Below are positions 1 through 64,000 of a stretch of DNA of 64,000 nucleotides, piece after piece. Each line of letters begins with the position of its first letter. Within the stretch, counting starts at the first letter, position 1. The stretch is from Strigamia acuminata (lineage: Eukaryota; Arthropoda; Chilopoda; Geophilomorpha; Linotaeniidae), in NCBI GenBank assembly GCA_949358305.1, contig OX442314.1, positions 37,917,211 through 37,981,210 of the forward strand, in the 5' to 3' direction. The position numbers and the translations under genes are program-made. The notes under the pieces are model-generated. The model was not told where the DNA came from. It did no database searches and saw only the letters and a list, made by a program, of their open reading frames with translations.

Positions 1-141
1 TATCTTGACCTCCTCCTCGACGCTTTTCCTCGTTTCACTCGCGCCCAACGCATTCCAAAACGCCTCAAAACTGCTCAAACCCGACTTCTTCTTATGAAAC
101 CAACTTCCCCTCGAATTAATGGTCTTTTATTTATTAATTGA
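1..141 (+). CDS. Possible 3' end of an unidentified reading frame
   Basis: Frame 1 is open from the window edge for 46 codons and stops at TGA 139-141. An AATAAA-like signal follows in AT-rich sequence near 145. The composition (many Leu, Arg, Pro and Thr) looks more coding-like than the following AT-rich DNA, but the piece is too short to assign to a family. It could be the end of a host gene or of another transposon lying outside the window, or chance. Confidence 0.2.
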   Translation, partial: YLDLLLDAFPRFTRAQRIPKRLKTAQTRLLLMKPTSPRINGLLFIN

Positions 142-683
142 TGAAATAAAACACAAGATTAATTAATTAATTTAAATGTAAAAAAAAATATAAAAATTAA
201 TTCAATTTCGTACCCAAAACACGCTTCTGAAATAACGATCACCTTGCCGGCAAGCACCGATTTTGAAATAAAACAAACAATTTACCCTAAAAGAAGTAAA
301 CAAACCTAATTAATTGAAATCGTGTAATCGTTCGACTGAGTGTTAATGTTTTAGATGTCCGGAGCGAGGAAGAACATCGAGTCAACGTACTTATCTTTCT
401 CAGTGCCAAATATCGACGCCAAGTATTCGGCCATTTTTGTTAAAACAAGCTGCATGCAATTGTTAACGGCGGGACTATTATTCTGTCTCTGTGATTCGTC
501 TTCGCATCACACGATGTGCTGAAACTCTAAGCGGGGCGCAAATAAATACGAATCGTACAATAAAAACACGTAATTAATACGTATTTAGTTTAAAAAGGTT
601 CGATAATTCACTTACAAACGTTTAAGCAACAGCTAGCGGATAATCCCAGTTTAATTAGGAATATGGCGGATTCATTGGATTGT
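142..683. other. Unassigned AT-rich sequence
   Basis: No reading frame, repeat or recognisable transposon end was found here. It is AT-rich, with runs such as the A-run near 180, and is probably intergenic or decayed. Confidence 0.4.
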
Positions 684-908
684 TACCCCTAACACCTCCC
701 AGTTACACCTTTCAACACCTTTTAGAAGAATTACACCTTTTTACCAGAAGGTGTAACTCTACGATTTTACACCATTTTCACTCCATTTTCGTTCACTCCT
801 CCTTGTCACACCCTTTAACACCTTTTAACACCTTTTTAGGTGTTAAAAAAAAATAAAAGGTGTATTTGATGCTTTTACACCTTTTTACACCTATTATTTC
901 TCCCAGTG
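684..908. repeat. Degenerate ACACCTTTT repeat cluster
   Basis: The motif ACACCTTTT and close variants recur about ten times, mostly on the plus strand and a few times inverted as AAAGGTGT (near 748, 838 and 859). The spacing is irregular, so it is a degenerate simple repeat and not a clean tandem array. It ends just before the Copia-like LTR remnant. Confidence 0.5.
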
Positions 909-1167
909 TAGTGAGCGCTATCATGTTTTTGTAATCAATTATGGATTCTGTTTGTAAGTTTAATTATTTTATTAAATGCTATTTTTATTTAAACGGTCTA
1001 TTATTTGTTAAGCACGTTTTATATAAGTGCTGAAAGCGTTTATTTTACGACATTCGAGTTGTTCTTGTGCGTGCATCATTATCGCATGCGCGCATTTGCG
1101 AGTTAAACCTCGCGTATTAACGTTTTGCTTACACTATCCGGTTTAATTCCGGATTTGCTCTGCTACA
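909..1167 (+). mobile_element. 5' LTR remnant (R/U5 part) of an old Copia element
   Basis: This stretch follows the same order as the LTR of the young Copia element at 17-23 kb: GGATTCTG, TTTGTAAGTTT, a TTAATAAA-like signal, an AGCAC...GTGCT hairpin (1011-1031), an ATCCGG...CCGGAT hairpin (1136-1154), and the end CTGCTACA at 1167. Two bases later comes a primer-binding-like site. Sequence identity with the young copy is modest, but the order and structures match. The 5' part of the LTR is not recognisable. Confidence 0.6.
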
Positions 1168-1169
1168 AG

Positions 1170-1190
1170 TAGCAGCAGAGGATGGTTGTT
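1170..1190 (+). promoter_or_regulatory. Primer-binding site, initiator tRNA-Met type (degenerate)
   Basis: AGCAGAGGATGGTT matches the complement of the 3' end of animal initiator tRNA-Met (expected TGGTAGCAGAGGATGG). The first few bases are altered from TGGT. The young Copia element has an intact version two bases after its LTR, at 17539. Confidence 0.55.
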
Positions 1191-2110
1191 TTCACTGCCT
1201 CGCAGGTAAATTTTCATTAATTTGTCGCAAATTTTGCGAATTTTCGCGAATTTTCGTTTATTTTCAGGAATTTCAACTATTTTCCGCTTTTTACACGCGA
1301 GGCACGCGTGTAGACATTCACCGTGCTGGATTCAGCAGCTTTTCGCCTTACTTTTATTTTCAGTTGTCGAAATTACATTAATGTTAGTTATTAAGGTATT
1401 CTTAAGGTTTTGGTGGGCCTTTATTAGAATCGTTACCGCCCTTCGGTCATTCCGGCCAAGCAGTAAACGTATTGCCAACCGGTGCTTACCGTGGCAAACG
1501 AACTATCCCGCGGACCCAGGTGGCCGATCGGAGGTTCGTGGGTTGGCCGATTGGGGTTTGCAATCACTTATACTGTAGAAGTGATTTACCATTTGAAATT
1601 TAGACGACAGGAAGACAAAGCCTTCGGACTGATCTATTGCCATGTTAGTGAAACAAAGAAATCTGCTTTGGACTATTGCAAACACGCCAAAAGAGTCTTG
1701 AGACGTCTTATCAAAAATTTACGCCCAGAGTTCACGAGCGCGCCAAGCTGCCATGCGTAGGGAATTTCTCAGTCTACGCCTCGAACAAGAAGAAGAAATG
1801 GCGGACTTCATTGGTCGCGTGGATTATCATGTATACTCAAGTTAAAAGATGTTAAGGAAGAAATCTCCGGGGATCATCAAGCTCACCAATATTTAGATAT
1901 GCTTCCGCCAGAGTATTCTCAGGTCACCTTTGCGATTTATCATTGGCCCGATGATCAATTCAAATCGGCTCAAGTTGCAGACCAACTGCTGTCCGAATAG
2001 AGGAGGCTCAAATCTATTTCTACGCGTGATTAGACTATCCAATCGACGCTTGCTTACGCCAACGAACAGCAGCAACCAAGAAATTCATCTAGACCTCCGG
2101 GAATTTTTTA
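1191..2110 (+). pseudogene. Copia leader plus broken gag (UBN2 capsid) remnant
   Basis: The first 400 bases resemble the long leader of the young Copia element: TTTTCGCGAATTTTCG repeats, then a CCCTTCGGTCATTCCGGCCAAG segment paralleling 18236-18256. From about 1755 the three frames together read like the UBN2 capsid family of Copia. One piece resembles a helix ending DFIGRVDYHV (1797-1830). Another reads LDMLPPEYSQVTFAIYHWPD (1897-1956), followed by QVADQLLSE and stop TAG at 1998. Frameshifts and stops break it, and no protease, integrase or reverse transcriptase remains. The match to UBN2 is from family knowledge and was not searched. Confidence 0.55.
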
Positions 2111-2134
2111 TTTCAACTTATTTCGATACGATAT

Positions 2135-2442
2135 AGATAATTGATTGTTATTACGTTCAATGTTTATTTCATGTCTTTTTAGTGCATTTAGCACGATGCT
2201 TTGTTGTTTATTTTCGATTAGCATTAGGTATTATGCACCTTGTAATTTATCTCACTTCTCTGTTGTATTTTTCCAACGCCAAATGAAGTTATTGTTATTC
2301 TTTATCAATCCAAGATGTCTGCTCACACAAACATGAGTTTCTTTTGTATTTTTCCTAGAAGTTTAGGACTCGTTTGTAAGTTTTATATAGTTTATTAAAT
2401 ATGTTTATCATTTTAAAGCACTAGGCTCTTATTTTGCACGTA
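2135..2442 (+). mobile_element. 3' LTR remnant of the old Copia element
   Basis: GGACTCGTTTGTAAGTTTTA followed by TTTATTAAATATG (about 2367-2403) parallels the R region of both the 5' remnant (near 945) and the young Copia LTR (17310-17345). The upstream sequence, with scattered GTTTCT and TTATTG, resembles U3. The distal end of the LTR is lost where the foldback element starts. Confidence 0.45.
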
Positions 2443-2561
2443 TATACAAGGTGTTTCGTTTAAGATGCCCAGTCAATTTCTAGAATAAGTATATGCTTTT
2501 TTAAAAAACCAAGCAGACTTTCCTATAGCAAAGTAGGAATGCTGAATCCAATGGTGTAATA

Positions 2562-2842
2562 TTTTGTATATTTTGTATATTTTGGAAATTTTGTATATTT
2601 TGTATATTTTGGAAATTTTGTATATTTTGGAAATTTTATATATTTTGTATATTTTGGAAATTTTGTATATTTTGTATATTTTGGAAATTTTGTATATTTT
2701 GTATATTTTGGAAATTTTGTATATTTTGTATATTTTGGAAATTTTGTATATTTTGTATATTTTGGAAATTTTGTATATTTTGTATATTTTGGAAATTTTG
2801 TATATTTTGTATATTTTGTATATTTTGTATATTTTGTATATT
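2562..2842. repeat. 27-bp minisatellite inside the foldback element
   Basis: About ten copies of a unit built from TTTTGTATATTTTGTATA and TTTTGGAAA (27 bp) lie in tandem. The last copies have lost the GGAAA part and become a TTTTGTATA run. Because 27 is divisible by three and the unit has no stop, both strands stay open (YIL/EIL on one strand, NIQ/NFQ on the other). This is an artefact of the repeat and not evidence of a protein. Confidence 0.9.
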
Positions 2843-2885
2843 TAATCTAGTTTTTTCGTGATACATATATATTATTTTTTTTAGC

Positions 2886-3110
2886 TATGAGTCTAAATAA
2901 AGAAGATCTAATTGGATCAGAAAATATGACTGAAATCAAACAAATAACTACCAACATGAAAGTTAAATATGTAGATATTATTATTTTTTTTTTTTTCTAA
3001 ATATGAATTAAAAAAATTTTTCTTATAGTTCCCAGTCAAGAATATGTATAAACCGAAAGGGATGGAACACGCCAGAAATTTGGTTCACTCCCTACAAGTT
3101 TAAAAAATAT
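2886..3110 (+). pseudogene. Possible captured exon fragments within the foldback element
   Basis: From ATG 2886 a short frame reads MSLNKEDLIGSENM and on to about 2960, then enters a T-run and a TTCTTATAG acceptor-like site near 3029. A second short frame follows with MYKPKGMEHARNLVHS and a stop near 3100. AT-rich sequence and AATAAA (3178) come next. This looks like the last exons of a small gene, but no family is recognised and chance is possible. Confidence 0.25.
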
Positions 3111-4104
3111 AATTGAAGTTAAATTTAATTTAAAATGTAACCTTTATTCTGTTCTGAATTGTTAATGTAATCCACAAATAAATAATGTCAGAGGCAAATT
3201 TCATCTCGACATGTCTATTAATTTTGTTTACAACAATATACAGGATGAGTCAAAAGTCCGAAAACACCTTTTTTTTTGAAAATGACCAAAGATATATCAA
3301 TTCTGTTGATGTAGGCATATAGGAAGTTGATGGTGGGCTATCCAGTGGTCACCTTAAATTTGACCCGGAAGGTCATCTTCAAGGTCATTCACTTTCTAAC
3401 TTTTAAACCGTTTAGGATATAGCAAAATTTCCAATTACAAAGTTGTAGAGCACCGTCAAATTAGTACCATCCAACTGATCTTAGTCATCTAAAGTTAAAC
3501 TTTTTCATTTTAAAATGAAAACAAATCAGCTGAAATAAAGCTAGCCATTGTGGCAAAAATTAAATTTCTACTGCAAAAGTACTGAATTTCTTCAATAAAT
3601 GTATTCAAATTTGCATTAATATGCAAGTAAACAAGAAAAATCACTATTTTTTTAATGCCTAAATTATTTTATAAGAATAAAAATTTTCATTTTGCTGATT
3701 TTTTTTTAAGAAAGCAGTAAACTTAAGGTGACTACAATAAGTTGGATAGTACTAATTTGATGGTGCTCTACAACTTTGTAATTGGAAATTTTGCTCTATC
3801 TCAACCAGTTAATGAGTTAGCGAATTGAAAGTGCATTGTTGCATGTCTGTCATAAAATTTGATTACACCATTGAATTCATCATCCCTACTTTGCTGTAAG
3901 ATAGTCTGCTTGGTTTTTTAAAAAAGCATATACTTATTCTGAAAATTGACTGGGCATCTTAAACAAAACACCCTATATAAGCGCGTTAGGTGCTTTTCAC
4001 GTCTCTTCTTTCGTCTCGAGAGCGCGTGCGTACGCCATTGTTCGTGATGTTAGTGAATCTTCACTATTATTTAAAGCTTCCACGGTTTGCATTGTTGCAA
4101 ATGC

Positions 4105-4500
4105 GCACTCCTCTGCTACAGTTACAGTCCTCCGCAACCAGGTGTAGCTGCGGGCCCCAAAAGTGACCTTCCAGAAGTGGGTGGGCCCTGTAGCGTTCAC
4201 GAGTTGTTCCGCATCCAGCATGACAAACGACCGCACTCTGACCATCTCTCCCAGTGTGCTGGCAATGGCGAACAAAACGATCGGGACCCGAGCGTCCAGT
4301 TGCGCCACGTCCACCGCACATTCCCGATAACGTACGACGGTGTGGCCAAAACTACCACGCGTGTCATTCAACCACATGGTCGCCGTGACACGCGGTCTGA
4401 TTAGGGATGGCTCTAGCAGCCATCGCATTTGGGAAATGCACCATGAGACACTACATCGTACCCCTCCCTTAACCACGTGGCGTCCGTCCGAACAGTCACA
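4105..4500 (+). mobile_element. LTR fragment, same family as 58.8-59.4 kb
   Basis: Shared blocks with the copy at 58781-59417 run in the same order: CCGCAACCAGGTG(T/G)AGCTGCGGGCC, CCAGAAGTGGGTGGGCCC (CCGGAAGTGGGTGGGCCC in the other), CGTGTCATTC, a TTAGGGA...CAGC stretch, and the end ACCACGTGGCGTC(C/T)GTCC...CTCACA-like. This copy ends in CACA at 4500 with no primer-binding site after it, so it is a fragment or a solo LTR. Reading frames inside it are incidental. Confidence 0.55.
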
Positions 4501-4539
4501 TATTTGATTACACTTAAGAACTCTACAAGAAAGCTAAGT

Positions 4540-5000
4540 GATTTCGCGCATTAGTGGACGAACTGATGTTTATAAAGATGCCACCCATTCCTGTCTATTT
4601 GAAGGATCTGACATCACATCAACTGAGCAGATGATGTTGACAAAGACCAAATCTGAACCAAAATTAAGTGAAAATCTTGTGATAGCTGCAAGATTATAAC
4701 ATTTTAAATAAAATTTTAGATTGCCAAGAAGTTATGAATGTTCTTTTCATATTTGATCATATATTGTGTAGGTCAAGAAATAATAAGCATCTTGCTTCGT
4801 GTTACCACTGTAACATTTGACTGTTTTATGATTAACATGATTAACTAAACTGCTATTCCTTTCTTGTTCAGGTAGTCAGCGATCGTGTAGATGTGCTCAC
4901 AGATGCGGTAGAAGTAAAAATTAACAAGGAAAATACAATAGAAAGTATGGACACAAACGATGTAGAAAAATCGAAAAAATTAGGCCTAGCAGATTAATTT
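4540..5000 (+). pseudogene. Possible remnants of two host exons
   Basis: A frame ending at TAA near 4698 contains DVYKDATHSCLFEGSD and NLVIAARL. After an intron-like stretch with a TTCTTGTTCAG acceptor-like site (4861-4871), a second frame reads DRVDVLTDAVEVKINKEN and ends KKLGLAD at TAA 4995-4997. Composition is protein-like, but no family is recognised and no start is present. It may be a decayed host gene end. Confidence 0.25.
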
Positions 5001-5329
5001 GGAAATTTAAGCATTGGATAAAACCAGGCAATGACAGGCGTATATTAAATATACTTCATCGTTACTGCTTTTAATTAGCACTGTGCCTTAACCCTGCATT
5101 GACACTAGATTATTTCAAAGATCAAAATTTGGATACATTACAGTCGAAACACTTGTCGAAAAACAACCAAACTGGAAGAATGTAAACATGAGTTCAGACA
5201 ATATTTTTGTGACGCAAAAGCAGGAGTGAGAATTGATGTATTTGTTTGGTGTAAATTGCACGAAACAATTTACTTCGAATGCCTCGAACGCAGTCTTGAA
5301 ATACAAATAAATGTAATTGAGAAATTCGA
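5001..5329. other. Unassigned sequence
   Basis: I see no gene, repeat or transposon end in this AT-rich stretch. Confidence 0.4.
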
Positions 5330-5515
5330 GCTTACAAATGCCACATTCAGGGTGGAAATGAGGGCTTACAAATAATACAAATGCCACATATTCATGTTAG
5401 GAATGCGGGCTTACAAATGCCACATTCATGGTGGAAATGCGGGCTTACAAATGCTACATTCATGTTAGGAATGCGGGCTAATAAATGCCACATTTATGTT
5501 GGGAATGGCGGCTTA
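5330..5515. repeat. Tandem repeat of about 36 bp (AAATGCCACATTCATG unit)
   Basis: About five imperfect copies of GGCTTACAAATGCCACATTC followed by ATG(G/T)TRGGAATGCG. Related units occur inverted at 41285-41400, so this is a dispersed family and not a purely local duplication. Confidence 0.7.
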
Positions 5516-5826
5516 AATACACAACCGCACGACAGTTTAGAACTTCAAGCATTAAAAACGCAACAGACGAAAACAAAATTCAAAATAAAATACCCATTGC
5601 CATCACGGAACATAAAAACGGCCGTCCTTTCCTTTCATTGTCTGCAGCAACGTTGACAAGTACGTTTCAGTACGGGGGCTCCACTAGGCAAAACACGACT
5701 TCAGATTCGAAGAAGAATAAATCTTACAGGTTATATTATACAAACCTACATACGGAGGTCCAGAAGAACAATCAAATTAATCACCCAATAAGTTTTTAGA
5801 TTATCATCAGCTAAAAACTAGATTAT
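5516..5826. other. Unassigned spacer left of BEL element 1
   Basis: No supported gene. Two short overlapping open frames exist but show no family features. The sequence just before the LTR (AGATTAT) gives one side of the insertion; the other side is not visible because the 5' LTR is interrupted. Confidence 0.4.
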
Positions 5827-6143
5827 TGTTATTTCTAACACACTGCAAGCTTTCCAAATCCTCGAATCGTCTCGTAACAACAAAGTGTCGCCTGTTATTG
5901 TTAATCGTTCGCGTTCAAAATCGATTTCAAGTTAGTCTCAACTTGAAAGAATGTAAAAGTCCACCCAAGGAAAGAACAACACGTCCACTCGATCTGGTTA
6001 CAAAGTTTACACTGGTATTTTATTCGTTTTTAGAATACAGATTAAAAGATTAAAATAAAACAAAGGAAAATTCCAAATATTCATGACACGTTAAAATATG
6101 CTAATTTCGTCATCCGCGTCATATTCAAATGTGGGTCATCACA
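5827..6143 (-). repeat. 3' LTR of BEL element 1
   Basis: In element orientation it starts TGTGATGACCC (at 6143) and ends AATAACA (at 5827), 317 bp, with the usual TG...CA ends. An AATAAA polyadenylation signal lies near 6015. The distal 159 bp are repeated at 11177-11335. The start is inferred from the TG dinucleotide and typical LTR beginning; no convincing polypurine tract precedes it, so it could be off by some bases. Confidence 0.65.
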
Positions 6144-6287
6144 CCAAATTCATGAACAATCAAAGGTCAAATACTAAACAGAAACAATTATGCATTAAAC
6201 ATTATCAAACACTATTAACTTTAAAACCGAATCAATAAAATCAATAAAATCAAGAAAACAACATTTTACAAAAACACTTTCAAATTC

Positions 6288-9200
6288 TTAATTTTCACAT
6301 TGGGCCCCGTTGAGCTTGCTCTCAACTATCTCTTCGTGGGACTCCAAGACACACAATCTCTGAACTGGACGCCTCAGTCGCTTTCCCGTGGCAAGTCGAA
6401 TCTCGCATGACCTCACTTTTCCGTCTCTCCCTGGAAACACTTCGACTACTTGCCCCATCAACCAAACAGATCGGGGTTGATTTTCGTCTTGTATAAGCAC
6501 TACATCGTTTTTACGCAACTCCTTTTTCTCACGTGCGGTCTTGAAAACTCGTAACTCGGTCAGGTATTCGTTTCGCCATCTTTTCCATAACTGCTGTATC
6601 AACTTCTCTCGCAGTTTCCATCTTTTTAACAACTCTACAGAATGAGACGGCATTTCTTTGGTAATGCATTGATGTGTCCCTGGAAGAGTCACCAGTCGTC
6701 TTCCAATCAAAAAATGTGAAGGAGTCAAAGGCTCTTTCTCATTGGCGTCGCCATAAACGTAAGATATGGGTCGAGAATTAATCATTGCCTCGACTTCACA
6801 CAAGACTGTGGTCAACTCTTCAAAGGTCAACACTTTTTTCCCCAAAATTTTCTTCAAACAGGTTTTCACGGAGCGGACCATCCGTTCCCAAAATCCGCCC
6901 CACCATACCGCTCGCTCCACTATAAATTTCCACTCTACGCATTTAGATACTAAATAACAATTCAATTCCCCTTCCAAAATACCACTCAACAACACTCGTA
7001 ACTCAGCGTCGGCTCTCTTGAAAGTTTTAGCATTGTCAGAATATATCACGGTTGGCACGCCTCTTCTTGCAAAAAATCGACGCAAAGACATGACAAAGTC
7101 CTCGGTGCTCATCGTTGTTACCAATTCGAGATGAATCGCGCGTGTCACTGCGCACGTAAATACAACAATGTAACTTTTTTGTCCGTTTCTTTGGTATAAA
7201 GGACCGGCAAAATCTATCCCCACCACCTGAAATGGCTCCGCTTTCTTGGTTCGGTCAATGGGTAATGGGGCTTCCAGTTGTTGCATGAGTCTCCCTTGTA
7301 CACGTCTGCAAATAAAACAATTTTTTATTACTCGTTTGACGCAACTTCTCGCATGTGGAATCCAGTATTTGGTTCTAATTTCCGCCAAGGTTGCAGTCAA
7401 TCCTCCGTGGAACACTTTCTCGTGCGCGTTTCGAATTATTAGTTTGGTTAAATAATGTTTGTCGTGTAGTACTAAAGGTCCGTTCACTCCTTGATTCACT
7501 TCACCCCAATCAACTCTCGTTCGCACTTGTAATAAATCATTATTGTCCAAAACACAATCTATTTGTCCCAATGTGGACATCCGATCTCGTTCTCGCCCTG
7601 CTCGAATCGCCTTTCGCTCCTCGGAATAATGAACTCGCTGCACCGCTCGAACCCAGTATTCCTCTGCCGTCCTCATCTCGACGATTGTCAATGGAGTTCC
7701 ATCTCGTGTCTTGCGCTTCAGGTTAGTGATGAATCGCATCACCCATCCAGTCACCTTCACCAATCTCGTCCAGCATCCATAGTCGTTTGGGTTCAAAATT
7801 GGCCCCAAGTTCTCGTAATTGTCAATTATCACGTTTACCATTTCTTCCGACTCGTCGTCCTCGTTAATCGGCTCATCTGCTGCTTGTGGCCACTCTGCCT
7901 CGTTTTTGGATAGCCATTCTGGTCCCGTCCACCAAGTTTGGTTGTCGACCAGCTTCTGCGCTTCTAGCCCTCGAGTCACCAGGTCGGCTGGGTTCTCTCG
8001 GCCTGGTACGTGTCGCCACTCCACTTCTGGCGCGTTGAGTCGAATTTCTTCAATTCGTCGGCTCACGAATGGATCCGTTCGTCCCTTGTTGTGAGTGATC
8101 CACGCCAGCACGATAGTCGAATCAGTCCAACAAACCACACGTGTCGCCGACAATCTGCTCAATCGTTTTGTCAATCGCGACGCCAATAATGCTCCTAACA
8201 ATTCCAGTCGCGGAAGAGTTACTGTTTTTACCGGCGCAATCCTAGATTTGGACAAAATAAAAGACAAAAAATTATCACACTTTCCGCTGGTCTTTAAGTA
8301 TGCGACGACACCATAAGCCAGCGGACTTGCGTCACAAAACAAATGCATTTCGAGATTTAAACTGTTCTCTTCAAGTCCAATCCAGCGTGGCACTTGGATC
8401 TGTTTCAAAACTGGAATTTGCATCTTCCAATCTCTCCATCTCTCTGCTTCGATCGTGGGCAAAACCTCATCCCACTTCAACTTCAACCGCCACAGACTTT
8501 GGAAAATCATTTTACCGGTCACAGTAAATGGGGCGCAAAATCCCAGCGGATCAAAAACACTTGCCACCAGACGGATTACTTGACGTTTAGTGTCCTCACT
8601 CGATTGATACAGCTCCATTAGTTCACTCATTTCAATTGACAAATTATCATGTTCTAAATTCCATACCAAACCCAACACTTTCGTCGTTTTCTTTGCCCTG
8701 TTCGCTTCGTCGACGATTGCCGTCCGCACGACGTCCGAATTCGACATCCATTTGGTCAACTTCATGTTGGCTTCGCCCAACACCGTTGTGACTTCTTGGC
8801 AAGTTTGTAGTAGTTTGTTGGCATTTGCTTGACTGTTGAGAAAATCATCTACGTAAAACTTGTTTATTACCAACGCAATTGTTTCTTCAAATTGATCCCT
8901 GTATTTTTCCAAATGTTCTCGAATTGTTGCGTTCAACAAGAATGGGCTGGGTTTCGCGCCGAACAATACACGAGTGTACCGTAAAATTCGCACTCGAATG
9001 GGTCCCTTCCCGTCCCAATCCTCAAACATCCAAAAAATGCGCAAACAGTCTCGATCGTCCGTGTTCACATCAATTCGATGAAATGCTTTTTCGATATCTC
9101 CAATCGCAGCAAAAACGTACATTCTGAAATCAATGACAATGTCAATTACTTCTGGCAACAAATTGGGCCCCGTGAATAAACAATCGTTCAGCGACAAGCT

Positions 9201-10311
9201 ATTGGCTCGGTGTGACGACGCGTCGCAAACCACTCGTAATTTTGTCGTCTCTCGTTGTTCCTTGATCACGGGGCTGTGGGGCAAGTAATAACATCTCTCG
9301 TCCCTCGTTGGTCCAACTGGAACGTCCTCCAAAATACCCTCAGCAAGCTGTGTGTCAATCACAGCTCGATATTTCTCGTACATCTTCGGGTCTTGTTTGA
9401 ATCGTCGCACAAGATTCCAAAACCTCTTCAGCGCAATGGAGTAATTGTCGTCCAACTCGTTTTTAGTCACGAGCCAAGGCAGTCGCACCTCGTAACGTTG
9501 TCCCGTCCATCGCAAGGATTTTTTAAAACTTTCCAACGCTTGCAGATTCTCATCAGTTTTGTCAGTGTTGGACTCGTGTTGTATACCGATGGCGTCCAAT
9601 TCCCAGAAGTTCTGCAATTTAATGTCTAATTTTTCTTCATACTTCACCACATGCACTTGCACAGTTAAATTCGATTCCCTCGTTGCTTGCCCACTGGATC
9701 CTACGACCGTCCACCCGAACAGAGTCTCAAGTCCAACGAGTCCCTGACCAAGTCGTTCGATTCGTCCCGTGACAATCTGCCAAAAATAATCAACACCGAC
9801 CAAAATGGATACTTCTCCTTTTTTCACCGTCTCGTGGGCAACGTTCATTGGTATTCCTCGGGACTTCATCAACGCTTTGACACTGGGATTAATCGACTTG
9901 GTCACGGAACTCGTTATCCACGGCACCACGATCGCATGAATTTCGATTTCTCCCTCGTTGCCGTTCGTCGACTTAAGTGTGACCTGCACCAGCTTGCGCT
10001 TCTCCGCCCGACTGTCGGTCTCTCCAAATGGCACGATGTTCATTTCTCGTTCTCCAATCTGCTTCGCTCCTAATTCTTGAGACAGCTTTTCAGTCACAAA
10101 AGTACGATGGCTTCCACTGTCAAAGAAGCACTGGACGGCTTTGCATTTGGACTGTGACTCCACGTTGACTGTCATCACCTGAAAATACAAATTGGCAGGA
10201 TTATGTTCGACCACCGTGGTCACTTTGGTCTCGTCCTCGTCGTCGTCCTCGCACAACGCCGTGTAATGTTTTCTTTTGCACTTGTCGCAGCGCAACTTGG
10301 ATTGACAGACC
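6288..10311 (-). CDS. pol: BEL/Pao pol polyprotein (protease, reverse transcriptase, RNase H, integrase)
   Basis: About 1,340 codons are open. The apparent first codon is TTG right after an in-frame TAG, so this is not a true start; it marks the far side of a gag deletion. Domains in order: the second gag zinc knuckle CDKCKRKHYTALC (residues 9-21), aspartic protease DSGSHRTF (about 65), BEL-type reverse transcriptase with catalytic YVDDF (about 487), RNase H (CDASPLAYG, WTDSTIVLAW), integrase zinc domain (HEKVFHGG...CFICRR), and integrase triad residues in IDFAGP (about 1033), YSDNAKTF (about 1089) and WWGGFWERM (about 1138). A C-terminal DUF5641-like domain ends with RLCVLE. It would copy the element RNA and insert the DNA. 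The catalytic motifs look intact, but expression is doubtful because the upstream gag no longer joins in frame. Confidence 0.9.
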
Positions 10312-10316
10312 AACTA

Positions 10317-11103
10317 AATCCGTGAACTTCTTTACCGGTTGCACGCGCTCCAATGCGCGCAGATGTGCGTTGATCACCACACTTTTCTTACCAAATCTGT
10401 TCGTCAACAAAGTCTTGGCCGTCACGTAATTCGCGTCGGTGGGAGCGAGTCCGGCAATTACACTCGCCGCTGGCCCTTCCAGAAGCGTTTTCAAATACAC
10501 TAGTTTGGCCAACGGTTTAATCTTGCTGTTTCCCTCCACACCAATCTCAAAGTTCGACCAAAACTCATACCATTTGGTTGGATCACCATTATATTTCTCC
10601 ATTTGCAAGGTGGGAAGTTTCATACTACCTCCATCATTGTCTGCCTCCTCCGCGTTCACTACCGCTGGTACATGCGCTTGAAGTTGAGCAGCAATTTGCG
10701 CGGTGATCGTCTGTTGATTTACCGTCATCTGAGCAGCTAGAGCCGCTTCCAATTTCGCTTGATTTGCCGCCGCCGTCGTTTGGTTCATCAAGTTATCCGC
10801 GTTTCGTCGCTCGCTGGCCACGCGTTGCGCCAAATCTTCCATCTGGTCGATAATACGCTCCTGGTAGATGTCCGCTTGTTCCATGTCTGCAGTCGCTTCT
10901 TCCTCGTCTTCGATCCGATTGTAGATCGACCCATCCAAATCCTGCAAAATATCTTTCTTGGCCAAAAGTTGTGCTTTGTGGCGATTAAGTTTCTGCAGGT
11001 CGATTGGATTTTCATCCAGCAATCCGGCCGTGGCGTTAGTCAATCTCGTGCAGGCATTTCGTACGGTCGTGCGTTGACGTTTCAACTTATTCAATTCTTC
11101 CAT
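10317..11103 (-). pseudogene. gag: BEL/Pao gag, internally deleted and out of frame with pol
   Basis: The likely start is the ATG at 11103 (context GAAAATGG); an upstream in-frame GTG is not needed. The N-terminal half is a helical, coiled-coil-like region rich in Glu and Gln. The DUF1759-type capsid part follows (MEKYNGDPTKWYEFWSNFE, then LLTNRFGKKSVV). After VQPVKKFTDL (near 10330) the normal family order should continue for well over 100 residues to the first zinc knuckle. Here the sequence jumps to the last Cys of knuckle one (CQSKLRCDKC) in another frame. The frame used upstream runs on to 10201 as nonsense. BEL element 2 keeps the complete region and serves as the local comparison. Confidence 0.8.
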
Positions 11104-11157
11104 TTTCAATTCAAATTTTTCAAAACTCACAGTTCTTTGTTCTGGGTCAATTCTTTT

Positions 11158-11175
11158 TCCCGGGTTTCGGCACCA
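11158..11175 (-). promoter_or_regulatory. Primer-binding site of BEL element 1
   Basis: TGGTGCCGAAACCCGGGA lies one base after the LTR end (AATAACA). The identical 18 bases follow the LTR of BEL element 2, so both elements use the same tRNA. I do not assign the tRNA with certainty. Confidence 0.85.
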
Positions 11176-11176
11176 A

Positions 11177-11335
11177 TGTTATTTCTAACACACTGCAAGC
11201 TTTCCAAATCCTCGAATCGTCTCGTAACAACAAAGTGTCGCCTGTTATTGTTAATCGTTCGCGTTCAAAATCGATTTCAAGTTAGTCTCAACTTGAAAGA
11301 ATGTAAAAGTCCACCCAAGGAAAGAACAACACGTC
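11177..11335 (-). repeat. 5' LTR of BEL element 1, R/U5 part only
   Basis: It repeats 5827-5985 and then breaks after ACGTC. In the intact 3' LTR the sequence continues CACTCGATCTGG; here TGTGAAAACC of BEL element 2 begins. ACGTC (11331-11335) would be the left target duplication of that insertion. Confidence 0.8.
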
Positions 11336-11932
11336 TGTGAAAACCGTGTGGTTTTACAAATTACATGTTTGTCTATTTTTTGAATTATTGTGTTTTACTA
11401 TTTTGTGCATTTTATATTGTGATTTTTAAATACCTTAAGTGTACAATTTGTGTGTTTTTTATTTACTAAATTGCTTAAATCTATTTTGTTGAAACTCTTT
11501 ATTCTTACATTAATTTTGTAGTTGCTAAAAGTGTTTTTTGTATTTCCATTATTTTAAATATTCCAAATAACGTTTTTACTTGTTTTATTGTATTTGGTTT
11601 TATTTTCACTCAAATTGAGGTCTGTGACCCCAGAGATAACCTCGGAGACACCTCCAAGTTTGGAATGTGTCTCCATCTTTAATTACACCCACCTGTTGGG
11701 TTTGAATCCATTGAACCAATGGGAGCATCTGTTGTATATATCCCCCACCCAGTGAAATAAAACCTTCAGTATAGCTTTAGACTCAAAACTGTGTGCGTGT
11801 GCTTTATTTTCTACTCTGACTGCCATCTTGGAATCTACAAGAAATACCAAATTTTCAACTTCAAATCATCATTTGCAACTAGGACTTTGGAACTCACTAC
11901 TTAAAATTGAGAACTAGTGTCAGCATTTGACA
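11336..11932 (+). repeat. 5' LTR of BEL element 2
   Basis: It runs from TGTGAAAACC to GACA just before the primer-binding site, 597 bp. A TATA-like GTATATATCC is at about 11733 and an AATAAA signal at about 11757, so the transcript would start and polyadenylate within roughly this region. The boundary follows from the TG...CA rule and the PBS. No second copy is available for comparison. Confidence 0.75.
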
Positions 11933-11935
11933 TTT

Positions 11936-11953
11936 TGGTGCCGAAACCCGGGA
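11936..11953 (+). promoter_or_regulatory. Primer-binding site of BEL element 2
   Basis: TGGTGCCGAAACCCGGGA, identical to the site in BEL element 1, lies three bases after the LTR end. Confidence 0.85.
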
Positions 11954-12001
11954 AGTATTATCCAATTATTTTATATTTTTCCGAAATTTGAAACAATCAA
12001 A

Positions 12002-15000
12002 ATGGTGCGCCAGTATGAGCTGAAGAGAAGGGCGTTTACCGCCGCCATTGTCGTCACCGATACGTTGATGGCCACGATCACCACAGCCCTAACTACTACT
12101 CAAACCATCGTGGCTAAGGACACAATTACCGTGTGGGAAGCGCAACTCGAACGAAAACTTCAACGCGTGACCAAGGCATTCGACACGGTCATGGATCTCT
12201 CTAAAACGGAACACGAAATCGACGAAAATACCGAGAGCATGGACGTGACTGAAGATCGAGTGACAACCACAAAGGCCACAATGACACGGTATTTAAATTC
12301 GCATTACCCAATTAACCCTATCGCCTCGCAAATAGTCAACGGAATTCCACCAGCCACTCCATCAACTTACATAAAAAGGAAAGCGCTGGAAATACCGAAA
12401 TTTGACGGGAAAAGGCCAGAAAACTGGAGCGGGTTTTGGAAAACCTTTTCAATCCAGGTTGATGATGAGGCGACCTTGAGCAACACCCACAAGATGCTGC
12501 ATCTGCGGACCTATCTGATTGGAGAAGCGCTGGACGACATACGAGCCCTTGAAATCACCGATAATAATTACGTAACAGCAGTAGACAGGTTAAAAAAGAA
12601 ATATGGGGACCCATTAATTTTGGAGAACCGATTTATAAAAAATTTGACAAACCTGCCTGTTGTACGAGACGATCGGGATCGCACTGGCCTTCAACAATTG
12701 CATCGCCACGTGGAAATTAACATCGAGAATTTGTCCAATTTAAATGTGCAATTAATCGAGTATCAAAAGACTTTGTTTCCAGCTCTCGCGTCCGCCATTC
12801 CACGCAATTTGATACGCGAATACGACCGTGAACACGAGGGAGAACGTTCCGTGCTGCGCTTAATGACTTGGTTGCAGAATTTCAACGCGAGGGAGGCCAA
12901 ATACGACATGATGGCTGACCAAAATAAACCAAATCCGCAGCCACAGCAGAAACCGGACCATGACACCACTCGCGGAAAAGGAAGGGCGGATAAAAAGAAA
13001 AAGGAAATTCGTGAAAGCTCACTCAAGCAGCTGAACGTGACGGTAAAAATCTGTCAATTTTGTAACTCTAAATCACACGACAGGAAGGCCTGTCCACTCA
13101 CTGCCGAAGAACGACGTGAAAAAATGCGCACAAAAGGCACGTGTTTCAAATGCCTCGGCAAAAACCCACACAAGACCGAGGAATGTCGAACAAATATGAA
13201 GTGTTTTCGATGCGACGGACCACATCACACCCACATCTGTGATGCACCCAAAAAGGACGCCATAATTCCAAGCGTTCAAACAAACACCGTCATCACTCAA
13301 AGCCAACCAATATTCGAATTTTTGAAAATCACGCTGGTAAAACTGAGCGGAGGGGAAAATCAGACGACAACAGGCGTTTGTTACGTGGATGGGGGCGCAC
13401 AGAGGACGTTCATCAGATCGGACATCGTTCAAAAATTAAAACTGAAGCGGATAGGTACGGAAAAATTAAACTTATCTGTATTTGGACAGGAGCCAAAAAT
13501 CGAGACGTGTCACCAAGTGAAGTTACGCCTACAAACGACTTGTGGGAAGCGATCAGCAATCGAAATCACAGCGATTGAAATACCACAGTTGACATCGACG
13601 CCCAGCGAAGTGCCAAACTCACAACTGACAAACAATTTAAAACAATTGGAGGTTCAAGTCCAATGCAAGTCGGCTGCGCTGCATTCAAGCCAGATTGCCA
13701 TTTTGATCGGATGCGACAACTATTGGAAGGTGGTAACGGGACGGATCAAATCAGTTGAAGAAAACTTGATGGCAGTGGAAACAATATTTGGTTGGACCCT
13801 GCATGGCCAGACGACGAACGCAACTCAAATCCTCGCAACACAGACGCGTCGCATCAACCAAATTGCGGTTCATCCATCTAATGACGACATTCTTCGCCAA
13901 TTTTGGGAATTGGAAGCCATTGGAGTGAAGCACGAATCAATAAACTCGACAGATGAACTGCAAGTATTGGAAAAATTTAACAATTCGATTAAGTGGACGG
14001 GAAACAATTACCAAGTCGACATGCCGTGGATCATCAATCCAGACGAACTCGATGACAACCGTCAAGTGGCGGAGCAGCGTTTTTTAAATCTCATTCGCAG
14101 ATTCCGGAAGCAGCCCAACCTTTACCTCGAATATAAGAAGGTGATAGACGACCAACTGGCACAAGGAATCGTGGAGGAAATAAAAGAGAGCGACGAACCC
14201 GGCACAACTTACTACATGCCACATAGACCCGTCATACGCGAAAATCGAACAACAACAAAAATGCGTATAGTATTTGACGCATCATCCCATAAAAAAGGAC
14301 AATTGTCGTTGAATGACTGCCTGTCAAAAGGCATTAATTTCCTGCCAAACATCATATTTATTTTGCTAGGATTTCGAGCGAAATTGATTGCAATCATGGC
14401 AGACATTGAGAAGGCATTCCACCAAATTCAAATTGCGATGAAGGATCGAGATGTCACAAGATTCCTGTGGATTGAGGCAGACTGGGACGGAATTAGTAAA
14501 GCAGTAATTCGAATTTTGCGTCAAACCAGAGTTCTGTTTGGAGCGGCGCCCAGCCCATTCTTGTTGAGCGCAACAATTAAACATCATCTGAAGAAATTCA
14601 AACAGCAATTTCCCGAAGCATACGAGCTTCTAAACGAATACCTTTACATGGATGACTTTATTACATCATTAGACAATGAAGAAGAAGCATTACGCATATT
14701 TATCCAATCCAGAACCATCCTCAAAGCCGCGGGAATGAATTTAATCAAATGGCAAACCAATTCAGAAAATCTGAGAAATCAATTTCGACGAGAAATTCCG
14801 TCCGACGCCCAGCTGATCGAGGACGACAAGTCAAAGGTTTTAGGACTGAAATGGAATCCAAAAACGGACATGTTGGGATTGGATGTGGAAAACTCTGAAG
14901 AACAAAAACGGGAATTAACAAAACGAGAAGTAATTAGGATCACAGCAAAAATTTTCGATCCACTCGGGTTCGTGACACCGTTTACAATTAGCGCACGAAT

Positions 15001-16970
15001 ATTTTTTCAATCACTCTGGTTAAAAAAGCTACCATGGGATCAGAAATTGGATGACAAATCGTATGATGAGTGGACGCAGTGGGCCAACCAGATTCCGAAG
15101 CTAAACAGCATTCAACTAGCAAGACATTTGAAAGGAGCAACGCAAGAAAACAGCGAACTTCACATGTTTTGCGACGCCAGTCCAAAGGCTTATGGAGCAG
15201 TCGCCTACCTGAAATCAGAGGATGAAACAACCACCATTTCGTTCATTTTTTCAAAAAGCAGAGTTGCACCAGTCAAACAATTAACTCTGCCCAAATTAGA
15301 GTTGATGGGAGCACTTGTAGCAGTCAGAATGGCCGTACAAATTCGAAAAGTCATCCAGCCAAGACAAACATATTTTTGGACCGACTCACAAATTTGTTTG
15401 CACTGGATAACAAATACCGCAAAGAGACCGCCGACATTCATCAACAATCGGGTGATGGAAATTCGAGAAAACTCCAAGATTGATGCATGGAGACATGTGC
15501 CCGGCTTGGAAAACCCAGCTGACCGATTGACACGCGGGATGGATGTCGACACTCTCGTAACAGACGATCTTTGGTGGAGGGGGCCACAATGGCTTAAAGA
15601 CGATCATCAACAATGGCCTAAAGACGATCATCAACAATGGCCAAACTGCAATTCTGATGTCGACGATTTTCCAGATGAACTAGAAGACACCGTACACATT
15701 GAATCGATCCAGACAAGAAATAATTTTATCAATTTTAAAAATTTCAGCTCATTTAGGCGAATTTGTCGGGTGATGGGATGGTGTAAGCGATTCATTTTCA
15801 ATGCGAGACAACAAAAACAATCGAACGATCGTCGACAAGGCCCCCTGGACGCACAGGAACTCCAGGACGCTCGAGTCAATTTAATCATCATCCACCAATG
15901 GGAGGAATATGGCGCAGAAATGAGACAACTAGACGAATCAAAACAGTTGACTTCAGGATCCAAATTAAAGATGCTTAACCCATTTTTGGACGAAAAGGGA
16001 CTCATGCGCCTGCGAACTCGACTAAACAATTCCAAAGACACGGACACCGCCGTGCAACCAATTGTTTTGGGTGCAAAAAGTGAATTTGCAAAACTAATTT
16101 TGAATTTTTGTCATTCTCAGGTCCTTCATTGCGGATTGACTGCAACGTTAGCCCATTTTCGCGAGACATACTGGACGTCGTCCGCAAGGAGGACCTTGAA
16201 GACACTGCTGTCCAAGTGCGTGACCTGCAAACGCATTCAGGGGCGATTGATGACAGAGGTTCCAGGACCTCTCCCATTTGACCGAATAACGCGATGTGAA
16301 CCATTTAAAGTGACGGGGGTAGATTTTGCTGGTCCCATTTACATTCGAGGACGCAAGACGAAAGCGTACATTGCCTTATTCACTTGCGCAACGATACGAG
16401 CAGTACACCTCGAATTGGTGCCATCTTTAACCACACCGGATTTTTTGGACGCATTCGAGAGATTCATCGGTCGACGAGGCCTGCCCAAGACCATATACAG
16501 TGACAACGGTGCTACTTTTCATCGAGCCAATTGCGAGCTAGCTGCATTACTCAAATCTACAAAGGACAGCAGTTTCAAAACTTATTTGGCCGAAAAAGGT
16601 ATAAATTGGAAATTCATTGTAGAGCACGCTCCGTGGTGGGGAGGATTTTGGGAGAGGATGGTAAAGACTGTAAAGTCCTGCCTGAAAAAAATTGTTGGCA
16701 CCGCTTCTCTCAATTTTTTCCAACTCGGAACCGTGCTTGTGCAAGTTGAGGCTGTTGTTAATAACAGACCCATCACCTACGTGTACGATTCACCTGACGA
16801 GCCCGAGCCTCTTACTCCGTCACATTTTTTTACTGGACTGCGTATCACCAATTTACCAGACCCTGTGTATTTGAATCCAGTTGAACCGTCACAAATCGAG
16901 TTTGTTAAACAGTGGCGTTACCGACAGCGAACTTTGATGTCATTTTGGAATCGCTGGAGCCGCGAATATT
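12002..16970 (+). CDS. gag-pol: BEL/Pao gag-pol polyprotein, 3' end lost in gap
   Basis: The start is the ATG at 12002 (context TCAAAATGG), about 50 bases after the primer-binding site; upstream in-frame codons lie in the LTR. About 1,656 codons are visible. Order: helical gag N-terminus, DUF1759-like capsid (KFDGKRPENWSGFWKTF, about 130), zinc knuckles CFKCLGKNPHKTEEC and CFRCDGPHHTHIC (about 380-410), protease YVDGGAQRTF (about 460), reverse transcriptase YMDDF (about 881), RNase H (CDASPKAYG, WTDSQICLHW), integrase zinc domain, then integrase residues in VDFAGP (about 1440), YSDNGATF (about 1499) and WWGGFWERM (about 1545). The frame enters Ns at FWNRWSREY, where the C-terminal DUF5641-like domain should begin. 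A 24-bp direct duplication at 15592-15641 repeats a KDDHQQWP segment in frame. No stop or frameshift is visible. Confidence 0.92.
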
Positions 16971-17170
16971 NNNNNNNNNNNNNNNNNNNNNNNNNNNNNN
17001 NNNNNNNNNNNNNNNNNNNNNNNNNNNNNNNNNNNNNNNNNNNNNNNNNNNNNNNNNNNNNNNNNNNNNNNNNNNNNNNNNNNNNNNNNNNNNNNNNNNN
17101 NNNNNNNNNNNNNNNNNNNNNNNNNNNNNNNNNNNNNNNNNNNNNNNNNNNNNNNNNNNNNNNNNNNNNN
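16971..17170. other. Assembly gap (200 N)
   Basis: Exactly 200 undetermined bases. On the left BEL element 2 is unfinished; on the right the Copia 5' LTR is already 187 bases in, judged from its 3' LTR. The true gap must therefore hide the end of BEL element 2, the remaining half-LTR of BEL element 1, probably satellite sequence, and the Copia LTR start, which is far more than 200 bases. Confidence 0.95.
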
Positions 17171-17536
17171 TCTGGCATCATGCATCCTCTATTCTGTGTG
17201 TATTTCTACTTATTGTTTCTATTTTCGGCCACCAGATGTCTCTGGCACATTACAAATGGCCGCTCACACGGGTAGTGTGTTTCCTTGTGTTTGTCCAGTG
17301 ATTCTGGACCCATTATGTAAGTTTTCTCTTAATAAATGTTATATTTTTGGTTAACTATTGTATTTAGTTCGGCACTACACGTTTCTATAAGTGTAGTGCA
17401 CGCGAATTTGATCGTAAGTCCGCTCAAACTCGCGTACGCGCATCACGCGCATTTGTCCGCACTTAGAAGTGCGTTTGACTCAGTTTTACGCTTCCTATCG
17501 CCTATTTCGGCGATATTTTTGCGCCACACAGCTACA
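17171..17536 (+). repeat. 5' LTR of Copia element (last 366 bases)
   Basis: It corresponds to 23097-23462 with no difference seen. AATAAA is at about 17330. R/U5 is a chain of hairpins: GCACTACAC/GTGTAGTGC (17372-17399), CGCGAATTTGA/TCAAACTCGCG (17401-17434), GCACTT/AAGTGC (17459-17472) and TATCGCC/GGCGATA (17496-17515). It ends CAGCTACA. Confidence 0.9.
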
Positions 17537-17538
17537 AG

Positions 17539-17552
17539 TGGTAGCAGAGGCC
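17539..17552 (+). promoter_or_regulatory. Primer-binding site, initiator tRNA-Met
   Basis: TGGTAGCAGAGG lies two bases after the LTR end. It is the complement of the 3' end (CCTCTGCTACCA) of animal initiator tRNA-Met. Confidence 0.85.
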
Positions 17553-18421
17553 TGGAAAGCCACCAGTGCCTCGTTTTTCCATTAATTTTCCGTGAATTTC
17601 GCGATTTTTCGCGATTTTTGCGGAAATTTTTGTTTTTTTCAGATTTTCGACGATTTCCGGCAGTCAACAACGTCTTTATGACGTTCACAACCCCGGAGTG
17701 CGGTCGTAATCGTCGATTTTTGAATTTTTTCAACCTTTTTTCGTGTTTTTCGAGTTAAAAACACTGTTTTTTTGTGTTTTTCGAGTTAAAAACACTGGTT
17801 TTTGTGCATTTATTGTGCAAGATAGCGACAATTGACCTAGGAAAGGTCTTGTTCTTTTTTTTTCCCTCTAATTTTTCGTGAATTTCGCGATTTTTCGCGA
17901 TTTTTGCGGAAATTTTATTTATTTTCAGATTTTTTCGCCGATTTTCATCATTTGTCACGTTCCGACAACGTCTGAGCGACGTTTTCATCCAGAAACGGGC
18001 ATAACCCGCTGTCTGCACCCCGGAGTGCGACAGTATCGGCGATTTTCGAGAAGTTTTTCCCGGTTTTCGAAATCGGTCGGCGATCTTTTGAAGAATTCCG
18101 CATTTTTTATGCGCGGTGTGCACAGGGACGTCTGTGCATACAGATTCACCAACTTCTCCTTCTTTTTATTTCAGATTTCGAATTTATTTGTTAATTTTAA
18201 GTTTTTGGAGTGGGTCCCGATTAGTATCGGCACAGCCCTTCGGACATTCCGTCCAAGCTGTGCTTGTATTCTTAGACAAGGCTGAGCCCTGCGCCACCTA
18301 ACATTCCCGCGGCCCCAGGTGGTCATAAAGGACGTTAGGGGGACACTTGTCTAAGGTTCTTAGCCAATTTTAGCATTGGCTCCCCGTCGAGGTTATTCCG
18401 CTTCTAACAACGTTTAGTGAA
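17553..18421 (+). other. Long untranslated leader with a duplicated module
   Basis: Two related modules (about 17577-17740 and 17860-18060) each contain the TGAATTTCGCGATTTTTCGC stretch, then a small hairpin (AACGTC...GACGTT type), then CCCCGGAGTGCG and TCGATTTT-like sequence. Between them, TGTTTTTCGAGTTAAAAACA occurs twice (about 17740-17795). A conserved block CCCTTCGGACATTCCGTCCAAG lies near 18236. No capsid frame is found here, although this is where Copia elements normally place it. Confidence 0.7.
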
Positions 18422-18472
18422 GTGCTTCGAGTGAAAAGTGCTCCGATTACGTCTTTAGTGCCTCGAGTGTTT

Positions 18473-21400
18473 ATGCGTGCTCATTATCGCCATTATCTCC
18501 GATTTTCCTCCGGAAAAATGCAGACAGCAAGAGCCAACTTGAATTGGAATCGGTACACGAAGGAAACATCGGCTTTTGCTATGGACAATCGTGGATGCAA
18601 TCAATCCCGACCTCCTCGTCCGATTTCGCAGGTTCGCTGTTTTAATTGCGGCTTTTTCGGCCACTACGCGAATAAGTGCCCCCGCCCTCGCAAACAGGGC
18701 AAGGAACCGCAACCGGTCGCGTCTCAACAAGGCCGACCCCGCAGTAAGAGCAAACGACGGCAGAATAACAGTTCGCAGCAATCCGGTGGTCAAAACCGTG
18801 ATGTTTCTCGTCCCCGAAGGGACGCCGCTTACCTGTTGTCGGCTCCACCGGTGATCGAAGCTCCGGTTGTACATTTTCTCCAGTCCCACGAATGGATTGT
18901 CGATTGTGGGGCCACCGACCACGTTTCGCACGTCAAAGCGTGGTTTACGAACTTTGTTTCCGTTGTCCCGTTCAACATCGAGTTAGGCCAGGGCAGTTCG
19001 AGGGTCACAGGCAAAGGTGACGTTCCGGTCAAGTCGCTCATCGATGGCTGCGAATGCACCGTATTGCTCCGCGACGTATTATTCGCACCTGACTTCGGCG
19101 CCAATCTTATCTCGGTTTCTCGGATTGATAAATGCGGACATCACATCCACATTCACAACTCGGAATTGCATACGTATGAAACGGACATCAAACTAAGTGT
19201 TCTTCGGGCGAAACAGAAGTCTGGACTTTATTTCGTGGATGGGCTCATCTCGCCATTCGCCGCTCCGACTAATGTTTCGAGTTCGTCTGTTTCATCATCA
19301 CTTCCGACTCCGATACCGACCACTCTAGTGACGAAGGAAGAGGACTTTCCCGCATTGCCCAAGTCTTCCAACAAGACTAAGAAGAAGTCGGCTGACAATA
19401 TGACCGATTTCCGCTTGCCCGTCTCCTCCAACACCTTGCTTGTCCCTTCACTTTTCCCTACCAGTCCTGCTCCTATTCCCGGATCCCAACCTCAACAGAT
19501 CCGGATGTATTCCAATGCCCTCGCATCTCCTCCTCCCGTTGCCAAGTCAAACGCAGCATTACCTCCCAAACCAGTTAATCCTTCGGTTGCCAACGTCGCA
19601 GACGCCACGGGATTGTGGCACGGCAGGCTGGGTCACCTGCATACGAAGGCCATGCGGACTTTAGCGGCTAACTCCCAGGTTTATGGGCTTGATCCAGCTG
19701 CTGTTCGCCAGGAACTTTCCTGCAACACGTGCCGTGTTGCCAAGTCCACGCGTGCTCCACATAAGCCAATTTCCGCGCCTTCAACCACGAAACCGCTTGA
19801 ATTGCTTCACATGGACGTCTGGGGCCCGTCGAGACTGCCTTCCATCGGCGGTGCTAATTTTGCCTTCACCATTATCGATGACGCCACCAGGTACGCCTGG
19901 CTTTTCCCGATCGCCCGTAAATCCGATGTTTTTGCTACGTTTAAAGACTTTGTTTCCCGCGTTGAACGTATTGCTGATTGCCGGATTAAAACAATTCGCA
20001 CCGACCGTGGAGGAGAATTTATTTCGAGGGATTTTGACCGTTTTCTTGCCGACAAGGGTATTGTTGCTCAACGGACCAATCCCGCATCGCCACAGATGAA
20101 CGGTGTCGCCGAACGCCTGAACCGGACAATGGGCGACTATCTCCGCTCCATCAACTCCGAAACCGGATTTTCGCACACGCTTTGGGCTGAACTTGCCGTG
20201 ACGTTCACATATATCAAAAACCGCAGTCCGCATTCGAAGCTCAACGACGAAATCCCATACATTTTGTGGCGCCAGCGTGCTCTTTCCGTCAGACATTTTC
20301 GTAAGATTGGTTCCAAGTGCTGGGTACACTTCACCGCACCTGGACGCAACAAACTGGATCCTCGAGCGTGGGAAGGATTTCTCGTTGGCTACGCTTCGGG
20401 AACTCGAGGGTATCGAGTGTGGAATCCGGCTACGAACACCGTCACCGAATCTGTTCACGTCCAAATCGATGAACGGCAGAACTTTAAGCGCTCGCCCTTT
20501 TATGTTCCAGATCCGGATGACAATGCTCCACCCATGGAGGAGCCTGCTCGTGGCCACACCCCGTCACGTGTCACTTTTCGTGATAACTTTCCAACTCAGC
20601 CTTGGCCTCGTCGACGTCACGATTCGGATAACGACTCTTCTGCTGACAGCAGTGACGAGGATGGTATTGCCAGTCGTGCTCCCTCCGTCGCTTCGAGTGC
20701 TCCGTCTTTCGCTTCATTCGCACCATCTCTTCCTACAGCTGATGGTCTCATCGCCGCTGCTGACGGCTTAGCTGCTACGACTGATGGCTCTGTTACCGAC
20801 GCTGATGGCTCTGTTACCGTCGCTGATGGCTCCGATAATGTTACGACCATTGCAGGACATGGACAATTTACTCCGACCGTACGTTCCACCCGCTTGCCTC
20901 ATCTACGGCGTTCGATGTCCTACCCATCTCTCCCGGGTCTTGACGACACCGCAGCGATGTCTGAACAGGGTTCAGATTTTGACGAAGACCTTCTCGACGA
21001 AGCGGCTGCCTTGCCTGTCCGACTTCCGGGTACGCCTAATTTGGCGCCTTTACGCGCTCTTCATTGCCCTTGGAGTTTTGTTGGCGGCGTTTCGCCCTTC
21101 AGCGGATGGAGGAGAGAAGAGCATCTCCGGAAAGATCAGGTTCCGGGGAGGATTAAAGTCGACGTTTATTATTATCCGGAGCACGGTGTCCGCTTGCGGT
21201 CGCACACAGATATCGCCGCTTATTGTTTCGCACACCGGATACCGTATGATGAGTCCGTTTTCTTCTTCGGCAATTTAGAACACCACATGCCATATGCTCC
21301 GCCATCGCCTCCTCGTGTCCACATGTGTTTTCGGGAACCGGCCACATACGCCGAAGCTGTGAAATTGCCCGAAGCACCGAAATGGACCGAAGCAATCGAC

Positions 21401-22861
21401 GAGGAACTTTCGACTTTCAAGCAACGAGACGTTTATAAGGAGGTTCCGAGACCCCCTGACAAGACTGTGCTCGGTTGCAAATGGATTTTTAAGTTCAAAA
21501 GTGACATTACCGGAAAGATTACCCGATATCGTGCTCGACTGGTCGCCCAAGGATTTCGGCAGACAATGGGCGTTGACTACGATGAAGTTTTTAGTCCCGT
21601 AGTCAATTTTGTCCTAATCCGTTTCTTCTTTTGTCTGCTGGTTATTCTCCTCGGATGGAGGGACACGCACCTCGACGTGAAATGTGCCTACCTCTACGGC
21701 GACCTTGACCACGAGATTTATATGCGGATTCCCGCTGGTGCCACATGTTCCTCGCCCGACAACGTATGGTTGTTGACCAAGTCGCTTTACGGTCTTCACC
21801 AGTCGGGGCGCATGTGGTACCAGAAACTTAATGAAACATTGACAGAACTCGGATTTCAAAAGTTTCCAGCATGTAATTGTGTGTACGCCTACGGACATTC
21901 GGCCATTATGCTGGTATACGTCGACGATATTGTTTTATTTTATGCTTCGGAAAACATCAGGGATCGAATACTCAAGCTGATCACGAGTAAATTCGACATT
22001 GTCGACCTGGGGCCAATCACCAAACTGCTGGGAGTCGAGTTCGAGCGTCGTGACGGGAAAGTCTTTATGACTCAACGCAATTACATTGACAAACTCCTCA
22101 AAAAGTTTAATGTTTCATCTGACGCGCTCATCAAGGTGCCAGTCACACCTGGGACCACGTTAGTCAAGGGACCGCTCACCGACCTTCCGGATTTTCCGTA
22201 TCGATCACTCGTCGGATCTTTATTGTTCCTGGCTTCACGTACTCGCCCCGACATTTTGTACTCGGTGATCGCATTATCGCAGTACAACAACTGCTACACC
22301 GAGAGCCATATCAAGTGTTTGCTGCAGGTCCTTCGTTACGTCGCGAACACGAGCGAGTACGCCATCGAACTTTCGAAATGCGATTCGAGTCAACTGTGGG
22401 GTTGCACAGACGCCTCTTGGGCCTCCGACATCGCTACATCGAGATCATTCGGCGGATACATTGTTTACATCGGAAGTGTGCCCATTGGCTGGAGCTGCAA
22501 GAAGCAGACCAGCGTCGCTTGCTCCACAATGGAAGCCGAATTTGTGGCACTTGTCGAAATCGTCAAAGAACTCTATTGGCTCGACAGTATTTATCAAGTG
22601 TTTCCACCTTTACGTCGGTTATCGAAACCGATCATATTTTCCGATGCCCTCGCCTCGATTCAGTTCACGAACAACGACATCGAGAACTCGAAAACGAAAC
22701 ATATTCGAGTGAAGTTTCACTGGCTTCGTGAGTGGCACATTGCCGGATGTTTCGAACTCCGCAAAATTCCGGGTGAGATAAATGTATCCGACATTTTCAC
22801 CAAGTGGCTCAGTTCAGAGCGTCTTCGAAATTTATTATCTCGGATTTTCGTCTCGAAGTAA
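18473..22861 (+). CDS. gag-pol: Copia polyprotein: zinc knuckle, protease, integrase, reverse transcriptase, RNase H
   Basis: The frame is open from about 18422; the first ATG is 18473, and 18518 (AAAAATGC) is an alternative start. Residue positions here count from 18422. The UBN2 capsid is missing: the protein begins with a short basic stretch and a single zinc knuckle CFNCGFFGHYANKC (about 70). Then come protease DCGATDH (about 161), the GAG_pre-integrase domain (LWHGRLGHLH, about 398), and integrase residues in MDVWGP (462), TDRGGEF (527) and NGVAERLNR (560). An acidic linker with repeated ADGS/TDG units (about 780-805) follows, then Copia reverse transcriptase with DVKCAYL and catalytic YVDDI (about 1167), and RNase H with TDASWA and MEAEF (1330-1370). 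It reverse-transcribes and integrates the element. All catalytic motifs are present and no stop or frameshift was seen. A capsid from another copy would be needed for particles. Confidence 0.93.
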   Translation: MRAHYRHYLRFSSGKMQTARANLNWNRYTKETSAFAMDNRGCNQSRPPRPISQVRCFNCGFFGHYANKCPRPRKQGKEPQPVASQQGRPRSKSKRRQNNSSQQSGGQNRDVSRPRRDAAYLLSAPPVIEAPVVHFLQSHEWIVDCGATDHVSHVKAWFTNFVSVVPFNIELGQGSSRVTGKGDVPVKSLIDGCECTVLLRDVLFAPDFGANLISVSRIDKCGHHIHIHNSELHTYETDIKLSVLRAKQKSGLYFVDGLISPFAAPTNVSSSSVSSSLPTPIPTTLVTKEEDFPALPKSSNKTKKKSADNMTDFRLPVSSNTLLVPSLFPTSPAPIPGSQPQQIRMYSNALASPPPVAKSNAALPPKPVNPSVANVADATGLWHGRLGHLHTKAMRTLAANSQVYGLDPAAVRQELSCNTCRVAKSTRAPHKPISAPSTTKPLELLHMDVWGPSRLPSIGGANFAFTIIDDATRYAWLFPIARKSDVFATFKDFVSRVERIADCRIKTIRTDRGGEFISRDFDRFLADKGIVAQRTNPASPQMNGVAERLNRTMGDYLRSINSETGFSHTLWAELAVTFTYIKNRSPHSKLNDEIPYILWRQRALSVRHFRKIGSKCWVHFTAPGRNKLDPRAWEGFLVGYASGTRGYRVWNPATNTVTESVHVQIDERQNFKRSPFYVPDPDDNAPPMEEPARGHTPSRVTFRDNFPTQPWPRRRHDSDNDSSADSSDEDGIASRAPSVASSAPSFASFAPSLPTADGLIAAADGLAATTDGSVTDADGSVTVADGSDNVTTIAGHGQFTPTVRSTRLPHLRRSMSYPSLPGLDDTAAMSEQGSDFDEDLLDEAAALPVRLPGTPNLAPLRALHCPWSFVGGVSPFSGWRREEHLRKDQVPGRIKVDVYYYPEHGVRLRSHTDIAAYCFAHRIPYDESVFFFGNLEHHMPYAPPSPPRVHMCFREPATYAEAVKLPEAPKWTEAIDEELSTFKQRDVYKEVPRPPDKTVLGCKWIFKFKSDITGKITRYRARLVAQGFRQTMGVDYDEVFSPVVNFVLIRFFFCLLVILLGWRDTHLDVKCAYLYGDLDHEIYMRIPAGATCSSPDNVWLLTKSLYGLHQSGRMWYQKLNETLTELGFQKFPACNCVYAYGHSAIMLVYVDDIVLFYASENIRDRILKLITSKFDIVDLGPITKLLGVEFERRDGKVFMTQRNYIDKLLKKFNVSSDALIKVPVTPGTTLVKGPLTDLPDFPYRSLVGSLLFLASRTRPDILYSVIALSQYNNCYTESHIKCLLQVLRYVANTSEYAIELSKCDSSQLWGCTDASWASDIATSRSFGGYIVYIGSVPIGWSCKKQTSVACSTMEAEFVALVEIVKELYWLDSIYQVFPPLRRLSKPIIFSDALASIQFTNNDIENSKTKHIRVKFHWLREWHIAGCFELRKIPGEINVSDIFTKWLSSERLRNLLSRIFVSK

Positions 22862-22898
22862 CTTTTTTTCGATTGTTTAGCACCGACATTTTACATCG

Positions 22899-22909
22899 AA
22901 GGAGGGAAT
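22899..22909 (+). promoter_or_regulatory. Polypurine tract of Copia element
   Basis: AAGGAGGGAAT immediately precedes TGTTAGAC of the 3' LTR. It would prime plus-strand DNA synthesis. Confidence 0.8.
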
Positions 22910-23462
22910 TGTTAGACTTTGGAACCACTTTTGAGTTATTTAAATCGTTTTTCGATGTGAAATGACTTTGAAATGTTTATTTTATTATCCATCGGTTATC
23001 TTTTCTTATTCGGGGTAATTTAGTATTGTTTCTTATGTTTTTCCTTAGTTTCTATGTAAAGGGAATGCATGATGCCTTTTAGATGTGTCTTATCCATCTG
23101 GCATCATGCATCCTCTATTCTGTGTGTATTTCTACTTATTGTTTCTATTTTCGGCCACCAGATGTCTCTGGCACATTACAAATGGCCGCTCACACGGGTA
23201 GTGTGTTTCCTTGTGTTTGTCCAGTGATTCTGGACCCATTATGTAAGTTTTCTCTTAATAAATGTTATATTTTTGGTTAACTATTGTATTTAGTTCGGCA
23301 CTACACGTTTCTATAAGTGTAGTGCACGCGAATTTGATCGTAAGTCCGCTCAAACTCGCGTACGCGCATCACGCGCATTTGTCCGCACTTAGAAGTGCGT
23401 TTGACTCAGTTTTACGCTTCCTATCGCCTATTTCGGCGATATTTTTGCGCCACACAGCTACA
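22910..23462 (+). repeat. 3' LTR of Copia element
   Basis: 553 bp, from TGTTAGAC to AGCTACA. U3 contains an inverted pair GCATGATGCC / GGCATCATGC (about 23067-23106). AATAAA lies near 23256. The R/U5 hairpin chain is the same as in the 5' LTR. Confidence 0.9.
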
Positions 23463-25560
23463 GTTAACGGCCCGTTAACGGCCCGTTAACGGCGTAAAAC
23501 CAAAAACAGGATTCGAGATTAATGTCTATGAATGTTGTACGCGTTTTCATGTACGTGTTGTCGGTTGTTGATTTTTTCGATTCACGCCGTAACGGCCCGT
23601 TAACGGCCCGTTAACGGCCCGTCAACGGCCCGTCAACGGCCCGCAACGGCCCGCACGGGCCGTTAACGGGCCGTCGACGATCCCGTCACGATCCCGCAAC
23701 GGCCCGCACGGGCCGTTAACGGGCCGCTGACGGTCCCGTCACGATCCCGCAACGGCCCGCACGGGCCGTTAACGGGCCGTCGACGATCCCGTCACGATCC
23801 CGCAACGGCCCGCACGGGCCGTTAACGGGCCGCTGACGGTCCCGTCACGATCCCGCAACGGCCCGCACGGGCCGTTAACGGGCCGTCGACGGTCCCGTCA
23901 CGATCCCGCAACGGCCCGCACGGGCCGTTAACGGCCCGTTAACGGCCCGTTAACGGCCCGTTAACGGGGCAAAACCGAAAACAGGATTCGAGATTAATGT
24001 CTATGAATGTTGTACGCGTTTTCACGTACGTGTTGTCGGTTGTTGATTTTTTCGATTTACGCCGTAACGGCCCGTTAACGGCCCGTTAACGGCCCGTCAA
24101 CGGCCCGTCAACGGCCCGCAACGGCCCGCACGGGCCGTTAACGGGCCGTCGACGATCCCGTCACGATCCCGCAACGGCCCGCACGGGCCGTTAACGGGCC
24201 GCTGACGGTCCCGTCACGATCCCGTCACGGCCTTCGTTCCCGGACTTCGGCTCGCCGACGGCCCGTACGACCTCACGCGGGCCGTTAACGGGCCGTTAAC
24301 GGCCCGTTAACGGCCCGTTAACGGCGTAAAACCAAAAACAGGATTCGAGATTAATGTCTATGAATGTTGTACGCGTTTTCATGTACGTGTTGTCGGTTGT
24401 TGATTTTTTCGATTCACGCCGTAACGGCCCGTTAACGGCCCGTTAACGGCCCGTCAACGGCCCGTCAACGGCCCGCAACGGCCCGCACGGGCCGTTAACG
24501 GGCCGTCGACGATCCCGTCACGATCCCGCAACGGCCCGCACGGGCCGTTAACGGGCCGCTGACGGTCCCGTCACGATCCCGCAACGGCCCGCACGGGCCG
24601 TTAACGGGCCGTCGACGATCCCGTCACGATCCCGCAACGGCCCGCACGGGCCGTTAACGGGCCGCTGACGGTCCCGTCACGATCCCGCAACGGCCCGCAC
24701 GGGCCGTTAACGGGCCGTCGACGGTCCCGTCACGATCCCGCAACGGCCCGCACGGGCCGTTAACGGCCCGTTAACGGCCCGTTAACGGCCCGTTAACGGG
24801 GCAAAACCGAAAACAGGATTCGAGATTAATGTCTATGAATGTTGTACGCGTTTTCATGTACGTGTTGTCGGTTGTTGATTTTTTCGATTCACGCCGTAAC
24901 GGCCCGTTAACGGCCCGTTAACGGCCCGTCAACGGCCCGTCAACGGCCCGCAACGGCCCGCACGGGCCGTTAACGGGCCGTCGACGATCCCGTCACGATC
25001 CCGCAACGGCCCGCACGGGCCGTTAACGGGCCGCCGACGGTCCCGTCACGGTCCCGTCACGGCGCGTGCGGGCCGTTAACGGGCCGCCGACAGTCCCGTC
25101 ACGATCCCGTCACGGCCTTCGTTCCCGGACTTCGGCTCGCCGACGGCCCGTACGACCTCACGCGGGCCGTTAACGGGCCGTTAACGGGCCGTTAACGGCC
25201 CGTTAACGGCCCGTTAACGGCGTAAAACCAAAAACAGGATTCGAGATTAATGTCTATGAATGTTGTACGCGTTTTCACGTACGTGTTGTCGGTTGTTGAT
25301 TTTTTCGATTTACGCCGTTAACGGCCCGTTAACGGCCCGTTAACGGCCCGTCAACGGCCCGCATGGAGTCGTACGGGCCGTTAACGGGCCGCCGACGGTC
25401 CCGTCACGGTCCCGTCACGGCGCGTGCGGGCCGTTAACGGGCCGCCAACGGTCCCGTCACGATCCCGTCACGGCCCGTGCGGGCCGTTAACGGGCCGCCG
25501 ACGGTCCCGTCACGATCCCGTAACGGCCCGTTACGGCCAAGGGCCGTAACGGGATAACTG
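23463..25560. repeat. GC-rich higher-order satellite of GTTAAC palindromes
   Basis: Arrays of AACGGCCCGTT / CGGGCCGTTAACGGGCC units, mostly palindromic with HpaI-type GTTAAC centres, surround a non-palindromic core of about 80 bp (from AGGATTCGAGATTAATGTC to TTTTTTCGATTCACGCCG). ATTCGAG of this core occurs at 23511, 23986, 24343, 24818 and 25239, giving spacings of 475, 357, 475 and 421 bp. Cores 1, 3 and 5 are preceded by GGCGTAAAACCAAAAACAGG, cores 2 and 4 by GGGGCAAAACCGAAAACAGG, so the higher-order unit is about 832 bp. No gene is present. Confidence 0.93.
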
Positions 25561-25784
25561 AGAGAGTCGGGTGCGAGACCACGTGACCCGGAGTGTGGTT
25601 TTTGGGGGCGAGGGCCGTCCTCCGACCGCGCCGTGACGCGCCCCGGGTCGGATCAAGAGGCGACCCGGTCGGAAACCGAACCTCGGGGTTCCTCGGGGCG
25701 TGGTTTTTTGGGGACGGGGGGAGGGGGGGATTGGGTCGCGTGCTCCGACCGCGCCGCAACGCGCCGTGGGTCGGTCACCAACCT
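25561..25784. repeat. GC-rich spacer with an imperfect direct duplication
   Basis: CCGACCGCGCCG followed by ACGCGCC and GGGTCGG occurs twice (about 25623-25651 and 25747-25775), each in a GTGGTTTTTGGGG-type context. The reading frames here are incidental to the high GC content. Confidence 0.5.
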
Positions 25785-25912
25785 TTGTCAATATTTTATA
25801 AATTTCCACGGAATTTCAACAATGTTTTACATAAGTCCGTCAAATCGGGCAGAAATATCCCGTACAATGTCGCTGCAATTCTGTGGAAATTTATCAGATA
25901 TTGACAAAATTC
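25785..25912. repeat. Small inverted-repeat element (MITE-like hairpin)
   Basis: TTTGTCAATATTTTATAAAT (25785 onward, arm of about 32 bases) is inverted with few mismatches at about 25881-25912. The spacer of about 64 bases is AT-richer than the flanks. No protein is encoded. Confidence 0.6.
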
Positions 25913-26410
25913 GGTGACGGGCGGAAGGGCGATTCCCGGGCGGAAGAGAGAGAGAGAGAGAGAAAGGGGGGACGGCCGGCGCCTACGCCGACGGGGCGCG
26001 GAGGGCGAGTGCACTGTTCACGCATGTGGGCGCGTGTGGACGCTCGATTTACTGGCGCGTTGGACAAGTCAAAAAAAATTTCCCAATGTCTGACAAAAAT
26101 TCCATCGAATCACGGCAATATTTGACAACACTTGCACAGATTTTTAGCAACATTCACCGGCGAGGTCGTTGATGAACTCGCTTTACCCCGATGAATCTCG
26201 CGCGACAACAACCCTGCGAAAATACCAAATCTCGTACGAATAATAAACACGGCGCAAACCGCACAAAAATCCACGACATAAAATCGAATGTCGTCTATCG
26301 GCACTCTCAGCATTCCCCCGGACATTTTCCGGAAGAGTTTGGTCCGGCCGGAATCCGAGGAATAGTCACTCCCAAAGTGCGGATTTTGCGGGTGCACTCG
26401 CTTCCGAAGG
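25913..26410. other. Unassigned sequence with a GA microsatellite
   Basis: Contains an AGAGAG run (about 25947-25964) and no supported gene. Its right edge meets the Family A 3' LTR inside an AT dinucleotide run. Confidence 0.4.
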
Positions 26411-27258
26411 ATATATATATAAAGGGTAAGTAAAAGGTAAATCGGAATGGGTGATGGGAAATGGAAAGGCAAAGGTAAGATGAAAGCTGGCTGGAATCGG
26501 CGAGGTCGTCTGTTGTCTCGGTCGTGTCCAAGATGGCGTCCTCGTTGTGGCAACGTGATGTCGTCTTGGGCCGGCGTGGCAATATGGCGTCCTCGGCTCG
26601 TCTCTGGCTGGTCCTTCGGGCTCACGCTGGTCGGGCGCGAGTGAATGCTTAGTTAAAAGGCTTACTTCGGGCTGTTGTCTAGGTTTTTGTGTGGTGTCCG
26701 GCGATCACACAGCGGCGGACTCTTCTGGTTCCCGGCGGTCACACAGCGGCGGGAACGCTCGTCGTGGTTTTACTGCAGTTTAGGCTTGTGCGACCGTTTG
26801 TCTGCACAACTCGCTAAACTGGAGTGGTTTTTACTATTTCTAGCTGGTGTGCTAAAATAGTGTGGTAATCTTATCTCGCAGGTTACTCTGCGGAGTTTGA
26901 CACTGACCAAACGTACTCACGGTAAATTGTCCTTTGTCCTCGGTCAATCCCAGTATATTTACTTGGGCCTGATCTTGTAGGACGACGGGTTTACGTGTGT
27001 TTCTCGTTTGATGGTTGTGTTGGTTCTGCCCGCTCAGTGCAAGGCACATTCCTTTGCACAAAGCGGGGTTGACAGGTGACCAGAATCACCCAATGGTGGG
27101 GTGGACGAACCATCCCCACTCCCTCAGGGCAGACGCCTGTCCATTGACTAGATGTCAATGCACTGAGGGAAGGGAGACGCGCTTGCGGCTCCCCTTACAC
27201 CCGAAACGAGGTCACGAGAGAAACTCTTCGTTGACCCCGGTCCAGTCGGGTCACAACA
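26411..27258 (-). repeat. 3' LTR of Gypsy family A (truncated)
   Basis: It equals 38894-39741 at a constant offset of 12,483. It begins TGTTGTGACC (at 27258) and breaks off in the AT dinucleotide run, so the last 169 bases (38725-38893 in the other copy), which hold AATAAA and U5, are absent. Two hairpins with a shared loop lie at 26696-26720 and 26728-26756. Confidence 0.9.
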
Positions 27259-27270
27259 CTTCCCCCTCCG
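27259..27270 (-). promoter_or_regulatory. Polypurine tract, Gypsy family A
   Basis: On the minus strand CGGAGGGGGAAG directly precedes TGTTGTGACC of the 3' LTR. Confidence 0.85.
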
Positions 27271-27294
27271 AGCTCAGACCGTGGGGCTGAGCGA

Positions 27295-30060
27295 TCACTT
27301 CTTTCCTGGGGGACCCGACACTGAGTCCGTCACCTGGGCGTAACTCACTCCAGGGACAGGCGGTTGAGTGCCGGGTGGCGCGGGTAGATCGCCTACTAGC
27401 GCCGAGGACCGATCTCGGGGGTCCTCATGCTCCGTAATGAAGCATAATGCATGGCCGTCAACTGGCTCATGCGGGGCACGCGTCCTCTCGTGCAACCAAA
27501 CGCTCGGGATGTAGGCGGAGAAGCCGGTGTTCGTATGCCGGATGGCATTGGCTTCCGTTGGCGTCACTGGCGCACGGTGGGCTCTCAGCAACCTCTGGTG
27601 GAAGATGAGGTCTTTAGTCTTCCGTATCTGGTTGTGGAGCCAGATGAAGACCGATTTGCCTTTGTCCCGCTGCGCGAGGATAAACCTCCTGGTCGCCGTC
27701 GTCATCGACAGATGGGGAAACTCGTCGATGATTCGCCCATAATAGTCTGGTGGAGGTGGTGCCGGCTTCGGCTTCTGGGTGGCCGCGGGAATCACGGCTT
27801 GCGTCGTTGTCGCCGCTCGGGCCGGTGAGGTCCCGGGCGGTGTCGGCTTCGTTTGCTCGACGGACCTGACGGGTGGCGTTCGGCACAGCAAGCGCTTTGG
27901 TTTACCCGCCACTTCGAACAGGGCGGGTCCTTGCGGGGATATCTCCGCAGGCATCGGTGGCGGAATCGGAACTCCGCTCGTCGGCGAGATCACCATGTCT
28001 ACATCCTCTGCCGATTCTTCCGTCTGGATGGTCAAGGCGCGCAGTTGTTGGGTAGGCGCCGCGGTCCAGGTGGCGGAGGTGTAACGAAACGCCGTGCTTC
28101 GCAACTTGTACCCCTCAAATTCGGGGTTTACCACATCCCTGGTTAGCTCGTACCGAGTCAACACAGGGTCGGGCAGAATGGAGCTCCACTCTGCGAGGAG
28201 TGCACGGGGAACCTGTACACCCTCTCTGTCCACGACAGACCATGCGGCCATCGCCTGACGCCCTTCTCCGAAGAGTGCTGGGGTTAGCAGCTGCATCATG
28301 ACCTTGGTCAATGATAGCTGTAGGCTGCGACGATTCACTGGATTCGATCGCTCTGAATCCGCAGTGAAGGCACGCGAGAGCTTACTCATCATCGCGATTG
28401 CCCATTCGATAAAATATCGCTGTGTCTGATCCACACCTCGCAAGGCGGGCGCGGAGACTCTTGGGTCTTCCATTACGAAGCGAAACGCAGAGAGCTCGGA
28501 GATAGTCGGGTTGGCGGCTTCTCTCGCGAGTCGCGCTTCTTCGTCTCGCCTCTCGAAGAACAGGGCCGAGGAACCGGGTCGGGGTCGGCTCGGCCTGTAA
28601 ATGCCGGTCAAGTTGGCTCGACATTCCTGCGCAATGCTCTGTCCAACGGGGAGAGGGACTGAGCGGTCGGTGGGTAAATCCGGCGGATCGCTCGAATTCA
28701 ACAACGACGGTGGCGGCAGGTCCGGAGGCGGCTGCGTCTTGGTCGGCAGCGTCGGCGTCGGCAGCGGTGGTGGTGGCTGCGTCGGCGGTGGTGGCGTCTC
28801 CGTCGTCTGCACCCCAGTCATTGCGACTTGGGGCGCCGAGAGATGTTGTTCGGAGCTCGAAGGCTGCACGATGGCGGTTGGCATGCCATCGGGTCGTGGT
28901 CGCGAATTTATGTAGTCTGCGAGCCACCTTGCCACCTCGTGTGGGGTCACCTTTCCGTCGGTGACAACACCCATCTTCCTGGCGTGTTTCATCGCGGGAT
29001 CGAAACGTGTCAGTTTCGTCCGCTTCATCTGAGTCAGAATCTCGCGAAGGTCCCGCGTATCTGCCGCTGGGACGTGTCGCTCACCTGACTGGCTACCACT
29101 TCGTCGACCCGCTCTCTTGGAGATGTAGGCGGGTTCGGGGATGGGACGGCCCCGAGCTTCGCACCTCGCGAAGTATCGCTCCTTGCGATCTTTTTTCCGC
29201 TGCTCGCGATGAGTCAGCGGACGTCTAGAAGTGCTGGGACGAGAGACTCGCTCTTCGTCACCAGACATCCAAACCTCCTTGCACTCCTTACCGTCTTTAA
29301 TCTGACGGTTTACGAAAATTCGCGGTCGGGAATACTGCGAAGGGTCACGCACCGTACTAGTGGATGGCCCAGCTTCGTTGCCTTCAGTCGTGTTTTGAGT
29401 GACACGCTGCTTCTTGGCTGTCACCGGGGAACGCGACTGGCTGTTCCCGGCGCCTTTGGAGCGCTTGCGCTTCCGCGGGTAGCTGCTTTTGGGCCCCAAA
29501 ATCCCCAGGTGGTGGAGCTGCCACATCTCGGCTTGGGACGTTAAAATTCCCATCCGAGGTCTCCACTGGGGCGTACTCTCTCCCAATCGCAGCCTCTCAA
29601 ACCACAGATGAATATCATCCGCGGTCATCCCCTCGTTTTGGAGGATGCGCTCGGCCACTGCCGCAGCGGTATCCACCAGCTGTTGTCTATACTGCTGATA
29701 GATGGCCTCACGGGCCTCTTCTGTCTCGGCTGCTCGCCACGCATGCAGCACGTGTTCCTCCGCCGGAGTGCCAGTGTACTGACTTGACAATCCGGGGTGG
29801 AAAATTGGCGATTTCGGGTCCTCGTCACGAGCTAACTCTGTGGCGATGCCTTCGCGCATCCCCTCCGGGAACGTGTCCAGGAGCGTACAGTCTCGTACCC
29901 AACGTCGGGCGATGCATCGGGAATGTAGTATTCGCAGGCGCCAAGGGTCGGCGTCTTCGCCGAAACATCGTCGGTAAAATTCGGGCAGCGCGCCTCGAAA
30001 TATCCCGCCACGAGCGATGCAAGCGGGGTCTAATGGTCCCCATGTTTTACGTAATGCCAT
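27295..30060 (-). CDS. ORF3 exon 2, Gypsy family A (unknown function)
   Basis: 922 codons including the stop, starting at an ATG that directly follows a consensus splice acceptor (pyrimidine-rich CTCCATCCTTCCAG, cut at 30061). No signal peptide, membrane segment, protease or polymerase motif is visible, so it is not an ordinary envelope. Features in order: helical N-terminal block (about 1-180, including QWRPRMG and SQAEMWQL), an Arg/Ser/Lys-rich basic part (about 190-340), a Pro-rich stretch (about 400-440), a helical block with PRALLAEWSSILPDP (about 620), and a C-terminal block with HQRL (about 820), WLH and ITEHEDPRD (about 877). The same blocks in the same order occur in ORF3 of family B, which has very different overall sequence. 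A nucleic-acid or particle-related role is only a guess from the basic composition. Confidence 0.85.
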   Translation of the reverse strand: MALRKTWGPLDPACIARGGIFRGALPEFYRRCFGEDADPWRLRILHSRCIARRWVRDCTLLDTFPEGMREGIATELARDEDPKSPIFHPGLSSQYTGTPAEEHVLHAWRAAETEEAREAIYQQYRQQLVDTAAAVAERILQNEGMTADDIHLWFERLRLGESTPQWRPRMGILTSQAEMWQLHHLGILGPKSSYPRKRKRSKGAGNSQSRSPVTAKKQRVTQNTTEGNEAGPSTSTVRDPSQYSRPRIFVNRQIKDGKECKEVWMSGDEERVSRPSTSRRPLTHREQRKKDRKERYFARCEARGRPIPEPAYISKRAGRRSGSQSGERHVPAADTRDLREILTQMKRTKLTRFDPAMKHARKMGVVTDGKVTPHEVARWLADYINSRPRPDGMPTAIVQPSSSEQHLSAPQVAMTGVQTTETPPPPTQPPPPLPTPTLPTKTQPPPDLPPPSLLNSSDPPDLPTDRSVPLPVGQSIAQECRANLTGIYRPSRPRPGSSALFFERRDEEARLAREAANPTISELSAFRFVMEDPRVSAPALRGVDQTQRYFIEWAIAMMSKLSRAFTADSERSNPVNRRSLQLSLTKVMMQLLTPALFGEGRQAMAAWSVVDREGVQVPRALLAEWSSILPDPVLTRYELTRDVVNPEFEGYKLRSTAFRYTSATWTAAPTQQLRALTIQTEESAEDVDMVISPTSGVPIPPPMPAEISPQGPALFEVAGKPKRLLCRTPPVRSVEQTKPTPPGTSPARAATTTQAVIPAATQKPKPAPPPPDYYGRIIDEFPHLSMTTATRRFILAQRDKGKSVFIWLHNQIRKTKDLIFHQRLLRAHRAPVTPTEANAIRHTNTGFSAYIPSVWLHERTRAPHEPVDGHALCFITEHEDPRDRSSALVGDLPAPPGTQPPVPGVSYAQVTDSVSGPPGKK

Positions 30061-30907
30061 CTGGAAGGATGGAGAAATAAACAATTAATAAAAAGTTAAT
30101 ATTTAAATACGTAGATAAATGGTTGGTTTCGAGGGACGTTGCCGATACGTGCAGCCGTCCGTCGAGACCGATTCCTGTCTATCGGTGCAAACGTAGGACG
30201 AATTGTCCCTCGTCGGATAGAAAAAAAAGAAGTCATCACGTAAAAAATCTGTCTCATGTCCAAAACGCACAGCGAGACGGAATCGAGCCTTTAATCCGGA
30301 TTTTTATCATCAGATTTTACTTCACATTAATTCTAACGTTAATTAGAACATTACTAATAATTAAATTAATAATTATCCGTCATTCGTAAAGAGAATTCGT
30401 CGGGTGTAAATTATTACTAAAATTGCACAATAAATGTGCTTGTCGAAATTTTATTAAATAAATAAATCTAATAAAGAATTATTCCGAAGTCGGACTTTGT
30501 CTAATTTTTTTAAAAAAGTTAAAGTCAAATTAAATTTATCCAACACACCGAAAAATTCATCGTACGAATGTTAAGTTGCATCAATTCGATGCGTCAAATT
30601 ACTTGTGGAGAAAAATATTCTTTTACAGAATATTCTCCCCTTGTCATAAAATTATTTATGGCTCGAGCCCATTGTCTCGCTCGTGACTCAAGTCATGAGG
30701 AATTTTCGAGACGCGAGGCGACGTGAAGTCTGCGCTCGCACCCCGAAAACAAATTAACAAGGAAAAAATACGATCGTGTGAGCGATCGCGGTTAATAATT
30801 AATTATACGCTATTGTGAGTGCAAAGCACTCATGTCAGGTATTAGTCAACAAAATTTCTTCTTCAGCAGCACGGAACTAGTTCTCATGTGCCGATGCCGA
30901 CTTCTAC
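30061..30907 (-). other. Predicted intron of ORF3, family A
   Basis: Donor CAG|GTAGAA at 30908/30907 and acceptor TTCCAG|ATG at 30061/30060 leave phase 0 on both sides. The interior is AT-rich (30290-30650) and has no open frame of interest. Predicted from sequence only. Confidence 0.6.
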
Positions 30908-30997
30908 CTGATCGGGATGGACTTGGTTTACATCGCGGTCCCAGTTTTCCTCGTCCTCGTGCTCTATGGCCAGCACGTCGTTCTCTTCCTCGTCCAT
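30908..30997 (-). CDS. Predicted ORF3 exon 1, family A (short, acidic)
   Basis: ATG at 30997 (context GCCATGG) opens 30 codons dominated by Asp and Glu, starting MDEEENDVLAIEHEDEE, and reaches a donor-like CAG|GTAGAA. Without splicing the frame stops 7 codons later. Family B has an acidic exon in the same place with the same phase, which supports the call. Confidence 0.55.
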
Positions 30998-31474
30998 GGC
31001 GAGGAGCGCGCACAAAAAGCTCAATCACGATTGAAAAAAGGATGATAAAACTATCTCAAAAAACTCGATAAAAACGTTAAAAACGAGGATCACGCACGAA
31101 TGCAGCGATCAGCTGTGAAAAGCGGAAGTTCGTGTGAACACGAGGTAATCGCGATGGATTCTGGGTAATATACTCCAGAACCCGGGTGTTTGAGACTAGT
31201 GCGCACCTACCCGTGCGCATGTTACGCTACGGGTCTCCTTTGTTTTCACTCCCGTGCGCGATTGCTGCTACGGGGTCTTTTGCACGCGGTATCCGACCCG
31301 TGCCGATAATTTTGCTACGGGTCCCGCGCTTCCACGCCATCTTGTGACGTGAATTCGACCGATATCCGCTTTGTTGGACTTAGCGGAATTTTCTTCGAGT
31401 CTCGCAACGTGATGGCTTGCACTATCGGTCGATTAGAATTTATTTTTAGTGCCGCCATCGACTCGTAATTTATT
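30998..31474 (-). other. Spacer between pol and ORF3 with three similar hairpins
   Basis: Three stem-loops with ACCCGT/ACGGGT-type stems lie at 31209-31234, 31251-31274 and 31295-31323. Each has a loop of 14-15 bases that starts AGC and ends near GC in element orientation. No frame of interest is present. They could be an RNA signal in the genomic or subgenomic transcript. Confidence 0.6.
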
Positions 31475-34400
31475 TTACTTCTTTCCTACGACCTTTCCGC
31501 CTTTTATAAACGGATTATCTCTTTTTGGTCGCAGGTTACGGATCGAGGCAGGTACGATATTTTTTGTTGTTTTTTGTGTCTGTACCTCCTCATTATTGTT
31601 TTCTTTTTTATCCGTGTTTTTTGTGTTTGTTTCAGGAGTTTCTCCTGTTTCCCCCCCGACCAAAATTGGATCCGGAACGGATTCAACGATCTCGTTGACC
31701 GGAGGTGAAGGGGCGTCGAAATACTCCTCGTTGTCACTTGGCGGTGCTTTTTCCGACTCGCCAGCGAACATATCGACGATTTGGCCGTCAGTTTTAGACT
31801 TGACTTGGCCCTTGGCCCACATTTCTTGCGGGAATTCCGGAATGTACGGAGTTAACTCTCGTACCTGGATCGACTTTTGCTCGGTGTTGTCCTCGAGCTT
31901 GCGTAATTTATACGCGTTACCGCCATGCTTGCCGATGATTACATACGGACCATCTCTCTTGTCGGCCAAGCTGGCGGTGATCCCTCTCGCTGCATTTGAG
32001 AGGGTGTGTGCATCTTTCCACACCAAATCATTGATCTCGAAATTCACGAATTTTCCACCGCTTTTATCTTGTAAAATGCGGTCGCGCATGTTAAAAATGT
32101 GCGCCATCATATGCTTGTATGTGTTCGAAATTGTTTGCTCCAATTTATACACATACTCATGTGGTTTCTCTGGGTCCACCACATTTACCGACTCTGCCAC
32201 TCGTGGGTCCCAAGGCACTCGTAGCTCTCGGGCGAAGTTGAGGTAGGCCGGAGAAAAATCTCTCGTCCTCGAGACTGTTGTTCGTATGCTGAACGCGATC
32301 TCCCTCAAGTATTCATCCCACCTATTGTGGATGTCAGTGAATATGCTTAGTGCATATTTAATGTCCCTGTTGAGTCGCTCAACGGGATTTGTTCTGGGAT
32401 TGTAGGTCGAAGTATGTGACGCCACAATCCCGAATTTCTCACAAAACTTACCCCAAATTTTCGAGATAAATTGGGGTCCGTTATCGGATATTATTTTACG
32501 TGGAAATCCGTAACGTAACGCCACGTCGTAGATACATTCAACGATTTTCTCTGCTGAAGGTCTAGCGACGGCGTACAACTCGGGCCAACGAGTTGCCACG
32601 TCCATTATAACGATAATGTACGCATTTTTATTTCCCGTAACGGGTTTTGGGCCCATCACATCGACACTTAAACAATCAAAAGGCGCGTAAGGCCCTAAGA
32701 AAATAGTTTCGAATGGTGATTTACTCCTCGGCTTGCACGCTTGACATCGCTGACATTGGTGGACAAAAAGAGCAATATCTTTTTTCATCCCTGTCCAGTG
32801 AAAAAGCTGTGTAGCACGATAGAGTGTTCTGCTTACTCCCGCATGGCTCGCAAGCGGGTGCCCGTGTAACAACCACAGCACGCGACCGATTAAGGAAGCA
32901 GGTATTACTACCTTTACTGCGGTGTCCGATTCACTCAAGTCATCTTGGTGATTTGGGTGATGCTTCACTAAAAGGCCGTCATCCAATAGGTAATCTATGG
33001 ATTCGTGTGCATAACGACGCTTCTGCCTTCTGGTTAAGTTGGGCGGATATTTTCCTGTCAGTACGAATCTAGCTCTGTCCTGACATTTTTTGTCTAATTT
33101 TTGTTGCACAATTATTTCCTCCCTTGTTGGGGGATTGCTTTTCATTTGCTTGCTGACACGAGCGTGGAAGGCGCTTAGAAGCGGGTCATTTATTCTCCGC
33201 TCTAGCTTAAATTCCTTCTTTGCGTTTGGGTAATTGTCAGCAGCTGGTTGGTATAACCGCGTCCAGAATCCACAGAATTTTACATCTGCCGGAGACGCGG
33301 TAGGAATTTCATTCATCTTCCTTAAATCCCAACGGTGACAACTCGTAGGGCAATAAATGATGCGGGAGTCATCCTCGCCATCATCGTCAGCGTCGATTGG
33401 ATCTGACACTGGTGCCCGTGACAGAGCGTCAGCCACGACGTTATATTTGCCGGGCTTGTATTGAATGGTCAAGTCGCATGCCATCAGTTCTAACTGCCAT
33501 CTGGCTAGTCGACCGGCTGGCTCTTTTAATTTCATCAGCCATTGTAACGCTTGATGATCTGTGTGGACCACAAATTTGGTATATTCGAGATAATCTCTGA
33601 ATTTCCTTATGGCCCACACAACGGCCAAACACTCCAACTCGGTGGCATTGTAATTCTTTTCAGCGCCTTGGAGTTTGCGACTTATAAACATGCACGGCAG
33701 GTCTTGTTCGACTCCGTCGCGCACGTGTGTTTGGAGCAACGCCGCTCCTAACCCAACTCTGCTGGCGTCCGTGTGTAATATGAACGGCCGGTTTAAGTCG
33801 GGTAGAGGCATTACGCCGACTTCCGTCAGCATCCTCTTTATTGCATTAAATGCGATGTTGCACTCATTTGACCATACAAATTCGTTTTCATTCTTCAGGA
33901 GGTCGGTAACTGGGGCTGCCACTTCAGCTAGGCCCGGTAGCAACCTGCCGAAGAAGTTTATCATTCCCATAAACCGTTGGACACCTTTAACGTCCTCGGG
34001 TGGTGGGAAACGATTAATCGCATCGATTTTTTCGGGGCCAATAGCTAAACCATTGACTCCAATGCGATAACCCAGGAAGGCAAGCTCCTTTCGACAGAAC
34101 TTGCTCTTGCCCGGGTGAACGTGTAACCCAGCTTTTGCCAGCCGGGTGAGCACTTGGTCGATGTGCTCAATGTGCTCTTCGAATGTTTTGGAGGCAATAA
34201 CTATGTCATCTAGGTATGCCCACACAAACTGATGCAGGATATCACCCAATACGCTTTCGATTAGTCTCTGAAAGGTACTGGGAGCGTTCACTAAACCAAA
34301 TGGCATGACGTTGAACATCAACCGTCCAATTGGCGAGTAAAATGCTGTTTTTAGCTTATCCTCTGGCCTCATCTCAACCTGCCAGTATCCCTTCGACAGA

Positions 34401-35545
34401 TCCATCGTCGTAACCCAAGAAAAGGGGCTAAGCTCTCTCAAAATGGATTCGATAGACGGCATCTGTATGGGATCTATCTCTGTCACCGCGTTTAATGGGC
34501 GGTAATCAATGCATAGGCGTGGGTCCGAGCCCGGGCGCATCACGAGCACAACTCGCGTCGCGTATTCTCCCTGGGCCTCGGAGACAATGCCACTGTCTAG
34601 CATTTCTTGGCACATTTTTTGCACTATTTCACGTTTTTGCGGGTTCATTCCCTTATACGCAACTCGTATAGGTTTATTATCCGTCAATTTAATTTCGTGA
34701 ATAGCCCTATTCGTTCGGCCCGGTTTTTTCGACAGGATCCCCTCATATTTAAGTAGGACCCTTCGTAGGGCTGCCGCTTCGTTTAATTCTAAAGCGGCGT
34801 CGGCGACAAGCGTTTCCACTACATTGTCCCGTTGCAATTCTGTTACGAATGCTTTAAAATCGTAGTCTTGAACGAATTTCTTTAGGCCTTTCTCCCACTG
34901 TGTCTTGTCGGCCGCTTCTTTTACAAGAGCTGGTGGCACGACAATTGCGGGTCTTTCCTTATCATTTCTGATATAATTCCAAGATTTCGTTATTGGATTT
35001 GGTTGTATTTCCATTGACGCCATGAGGTCTAAGCCCAACAGAAAAATTCTGTCGCATGTGGGCAGGACCAGGAAAGGGTGCTGTTCTACCCCTCCGAGCC
35101 ACTCCATGGTCCATAATATAACTCCTTTTGGACGCGCCATTCCGTTGGCGGTTTTTAGACGTATATTTTTATTAACGCCTTTTATCTTATCGGTGAGACC
35201 CAATGATGCTACTATGTCTTCGGAAACGAACGAGCGATCTGCTCCCGAGTCTAGCAGTCCCATAATTTTTTCACGTTCTATTGTCATGGGCAACATGCAT
35301 AGGCGGTTGGTGTATTCGACCGCCACGTTGCACATGAAAACACGAAATTCTTCTGTGTCTTCGACTACTTGAGGTAATTCTTCAAGCAGTAGGTTCGGTT
35401 CTTCCGCCTCAGCCTCAGCGTTTGCGGTAATTACCTGCAAAGCGTTGTTGGCCCTGTCTTGAATTTGGGCGTTAGCTATGTCACTACCCATTTCTTTGAC
35501 TGGTGGCGGCTTATCGAACCCTTTGTTAAACCCCTTCTTCTTCAT
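31475..35545 (-). CDS. pol: Ty3/Gypsy pol (family A): protease, reverse transcriptase, RNase H, integrase
   Basis: 1,356 codons from the first ATG. The frame continues upstream into gag without a stop, so expression by -1 frameshift is more likely than initiation at this ATG. Protease LLDSGADRSF (about 97), reverse transcriptase with FGLVNAPSTFQ and catalytic YLDD (about 445), RNase H HTDASRVG (about 590), integrase zinc domain (HAGVSRTLYRA...CQRCQACK), and integrase residues in SVDVMGP (962), SDNGPQF (1022) and NPVERLNRD (1056). A GPY/F-type module (about 1200) and an acidic tail follow; I see no chromodomain. The domain order protease-RT-RNase H-integrase is that of Ty3/Gypsy. No stop, frameshift or missing catalytic residue was found. 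Confidence 0.94.
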   Translation of the reverse strand: MKKKGFNKGFDKPPPVKEMGSDIANAQIQDRANNALQVITANAEAEAEEPNLLLEELPQVVEDTEEFRVFMCNVAVEYTNRLCMLPMTIEREKIMGLLDSGADRSFVSEDIVASLGLTDKIKGVNKNIRLKTANGMARPKGVILWTMEWLGGVEQHPFLVLPTCDRIFLLGLDLMASMEIQPNPITKSWNYIRNDKERPAIVVPPALVKEAADKTQWEKGLKKFVQDYDFKAFVTELQRDNVVETLVADAALELNEAAALRRVLLKYEGILSKKPGRTNRAIHEIKLTDNKPIRVAYKGMNPQKREIVQKMCQEMLDSGIVSEAQGEYATRVVLVMRPGSDPRLCIDYRPLNAVTEIDPIQMPSIESILRELSPFSWVTTMDLSKGYWQVEMRPEDKLKTAFYSPIGRLMFNVMPFGLVNAPSTFQRLIESVLGDILHQFVWAYLDDIVIASKTFEEHIEHIDQVLTRLAKAGLHVHPGKSKFCRKELAFLGYRIGVNGLAIGPEKIDAINRFPPPEDVKGVQRFMGMINFFGRLLPGLAEVAAPVTDLLKNENEFVWSNECNIAFNAIKRMLTEVGVMPLPDLNRPFILHTDASRVGLGAALLQTHVRDGVEQDLPCMFISRKLQGAEKNYNATELECLAVVWAIRKFRDYLEYTKFVVHTDHQALQWLMKLKEPAGRLARWQLELMACDLTIQYKPGKYNVVADALSRAPVSDPIDADDDGEDDSRIIYCPTSCHRWDLRKMNEIPTASPADVKFCGFWTRLYQPAADNYPNAKKEFKLERRINDPLLSAFHARVSKQMKSNPPTREEIIVQQKLDKKCQDRARFVLTGKYPPNLTRRQKRRYAHESIDYLLDDGLLVKHHPNHQDDLSESDTAVKVVIPASLIGRVLWLLHGHPLASHAGVSRTLYRATQLFHWTGMKKDIALFVHQCQRCQACKPRSKSPFETIFLGPYAPFDCLSVDVMGPKPVTGNKNAYIIVIMDVATRWPELYAVARPSAEKIVECIYDVALRYGFPRKIISDNGPQFISKIWGKFCEKFGIVASHTSTYNPRTNPVERLNRDIKYALSIFTDIHNRWDEYLREIAFSIRTTVSRTRDFSPAYLNFARELRVPWDPRVAESVNVVDPEKPHEYVYKLEQTISNTYKHMMAHIFNMRDRILQDKSGGKFVNFEINDLVWKDAHTLSNAARGITASLADKRDGPYVIIGKHGGNAYKLRKLEDNTEQKSIQVRELTPYIPEFPQEMWAKGQVKSKTDGQIVDMFAGESEKAPPSDNEEYFDAPSPPVNEIVESVPDPILVGGETGETPETNTKNTDKKENNNEEVQTQKTTKNIVPASIRNLRPKRDNPFIKGGKVVGKK

Positions 35546-35568
35546 GAATGGCGCAGACGGTCGAGAAG

Positions 35569-38500
35569 TTATTTCTTCGCCGCCTGCGCTGACTCGTTTT
35601 TTGACTCGTTTTTTGCCATGGCGAGTTTAATCTCTGCCATCTGCTTCATTATTGCGTCAAATTTAGCGTCATCTTTCGCTGTTCTTGGGCACTCATTGGA
35701 ATAGTGACCCGGTTGGTTACACTTGAAACAACGAATATTTGATTTGTCTCTTGGGGCTTCAGTCGATTTTTTCTTTTCAGGGTCTGCTTTCGACGGTGGC
35801 GTGTAATTTTTCCGAAAATACTTCGGAATTCGGCCGGCATTTGGTTTTAACCTGGCGCGAAATTCTTCTACCGCTCTATCTCGATGGATGAGATGTACTA
35901 GCGGTCCTTCCTCATCGCAACCCGTTGATAAGGTATCGCGATAGCTTCGTATTTCTTCGTCCGTCGAATAATCGTCTTTTTCTTCTTTTTCGTCTGATTT
36001 TCCGGCATCTTGTCCGGCTTCCTCCCCCTCCTTGACCTCCTCCAGTGTCGCTTGCATGGCTGACGCTGTCGGTGCCTTTTTAGGGGCGGCCAAAGGGTTG
36101 GAAGGCAGCGTGGATGTCAGTTTATTTTTTATTTGCAAACCAACGCTAGCTTCTGCCAGCTCCATTATACCGCTAAGATATTCAGTAGGGCGCATAATCT
36201 TATCTGTCGCCCCATATCTTTCCGCACTCAACTTGAGACGTTTTGCGGTTGCTGCTTTCTCCGCTTCTGGTAAAGCGGAATAATACCTCTTCTCGATATC
36301 TATCGTGTTCTCGAACAGGAAGGCGCTCATCTCCTCGTAGCTGCCTCCTGTCGGTGCCCTTTCTTCAAGTAACACCCGTTGCGAGTACTCCGACAAACCG
36401 CCGAGAAAGAAAAGGTTGAATCCCGTGGCATGAAATTCCATCGGGGCCTTTTCGAACAACAATCTGGCGCGAATGTCGTAATCCATTATGGTTTCACCAG
36501 GCATCTGGCGAAGACCTCGCATCTTTCGGCTCACCTCTTCGGGTGTCTCGCCGTAGCGCAGGTCGAATCTCATTAAAAAGTCGTCCCAATTGACGCCTTT
36601 CAATCCTTGGTACCACTCACGTGCCGAGCCTGTCATTAGCTCGACAATACCGTGGGTGAGCATGTCTCCTACGGTGGCTTTAGTGGCAGTCTTAATTCGA
36701 ATTACTTCGTCAAGGAAGCGATCTCCCGCTTTCCATGACCCGTCGAAACGGTTCTGAATATAAAATTGCCACCTAATATTCCCGGTAACGCTCATGGTGT
36801 CTCGTCGGGAGACAGCGTATTTTTTCTTTACGCGGTCGCCAGTGCTACGATTACGATCGTTTCGTTTGCTCAGATCGATTCCCTCGGCCTTCAACGAGCC
36901 AAGTAGTGCTCTTCCAAGCTCTCCCATCGTATACTGCCGACCCGTCGAATCGGTAAACGCGCTTTGTCGGGGAGGGTCCTGAAACTCCTCCCGTCGGTGG
37001 TCGCTATTTTCCGATCGACGTCGTTTCTCTCTATCGCGCGGAGAGTTGGATCTCTTCCGGCGATTACTTGATTTATCCTTTCGTCTGTCGTCGTTGGATG
37101 AGGGGTCGGAGCTGGGGTCGGGAGACGGTGAGCGGCGTGGCGGGTCGCGCCGTGAAGAGTTTGACTCTTTCCGGCCCCTACGACGGTCGTCACGTTCCCT
37201 TTCCCTGCGTTCATCGCGTTCTCTTTCCCTTCGTCTTTCTCCAGAACCTCTCTCCGAATCGTGATGACTGGGTGCATTTGACTCCAGTCCATCTGACGAC
37301 GAATCACTATTTCCGTAGCGATAATATTTCGGTCTTTCATCGCGTTTGCCTTCTTCTCGCGAAGAGGTGCGATCATGCGATTGTCTCCTTGACGACTCGT
37401 CGTCTTTAAGGATGGGCACTGGTTGTTGCCACTCAGTCCCTTGCGGATCATCATGCTGTTGGCTTGTGAGAGCTTGCTCTTCATTTCGCCTAGCATTATT
37501 AGCGTTGATTAACCGCGTTATCGCATTATTTGTGGCTGAATCGAGAGCTTGCATGCGGGGCCGAGTTTGTTGTTCTCTGGCCGACGCATCTCTCTTGCGC
37601 GGAGTAGCTGGTGTTGCCCTCTCCGGCTGGGGTTTGGGTTTGGCCTTCGGCGTGCGCTTTGGGTCTCCCTCTAGGCTCTCGTCGGACAGCTCGGATGAAC
37701 TGATCTCTGGTTTGCGAACGGATTTCGGGTCATCTCGTCGCAATCTGGCCATAAATGCTCGCTCTGCTTCTTGTTGCGAGTGGAAAGCATATCGATGTGC
37801 TCTCAGGGCTCGGTCAACTATTTCTACCTCCTCGGGAGTAGTCGGATTGGGCTGGGTTCTGCCGTACTCGAGAGCTTGCGCTTCTCTTTCCGCCAGCTTC
37901 CTCCGTCTCTCGCGAATGGCTTGTCGAGCCTCGTTCTCTGCATCCGCTTCAAATTGAGCGGAATCAACCAATTGTTGAGCGTGTGCACCTTCAACAATGG
38001 TGATTTGTGGGGATACACTGTGCGCTTTTAAAGCTGCACGTACGATTTGTAACGTTTCGTACACTGTAATCTTCCCCGTCGGAAGGGTGTATCTCACTCC
38101 CTCCGCTTGTGCCAATTGCATCGCATCAATCAAGGTGCCCGAGACGCTGTAAGGCTGGCTCGAAACACGCTTGACAGAGGACGAGTTGGACTTGTGCCCT
38201 TCAGACACTACCGAGGCTGGTCGACTGTGCGTAATTGGCGTGTCTAGTGCCGAATTAGCGGTCGTATTTGAGGCCGTCTTTTGTATCGGAGACGCTGCTT
38301 TCGGACTGCCCACCTCGGTGTCGTGCGTTAGACGAGGCGATTGGTTACGGGATAAAACCTCGTTTCCGCTCGTCTCGTCGTCACGGTTAGAACGCGGCAG
38401 TTTGGAGTGAGATTGCTCTTCACCCCGCTCTGTCTCGTCCAATCGCTGCCTCGTCTCGGTGCGAGACGGGTGCGATGCCTCTGATGCGCTTCTACGATCG

Positions 38501-38652
38501 GGTTTAGGCTTACGCCGTTTTTGCCTCGCTTCGTGCGCTGAGGCTTTGGGTAAGGGACCTCCAGATCGCAAGTGATAGTCGGCGCCTTTACGACTGCCGG
38601 CTCTCTTGTTTGCGTCGGAGTCGGAATCTGTTACTCGGGTATTATCTGCCAT
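35569..38652 (-). CDS. gag: Gag of Gypsy family A (large, with RS-rich region and zinc knuckle)
   Basis: The start chosen is the ATG at 38652 (AGAAATGG context), about 55 bases after the primer site; the frame stays open 9 codons further up. About 1,027 residues. The N-terminal part is low-complexity, charged and Ser-rich, followed by a long coiled-coil-like stretch. Then comes a dense Arg/Ser/Asp/Glu region resembling SR proteins (DNA about 36960-37260). The capsid-like domain is at about 36300-36790 (WQFYIQNRFDGSWKAGD, AREWYQGLKG, LRYGETPEE). The zinc knuckle CFKCNQPGHYSNEC lies at about 35690-35735. The end overlaps pol, with two A_AAA_AAC sequences just before the stop. Gag forms the particle and binds the RNA. 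Confidence 0.9.
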   Translation of the reverse strand: MADNTRVTDSDSDANKRAGSRKGADYHLRSGGPLPKASAHEARQKRRKPKPDRRSASEASHPSRTETRQRLDETERGEEQSHSKLPRSNRDDETSGNEVLSRNQSPRLTHDTEVGSPKAASPIQKTASNTTANSALDTPITHSRPASVVSEGHKSNSSSVKRVSSQPYSVSGTLIDAMQLAQAEGVRYTLPTGKITVYETLQIVRAALKAHSVSPQITIVEGAHAQQLVDSAQFEADAENEARQAIRERRRKLAEREAQALEYGRTQPNPTTPEEVEIVDRALRAHRYAFHSQQEAERAFMARLRRDDPKSVRKPEISSSELSDESLEGDPKRTPKAKPKPQPERATPATPRKRDASAREQQTRPRMQALDSATNNAITRLINANNARRNEEQALTSQQHDDPQGTEWQQPVPILKDDESSRRQSHDRTSSREEGKRDERPKYYRYGNSDSSSDGLESNAPSHHDSERGSGERRRERERDERRERERDDRRRGRKESNSSRRDPPRRSPSPDPSSDPSSNDDRRKDKSSNRRKRSNSPRDREKRRRSENSDHRREEFQDPPRQSAFTDSTGRQYTMGELGRALLGSLKAEGIDLSKRNDRNRSTGDRVKKKYAVSRRDTMSVTGNIRWQFYIQNRFDGSWKAGDRFLDEVIRIKTATKATVGDMLTHGIVELMTGSAREWYQGLKGVNWDDFLMRFDLRYGETPEEVSRKMRGLRQMPGETIMDYDIRARLLFEKAPMEFHATGFNLFFLGGLSEYSQRVLLEERAPTGGSYEEMSAFLFENTIDIEKRYYSALPEAEKAATAKRLKLSAERYGATDKIMRPTEYLSGIMELAEASVGLQIKNKLTSTLPSNPLAAPKKAPTASAMQATLEEVKEGEEAGQDAGKSDEKEEKDDYSTDEEIRSYRDTLSTGCDEEGPLVHLIHRDRAVEEFRARLKPNAGRIPKYFRKNYTPPSKADPEKKKSTEAPRDKSNIRCFKCNQPGHYSNECPRTAKDDAKFDAIMKQMAEIKLAMAKNESKNESAQAAKK
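35596..35614 (-). promoter_or_regulatory. Two tandem -1 frameshift heptamers, family A
   Basis: A_AAA_AAC in the gag frame occurs at 35614-35608 and again at 35602-35596. Both fit the X_XXY_YYZ rule. Slipping by -1 at either enters the pol frame, which has no stop until 31475. Confidence 0.75.
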
Positions 38653-38703
38653 TTCTTGCTTTGGGTATGATGTAATCACAGGTTAGAATCAGTTATTCAA
38701 CTT

Positions 38704-38722
38704 GATCCCGGACAGGCCCCCA
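38704..38722 (-). promoter_or_regulatory. Primer-binding site, Gypsy family A
   Basis: On the minus strand TGGGGGCCTGTCCGGGATC follows the LTR end by two bases. It resembles the tRNA-Pro type site of gammaretroviruses (TGGGGGCTCGTCCGGGAT). Family B has nearly the same site. The tRNA assignment is by resemblance only. Confidence 0.75.
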
Positions 38723-38724
38723 CG

Positions 38725-39741
38725 TGTCGCGCTCAACTCTAACCGTCGCTAACTCGTGGGTTGATTACTTAATTCGACTAACTCACTACCGCTTTACTCA
38801 AGCGGTTTACCCAAAGAAATGATTACACAGATATAAAAGGTAAAATATAATATAGATTTATTCTGCGGGGCAATATACAGATATATCTTATATATATATA
38901 TATAAAGGGTAAGTAAAAGGTAAATCGGAATGGGTGATGGGAAATGGAAAGGCAAAGGTAAGATGAAAGCTGGCTGGAATCGGCGAGGTCGTCTGTTGTC
39001 TCGGTCGTGTCCAAGATGGCGTCCTCGTTGTGGCAACGTGATGTCGTCTTGGGCCGGCGTGGCAATATGGCGTCCTCGGCTCGTCTCTGGCTGGTCCTTC
39101 GGGCTCACGCTGGTCGGGCGCGAGTGAATGCTTAGTTAAAAGGCTTACTTCGGGCTGTTGTCTAGGTTTTTGTGTGGTGTCCGGCGATCACACAGCGGCG
39201 GACTCTTCTGGTTCCCGGCGGTCACACAGCGGCGGGAACGCTCGTCGTGGTTTTACTGCAGTTTAGGCTTGTGCGACCGTTTGTCTGCACAACTCGCTAA
39301 ACTGGAGTGGTTTTTACTATTTCTAGCTGGTGTGCTAAAATAGTGTGGTAATCTTATCTCGCAGGTTACTCTGCGGAGTTTGACACTGACCAAACGTACT
39401 CACGGTAAATTGTCCTTTGTCCTCGGTCAATCCCAGTATATTTACTTGGGCCTGATCTTGTAGGACGACGGGTTTACGTGTGTTTCTCGTTTGATGGTTG
39501 TGTTGGTTCTGCCCGCTCAGTGCAAGGCACATTCCTTTGCACAAAGCGGGGTTGACAGGTGACCAGAATCACCCAATGGTGGGGTGGACGAACCATCCCC
39601 ACTCCCTCAGGGCAGACGCCTGTCCATTGACTAGATGTCAATGCACTGAGGGAAGGGAGACGCGCTTGCGGCTCCCCTTACACCCGAAACGAGGTCACGA
39701 GAGAAACTCTTCGTTGACCCCGGTCCAGTCGGGTCACAACA
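38725..39741 (-). repeat. 5' LTR of Gypsy family A (complete)
   Basis: 1,017 bp, TGTTGTGACC (39741) to GCGCGACA (38725). A TATA run lies at about 38884-38903, AATAAA at about 38858-38863, and an ACCGCTT...AAGCGGT hairpin at about 38792-38810. The two shared-loop hairpins are at 39179-39203 and 39211-39239. Confidence 0.92.
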
Positions 39742-40371
39742 TAGTTTTTATTAAAAAATATGCGCAGTCGTAATAAATGTTAACCAACCGTTATTTATTT
39801 ATTTAATCGTCGAGGCAAAATAAATAGAACCGGAATCTCCTTTGGGTTCGCGCCGCCCACCAATTGCGCCCTCTTGTGCTGCTGTCACGAAGCTGGAAAA
39901 TCTTTTGAGTTGTGGCCGAAAATCGTGGTCCGTATTCAAAAAAAGAAAAACACGAAGCGCGGCGTCTGGGGGGAGTGAGGGGCACCGAGGGGCAGCGAGT
40001 TTTTCAGAAAAATTTTGAAATGTTTCTCTTTGAGCGAGGGGTGTGCAGCCACTCAGTCGACCCTCGCCGGACACAATGGAACGCGGATTATCGTCGTTGG
40101 ATCAGCCCGCGTTCGTGACGGGAACAAAACGGAACCCCGCGCGCACTTAGCTCGAGGGACCACAGGGGACAATCAAACATTTGACGAGTCGCTCGGGGCT
40201 CTACTAACGCGCTGACCTCCGCATCGACAGCGAGGATATCGGTGTTGCCATGGCGACTGGGGAGTATTGTGCGGGCTGGTGATGATTTGGATTTTTTTTA
40301 TGTTGGTCATTGGTCAATTAGTCGGTTTTTGGTTGGGACCGTGAGTGTTTGTTGGTTTGGTCGCGTGAGAA
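39742..40371. other. Unassigned spacer
   Basis: Between Gypsy families A and B. Short frames exist on both strands, but none has a recognisable domain. Confidence 0.4.
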
Positions 40372-40497
40372 TGTTGAAAAATTTCAATTTTTGTTGAAAA
40401 ATTTCGATTTTTGTTGAAAAATTTCGATTTTTGATGAAAAATTTCGATTCTTGTTGAAAAATTTATATTTTGTTGAAAAATTTTGATTTCTGTTGAA
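40372..40497. repeat. Short tandem repeat, unit about 20 bp (TGTTGAAAAATTTCGATTTT)
   Basis: Six to seven imperfect copies in a row, degrading toward the right. Confidence 0.85.
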
Positions 40498-40507
40498 CCC
40501 TTCTTTT

Positions 40508-40750
40508 TTACGGTTCCAAATGTATGGTTTGATCGATTGTAATCGATGACACTACAAATTCATCTCTGTCGGATCTCCGATCACCTTTCGCATATAAACG
40601 GACTCGGGTCGTTCGCAGCTTCCGTACACCGTAAGTAAGATGCAAGATTTGTTCTTTCTTGACCAGCATTTTTAAGTCTTCCGCTTGTGAACCCCGTACT
40701 ACAACCACGCCACAACCATGCTGATCCTGATGATAGAGGCTCGAGTGCAC
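40508..40750 (-). CDS. Possible exon of an unidentified protein
   Basis: An 80-codon frame whose composition looks protein-like (YHQDQHGCGVVVVRGSQAED, then KKEQILHLTYG, ending ITIDQTIHLEP and a stop). It can extend upstream a little. I do not recognise the family. It may be a last exon of a host gene or a transposon scrap. Confidence 0.3.
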   Translation of the reverse strand: MHSSLYHQDQHGCGVVVVRGSQAEDLKMLVKKEQILHLTYGVRKLRTTRVRLYAKGDRRSDRDEFVVSSITIDQTIHLEP

Positions 40751-41284
40751 GACGGTCCGTGATAGTAACGAATTTAAATTTAAAAATTATTTATATTCTT
40801 CGTTATCTGGTCGTATCTTTAATCGTAATTTTGTTGTTTCAATTCCCGTTTTCACCAGAATTCCCAGGGTAGCCTTATGATGCCGCAACCGATGTGTAAA
40901 GTATAGGCCTATATAAATTTGACCGAAATTTAATATTTTAAATAAAATACTTTTCATAATTACAGGAAAAATGTTGAAAACTCCACAACAAAGGAAGTAT
41001 TTCACTGAAGATCTAACACAAAGTATCAAAATCGCGCTTTTTCGAGTTTTTACTTTGATTATGAAAAGGAATTTCTTACGAGCAAGTTAATATATTTTTA
41101 GTAATTTTTTTTGTCATATATAAATTGACCGTTTTTATGTCCAATAGTATATTTTTTTTAAAAACATTCTAAAGTTTGGGGGTGTAAAATCCAACTCTCT
41201 ACCTCCACGTGGTCACCCCTGGATAAACTGAGCACGTAACTTGTCTCGGTGAAACCAAAAGAGAGCTCTGGTCATTTGAAAATT
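40751..41284. other. Unassigned AT-rich sequence
   Basis: Nothing supported. Confidence 0.4.
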
Positions 41285-41400
41285 TATGTCTAATCATCAA
41301 ACATGAATGTGGCATTTACATGAATTTGTATTGTAAGCCTGCATTCTCCAAATGAATGTGGCATTTACACGAATTGGTATTGTTTGGGCTGTAAATAAGC
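41285..41400. repeat. Inverted copy of the 5.3-kb ATGCCACATTCAT repeat
   Basis: Two units of ATGAATGTGGCATTTACA(T/C)GAATT, which is the reverse complement of the unit at 5330-5515, each followed by AAGCCTGCAT. Confidence 0.6.
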
Positions 41401-42185
41401 CTGCATGATTGCAGGATTTACTTTCTCAATATTTCTAAAAACTACTTAGCTAATTTACATCTTGATGACCCATTAGGCCATTAACCATTATATTTCAAAA
41501 GTGATCATAAATGCTGACAACAATTTCGTTAATGTGAAATAATATAGTTTTAACGTAGGGTTTAATTAAAATTTAATTAAAAGTAGTGACGAAGAAGTAT
41601 ATTTAACATACACCAGTACGACTGAGCTGCTAGTGCGCACGTTCGTCTAAGTAGGACACTCTTAGCTTTGTCTGCATTGCTATACTTTGTAGGTTTTTAA
41701 TCATAATATCTTGCAATGGTATCATACTAGTAGAGAAATGTATTTGCTGATTCCAGAAACACAAGATCAAATAGAAAGAAGATCTATAACTACATCAGTC
41801 ACCTCTCACTCATTCTTGATAATCTAGAACCTGCAGCAATAGTCGAAATTCTATTTTCTATTTTCTATTTTCTATTTGCAAGCTGGTTTCGCACGGAAAG
41901 ATTTTGGTTTCTTTCAGTAAATAGCATGCCTGCTGAATCCAATTCAGAAAATTTTATGCAAGGTGATACTAGTAAATATGGTATTAGGGAAAACAGTTTA
42001 GCGTTAATAATGAATGCAAGTTTTTGATGGTAAATGCTGTGGATGTTAAGAACTGAGTTCTCCTCTGCAATGAATGATTTAATGCACCTTTCACAATTTG
42101 TTTACTTGGTTATCCATCTTAAAATATATGCACATAAATAGTAACAATTGAATTATTTGTCTGTGGTTTGGTAAATTTGTGTAAG
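41401..42185. other. Unassigned AT-rich sequence
   Basis: Includes a short TTTTCTATTTTCTATTTTC repeat (about 41850-41875). No gene is supported. Confidence 0.4.
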
Positions 42186-42191
42186 TTCTGT

Positions 42192-42392
42192 GATGCACTG
42201 CAAGAAAAAGTCTCAGCTCCTCCAAGAATTTTCTCAGCCAGAGCAATTTAATGGGCCTGAAGGCGGTAATACACACTGACAGCAAATCAGTGGAGACGTT
42301 AGCGAGAGTACTTGCGCAACACCAGAGAACGAAACACAAATCGAAGAGCAGGAAAACTTGTCCCAACTCCAAATAACTCAAGAATAACAATT
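42192..42392 (+). pseudogene. Possible broken exon
   Basis: A plus-strand frame starting MHCKKKSQLLQEFSQPEQFN is broken by TGA (about 42280) and then continues in the same frame with SESTCATPENETQIEEQ to TAA near 42389. The protein-like composition on both sides of the stop suggests a decayed coding exon. The family is unknown. Confidence 0.25.
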
Positions 42393-43224
42393 GGTAAATG
42401 CTACACTTATAAAAAATGCAGTTTTACAGTATCCAAAGCATAAAATTAAATTATTGGATTTTTTTTTTCTATTAGTTAAAGTATTGACAAAATACCAAAT
42501 AATTGTTCCAAAAAAATGGAAAAAAAAAATTTGAAATGAAGAAAAAAAAAACTTGGCTTCATCAACCACGTTCCTCGAGCTTATTCACCAAATTAAAATA
42601 TTGCAATGAAAGAATAAGTGACTGCAAGGGTTAATCTGTTGTTTGCCTCAAATAGGCACAAAATCTAATAATAGTTCCAATGGCATCCAATTTGCAGAAA
42701 TCCAGTGGCAGATTATGCCTAAAATGGCAGTACCATTTGGCGACGTCTATGCATCATGCGTGAAAGTCAACCGACCAGGTACCAAACTTAGAACATTTTT
42801 TATCTGAATGACCTTTCGACATGGTACACGTGCTACAGGGTTTAATTACACTCACAAGCTGTTTAAAAAGTGGATCTTTACAACCATGTCTGAGATAACA
42901 ATCACTTAAGTAATACGGAGTATTTCTTCAGCACTTCAGAGCTTATTTATAATCATCTAAAGAGGAGGGCATGATGCCTTTGTCTGATTGGTTAATCAGT
43001 GATAATTTCATCAATTTTCTGCCATTTTGGAATTGTGTAATTTACAATTTTTTTAATTTTGAAAGAATCCCTAGTGCAGAACTTGTAACTATTGTAGAAA
43101 TCGCTGAAATATGGCAATTAAAGGCACTGGGGCTCTCCAAACAACAAATTGATAAAAGGTTAGGAAGAAATTAATCAATTGCATCCTAAATTCTAACCCA
43201 TACATGAAAACCAAATGTAAAAAC
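42393..43224. other. Unassigned sequence left of Gypsy family B
   Basis: A short frame ending 43174 contains SAELVTIVEIAEIWQLKALG and could be another exon scrap. Otherwise nothing is supported. The last four bases AAAC (43221-43224) are the left target duplication of the next element. Confidence 0.35.
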
Positions 43225-44316
43225 TGTGGTGACCTCAAATATTCCTATTTGAGTGCGCACCATATTTCCAAATTGTCTTAAAAAAACATATTCAACAAGC
43301 TTATATGTTTTGTTTCAATGTAAATTGAAATAAAATATATATTAATCAAATATAAAACAAGACACAATATTACCCAAATAATATTGTGTTTTGCAGCAAG
43401 TTTTGGCCCAGCAACAGCGTCAACCAATCGCGCTGCAGCGTGCATTGCTTTGATGATGCTGCTAGGCGTGTGCCTGGGCGGAGCATCCCTTCCCCTCGCG
43501 CGTGCCCGGCTCAATTGTTGCACACGACCCGAAGGCGGCCGTGTGTGATCTTTGTGCAACTCGTCATCTGCGCAGCTTTTCTGAGCAGATTTTGGAGTGA
43601 GCCAAACGGTTTTGGCCCACTCTTCCTGCACTCTTGATTCCACCTCCAAACTGTTCACAACCGTGTCAAACTTCTGCCAAAACTGCAAAGTGTGATCTGT
43701 GATTCTTGGACGAATTGAGTTTCATCGCTGGTCTGTACCCACTGTACGGAATAGCAACTTTCTAGCTTGAATTACTACGCGTAATTTAAGCCATTTCTGT
43801 GTGAAACTAACATCGAGTTTACTCTGTTAGTTTGAAGGCTTTGTGTCGAGTTTAACTCCACAAAGCGATTTGTGTAAAGACCGATTGTTACGTCGAGCTT
43901 GCTCCGTAATAATCGAACCGCTGTGTGCAAGACGTATTCTCGTGTCGAGCGTGCTCCACGAGGATTTTAGAATATTTAGAGGCGTATTTTAGCGTTGAGT
44001 TTACTCCGCTAAAATCCCGCGCTCACACGACGCCATCGACGCCATTTTGGAGCCAACGGTTAACTGTGAGTGTCCAAGTACAAAGAGAAGCCAGATCGAC
44101 CCAGTCATTACATTATTATTATTATTATTTTCCCTTTGCATATATCAAGTGTATTTAAAACGATTAAAACAATCTAATTTTTCCTTTTACTCTCCGTGTA
44201 AAAATCATTCCCCTAGACAACCATTTAGCCACAGAGTAGAAGTCCTATACGGCATCTCACCGACGATTGCTTATTGAATTTATATAATTTAATAAGTAAA
44301 AACCCGGATCGCCGCA
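43225..44316 (+). repeat. 5' LTR of Gypsy family B
   Basis: 1,092 bp, TGTGGTGACC to ATCGCCGCA. It contains a five-hairpin array (43804-44015), an ATT microsatellite (about 44106-44128) and a TATA-like CATATATC (about 44139). Minus-strand frames here (136 codons) are incidental. Confidence 0.93.
43804..44015 (+). promoter_or_regulatory. Array of five hairpins with shared architecture and unlike stems
   Basis: Hairpins at 43804-43833, 43838-43866, 43883-43914, 43936-43965 and 43986-44015. Each is a stem of 8-10 bp, a two-base 5' bulge (TC or TT), an inner GAG/CTC stem and a loop of four or five bases (TTTA, TTTAA, CTTG, CGTG, TTTA). The stem arms AAACTAACA, GCTTTGTG, GATTGTTACG, ATTCTCGTG and ATTTTAGCG are unlike one another, yet each is matched by its complement, with two G-T pairs. 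The array recurs in the 3' LTR (about 55559-55770) and in the family B copy at 60506-60718. Confidence 0.9.
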
Positions 44317-44318
44317 CT

Positions 44319-44338
44319 TGGGGGCCTGTCCGGGATTG
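44319..44338 (+). promoter_or_regulatory. Primer-binding site, Gypsy family B
   Basis: TGGGGGCCTGTCCGGGATTG lies two bases after the LTR; the same type as in family A. Confidence 0.8.
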
Positions 44339-44408
44339 TTTTGATTGTTAAAATCCGATTTTTGCAAAAAGATCCTTTATTTCCATTGTTCTTTTTCAAT
44401 TTGACAAA

Positions 44409-47306
44409 ATGGCGACGCCAATGCAAATTGTAAAACGACAGCGAGGTCGACCAAGCACTCAGAAACGAGCAGCGACGGTTTTGCCGGCTCTCGAGCCTGA
44501 AATGCTTGTGGAGAAAATTATTTCCGAGGAAATAACACCAATTCCAGATCCAAAACAACTTAAGGATGCTGAAAATGAAGTTGCTCGAGCCCTGAGCGCA
44601 TCAAGTGCGAGTTCTAACGAACAAGAACTCCCGCCACTTCCACTGGAGGAAGTGGAAAATACGTTACGTGAAATGGAAAGTGAATCGTCTCACGAATCAC
44701 CTCCTCGCATGACCATGCTGGATGCGTTGAGAAATCAAGCACGCCAGGATGGCGCCCAAATAACGGACGACATGACGGTGGAAGAGATTCATCGCGCCAT
44801 GATACGACTTCACACTGATCGTGCCGTTTCAAATTTACAATTTGAAATGGAACGAAAAGAAGCAGAGCTTCAACAACAAAAAGCGGAGGTTGAGCTTCAA
44901 CACATGGAACTCAATCGACAAAATGAGGAATTTCTAGCCCAAAAAGCTAGAGAATACAGATTAAAAGGTGAAGTGGAAGATCTTTCTAAAATGAACGTTA
45001 GAAATGAACTTTCAATTCGCTCACATCAGGAGGCGCGAAGACAGCTCGAGCTTACCAAAAGTAAGCTGGAGCAGAAAAATAAAGAACTGATTGATTTGGC
45101 AGACCACTACCAACGCAATCATAATCAACTAGTGAGATATGCTGCTGAATTAGACACACGTGCTAAAACACAGCGTACTCGCGAAAGCAAAATAGCTAAG
45201 CGTGAAGACGAGATTTTCCACTCGCTGGATCAACCCAGTACGAGCGGACAAGTCAAGTCTAGCGGCCCTGCTAAGCGATTACAACCAGAAGAATCGCAAA
45301 ATCAAATAAATGAGAATGAAATTCTCCGAGCTGATTTGTTGCGCGCTCAAGAAGAGCTTGCAGAAATGAAAGATCGTTTGCAAGCAAGAAATTATACTGA
45401 CCAATTGGTGCAACCAGAAATGGCTGCGCCAACTGTTCCTATTTTGACTCCCGAAACAATAACAATTTCTGTTGTTTCAGAGTTAAGTAGCCAATCTGGA
45501 TTATCGAGTGATGACGACCAACGTTCGCGTCGTCGCCATCGCTCAAAAAGAAAACGTCCTTCAGATTCTGAGGAACGGAGAGCTGATCGCAATCCGCTCC
45601 CTGGCAATCGAAACCCTATTTTTCACAATAGTGACCGACTGTTGGGAATGGTAGACGATCGAAATAGACGGCATGAAACTGGTATTCATGTTGCTCGAAT
45701 GATACCACTGGCTCAACAGCAAGACTCGTCGAAAAGAAGTCGACGAGACATGAATCCAGCACGCGAACCACCCGACTGACATGAAAGCCCGCCAGGTGGG
45801 GGTCAGTATAGAAGAAATCCACCAGATGGAGGAAATCCAGATGGACATGGAGATGGACCACCTGGAGGTGGACGCCGACCGCCAGACGATGGTGACGGCG
45901 ACCCACCCGACCCACCTGAAACACCACATTTTAACACGCCTTCAAATTCACAATCTGATTCAAGGTCGGATTCTGATGTGAATGCACAACAAGAACGCGA
46001 TAATCGACATCGATCTCATCGACGTCGACATCGAGGCCATTCTTCACGGCGTAATACCCATTATTACACTGCTGAGGAAATTGATCGATTATTAGCTGAT
46101 CGTCGATCTTCCGATCGATCTGACGCTACTGCCGATAATGCTGACATTGCATTACGACAGAAAATTGCACAATATACTGCAGTCAACTGGACTCACGATC
46201 TAGTTGATGAAAGAACTATTAGATGGGATCACATTAAACCCGCTTTATTCGATGGAGAATGGGAAGCTGGATCCACTCTTTTAGATGAAGTTTTACGAAT
46301 TTCAAGGTTGAATGGCATTGTATGTCACACTGCTTTGAAAAGAGTAGTACCAAAAGCTCTTATAGATCGAGCTGAGAAATGGTTTTATTCTAAACAATTT
46401 CAAAATTGGAACCACTTTGTAGAAGAATTCATGACTGAATATGGAGAGTCAAGTGAAGACTTACTACAAATGTGGGATAATCTTTCTCAAAATAAAGGCG
46501 AAAGTCTTCGCTCTTATTTAAGAAGGACTGAGGATTTATTGGTCACTCTCCCTTATACGATGGGAGACGCAGCCATTGATCGTCAATTCCGACGTGGATT
46601 GACAGATTATTCAAAGAATGTTCTACTTTCAGTACGAGCACCTTATCCGGGTGGTTTCGCTGAATTAGCCAAATTTATGCGAGCCAATCAGATAAGGATT
46701 GACGAAAATTACAAAGCTTACCTACCAGCTGATGAAAAAGTTGCGTACGCTAAGCGACAGCAACGGAGAAAGGAGTTGGCCAAAGACACACGTTTTGCTT
46801 ACACCCCTCTTTTGCAACCCCCAAAACGAGGAGATTTTTTGGCAGAGACTGCCAAGGAATCGAAAAAGGGATCGGATGGAAAAAATCCTCATCCAACCCC
46901 TAAAGCTCACTTAGCTGAAGTGACCGAAATGGAAACTGCTTCTGAACCGGAGAAATCTGACTCAAAACCAGAAAGCGAGGCTGCAGCTGCTTTATTAGCA
47001 CGTAATAACGCAGTAGCCAGAAAATTTGGACCAAAAATGGCGCCTAAAAACGTTACTTTTGGTTCACCAAAAACAGACGCGCTCAGTAGATCGAAGTCAC
47101 CGACCCCTAAAAAGGACGAAGCCAAACGTTCAAGTTCGCCTTCGCCAAAAGTCGCGAAATCGCCTGCTACTGACCCATGTAACATTTGTAAAAAATTGGG
47201 ACATTGGGCTAAAGAATGTCCTGACAGAAAATCGAGCAAAGACAAGATTATAGAAGAGTTCGAGAAATCGATGAAATCAATCGGCGAACTTCTAAAAAAC
47301 TTGTAA
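44409..47306 (+). pseudogene. gag: Gag of Gypsy family B, interrupted by one in-frame TGA
   Basis: The start is the ATG at 44409 (CAAAATGG), 70 bases after the primer site. The frame stays the same over 965 codons except for TGA at 45777-45779. The first part has a basic N-terminus and a long coiled coil rich in Glu, Gln and Arg (about 44800-45240), and the sequence just after the stop is Gly/Pro-rich. The second part holds the capsid-like domain (about 46180-46760: WEAGSTLLDE, AEKWFYSKQF, TEYGESSEDL, homologous to family A gag) and the zinc knuckle CNICKKLGHWAKEC (about 47176-47220). Family A has the whole gag open, so the TGA is probably a mutation. Read-through cannot be excluded, since TGA is followed by C. 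Confidence 0.88.
47294..47300 (+). promoter_or_regulatory. -1 frameshift heptamer A_AAA_AAC, family B
   Basis: In the gag frame the codons are CTA AAA AAC TTG TAA, so the heptamer lies two codons before the gag stop. A -1 slip enters the pol frame, which is open across the overlap. Family A has the same heptamer twice. Confidence 0.8.
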
Positions 47307-50300
47307 GCGCGCATCCAGACGGTCTAGTGGATGCGACGCCTACCGCCTCGGAAAACAAACTAACGCCATCTCAAATTTTGGATGAATTTTTAAATACTCA
47401 GATTAAATTAGAGATTGAAAATAATTTGCAATTTCCAAAAATTGATGTTTCCAGTTTAAAGCTTGTGCTACAAAATGAAAACATCACTGAGGAATTTTTT
47501 AAAGATAAAGTTCAACAAATAAAAGTAGATTGGGAATCTAAAATGAAAGATGCTGTTACTTTGCTAGATGGAAAAGCTAGGCCAACACCTGAAATTGTTG
47601 AAAGGTCAGATAAAATTGATTTACCTGGTCTTGACGATTGTATTGAAAAATTAATGGCTACAACGCTAGTCACTAATGATTTATTGGACGAATTACCATT
47701 GGATCCGCCGATAGAAATTAAGCCACCGCGACGTTTTAAGTGCAAGTACGCGGACATACCAAACAGCAATGATTTGCCGACGATTCGATTGCAGACGGCA
47801 AACGGTATGATAACAGGGATGTTAGACTCTGGAGCTAATCGAAGCTTCATGGCCTACTCCGTAGTAATTTCGCTGAAACTGGAAGATGAAATTCGACCAA
47901 TTGGACCAGATGTGAGAGTTACAACTGCTTCAGAAGATGTAGTCCCTGAAGGAACTCTCCTACTTTCTTTTGCGTGGACACACGGGATGTTAAGTCATCC
48001 ATTCATAATTTTAAGAAATAAATATCCTATTATTTTATTAGGATGTGATTTCATGAATCGACTCAATATTCAACCAAATCCTAAGACCATGTCTTGGAAT
48101 TTTGTCAAGTCTTTGAAAGAAGATTTACCTTTTGTTCCTCAAGCGATTTTTGATCGTTATCAAGAGTTCCTTGATCCACCCGAAGAAATCATGAAACGCG
48201 ACTTTATTAAAGCAAATCACATGAAAGCTGGTTCCGCCACTGCATGTCAAGCTAAAGTTGCCAATGAAGAAAATATAGTACAAAGACTTGTTAGCGACGC
48301 TAATTTGTCAATGGAAAATAATTTAATGCTTGAAAAAGTATTAAAGAAACATGAAAAGATTTTATCTCGCCGACCAGGTAGAACACACCTCGTTAGGCAT
48401 GAAATTAAACTGGACACTAAAGTTCCAATTAGAGTTCCGTTTAAAAGCGTAAATCCACAGAAACGTGAAATTATTCGTCAAATCTGTCAAGATATGTTGG
48501 ATAATGGGTACGTTGAACAAGCCACTGGAGACTATGGGATGAGAATAGTTCTAGTGATGCGTCCGGATTGTGATCCGAGACTCTGCATTGATTTTAGACC
48601 ACTCAATGCACATACATTATACGACCCTCCTCAAATGTCCAGCATTGAGGAAATCTTGCGAGAACTCGGAAGGTTTGAATGGGTCACAACAATAGATTTG
48701 TCAAAAGGCTATTGGCAAATAGAGGTTCATCCGAACGACCGTGCTAAAACTGCGTTTTGGAGCCCTTCGGGTCGACTACAATCTCGAGTCATGCCCTTTG
48801 GCCTCGTAAATGCGCTGTCAACTTTTCAAAAGTTGATAGAAAAGATTTTGGGGGACGCCTATCGAAAATTCGCATGGGCATACCTCGATGATATAATTAT
48901 TATATCAAAAAATTTTGAAGAACACATGATTCATCTGGAAGAAATTCTGAGTAAACTTGAAAATGCAAATCTTCATGTTCATCCAGAAAAATCAAAATTT
49001 GGCAGAAAAGAATTAACTTTTCTTGGTTACAAGTTAAGTGTTCAAGGAGTTAGTGTCGACCCTAAAAAAGTCGCCGCTATTAAAGAAATGCCAGCTCCTT
49101 CAAATTTGAAAGAGTTGCAGAGATTTTTGGGAATGGTGAACTTTTTTCACCGATTACTTAAAAATCTGGCAGTAATGACAGAACCTCTACGTCCTTTACT
49201 CAAAAAGGATGTGGAATTTATTTGGTCAGAAATTCATCAAGAAGCTTTTGATCAAATAAAAGATGCTTTAACGAATGCAGAAACAATGGCCATGCCTGAT
49301 TTGACAGAACCATTTATTGTGCATACCGACGCCAGCAGAAAAGGACTAGGCGCCGCGCTTATGCAAATGAGGGAAATCGATGATCAAAATATCGAAGTGC
49401 CTTGTGTTTATGCCAGCAGAAGTTTGCAACCTGCTGAGATAAATTACAGCGCCACAGAATTAGAATGCCTTGCGGTAATCTGGGCATTACGTAAATTTCC
49501 ACATTATTTGGAATTTACCACATTTATAGTAAGGACTGACCATCAAGCATTAAAATGGTTGATGCAGTTAGACGAACCTGCCGGAAGGTTAGCGCGCTGG
49601 CAAATGGAGCTGATGCGCTACTCTTTCGAAATACAATATATTAAAGGTCCACTAAATGTTTTAGCGGATGCTTTATCCAGATCACCGATTGACAAACCGG
49701 AAAATCCTGAAGATGATGGAGATAATGACGAATTATTATCTTACTGTCCATCACCTCAACGAAATTGGAAAATGGGAAAATTTCATGAACTTCCTGTCTC
49801 CACGCTGGAGGAAAAGGAAGATCACGAATTCGTCAACTATTGGACTAAAATTTATGACTCCTCTGAGGAATCAGATGACGTCATAAGAGCACAAATTTCA
49901 AGGAAATTTCAAATTCCTTCGTCAAATGTTTTAATAAAAGCATTTGTCGCCAAAGTCGTAGAACGTCTTGATTGTGAACCCCCCACAAGGGAAGACATAA
50001 TCAAGGCCCAAAAAGAAGATAAAGTTTGCCAATTAATGCGTAATTTTTTAAATTGTAATCAATTTCCGCCTGACGTCACAACGCGACTCCAGAGGAAACA
50101 ATATAGAAAACACGCAACCACCTTCTTAATTGAAGATGACTTATTAATGCAATTTCATCCCACAATGTCTGATGAATTGGGGGAGGATGGGAGAGCACTC
50201 AAAGTTTTTGTACCTCAGACATTGAAGTATAAAATTATTTGGCTGATGCATGGCCACCCACTTTCTGGCCACCCAGGAATTGCAAGGACTCTTTATCGAG

Positions 50301-51775
50301 CACGCCGAATTTATACCTGGAAAGGCATGAAATCGGACATTACGAGATTCATTCGACATTGTGAGCGTTGTCAAGCTTGCAAACCTCGAACGAAAGGACA
50401 AATTGAAGCAGCGCAAATGGGTCCTTACAGCCCATTTGACTGTCTAAGTGTTGATTTGACCGGCCCAAAACCTCGGACGCGCAAAAACAACACACATATT
50501 TTAGTCATACTTGACGTGGCAACTCATTGGCCAGAATTATATCCAATGTGTAACCCCACTGCTGGAAAAGTAGCAAATTGCATTTATCACCTTTCCATGA
50601 GCATGGGATTCCCTCGTAAAATTATTTCTGACAACGGCCCGCAATTTCGAGCCCAAGTCTTCAAAAAATTTTGTGAAAAGTTCAAGATGGTTCCAACACC
50701 AACTTCAACGTATCACCCACAAGCTAACCCGGTTGAAAGGGTTAACCGTGACATCAAATATTTGGTTGCAATTTATTCATCTGTTCATTCCAAATGGGAC
50801 GAATATTTGCGTGAATTTGCATTTAGTTTGAGAACTACGGTGACGAGAGGAAGAGACTTCTCTCCCGCATTTCTTAACTTTTTTCGCGAACTCAGAGTAC
50901 CTTGGGATCCAAGAATACCTGAAGGAATTTTGGTCGTCGATCCAAAAAACCCACATTTATACGTGCAAAAATTAGAAGCCGTTATCGCCGAAACATATCA
51001 GCACATGATGTCACATGTGTTAGATTTGCGTAGACGAGTTAATCTTAAAAAAGAAGGTGAGAAGTTCTCCAATTTTAAATTAAACGATTTAGTTTGGAGA
51101 GATTCTCATGTTTTGTCAAGTGCTGCCCGCGGCATTGCAGCTGGCATCGCTGATAAAAGAACAGGACCTTATGTAATAACCTAAGTATTACAGGGAGGAT
51201 CCGTAGAATTGAGAAAGCTAGAGAATAACGAAATATTTCCAGCTGTCCATTCGTCGGAATTAACTCCGTATTTCCCGAGTTTCGACCAGGAAGTATGGTT
51301 AGAAGGCGAAGAAGTCGGTCAAAAGACTGAAAATATAATTAATACGTTAGATGACGATGAATTAAAGAAAATACCTGTCGATAATTCATCCAAACCACAA
51401 ATGGAGTCAGACCTCGTGAATAATGACGTTGAGCTTCGTGACAGTTTCAAAAAACTTGAAATTGCTAAAAAATTAAATAAAAAGGTGTTTTTAGAAAAGA
51501 AACAAAAAACATCTGAAATAAAAGACTCATCTGACTCAGTCTCCGATGACAATGAAGACGGCGATTTAAATACAATAAATCCCTCGCCGACAAAGAGATA
51601 TAATCTTCGGACTCGTAAACCGAGAGGAAAGAACAACATGTGTCTTCTCCCCTCGCTAACCTCGAGATCCAGGGATCAGCCGTATGACGTAAGGAGCAAT
51701 TCCCCAAGCCATACTCAAACCAATCAAACAGTAAGATTGGATGACGTCACTAACAGCGACGTTACCCAAACGTAA
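47300..51775 (+). pseudogene. pol: Ty3/Gypsy pol (family B), interrupted by one in-frame TAA
   Basis: Entered by frameshift at 47300; there is no good ATG near the frame start. Counting from 47327: protease LDSGANRSF (about 166), reverse transcriptase YLDD (about 518), RNase H HTDASRKG (about 666), integrase zinc domain, then integrase residues in VDLTGP (1042), SDNGPQF (1100) and VERVNRD (1136), and a GPY/F module (about 1280). TAA at 51182-51184 cuts right after GPYVIT, and the same frame continues with ELRKLENNE, matching KLRKLEDNT of family A. The reverse-transcriptase motif FGLVNAPSTF of family A reads FGLVNALSTF here (about 48809), a change at a normally invariant Pro. Most enzymatic domains precede the stop. 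Confidence 0.9.
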
Positions 51776-51983
51776 CTTCCGGTATTTGAAACGATCACTT
51801 CGCGTCTGAGTTCACTTCGATCTCACACGTGTGTTAAGTGCTCATCCCCAAAACCAAAAGAGAAACCGTTGGATAAATTCTCCCGAATCTTCAATTGTAA
51901 GTAGTTTTTTCTTTGGAATTTTCCAAGGAAAAACTAATAAATTAATTTTCGTTTTTTCTTTTCCATTTGGATTAGTCGTTCAA
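51776..51983 (+). other. Leader of ORF3 with a predicted 79-nt intron, family B
   Basis: GTAAGTAG at 51897 is a good donor. A pyrimidine-rich tract and GGATTAG at 51969-51975 form an acceptor, 8 bases before the ATG of exon 1. The length suits arthropod introns. It could belong to a transcript started inside the element, or the acceptor could receive a donor in the 5' leader. Confidence 0.5.
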
Positions 51984-52235
51984 ATGGAAGGAGAGGAACC
52001 GAAAGAAGGAAGCGAAGCCGGCGCCAACAGCCTCGAATTAGAAACAAATTCGACGCTGCCTGGTTCCGCAAACACTTCGAATACATCCGTGGATGTCACC
52101 GAAGAGTCCGCCGAAGCTTAAGCCGCTCTGGCCGACGCTGCTGCCCGTTTGCCAGTCACGCCGTCTCAGCCCCGACTACGAGGAGGCCTATTCGCCGATC
52201 CAAACGGCGAAACTCGTACACAGAGACACGAACGG
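51984..52235 (+). pseudogene. Predicted ORF3 exon 1, family B (acidic, one in-frame stop)
   Basis: ATG at 51984 (TTCAAATGG) opens MEGEEPKEGSEAGAN and a Thr/Ser/Glu-rich part. TAA at 52119-52121 interrupts after 45 codons. The same frame then continues through an Ala/Pro/Arg-rich stretch (52122-52235) to a donor CGG|GTAAAT in phase 0. Family A has an acidic exon at the same place. The stop would block ORF3 in this copy. The other family B copy is cut by the window edge before this exon, so I cannot tell whether it is shared. Confidence 0.55.
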
Positions 52236-52587
52236 GTAAATAATTTAAAATAAAATTACCTTTCAGTCATGAAAAGTAATTAAAAGTGCATTTTCACTCA
52301 GAAAAAGCGAAAAGTTCGTTGGTAACGCCTTCGCAAGAAGGCGCCGCCATTTTTATCATCAGATGGCGCTGTGTCTCATTTTTGAGGCGTTGCTACGGTA
52401 ACGCTCCAAACACTGAAACATAGCCGTCGGAAACAACGTTTTTCACGATTTTTCAAATATTTTGAAAAATTTAACGAATCTAAACCGTCGAATGAAATCT
52501 CACCCGTGATTTTATTCACTGAAAATTCGGAAATAATTAATTTTAACGAAAAAATGGATTTTAATTATTTCTTCGAATATTTTACAG
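52236..52587 (+). other. Predicted intron of ORF3, family B
   Basis: 352 nt, donor GTAAAT at 52236 and acceptor ATTTTACAG ending 52587, phase 0 on both sides. Most of it is AT-rich with no open frame. The acceptor side is conserved at 63692 in the second copy. Confidence 0.6.
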
Positions 52588-54807
52588 ATCATCCAGCTTC
52601 GGGAGACGCATCTCGAACTGCACCCCGATGTTCCAACAGCTCCTGGAGTCTGGCGACATGCATTGCCGCCAGAAATCATCAAGTCTAAAGGAAGACTGAC
52701 GTTTTGGGCGGCCCGACACAAATTCTCCAAAGCCTTAAACAAGCGATGGGGAACGAAGTTTCGGATCGCCTATTTAATCGATGGATTCGGTCATCGCGAC
52801 GCCCTCGAGTGGGCAATGAAGCACGACACCTTCGGACCACTGCGAAACGTGTTGCTTGACTTCGCCTTCGTAGTGATCGCTCAAGAAACGCGAGACCATC
52901 GCCGTTACTTCAACGCTCCTGCGTGGGAGCGCCGACAGATTTTGGAGGACATTTTCCAACGCTTGGACCAAACCAAAGCCGAGGTTGTGCGCCTCTACCA
53001 CGAATCTTTCCGTGTAACCACAGACGGAAAGAAACGTTGGGTGCCGACATGCCAATCGGAGATGCATCAACTAGCCATGGGCGGATGTTTCCATGCTGAT
53101 TTCGTGCCAAATCCGTATCCAGAGCCTGAGCCCCGGGTACAGGTCGCTTCCACCATCCACGTGGTGCCACCGCGCTCCACGTCGAGGTCGCGATCATCGA
53201 GGTCGCCCTACAGTGGCCGTCGCTCCTCCCAAACCCAGTCGTCGGGGGAAGGCGCCATTGGAGGGTTACCTCCACTCCAGAAGGCTCGTCATCGCTCACA
53301 TCACCGACGCGAGTCGACGCCGCCAAAAAGACATTCGAAGTCCGTTTCAAGACACTCGTCCCGAAGCCGACCTCGAGTGCAATCGCGCCAATCTTCCACG
53401 AGGAGTTCACTCTCGTCGCGTGAAGAACGATCCAACGCTTCACAGCTTAACGCTTCCTCCTCCGGCCGGATTGACTGGTCGGACGAGATAGCGAAAGAAG
53501 ATCAACGCATCGCCGCATTGCAAGCCGGTCAAGGAGACGTCAACACCTCTTTGCCGTTCGCTTGCCGTCCAGTCACCAGCGACATGCGACCAGACCCATC
53601 AGTGCCCGTGCCACAAGTGACAACTGTCATCCGTTTCGAGGGATACGTTTCTCCGGAACCATTTCCAGCACAGGAGTGCGCTGATCTCTGGAGGCGATTC
53701 TCATCGTTTCCCGAGACAGCCCAAGCGATGTACCTCGCGCATCTGGACGAATACCAACTCGCTCAGATCCGCGAAGGTGAGAAGGAATGGCAATGGCTTG
53801 CCCGAGAGTTGGATTCGTGCAAGTCCGACAAGCAACTGCAACGGACGCTGCAGAAGATGAACAGGAAGTTGTCGGAGGGACTTCTTCGAATCCTGTTCCA
53901 AGGAGTCTTTCCCGACCCACAGATTGCTCTGGCGGCCGCCACTCGATTGTGGACCGTGCCGTTAGGGCTTCCACGAGCCTTGCTGGACGATTGGGAGTCA
54001 GTTCGCCCCGATCCTCCAACGATGCTCGCCGAATTGACACAACAAGCCGAGGCGACTGGCGAAACTCCGGCTGGGTCCGCCATTCGACTACGGCAAGAAT
54101 GGGCTACGCTGAAACAGCAACACGCAACGGAACGAGCTACCGCCCGTCCTGCTGGTGCTCCACCATCATCAGTCGCTCCACTCAACGCTGTCGTAGCGGC
54201 AACGTCGGGTGTCATGCGAGCAACCGAAGCACCGAGTTGCCAACTCTCGTCTCCAATGGAATGGCTTGACAGTGACGATCGCGAGTTTGTCGTGCCTGTG
54301 GCCAGCGGTGCAAGACCAAAGACGCGCGCCCCGGCTTCGCGCAGATCCAGATCGCTCTCGATCTGCAAAAAGTCGCCGCCACCACCACCACCGCCAAAGG
54401 ATTCGCCACCAAGAGAGAGGGGTTTTAATATGGCAACATACTTAAGCGCCTATCAACGCTTGCGCTCGGTGTATGCATTTTGTCACATAACGAGCGCAAC
54501 AAAGACGATTCTCCAAAACAACGAGGATTTATGCAATCGAGTCCTCGCGTGGCTGGAGAACCACATCAAGGAACAACAGCCGTGGATCTTGCATCAACGC
54601 CTGGTGTTCGCCCGAATTACGCCTCAAGACCCGCAGGAGTACTTCGAGATGGGTTTCGGACGAAGGGATGGTGTGGACCGCATAAAACAAGTGTGGCTCC
54701 ACATCAACCCTGGCTTCCAGTCAGGACCAAACGCCGGCCGATCTTTGTGCACCGTCACAGAGCACAAGGATCCAAATGATCATTTGACGGACATGTTGCC
54801 TAAATAA
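52588..54807 (+). CDS. ORF3 exon 2, Gypsy family B (unknown function)
   Basis: 740 codons including the stop, open directly from the acceptor. A conserved stretch (LELHPDVPTAPGVWRHALPP) precedes the first practical internal start, which supports entry by splicing. Blocks: helical N-terminus with DALEWAMK and RYFNAPAWERRQ, then RWVPTCQSEMHQLA (about 150); an Arg/Ser-rich region resembling RS domains (about 190-290); a helical block with LPRALLDDWESVRPDPP (about 461); a Pro run (about 595); and a C-terminal block with HQRL, WLH and VTEHKDPND (668-730). The first, helical and last blocks match ORF3 of family A in order. No signal peptide or membrane segment is present, so it is not a typical envelope. 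The copy at 61472-63691 has the same length and nearly the same protein. Confidence 0.88.
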   Translation: MIQLRETHLELHPDVPTAPGVWRHALPPEIIKSKGRLTFWAARHKFSKALNKRWGTKFRIAYLIDGFGHRDALEWAMKHDTFGPLRNVLLDFAFVVIAQETRDHRRYFNAPAWERRQILEDIFQRLDQTKAEVVRLYHESFRVTTDGKKRWVPTCQSEMHQLAMGGCFHADFVPNPYPEPEPRVQVASTIHVVPPRSTSRSRSSRSPYSGRRSSQTQSSGEGAIGGLPPLQKARHRSHHRRESTPPKRHSKSVSRHSSRSRPRVQSRQSSTRSSLSSREERSNASQLNASSSGRIDWSDEIAKEDQRIAALQAGQGDVNTSLPFACRPVTSDMRPDPSVPVPQVTTVIRFEGYVSPEPFPAQECADLWRRFSSFPETAQAMYLAHLDEYQLAQIREGEKEWQWLARELDSCKSDKQLQRTLQKMNRKLSEGLLRILFQGVFPDPQIALAAATRLWTVPLGLPRALLDDWESVRPDPPTMLAELTQQAEATGETPAGSAIRLRQEWATLKQQHATERATARPAGAPPSSVAPLNAVVAATSGVMRATEAPSCQLSSPMEWLDSDDREFVVPVASGARPKTRAPASRRSRSLSICKKSPPPPPPPKDSPPRERGFNMATYLSAYQRLRSVYAFCHITSATKTILQNNEDLCNRVLAWLENHIKEQQPWILHQRLVFARITPQDPQEYFEMGFGRRDGVDRIKQVWLHINPGFQSGPNAGRSLCTVTEHKDPNDHLTDMLPK

Positions 54808-54979
54808 TTAGGGAACACGCCCGTTCATTAAAAATAATTCCTTTTTTATTTTTACACTGTAATAAAAAAGAATAAATATATATCCTGTTCCATTTTACTT
54901 TGAAACCTTGTGTATTTATTCTCATACTTACCTGTCTCTTTTGGAAAAGAATAGGATTCTTTCTTAAAAGGGGGGGAAG
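54808..54979 (+). promoter_or_regulatory. 3' untranslated region and polypurine tract, family B
   Basis: Two AATAAA-type signals lie near 54862-54877. AAAAGGGGGGGAAG ends at 54979, directly before TGTGGTGACC of the 3' LTR. Confidence 0.8.
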
Positions 54980-56068
54980 TGTGGTGACCTCAAATATTCC
55001 TATTTGAGTGCGCACCATATTTCCAAATTGTCTTAAAAAAACATATTCAACAAGCTTATATGTTTTGTTTCAATGTAAATTGAAATAAAATATATATTAA
55101 TCAAATATAAAACAAGACACAATATTACCCAAATAATATTGTGTTTTGCAGCAAGTTTTGGCCCAGCAACAGCGTCAACCAATCGCGCTGCAGCGTGCAT
55201 TGCTTTGATGATGCTGCTAGGCGTGTGCCTGGGCGGAGCATCCCTTCCCCTCGCGCGTGCCCGGCTCAATTGTTGCACACGACCCGAAGGCGGCCGTGTG
55301 TGATCTTTGTGCAACTCGTCATCTGCGCAGCTTTTCTGAGCAGATTTTGGAGTGAGCCAAACGGTTTTGGCCCACTCTTCCCGCACTCTTGATTCCACCT
55401 CCAAACTGTTCACAACCGTGTCAAACTTCTGCCAAAACTGCAAAGTGTGATCTGTGATTCTTGGACGAATTGAGTTTCATCGCTGGTCTGTACCCACTGT
55501 ACGGAATAGCAACTTTCTAGCTTGAATTACTACGCGTAATTTAAGCCATTTCTGTGTGAAACTAACATCGAGTTTACTCTGTTAGTTTGAAGGCTTTGTG
55601 TCGAGTTTAACTCCACAAAGCGATTTGTGTAAAGACCGATTGTTACGTCGAGCTTGCTCCGTAATAATCGAACCGCTGTGTGCAAGACGTATTCTCGTGT
55701 CGAGCGTGCTCCACGAGGATTTTAGAATATTTAGAGGCGTATTTTAGCGTTGAGTTTACTCCGCTAAAATCCCGCGCTCACACGACGCCATCGACGCCAT
55801 TTTGGAGCCAACGGTCAACTGTGAGTGTCCAAGTACAAAGAGAAGCCAGATCGACCCAGTCATTACATTATTATTATTATTTTCCCTTTGCATATATCAA
55901 GTGTATTTAGAACGATTAAAACAATCTAATTTTTCCTTTTACTCTCCGTGTAAAAATCATTCCCCTAGACAACCATTTAGCCACAGAGTAGAAGTCCTAT
56001 ACGGCATCTCACCGACGATTGCTTATTGAATTTATATAATTTAATAAGTAAAAACCCGGATCGCCGCA
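54980..56068 (+). repeat. 3' LTR of Gypsy family B
   Basis: 1,089 bp. Compared with the 5' LTR it lacks one ATT unit and differs at a few sites (for example C for T near 55381 and 55816). It holds the same five-hairpin array at about 55559-55770. AAAC follows as the right target duplication. Confidence 0.95.
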
Positions 56069-57121
56069 AAACAGACGGGGAAAACCAAATTTGGTTTTTC
56101 CATCAACCTTTTTTGACGCCTTTACGACGAGTGTTTCATCCAGTGCATCCTCTATCTCTGTTTTTGTTTCTTCAATTCTTGACTGGTTGTTTATTTGATA
56201 GTGCAAAGTCGATGCTGAAAACAAAATGTCATATATGGACCCGCATTTGCAGTCCACACAGCAGTGTACTACATTGGTAGTGCGAGATACGTACAGTTCG
56301 TATTTTGTATAGAAACAAAAAAATCCCACACCCTGACAAAATAAAATACATGAACACAGAATAAATAGGCAATTAAAAAGTGCAAAAATTTCAGCTGCAA
56401 TACAGCATCTGGCTCGCATTGCAACTGTTAAGCAGTCAAAGTTGAAAATGGCGAGCTCTGCTCGCCTGCAAAGCCAACATAACCTCGACGGCTTCTATAT
56501 TGGCCGTGTAATGTGCCGCTGTGGCAGACTCTAACGCGATGACGGCTGGCCACGGTGACCGTATTTGTGGCCGTGGCCAGCGCTGAGGCCGGCTCGTCCA
56601 CCGTGTGCGCCTAGTACCGAGGTTTGCCCACTTTCAAATCCAAATTATGACGTGTTACAAAACTTTTAATTTCTTCTAAAGCAAAACCGCGTATATTAAA
56701 ACAATCTAAAAACAACTCCCTTAAAATTTCGCATTTCTACCAATTTCATAATTGACCACGAATGAACGGCATTACACTGCTCTAACTCCAAAACTGAGCA
56801 TGGTTAAAATGTAGGGAAACAAACATAATACGGCTAGTTTTAGGATGGAATGCGCTTGTTTAAGGCGCAAAGAGAAAGGAAAAGACTCATTCAGTTAAGA
56901 AATCCTGTTTAAAAACTAAGGGAAAATGACAAACTAACCAGGCATCTAGAAAACCAAGCTAGAAAGTCAGAGTTGGGGTTGACATTCTCATTCCACTGTG
57001 CACAAGCAGAAAGCTTAGTGCACAGTTTGAATGGAAGAGGAGAAGTGCTGTTTTAGTGGTCAGAAAGGCTAGAAGTAACCTCTGATCATGTGATCAAAGG
57101 GACCAAACTATTGTGTGAATA
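56069..57121. other. Unassigned spacer, possible minus-strand exon at 56075-56345
   Basis: On the minus strand a frame with KYELYVSRTTNVVHCCVDC and IEETKTEIEDALDETLVVK looks protein-like, with a Cys-rich part recalling FLYWCH-type zinc fingers, but this is not conclusive. A GGCCACGG inverted pair lies at about 56548-56580. Otherwise nothing is supported. Confidence 0.3.
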
Positions 57122-57601
57122 TTAACCTTCCCATAGCCAAGCCTAATTTCCACCACTGCTAGCTGTGGTCGGTCAAATCGGCCTTCTTTTAAAATGCTTC
57201 TGCGCATGTGCAGAATCTTATTTCTCCAGGTGCAATCGCATTTTTCCTGGCCTCAGCAAATGTTTTAATGTGCTCAAACCAGAAAAAATGCGATTGCGCC
57301 TGGAAAAGTAAGATTGTGCACATGCGCAGAATCGTTTCAATATACCGCCTAGTGCTAAAAAGTGGCAAAACAGTGTACGGCGCTCACGTAATGGTGTTTT
57401 AGGTTGCAAATATTATAATTATTATTGGTTTAACTTATTTCTAATCAAAATAACATTAGAACTTTGTTATTATAAATTTATAAAAAATATTTTTGGAGGA
57501 ATTAAAGCTGGTCCCCTAAATTAATTTTCAGGGAAAAAAAAGTTATAGTTATTTTACTACTTTGTTATTTTTCTGACCCACCATGGCTATGGGAAGGTTA
57601 A
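57122..57601. mobile_element. TTAA-flanked MITE (piggyBac-like ends)
   Basis: TTAA-CCTTCCCATAGCCA at the left and TGGCTATGGGAAGG-TTAA at the right form terminal inverted repeats with TTAA target sites, as in piggyBac elements. Inside, arms of about 52 bases (57199-57250 and 57281-57332) with TGCGCATGTGCAGAAT form a second, longer hairpin. No transposase is present. Length 480 bp. Confidence 0.75.
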
Positions 57602-58020
57602 TTCTGAGAGGAGTGGGAAAGTGAAATGAGTCACTCAACAATAAGATGCGCAAGAAACAATCCGCGCATACCGTATGTTATAAAGAATGACTTGCATAAA
57701 ATAATAGAAATAAAATAGAATGAAAATAATATAAGAAGTTGGAATAGTTGAAAAGTTAGAGAAAAAGGGTTGAGGTTGAAATAAAGATGAATCAGAAACA
57801 ATGTAATGCACATTGAGCTCATTTGCGCATACATTAAACAGAGTAAAGAAGTAGAAAGAAATAAGATAAACAAATGAGAAAAAGGATGAAATAAAAGGTA
57901 AGAAATGGGATAATTTATGGAAAAATAAAATGGGGTGAAAATCATGCCCGTGACAATTTTTTGGTACATTTTGGTACATGCTGCATCTATACCTTGATTC
58001 TTGGTATTTTATGTTGCTTC
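57602..58020. other. Unassigned AT-rich sequence
   Basis: Rich in A/G on the plus strand (GAAATAAAATAG-like). The long minus-strand frames here are low-complexity Phe/Leu/Ser and unsupported. Confidence 0.4.
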
Positions 58021-58130
58021 TTTTTGGCATCCCCCTCATGCCATAATGCTTGATTATTTTGCAAGCAAATTCTGCTTGACTCAGGCTTATTCCTCCTGGT
58101 TCCAACTCTTATTCTCAGGTGCTGTAGAAC
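58021..58130 (-). pseudogene. Short Copia reverse-transcriptase remnant
   Basis: On the minus strand LRIRV (one frame) followed by GGISLSQAEFACKIIKHYGM (next frame) fits the Copia segment just downstream of the catalytic motif (family pattern: FLGI..., SLSQ..YA.KIL..FGM). A frameshift separates the pieces and nothing else of the element remains. Confidence 0.4.
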
Positions 58131-58780
58131 TGTAGTACAAAGCTCGAAAAGTTGGGGTTGGGGTTTACACTGTAATGATACTTTATTCAACATGAAACAA
58201 TACTTTATATAGGTAGATAAAAAAACGTTACACAGATGAAACTGTGAAATCTATTGGTGTTCCAACATACTTGTAAATTTGGTAGGCCTAAAAGTGAGTA
58301 GCCAAAATAATCTGCTAGTAAACTCACAAATTTGTGAGTCAAGACTGGGATTTATTAGAAAGAAGGCGTTATTGGTTGCCAGGTAATTCCTAGCCACCAA
58401 TATATTGTTCAAGTTTAACAATGAATTCAAATGAGTAATAAATACAATAATTGGAATGTTACAATGTTGAGATTGCTTGGATTCCTTTTGGATTGGAAAC
58501 AGAAGCACCAGCTCAATTTCTGAGCTTCATCAATTGTCATGAATGTTAGCAAATGAAAGGCAAAAACCAAAACAAGACAATAGAAACAGATCAAAATTCT
58601 ATTTATTAATTTATTTTTTCGACATTTAAAAAAAAAAATTTTTCAGTTACTTCGGAAAATTTATAAAAAAAAAAAAAAAAAACTGGAAAATGTAAACAAG
58701 CGCCAACTGGCGACAATATTTAGAAAACAAACAAACTACGGTAGAACATTTGTGCCATTCGATTAACACAAAATATAAAT
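58131..58780. other. Unassigned AT-rich sequence
   Basis: Contains an A-run (about 58662-58681). No supported gene or repeat. Confidence 0.4.
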
Positions 58781-59417
58781 ATGTGACCAGCTGCCCACGC
58801 AGGCTGATCACTTGCCTGCGACACACACGGCACTCCACAGCTCTCGCGCACCATGGGTTTCTCGTGCGCAACCTGTTGCGGTCCCCCGCAACCAGGTGGA
58901 GCTGCGGGCCGTTGGCTTCGGCCAATTGGGACCCGGAAGTGCCCTTCCGGAAGTGGGTGGGCCCCGCAAAGGCCCACGAGGCGAAGACAGTTCTCTTCTA
59001 GCCAGCAAGTCGGACGGTCGCTTCCACGACCGCTCTTCCTTCTGACTATGACGACGACCCGAACGATCGGCAAGGCGACTATGTCGCACGCCGGGACCTG
59101 AGCATCCGTGTCCGCCGTGTTCGCCGTACGTTCTCCGCAAACGTTACGGCGACGCGGCCGAACAAGCATTCCGACCACACGTGTCATTCGGCCAATGGCC
59201 GCCGTGCCACGTGGTCTTGTTAGGGACAGCTGTAATACAGCCGTCGCATTGGGAAATACACCTGAGACACCAATCATACCCCTAGACAACAATAAAGCTA
59301 TTCATAATAACTAAACCTGTGTCTTTGGTCGTATTTCGGTGGATATTCATCGTGTGTGTTGTGTCCAGCGTCCCGTGGCTCTCCCCCGACCACGTGGCGT
59401 CTGTCCAAACACTCACA
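58781..59417 (+). mobile_element. LTR (5' type) of an otherwise absent retrotransposon
   Basis: Shares ordered blocks with 4105-4500. AATAAA lies at about 59291-59296. The end ACCACGTGGCGTCTGTCC...CTCACA is followed by a primer-like site. After it no gag or pol is present. The left boundary (TGTGACCAGC at about 58781) is a guess from the TG start. Confidence 0.55.
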
Positions 59418-59421
59418 ATTG

Positions 59422-59438
59422 TGGGCCCGTCCAGGATT
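59422..59438 (+). promoter_or_regulatory. Primer-binding-like site
   Basis: TGGGCCCGTCCAGGATT resembles the Gypsy primer sites at 44319 and 38722 (TGGGGGCCTGTCCGGGAT) with several differences. It suggests that the 58.8-kb LTR belonged to a Gypsy-type element using a related tRNA. Confidence 0.5.
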
Positions 59439-60211
59439 GTTGAACTCTCTCGCGAAATTTTTTTTTATTTACTGATTGTGTTATACACAGTATTGTTTAG
59501 AAAAAGTACTTTCTTTTCAACAGAGAGGGAAATTTCTTGATCACGGTTGTGATAAGGAATCAGCAGGCGAAAACGGCCGCTAATCGCTGATTTTGGACCC
59601 TAACTTGACAAAATTTGTGGCTGTGCATGTCCAGCTTGCCTGGGTAATCGCAAGCAGGGACTTACATTGGCCACACTGTCCAACGGTCTTCTATTCTTTT
59701 CTAGCTCAGCCTAAAAAACTGAGTGGTTGGGAGAGAAATAAAATTCCAAACCTTCTTATTATTTTCTATTTTCTTGGTGCACATCCCAAGTAAAGTAGTG
59801 GAACAGTCTGCAGCGATTTGAACCCGATTCGAGGAGGAGGCGCGCTGGCGGCCACCAGCAAGCCAAAATCCCACGGGGGAGAAGCTGGCATAATCCAATT
59901 GCCACGCTGCAATACCCAGTTCCATTATGGGCCGGGCGAGGAGTCTGTGTGAACTGAGCTTTGGGTGACACCAATTTCTTTGGATGGACTTTTAGTCGGC
60001 GTCAAACCAGGCTGCTATTACAGGGAAGTTGGCCCATGTAAACATTCACTTGCAATGAATGGGGTTTATTAAAAATTTGATCTGGATAGCAGCGAGGTGC
60101 TAGCAAGCATTAGGATAACTGGCAGAGAAGTTGCTGTGGCGATTCATCAGCTGTGAATCGTGCGTGGCTGCTCGAGGTGCTCGATACCAGGTTCACATGG
60201 ATCATTATCCT
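59439..60211. other. Unassigned sequence
   Basis: No supported gene. Possibly decayed internal sequence of the preceding LTR element. Confidence 0.35.
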
Positions 60212-61296
60212 GCGGCGATCCGGGTTTTTACTTATTAAATTATGTAAATTTAACAAGCAATCGTCGGTGAGATGCCGTACAGGACTTCTACTCTGTGGCT
60301 AAATGGTTGTCTAGGGGAATGATTTTTACACGGAGAGTAAAAGGAAAAATTAGATTGTTTTAATCGTTCTAAATACACTCGATAAATGCAAAGGGAAAAT
60401 AATAATAATGTAATGACTGGGTCGATCTGGCTTTTCTTTGTACTTGGACACTCACAGTTGACCGTTGGCTCCAAGATGGCGTCGATGGCGTCGTGTGAGC
60501 GCGGGATTTTGGCGGAGTAAACTCAACGCCAAAATACGTTGCTAAATATACTAAAATCCTCGTGGAGCACGCTCGACACGAGAATACGTCTTGCACACAG
60601 TGGTTTGATTATTACGGAGCAAGCTCGACGTAACAATCCGTCTTAACACACAGATTTCTTTGTGGAGCAAGCTCGACACAAAGAACTACAAATTGACAGA
60701 GCAAGCTCAATGTCAATTCACACACAGAAATGGCTTAAATTACGCGTAGTAATTCAAGCAGAAGGGCGCTATTCTGTACAGTTGGTACAGACCAGCAATG
60801 AATCTCGATTCTTCCAATATCACAGATCACACTTAGCGAGTTTGGGCATAAGTTTGACACGGTTGTGAAAGGTTTGGAAGCAGGATCAAGAGTCCGGGAA
60901 GAGTGGGCCAAAACCGTTTGGCTCACTTCTAAATCTGCTCAGAAAAGCTGCGCAGATGACGAGTTGCACAAAGATCACACACGGCCGCCTTCGGGTCGTG
61001 TGCAACAATTGAGCCGGGCACGCGCGAGGGGAAGGGATGCTCCGCCCAGGCACACGCCTAGCAGCATCATCAAAGCAATGCACGCTGCAGCGCGATTGGT
61101 TGACGCTGTTGCTGGGCCAAAACTTGCTGCAAAACACAATATTATTTGGGTAATATTGTGTCTTGTTTTATATTTTATTAATGTATGTTTTATTTCAATT
61201 TACATTGAAATAAAACATATAAGCTTGTTGAATATGTTTATAAGACAATTTGGAAATATGGTGCGCACTCAAATAGGAATATTTGAGGTCACCACA
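60212..61296 (-). repeat. 3' LTR of second Gypsy family B copy
   Basis: 1,085 bp. It contains the five hairpins at 60506-60535, 60556-60585, 60607-60638, 60656-60685 and 60691-60718. Two have stems with sequence unlike the first copy but still fully paired. It is about as far diverged in this array as anywhere in the LTR. Confidence 0.92.
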
Positions 61297-61310
61297 CTTC
61301 CCCCCCTTTT
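61297..61310 (-). promoter_or_regulatory. Polypurine tract, second family B copy
   Basis: AAAAGGGGGGGAAG on the minus strand, directly before the LTR; the same as at 54966-54979. Confidence 0.85.
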
Positions 61311-61471
61311 AAGAAAGAATCTTATTCTTTTCCAAAAAGAGACAGGTAAGTATATGAATAAATACACAAGGTTTCAAAGTAAAATGGAACAGGATATATA
61401 TTTATTCTTTTTTATTACAATATAAAAAATAAAAAAGGAATTATTTTTTAATGAATGGGCATGTTCCCTAA

Positions 61472-63691
61472 TTATTTAGGCAGCATGTCCGTTGAATGAT
61501 CGTTGGGATCTTTGTGCTCTGTGACGGTGCACAAAGGTCGGCCGGCGTTTGGTCCTGACCGGAAGCCAGGGTTGATGTGGAGCCACACTTGCTTTATGCG
61601 GTCCACACCATCCCTTCGTCCAAAACCCATCTCGAAATACTCCTGCGGGTCTTGAGGCGTAATTCGAGCGAACACCAGGCGTTGATGTAGGATCCACGGC
61701 TGCTGTTCCTTGATGTGGTTTTCCAGCCACGCGAGGACTCGGTTGCATAAATCCTCGCTGTTCTGGAGAATCGTTTTCGTCGCGCTCGTTATGTAGCAAA
61801 AAGCGTATAATGAGCGCAAACGTTGATAGGCGGTGAGGTGGGTGGCCATACTCGATCCCCTATCTCTTGGCGGCGAATCCTTTGGAGGGGGCGGCGGTGG
61901 CGGCGACTTCTTGCAGATCGAGAGGGATCTGGATCTGCGCAAAGCCGGGGTGCGCGTCTTTGGTCTGGCACCGCAGGCCACAGGCACGACGAACTCGCGA
62001 TCGTCGCTGTCGAGCCACTCCATTGGAGACGAGATGTTGCAACTCGGTGCCTCGGTCGCACGGGAAACACTCGACGTTGCCGTGATGGCAGCGTGGAGTG
62101 GAGCTGCGGATGACGGTGGTGCGCCAGCGGGACGGGCGGTGGCTCGTTCTGCTGCGCGTCGCTGCTTCAGCGCAGCCCATTCCTGCCGTAGTCGAATGGC
62201 GGATCCAGCCGGAGTTTCGCCAGTCGCCTCGGCTTGTTGCGTCAATTCGGCGAGCATTGTTGGAGGATCGGGGCGAACTGACTCCCAATCGTCCAGCAAG
62301 GCTCGTGGAAGCCCTAGCGGCACGGTCCACAATCGAGTGGCGGCGGCCAGAGCAATCTGTGGGTCGGGAAAGACTCCTTGGAACAGGATTCGAAGAAGTC
62401 CCTCCGACAACTTCCTGTTCATCTTCTGCAGCGTCCGTTGCAGTTGCTTGTCGGACTTGCACGACGTAAGCTCTCGCGCAAGCCATTGCCATTCCTTCTC
62501 ACCTTCGCGGATCTGAGCGAGTTGGTATTCGTCCAGATGCGCGAGGTACATCGTTTGGGCTGTCTCGGGAAACGATGAGAATCGCCTCCAGAGATCAGCG
62601 CACTCCTGTGCGGGAAATGGTTCTTGAGAGACATATCCCTCAAAACGGATGACCGATGTCACTTGGGGCACGGGCACCGATGGGTCTGGTCGCATGTCGC
62701 TGGTGACTGGACGGCAAGCGAACGGCAAAGAGGTGTTGACGTCTCCTTGACCGGCTTGCAATGCGGCGATGCGTCGATCTTCTTTCGCTATCTCGTCCGA
62801 CCAGTCAATTCGGCCGGAGGAGGAAGCGCTAGGCTGTGAAGCGTTGGACCTTTCTTCACGCGACGAGAGTGAACTCCTCGTGGAAGATTGGCGCGATTGC
62901 ACTCGAGGTCGGCTTCGGGATGTGGGTCTCGACACGGACTTCGAATGTCTTTTTGGCGGCGTCGGCTCGCGTCGGTGATGCGAGCGATGACGAGCCTTCT
63001 GGAGTGGAGGTAACCCTCCAATGGCGCCTTCCCCCGACGACTGTGTTGGGGAGGAGCGACGGCCACTGTAGGGCGACCTCGATGATCGTGACCTCGACGT
63101 GGAGCGCGGTGGCACCACGTGGATGGTGGAAGCGACCTGTACCCGGGGCTCAGGCTCTGGATACGGGTTTGGCACAAAATCAGCATGGAAACATCCGCCC
63201 ATGGCTAGCTGATGCATTTCCGACTGGCATGTCGGCACCCAACGTTTCTTTCCGTCCGTTGTTACACGGAAAGATTCGTGGTAGAGGCGTACAACCTCGG
63301 CCTTGGTTTGGTCCAAGCGTTGGAAAATGTCCTCCAAAATCTGTCGACGCTCCCACGCAGGAGCGTTGAAGTAGCGGCGATGGTCTCGCGTTTCTTGATT
63401 GATCACTGTGAAGGCGAAGTCGAGCAACACGTTTCGCAGTGGTCCGAAGGTGTCGCGCTTCATTGCCCACTCGAGGGCGTCGCGATGACCGAATCCATCG
63501 ATTAAATAGGCGATCCGAAACTTCGTTCCCCATCGCTTGTTTAAGGCCTTGGAGAACTTGTGTCGGGCCGCCCAAAACGTCAGTCTTCCTTTAGACTTTA
63601 TGATTTCTGGCGGCAATGCATGTCGCCAGACACCAGGAGCTGTTGGAACATCGGGGTGCAGTTCGAGATGCGTTTCCCGAAGCTGGATGAT
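61472..63691 (-). CDS. ORF3 exon 2, second Gypsy family B copy (unknown function)
   Basis: 2,220 bases, exactly the length of 52588-54807, with no stop or frameshift. Substitutions against the other copy are scattered (for example DSCKSDK versus TSCKSDK, and a variable stretch between the PRALLDDW block and the Pro run), while the N-terminal, PRALLDDW and C-terminal HQRL...TEHKDPND blocks are unchanged. The acceptor CAG|ATC at 63692/63691 is conserved. Keeping 739 codons open in two diverged copies argues for selection on the protein during the family's history. Function is unknown. Confidence 0.88.
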   Translation of the reverse strand: MIQLRETHLELHPDVPTAPGVWRHALPPEIIKSKGRLTFWAARHKFSKALNKRWGTKFRIAYLIDGFGHRDALEWAMKRDTFGPLRNVLLDFAFTVINQETRDHRRYFNAPAWERRQILEDIFQRLDQTKAEVVRLYHESFRVTTDGKKRWVPTCQSEMHQLAMGGCFHADFVPNPYPEPEPRVQVASTIHVVPPRSTSRSRSSRSPYSGRRSSPTQSSGEGAIGGLPPLQKARHRSHHRREPTPPKRHSKSVSRPTSRSRPRVQSRQSSTRSSLSSREERSNASQPSASSSGRIDWSDEIAKEDRRIAALQAGQGDVNTSLPFACRPVTSDMRPDPSVPVPQVTSVIRFEGYVSQEPFPAQECADLWRRFSSFPETAQTMYLAHLDEYQLAQIREGEKEWQWLARELTSCKSDKQLQRTLQKMNRKLSEGLLRILFQGVFPDPQIALAAATRLWTVPLGLPRALLDDWESVRPDPPTMLAELTQQAEATGETPAGSAIRLRQEWAALKQRRAAERATARPAGAPPSSAAPLHAAITATSSVSRATEAPSCNISSPMEWLDSDDREFVVPVACGARPKTRTPALRRSRSLSICKKSPPPPPPPKDSPPRDRGSSMATHLTAYQRLRSLYAFCYITSATKTILQNSEDLCNRVLAWLENHIKEQQPWILHQRLVFARITPQDPQEYFEMGFGRRDGVDRIKQVWLHINPGFRSGPNAGRPLCTVTEHKDPNDHSTDMLPK

Positions 63692-64000
63692 CTGTAAAAT
63701 ATTCGAAGAAATAATTAAAATCCATTTTTTCGTTAAAATTAATTATTTCCGAATTTTCAGTGAATAAAATCACGGGTGAGATTTCATTCGACAGTTTAGA
63801 TTCGTTAAATTTTTCAAAATGTTTGAAAAATCGTGAAAAACGTTATTTCCGACGGCTATGTTTCAGTGTTTGGAGCGTTAACATAGCAACGCCTCAAAAA
63901 TGAGACACAGCGCCATCTGATGATAAAAATGGCGGCGCCTTCTTGCGAAGGCGTTACCAACGAACTTTTCGCTTTTTCCGAGTGAAAATGCACTTTTAAT
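63692..64000 (-). other. ORF3 intron, second family B copy (cut by window)
   Basis: Closely similar to the intron at 52236-52587. Exon 1, pol and gag lie outside the window. Confidence 0.6.

Follow-up and report, generated by a model that had tools for sequence, protein, structure and literature searches.

The Ty3/Gypsy element and its LTR hairpins

The window, by which we mean the whole 64-kb stretch of DNA analysed here, contains a retrotransposon which we assign to the Ty3/Gypsy type on the basis of its LTRs, a zinc-knuckle Gag, the RT-RNaseH-integrase order and a short target duplication. The latter is a 4-bp duplication (AAAC) flanking the element at 43225-56068, the 5′ and 3′ LTR regions of which align by BLAST over 1016 bases at 99.4%. 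The features of the element, together with a third copy of its LTR, are as follows:

43225-56068: Ty3/Gypsy element, 12.8 kb, with five-hairpin rows in both LTRs
43225..44316, + strand: 5′ LTR, TG...CA, 1092 bp
44409..45779, + strand: ORF1, 456 aa, with an arginine-rich stretch at residues 370-386; candidate binder
45978..47306, + strand: Gag, with Retrotrans_gag and a zinc knuckle (Pfam) and an arginine-rich N-terminus (by eye)
47327..51184, + strand: Pol, with RT, RNase H and integrase (Pfam), of Ty3/Gypsy type
52663..54807, + strand: ORF3, 714 aa, a homologue of ORF3 in the window's second Gypsy element
54980-56068: partner (3′) LTR of the element
55559..55770, + strand: five-hairpin array of the 3′ LTR, as in the 5′ LTR
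about 60211-61297, − strand: third LTR copy, with an array at 60506..60722 and compensated stems

ORF1 and Gag share a reading frame but are separated by one stop or more. Pfam returned nothing for ORF1, for the small ORF after pol or for ORF3 of this element. An ORF3 follows pol at 52663-54807, 61472-63616 (−) and 27295-30084 (−), with Arg/Ser-rich stretches; the first and last of these were scanned and neither has a Pfam match, and the ORF3s of the two Gypsy elements in the window are related to one another (26% identity, E 4e-19). The second Gypsy element (27295-38679, −) lies between 848-bp repeats (26411-27258 and 38894-39741) that are 100% identical and are its LTRs, the insertion being probably very recent. 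LTR elements are densely clustered in the window, which also contains a BEL/Pao element (6288-11130, −; Peptidase_A17, DUF1759 and DUF5641) and a Copia-type element (18422-22861, +; RVT_2).

The array in the 5′ LTR is composed of:

43804..43833, + strand: hairpin 1, TC bulge, GAG/CTC; double changes at three stem pairs and at the pair closing the loop
43838..43866, + strand: hairpin 2, TC bulge, five-base loop (four in some copies)
43882..43915, + strand: hairpin 3, TC bulge, 11 pairs, the outermost unsupported
43936..43965, + strand: hairpin 4, TC bulge, CGTG loop
43986..44015, + strand: hairpin 5, TT bulge

The original prediction described five hairpins of one architecture at 43804-44015, and this description is right: the stems are of 8-11 bp, the bulge is TC or TT, the inner stem GAG/CTC and the loop of 4-5 bases, with starts 34-54 bases apart, and the stem sequences are, as claimed, unrelated among hairpins while the core is constant. 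Both examples of compensated stems that it gave in the third LTR copy (60506-60535 and 60691-60718) are likewise correct. What it overlooked are the U-Y-GA...UC bulge motif with its likeness to TAR and 7SK, arrays of seven hairpins, three further LTR hairpins (T0, hp0 and one at the U5 end) and occurrences of the motif on other stems, each of which is described below.

A strict scan of both strands of the window found 16 such hairpins, of which 15 lie in the three LTR copies and one at 36648-36676, as compared with a mean of 0.6 in 20 mononucleotide shuffles. A single-hairpin covariance model (R1, built from 18 hairpins) recovered the same 15 LTR hairpins and nothing else above 11 bits, and a looser scan for the TY.GA core added one place (57076-57105). 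The loops follow the pattern YNTR (TTTA, CTTG, CGTG and TCTA), with a five-base loop in hairpin 2 of most copies, and the YNTR loop is closed by a Y-R letter pair, which in hairpin 1 swaps T-A for C-G; CUUG loops behave as two-base loops with a C-G closure. Folding of region 43724-44020 is predicted at −95.1 kcal/mol, a z of −4.58 relative to 200 dinucleotide shuffles; the five hairpins all form, and one weak helix encloses the row. For 43796-44020 the energy is low in both orientations (z −3.2 sense, −3.9 antisense), so that energy alone cannot separate the strands. No Rfam family scored above its gathering score in the 64-kb window; within 43000-44600 the sole match was mir-4018 (E 0.48), lying outside the array. 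A sixth hairpin class suggested by a tolerant scan (AA bulge, GAC/CTC) was dropped, as it overlaps hairpin 4.

Selection on pairing in the sense RNA

Copies were collected from the genome (237.5 Mb in 157 contigs) by combining the window, the best 40 places from each of two DNA searches, and 20 regions picked among the first 100 of 673 pattern places. The resulting set of 50 distinct near-full LTRs, from which four truncated or partial matches were excluded (a second copy in L025, and those in L066, L058 and L057), contains 39 distinct arrays; as they were drawn from capped best-match lists and, for the pattern places, from the initial part of a single contig, these family-1 copies are a non-random sample. 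Two of the 39 arrays (L049 and L050) have seven hairpins, with an extra pair of hairpin-1/2 type, but of another sequence type, ahead of the array. These two loci are 21 kb apart and perhaps belong to the same element; they look as if the array were able to grow by two hairpins. The strict scan recovered three of the five hairpins in L063 and L056, and four of five in L038. Our alignment (A1) comprises the 37 five-hairpin arrays, with the two seven-hairpin arrays excluded.

In A1, 98.8% of 2812 pair cells are paired, and shifting the partner by 1-3 columns brings pairing down to 35-44%. Eight pairs are altered on both sides, as against 4.9 after shuffling (4 of 500 shuffles were as high), giving 66 double-change cells versus 21.9 (0 of 500 as high) and a covariation of 0.098 versus 0.065 (0 of 500). 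One measure goes in the opposite direction, the further standard pair types numbering 29 vs 31.3 in shuffles. Hairpins 3 and 4 show one-sided changes only, with no double change among the 37 arrays, and in hairpin 3 the annotated pairing of columns 131/165 fails in 22 of the 37. Across the unrelated stems, 97.1% of 204 cells are paired, with a covariation of 0.730 vs 0.219. When changes are placed on a tree built from the LTR flanks, the pair survives 41 of 52 single changes away from a paired state, where about 29% would be expected from the spacer transition:transversion ratio (71:53), and all 27 double changes end paired; these counts refer to 75 pairs (131/165 having been dropped) and are inflated if copies recombine, hence we take them as support and not as probabilities. 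The pairing of the hairpins is thus under selection. This had been proposed in the original prediction from compensatory changes in a few copies, along with the collection, alignment and covariation analysis of further copies; with a covariation analysis now run on 37 arrays, in which covariation lies above all 500 shuffles, the case is stronger than before.

The strand that folds can be identified from the single changes, since a transition in a Watson–Crick pair leaves either G.T, which pairs in RNA, or A.C, which does not but which corresponds to G.U on the opposite strand. On the tree, single changes from Watson–Crick pairs in A1 comprise 33 G.T and 5 A.C events, with 5 others; counted as distinct pair sites, there are 21 G.T and 5 A.C. 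Equivalent substitutions in the LTR flanks occur at 243:215 (Fisher p 3e-5 against 33:5). The retention of G.T but not of A.C, relative to this flank control, points to selection on folded sense RNA rather than on antisense RNA or a DNA cruciform, and the sense RNA is the folding strand.

This result bears on the proposal that the array is a DNA feature, in the form of palindromic protein sites or a series of cruciforms. The near-palindrome GAGC..GCTC would suit such a feature, as would the abundance of RTYGAGYNTRCTCY, which occurs 1179 times in the genome versus 121 for a reversed control; however, a DNA structure would not be expected to keep G.T pairs and lose A.C, nor to confine its bulge to one strand, and we regard this proposal as very improbable. 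Of the functions that the original prediction had listed, the RNA kinds therefore fit, whereas the DNA cruciform is disfavoured both by the strand test and by a bulge that lies on the 5′ side only and has a fixed first base.

Further LTR hairpins and the place of the array in the transcript

Other features of the 5′ LTR lie to either side of the array:

43712..43730, + strand: putative start block, similar to the GAGTTGAGATTCATT-GCTG found in other LTR loci; transcription start near 43724 guessed
43727..43755, + strand: hairpin T0, 12-bp stem with a constant G.A mismatch and a constant G.T, without the bulge motif
43765..43791, + strand: hairpin hp0, 11 bp, one double-change pair (2 cells), without the bulge motif
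44163..44168, + strand: ATTAAA, candidate poly(A) signal; 50 of 50 LTRs have A[AT]TAAA at this spot
44211..44219, + strand: CCCTAGACA, U5 block, common to 12 of 30 other loci
44267..44299, + strand: U5-end hairpin, 14 bp, AT-rich, four double-change pairs (19 cells)

In a scan of 193 helices over the LTR, the combination of fewer than 5% broken cells and more than three double-change cells was confined to 43804-43833, 43838-43866, 43986-44015 and 44267-44299, which are hairpins 1, 2 and 5 and the U5-end hairpin. A helix at 44140-44154 has seven double-change cells but is broken in 21.5%, and helices in U3 have double changes in single cells only or are broken more often. A 15-bp palindrome in U3 (43358-43393; CAAGACACAATATTA/TAATATTGTGTTTTG) is well kept, with 1.5% broken cells. 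The U5-end hairpin stands just ahead of the primer binding region and is apparently a selected RNA hairpin. In T0, one further pair is T-G, T-A or C-G, A-C being seen in 1 of 600 cells; one constant pair makes up 50 of the 95 G-U cells. A different hairpin (GCTG...CAGC) directly follows the GAGTTGAGATTCATT block in seven other loci (L070, L076, L085, L088, L092, L093 and L096), each mismatched, like T0, at its fifth pair.

The A[AT]TAAA kept at 44163, which lies downstream of the array, is proposed to be a poly(A) signal; a second A[AT]TAAA is present at 43329 in 47 of 50 LTRs. Of 30 related loci, 12 contain CCCTAGAC, at 13 places in total, and 18 are without it; AATAAA precedes it by 45-63 nt at 12 of the 13. 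The start block is less distinct, with a borderline score: the best family-1 copy reaches 31 and the median is 18, compared to a 95th percentile of 22 and a maximum of 32 in shuffled sequences. The covarying hairpins start at 43727-43791, and the poly(A)-like signal follows the array at 44163. Because the covarying hairpins begin there, we would guess, at about even chances, that transcription starts near 43724 and that the array lies in R (about 43724 to 44185); otherwise it would lie in U3. In R, the array may be near both ends of the genomic RNA, and in U3 near its 3′ end only. An initiator at 44205 (TCATTC, present in 50 of 50 family-1 LTRs) was considered and dropped, since the 12 other loci with the adjacent CCCTAGAC do not conserve it.

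The bulge motif and its candidate partners

Comparison of the 185 hairpins in A1 (37 arrays of five) defines a kept motif, R-U-Y-GAG-loop-CUC-Y. At the first bulge position 184 of 185 have T and one has C, and the second position is C or T in every hairpin. Above the bulge, 183 hairpins have G-C as their first inner pair (one has G-U and one is unpaired) and all 185 have A-U as the second; below it, the 5′-side base is always a purine and the pair is GC or AU in 182 and GU in three. Outside A1, one TA bulge occurs, in a truncated copy (L066). Since TCGA places the second bulge base within a CpG, mutation bias may be behind part of its swapping between C and T. The bulge, the GA/UC pairs and the form of the loop are thus held while the stems drift with compensation.

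This pattern of conservation bears on whether the bulge is read at all. A generic structured leader or 3′ end might matter through its stability, by way of translation control, protection, dimerisation or spacing, with no protein reading the bulge; the high stability of the region (z −4.58) is in keeping with this, as is the covariation of T0, hp0 and the U5-end hairpin, all devoid of the motif. Stability leaves unexplained, however, a first bulge base fixed in 184 of 185 hairpins, a second base limited to pyrimidines, and GA/UC pairs fixed over five unrelated stems and in related LTRs, and such a role is in our estimation improbable.

The motif recurs beyond family 1. Fifteen single-motif loci (L098-L112) were taken from the first 100 of the 1179 genomic places with RTYGAGYNTRCTCY; three have clear hairpins (L099, L100 and L111; model R1, 35 bits), L109 is weak (21 bits) and the rest are chance-like. 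A second group of LTRs (L051 and the loci found with it) has stems of GAGTCCCG/CGGAACTC type. The 30 L051-type loci were fetched by their likeness to L051, and so are homologous and not independent; with all bulge and inner-pair classes counted, they contain 376 hairpins, of which 18 are TY.GA, the most frequent classes not made solely of A and T, although three of the 18 are chance-like (L068 2190, L072 1393 and L088 179). In these LTRs U-Y-GA...UC is retained even where loss of the third pair reduces the inner stem to GA...UC; the loop is then CTTG, CATG or CTAG. When 12 L051-type LTRs were anchored on the U5 block, eight hairpins were found in sense and none in antisense, against a mean of 0.07 and a maximum of 2 in 60 shuffles; the scan found no such hairpin in many L051-type loci (for example L074 and L091). 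Hairpins of this second group (L051 850-877; L099, L100 and L111) keep a C.A mismatch within the stem in several loci.

PMC6189040 describes the arginine sandwich as capped by a triple that a bulge pyrimidine forms with the stem, and as having the pair below the bulge for its base; in TAR it is formed by U23 with A27-U38 and A22, and in 7SK by U40 with A43-U66. The hairpins described here have a bulge pyrimidine able, as far as letters go, to form such a triple, and a Watson–Crick pair beneath the bulge, so that in their letters they match the pattern of the TAR bulge and of 7SK stem-loop 1 as given in that text. A sandwich would account for the near-invariant first bulge base and for the A-U pair two above, with any pyrimidine acceptable at the second position. 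Since the core is only about five letters long, the likeness to TAR and 7SK can be convergence on a common bulge.

TAR of the primate lentiviruses, which acts with Tat, resembles the array in being an RNA hairpin of the LTR, in its short pyrimidine bulge with U as the first base, and in having an A-U pair two above the bulge and a Watson–Crick pair below, going by the TAR residues in PMC6189040. It differs in being one hairpin rather than five; the array also has a two-base bulge and small YNUR loops (no TAR-type apical hexaloop is present among its loops, which are the four tetraloops given above or of five bases), and belongs to a Ty3/Gypsy element, in which its position in R is a guess. Stem-loop 1 of 7SK, the HEXIM site, shares with the array an A-UU-GA bulge core, but has several sandwiches on a single stem (PMC6189040), whereas here there is one bulge per stem and none on the 3′ strand. 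A host 7SK RNA is present at L113 1498-1791 (−), with a length of about 290 nt and Arthropod_7SK as its best model (58.8 bits), on which ground the host is probably an arthropod. A nematode host had been considered and was rejected on this match together with the lack of any exact match to SL1.

These likenesses raise the possibility of TAR/7SK mimicry, in which an array in R would capture HEXIM or P-TEFb, or a Tat-like protein of the element, on nascent RNA and so control elongation. Besides the fit of the motif to the sandwich as set out in PMC6189040, the host 7SK stem-loop 1 has ACATTGATC, to be compared with ACATTGAGC in hairpin 1 of the 60-kb copy, and two host HEXIM loci score over the cut-off, one of them with an arginine/lysine-rich stretch. 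However, the start site is a guess with a borderline block score, the loops are unlike that of TAR, the seven letters in common with 7SK could be chance, and a Tat-like protein was not identified; overall, we consider mimicry unlikely. It would be similarly unlikely that an invertebrate LTR lineage has independently built and multiplied a TAR-like system, with at least five sandwich hairpins in R capturing HEXIM/7SK/P-TEFb or an arginine-rich activator of the element. The array makes mimicry of the 7SK/HEXIM site outside lentiviruses testable.

An export element of the RRE or RcRE type has also to be weighed, for which an arginine-rich protein of the element would bind the array near the 3′ end and export unspliced RNA, with ORF3 made from spliced RNA. 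The array lies upstream of the proposed poly(A) signal, and hence in the 3′ part of the full-length RNA under either start, and the element has an extra ORF3 between pol and the 3′ LTR. RRE, RxRE and RcRE are described in PMC10746203 as retroviral RNA structures bound by Rev-like proteins, the RRE having branched stem-loops with a high-affinity site; here the arginine-rich binder is a candidate only, and the covarying structure in A1 is a linear row of separate, like hairpins, with no branched multi-stem structure of RRE/RcRE type. These simple repeats make an export element rather unlikely.

On balance, we think it probable that an arginine-rich protein uses the array as a multivalent landing platform that would mark the full-length RNA; ORF1/Gag of the element itself is the most likely such protein. 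The LTR encodes a row of sense-RNA hairpins (five, or seven in 2 of 39 distinct arrays), each of which would offer one and the same small binding site, namely a two-base U-Y bulge under G-C and A-U pairs, closed off by a YNUR loop. The bulge U would dock on the A-U pair and an arginine would stack beneath it to give an arginine sandwich, and repetition of the site would bring several arginine-rich chains side by side. The candidate binder is most likely the element's ORF1/Gag, by virtue of the arginine-rich stretch of ORF1, and the most likely job of the array would be to have the full-length RNA picked out for packaging or export. We favour the element's own protein because the array co-occurs with Gag/ORF1 and because multivalent sites fit Gag assembly. 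As counterpoints to a landing array, the small loops are unlike the TAR hexaloop, and the window's second Gypsy element, though equipped with Gag and ORF3, showed none of these hairpins in its LTRs (26411-27258 and 38894-39741).

Retroviral packaging hairpins offer a further comparison; there, Gag reads several stem-loops of the 5′ leader, although we know of none in which one bulge motif is repeated on unrelated stems. The original prediction held that no LTR feature of this form had been described; a word search of open-licence PubMed Central, which is weak evidence of absence, found, among the papers listed, none on hairpin arrays in LTR retrotransposons and so leaves this uncontradicted, but LTR hairpins with a pyrimidine bulge were already known, in TAR. 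To our knowledge, RNA control of the Tat/TAR and Rev/RRE types is treated as a mark of complex vertebrate retroviruses, and a selected bulge-hairpin array in invertebrate Ty3/Gypsy LTRs would make RNA control by arginine-rich proteins older, or multiply arisen. The array is also a naturally multimerised target, and its many genomic copies allow the base needs of each bulge position to be read off.

The arginine-rich stretch of ORF1 (residues 370-386) is DQRSRRRHRSKRKRPSD, also given as RSRRRHRSKRKR. It is present, whole or in part, in all 10 distinct places with an open frame that extends so far, among them the one in the window; these correspond to 12 records, two places being counted twice. 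Two further ORF1 places (L008/L012 and L042) have a stop ahead of it. The start of ORF1 has KRQRGRPSTQKR, which we take to be AT-hook-like.
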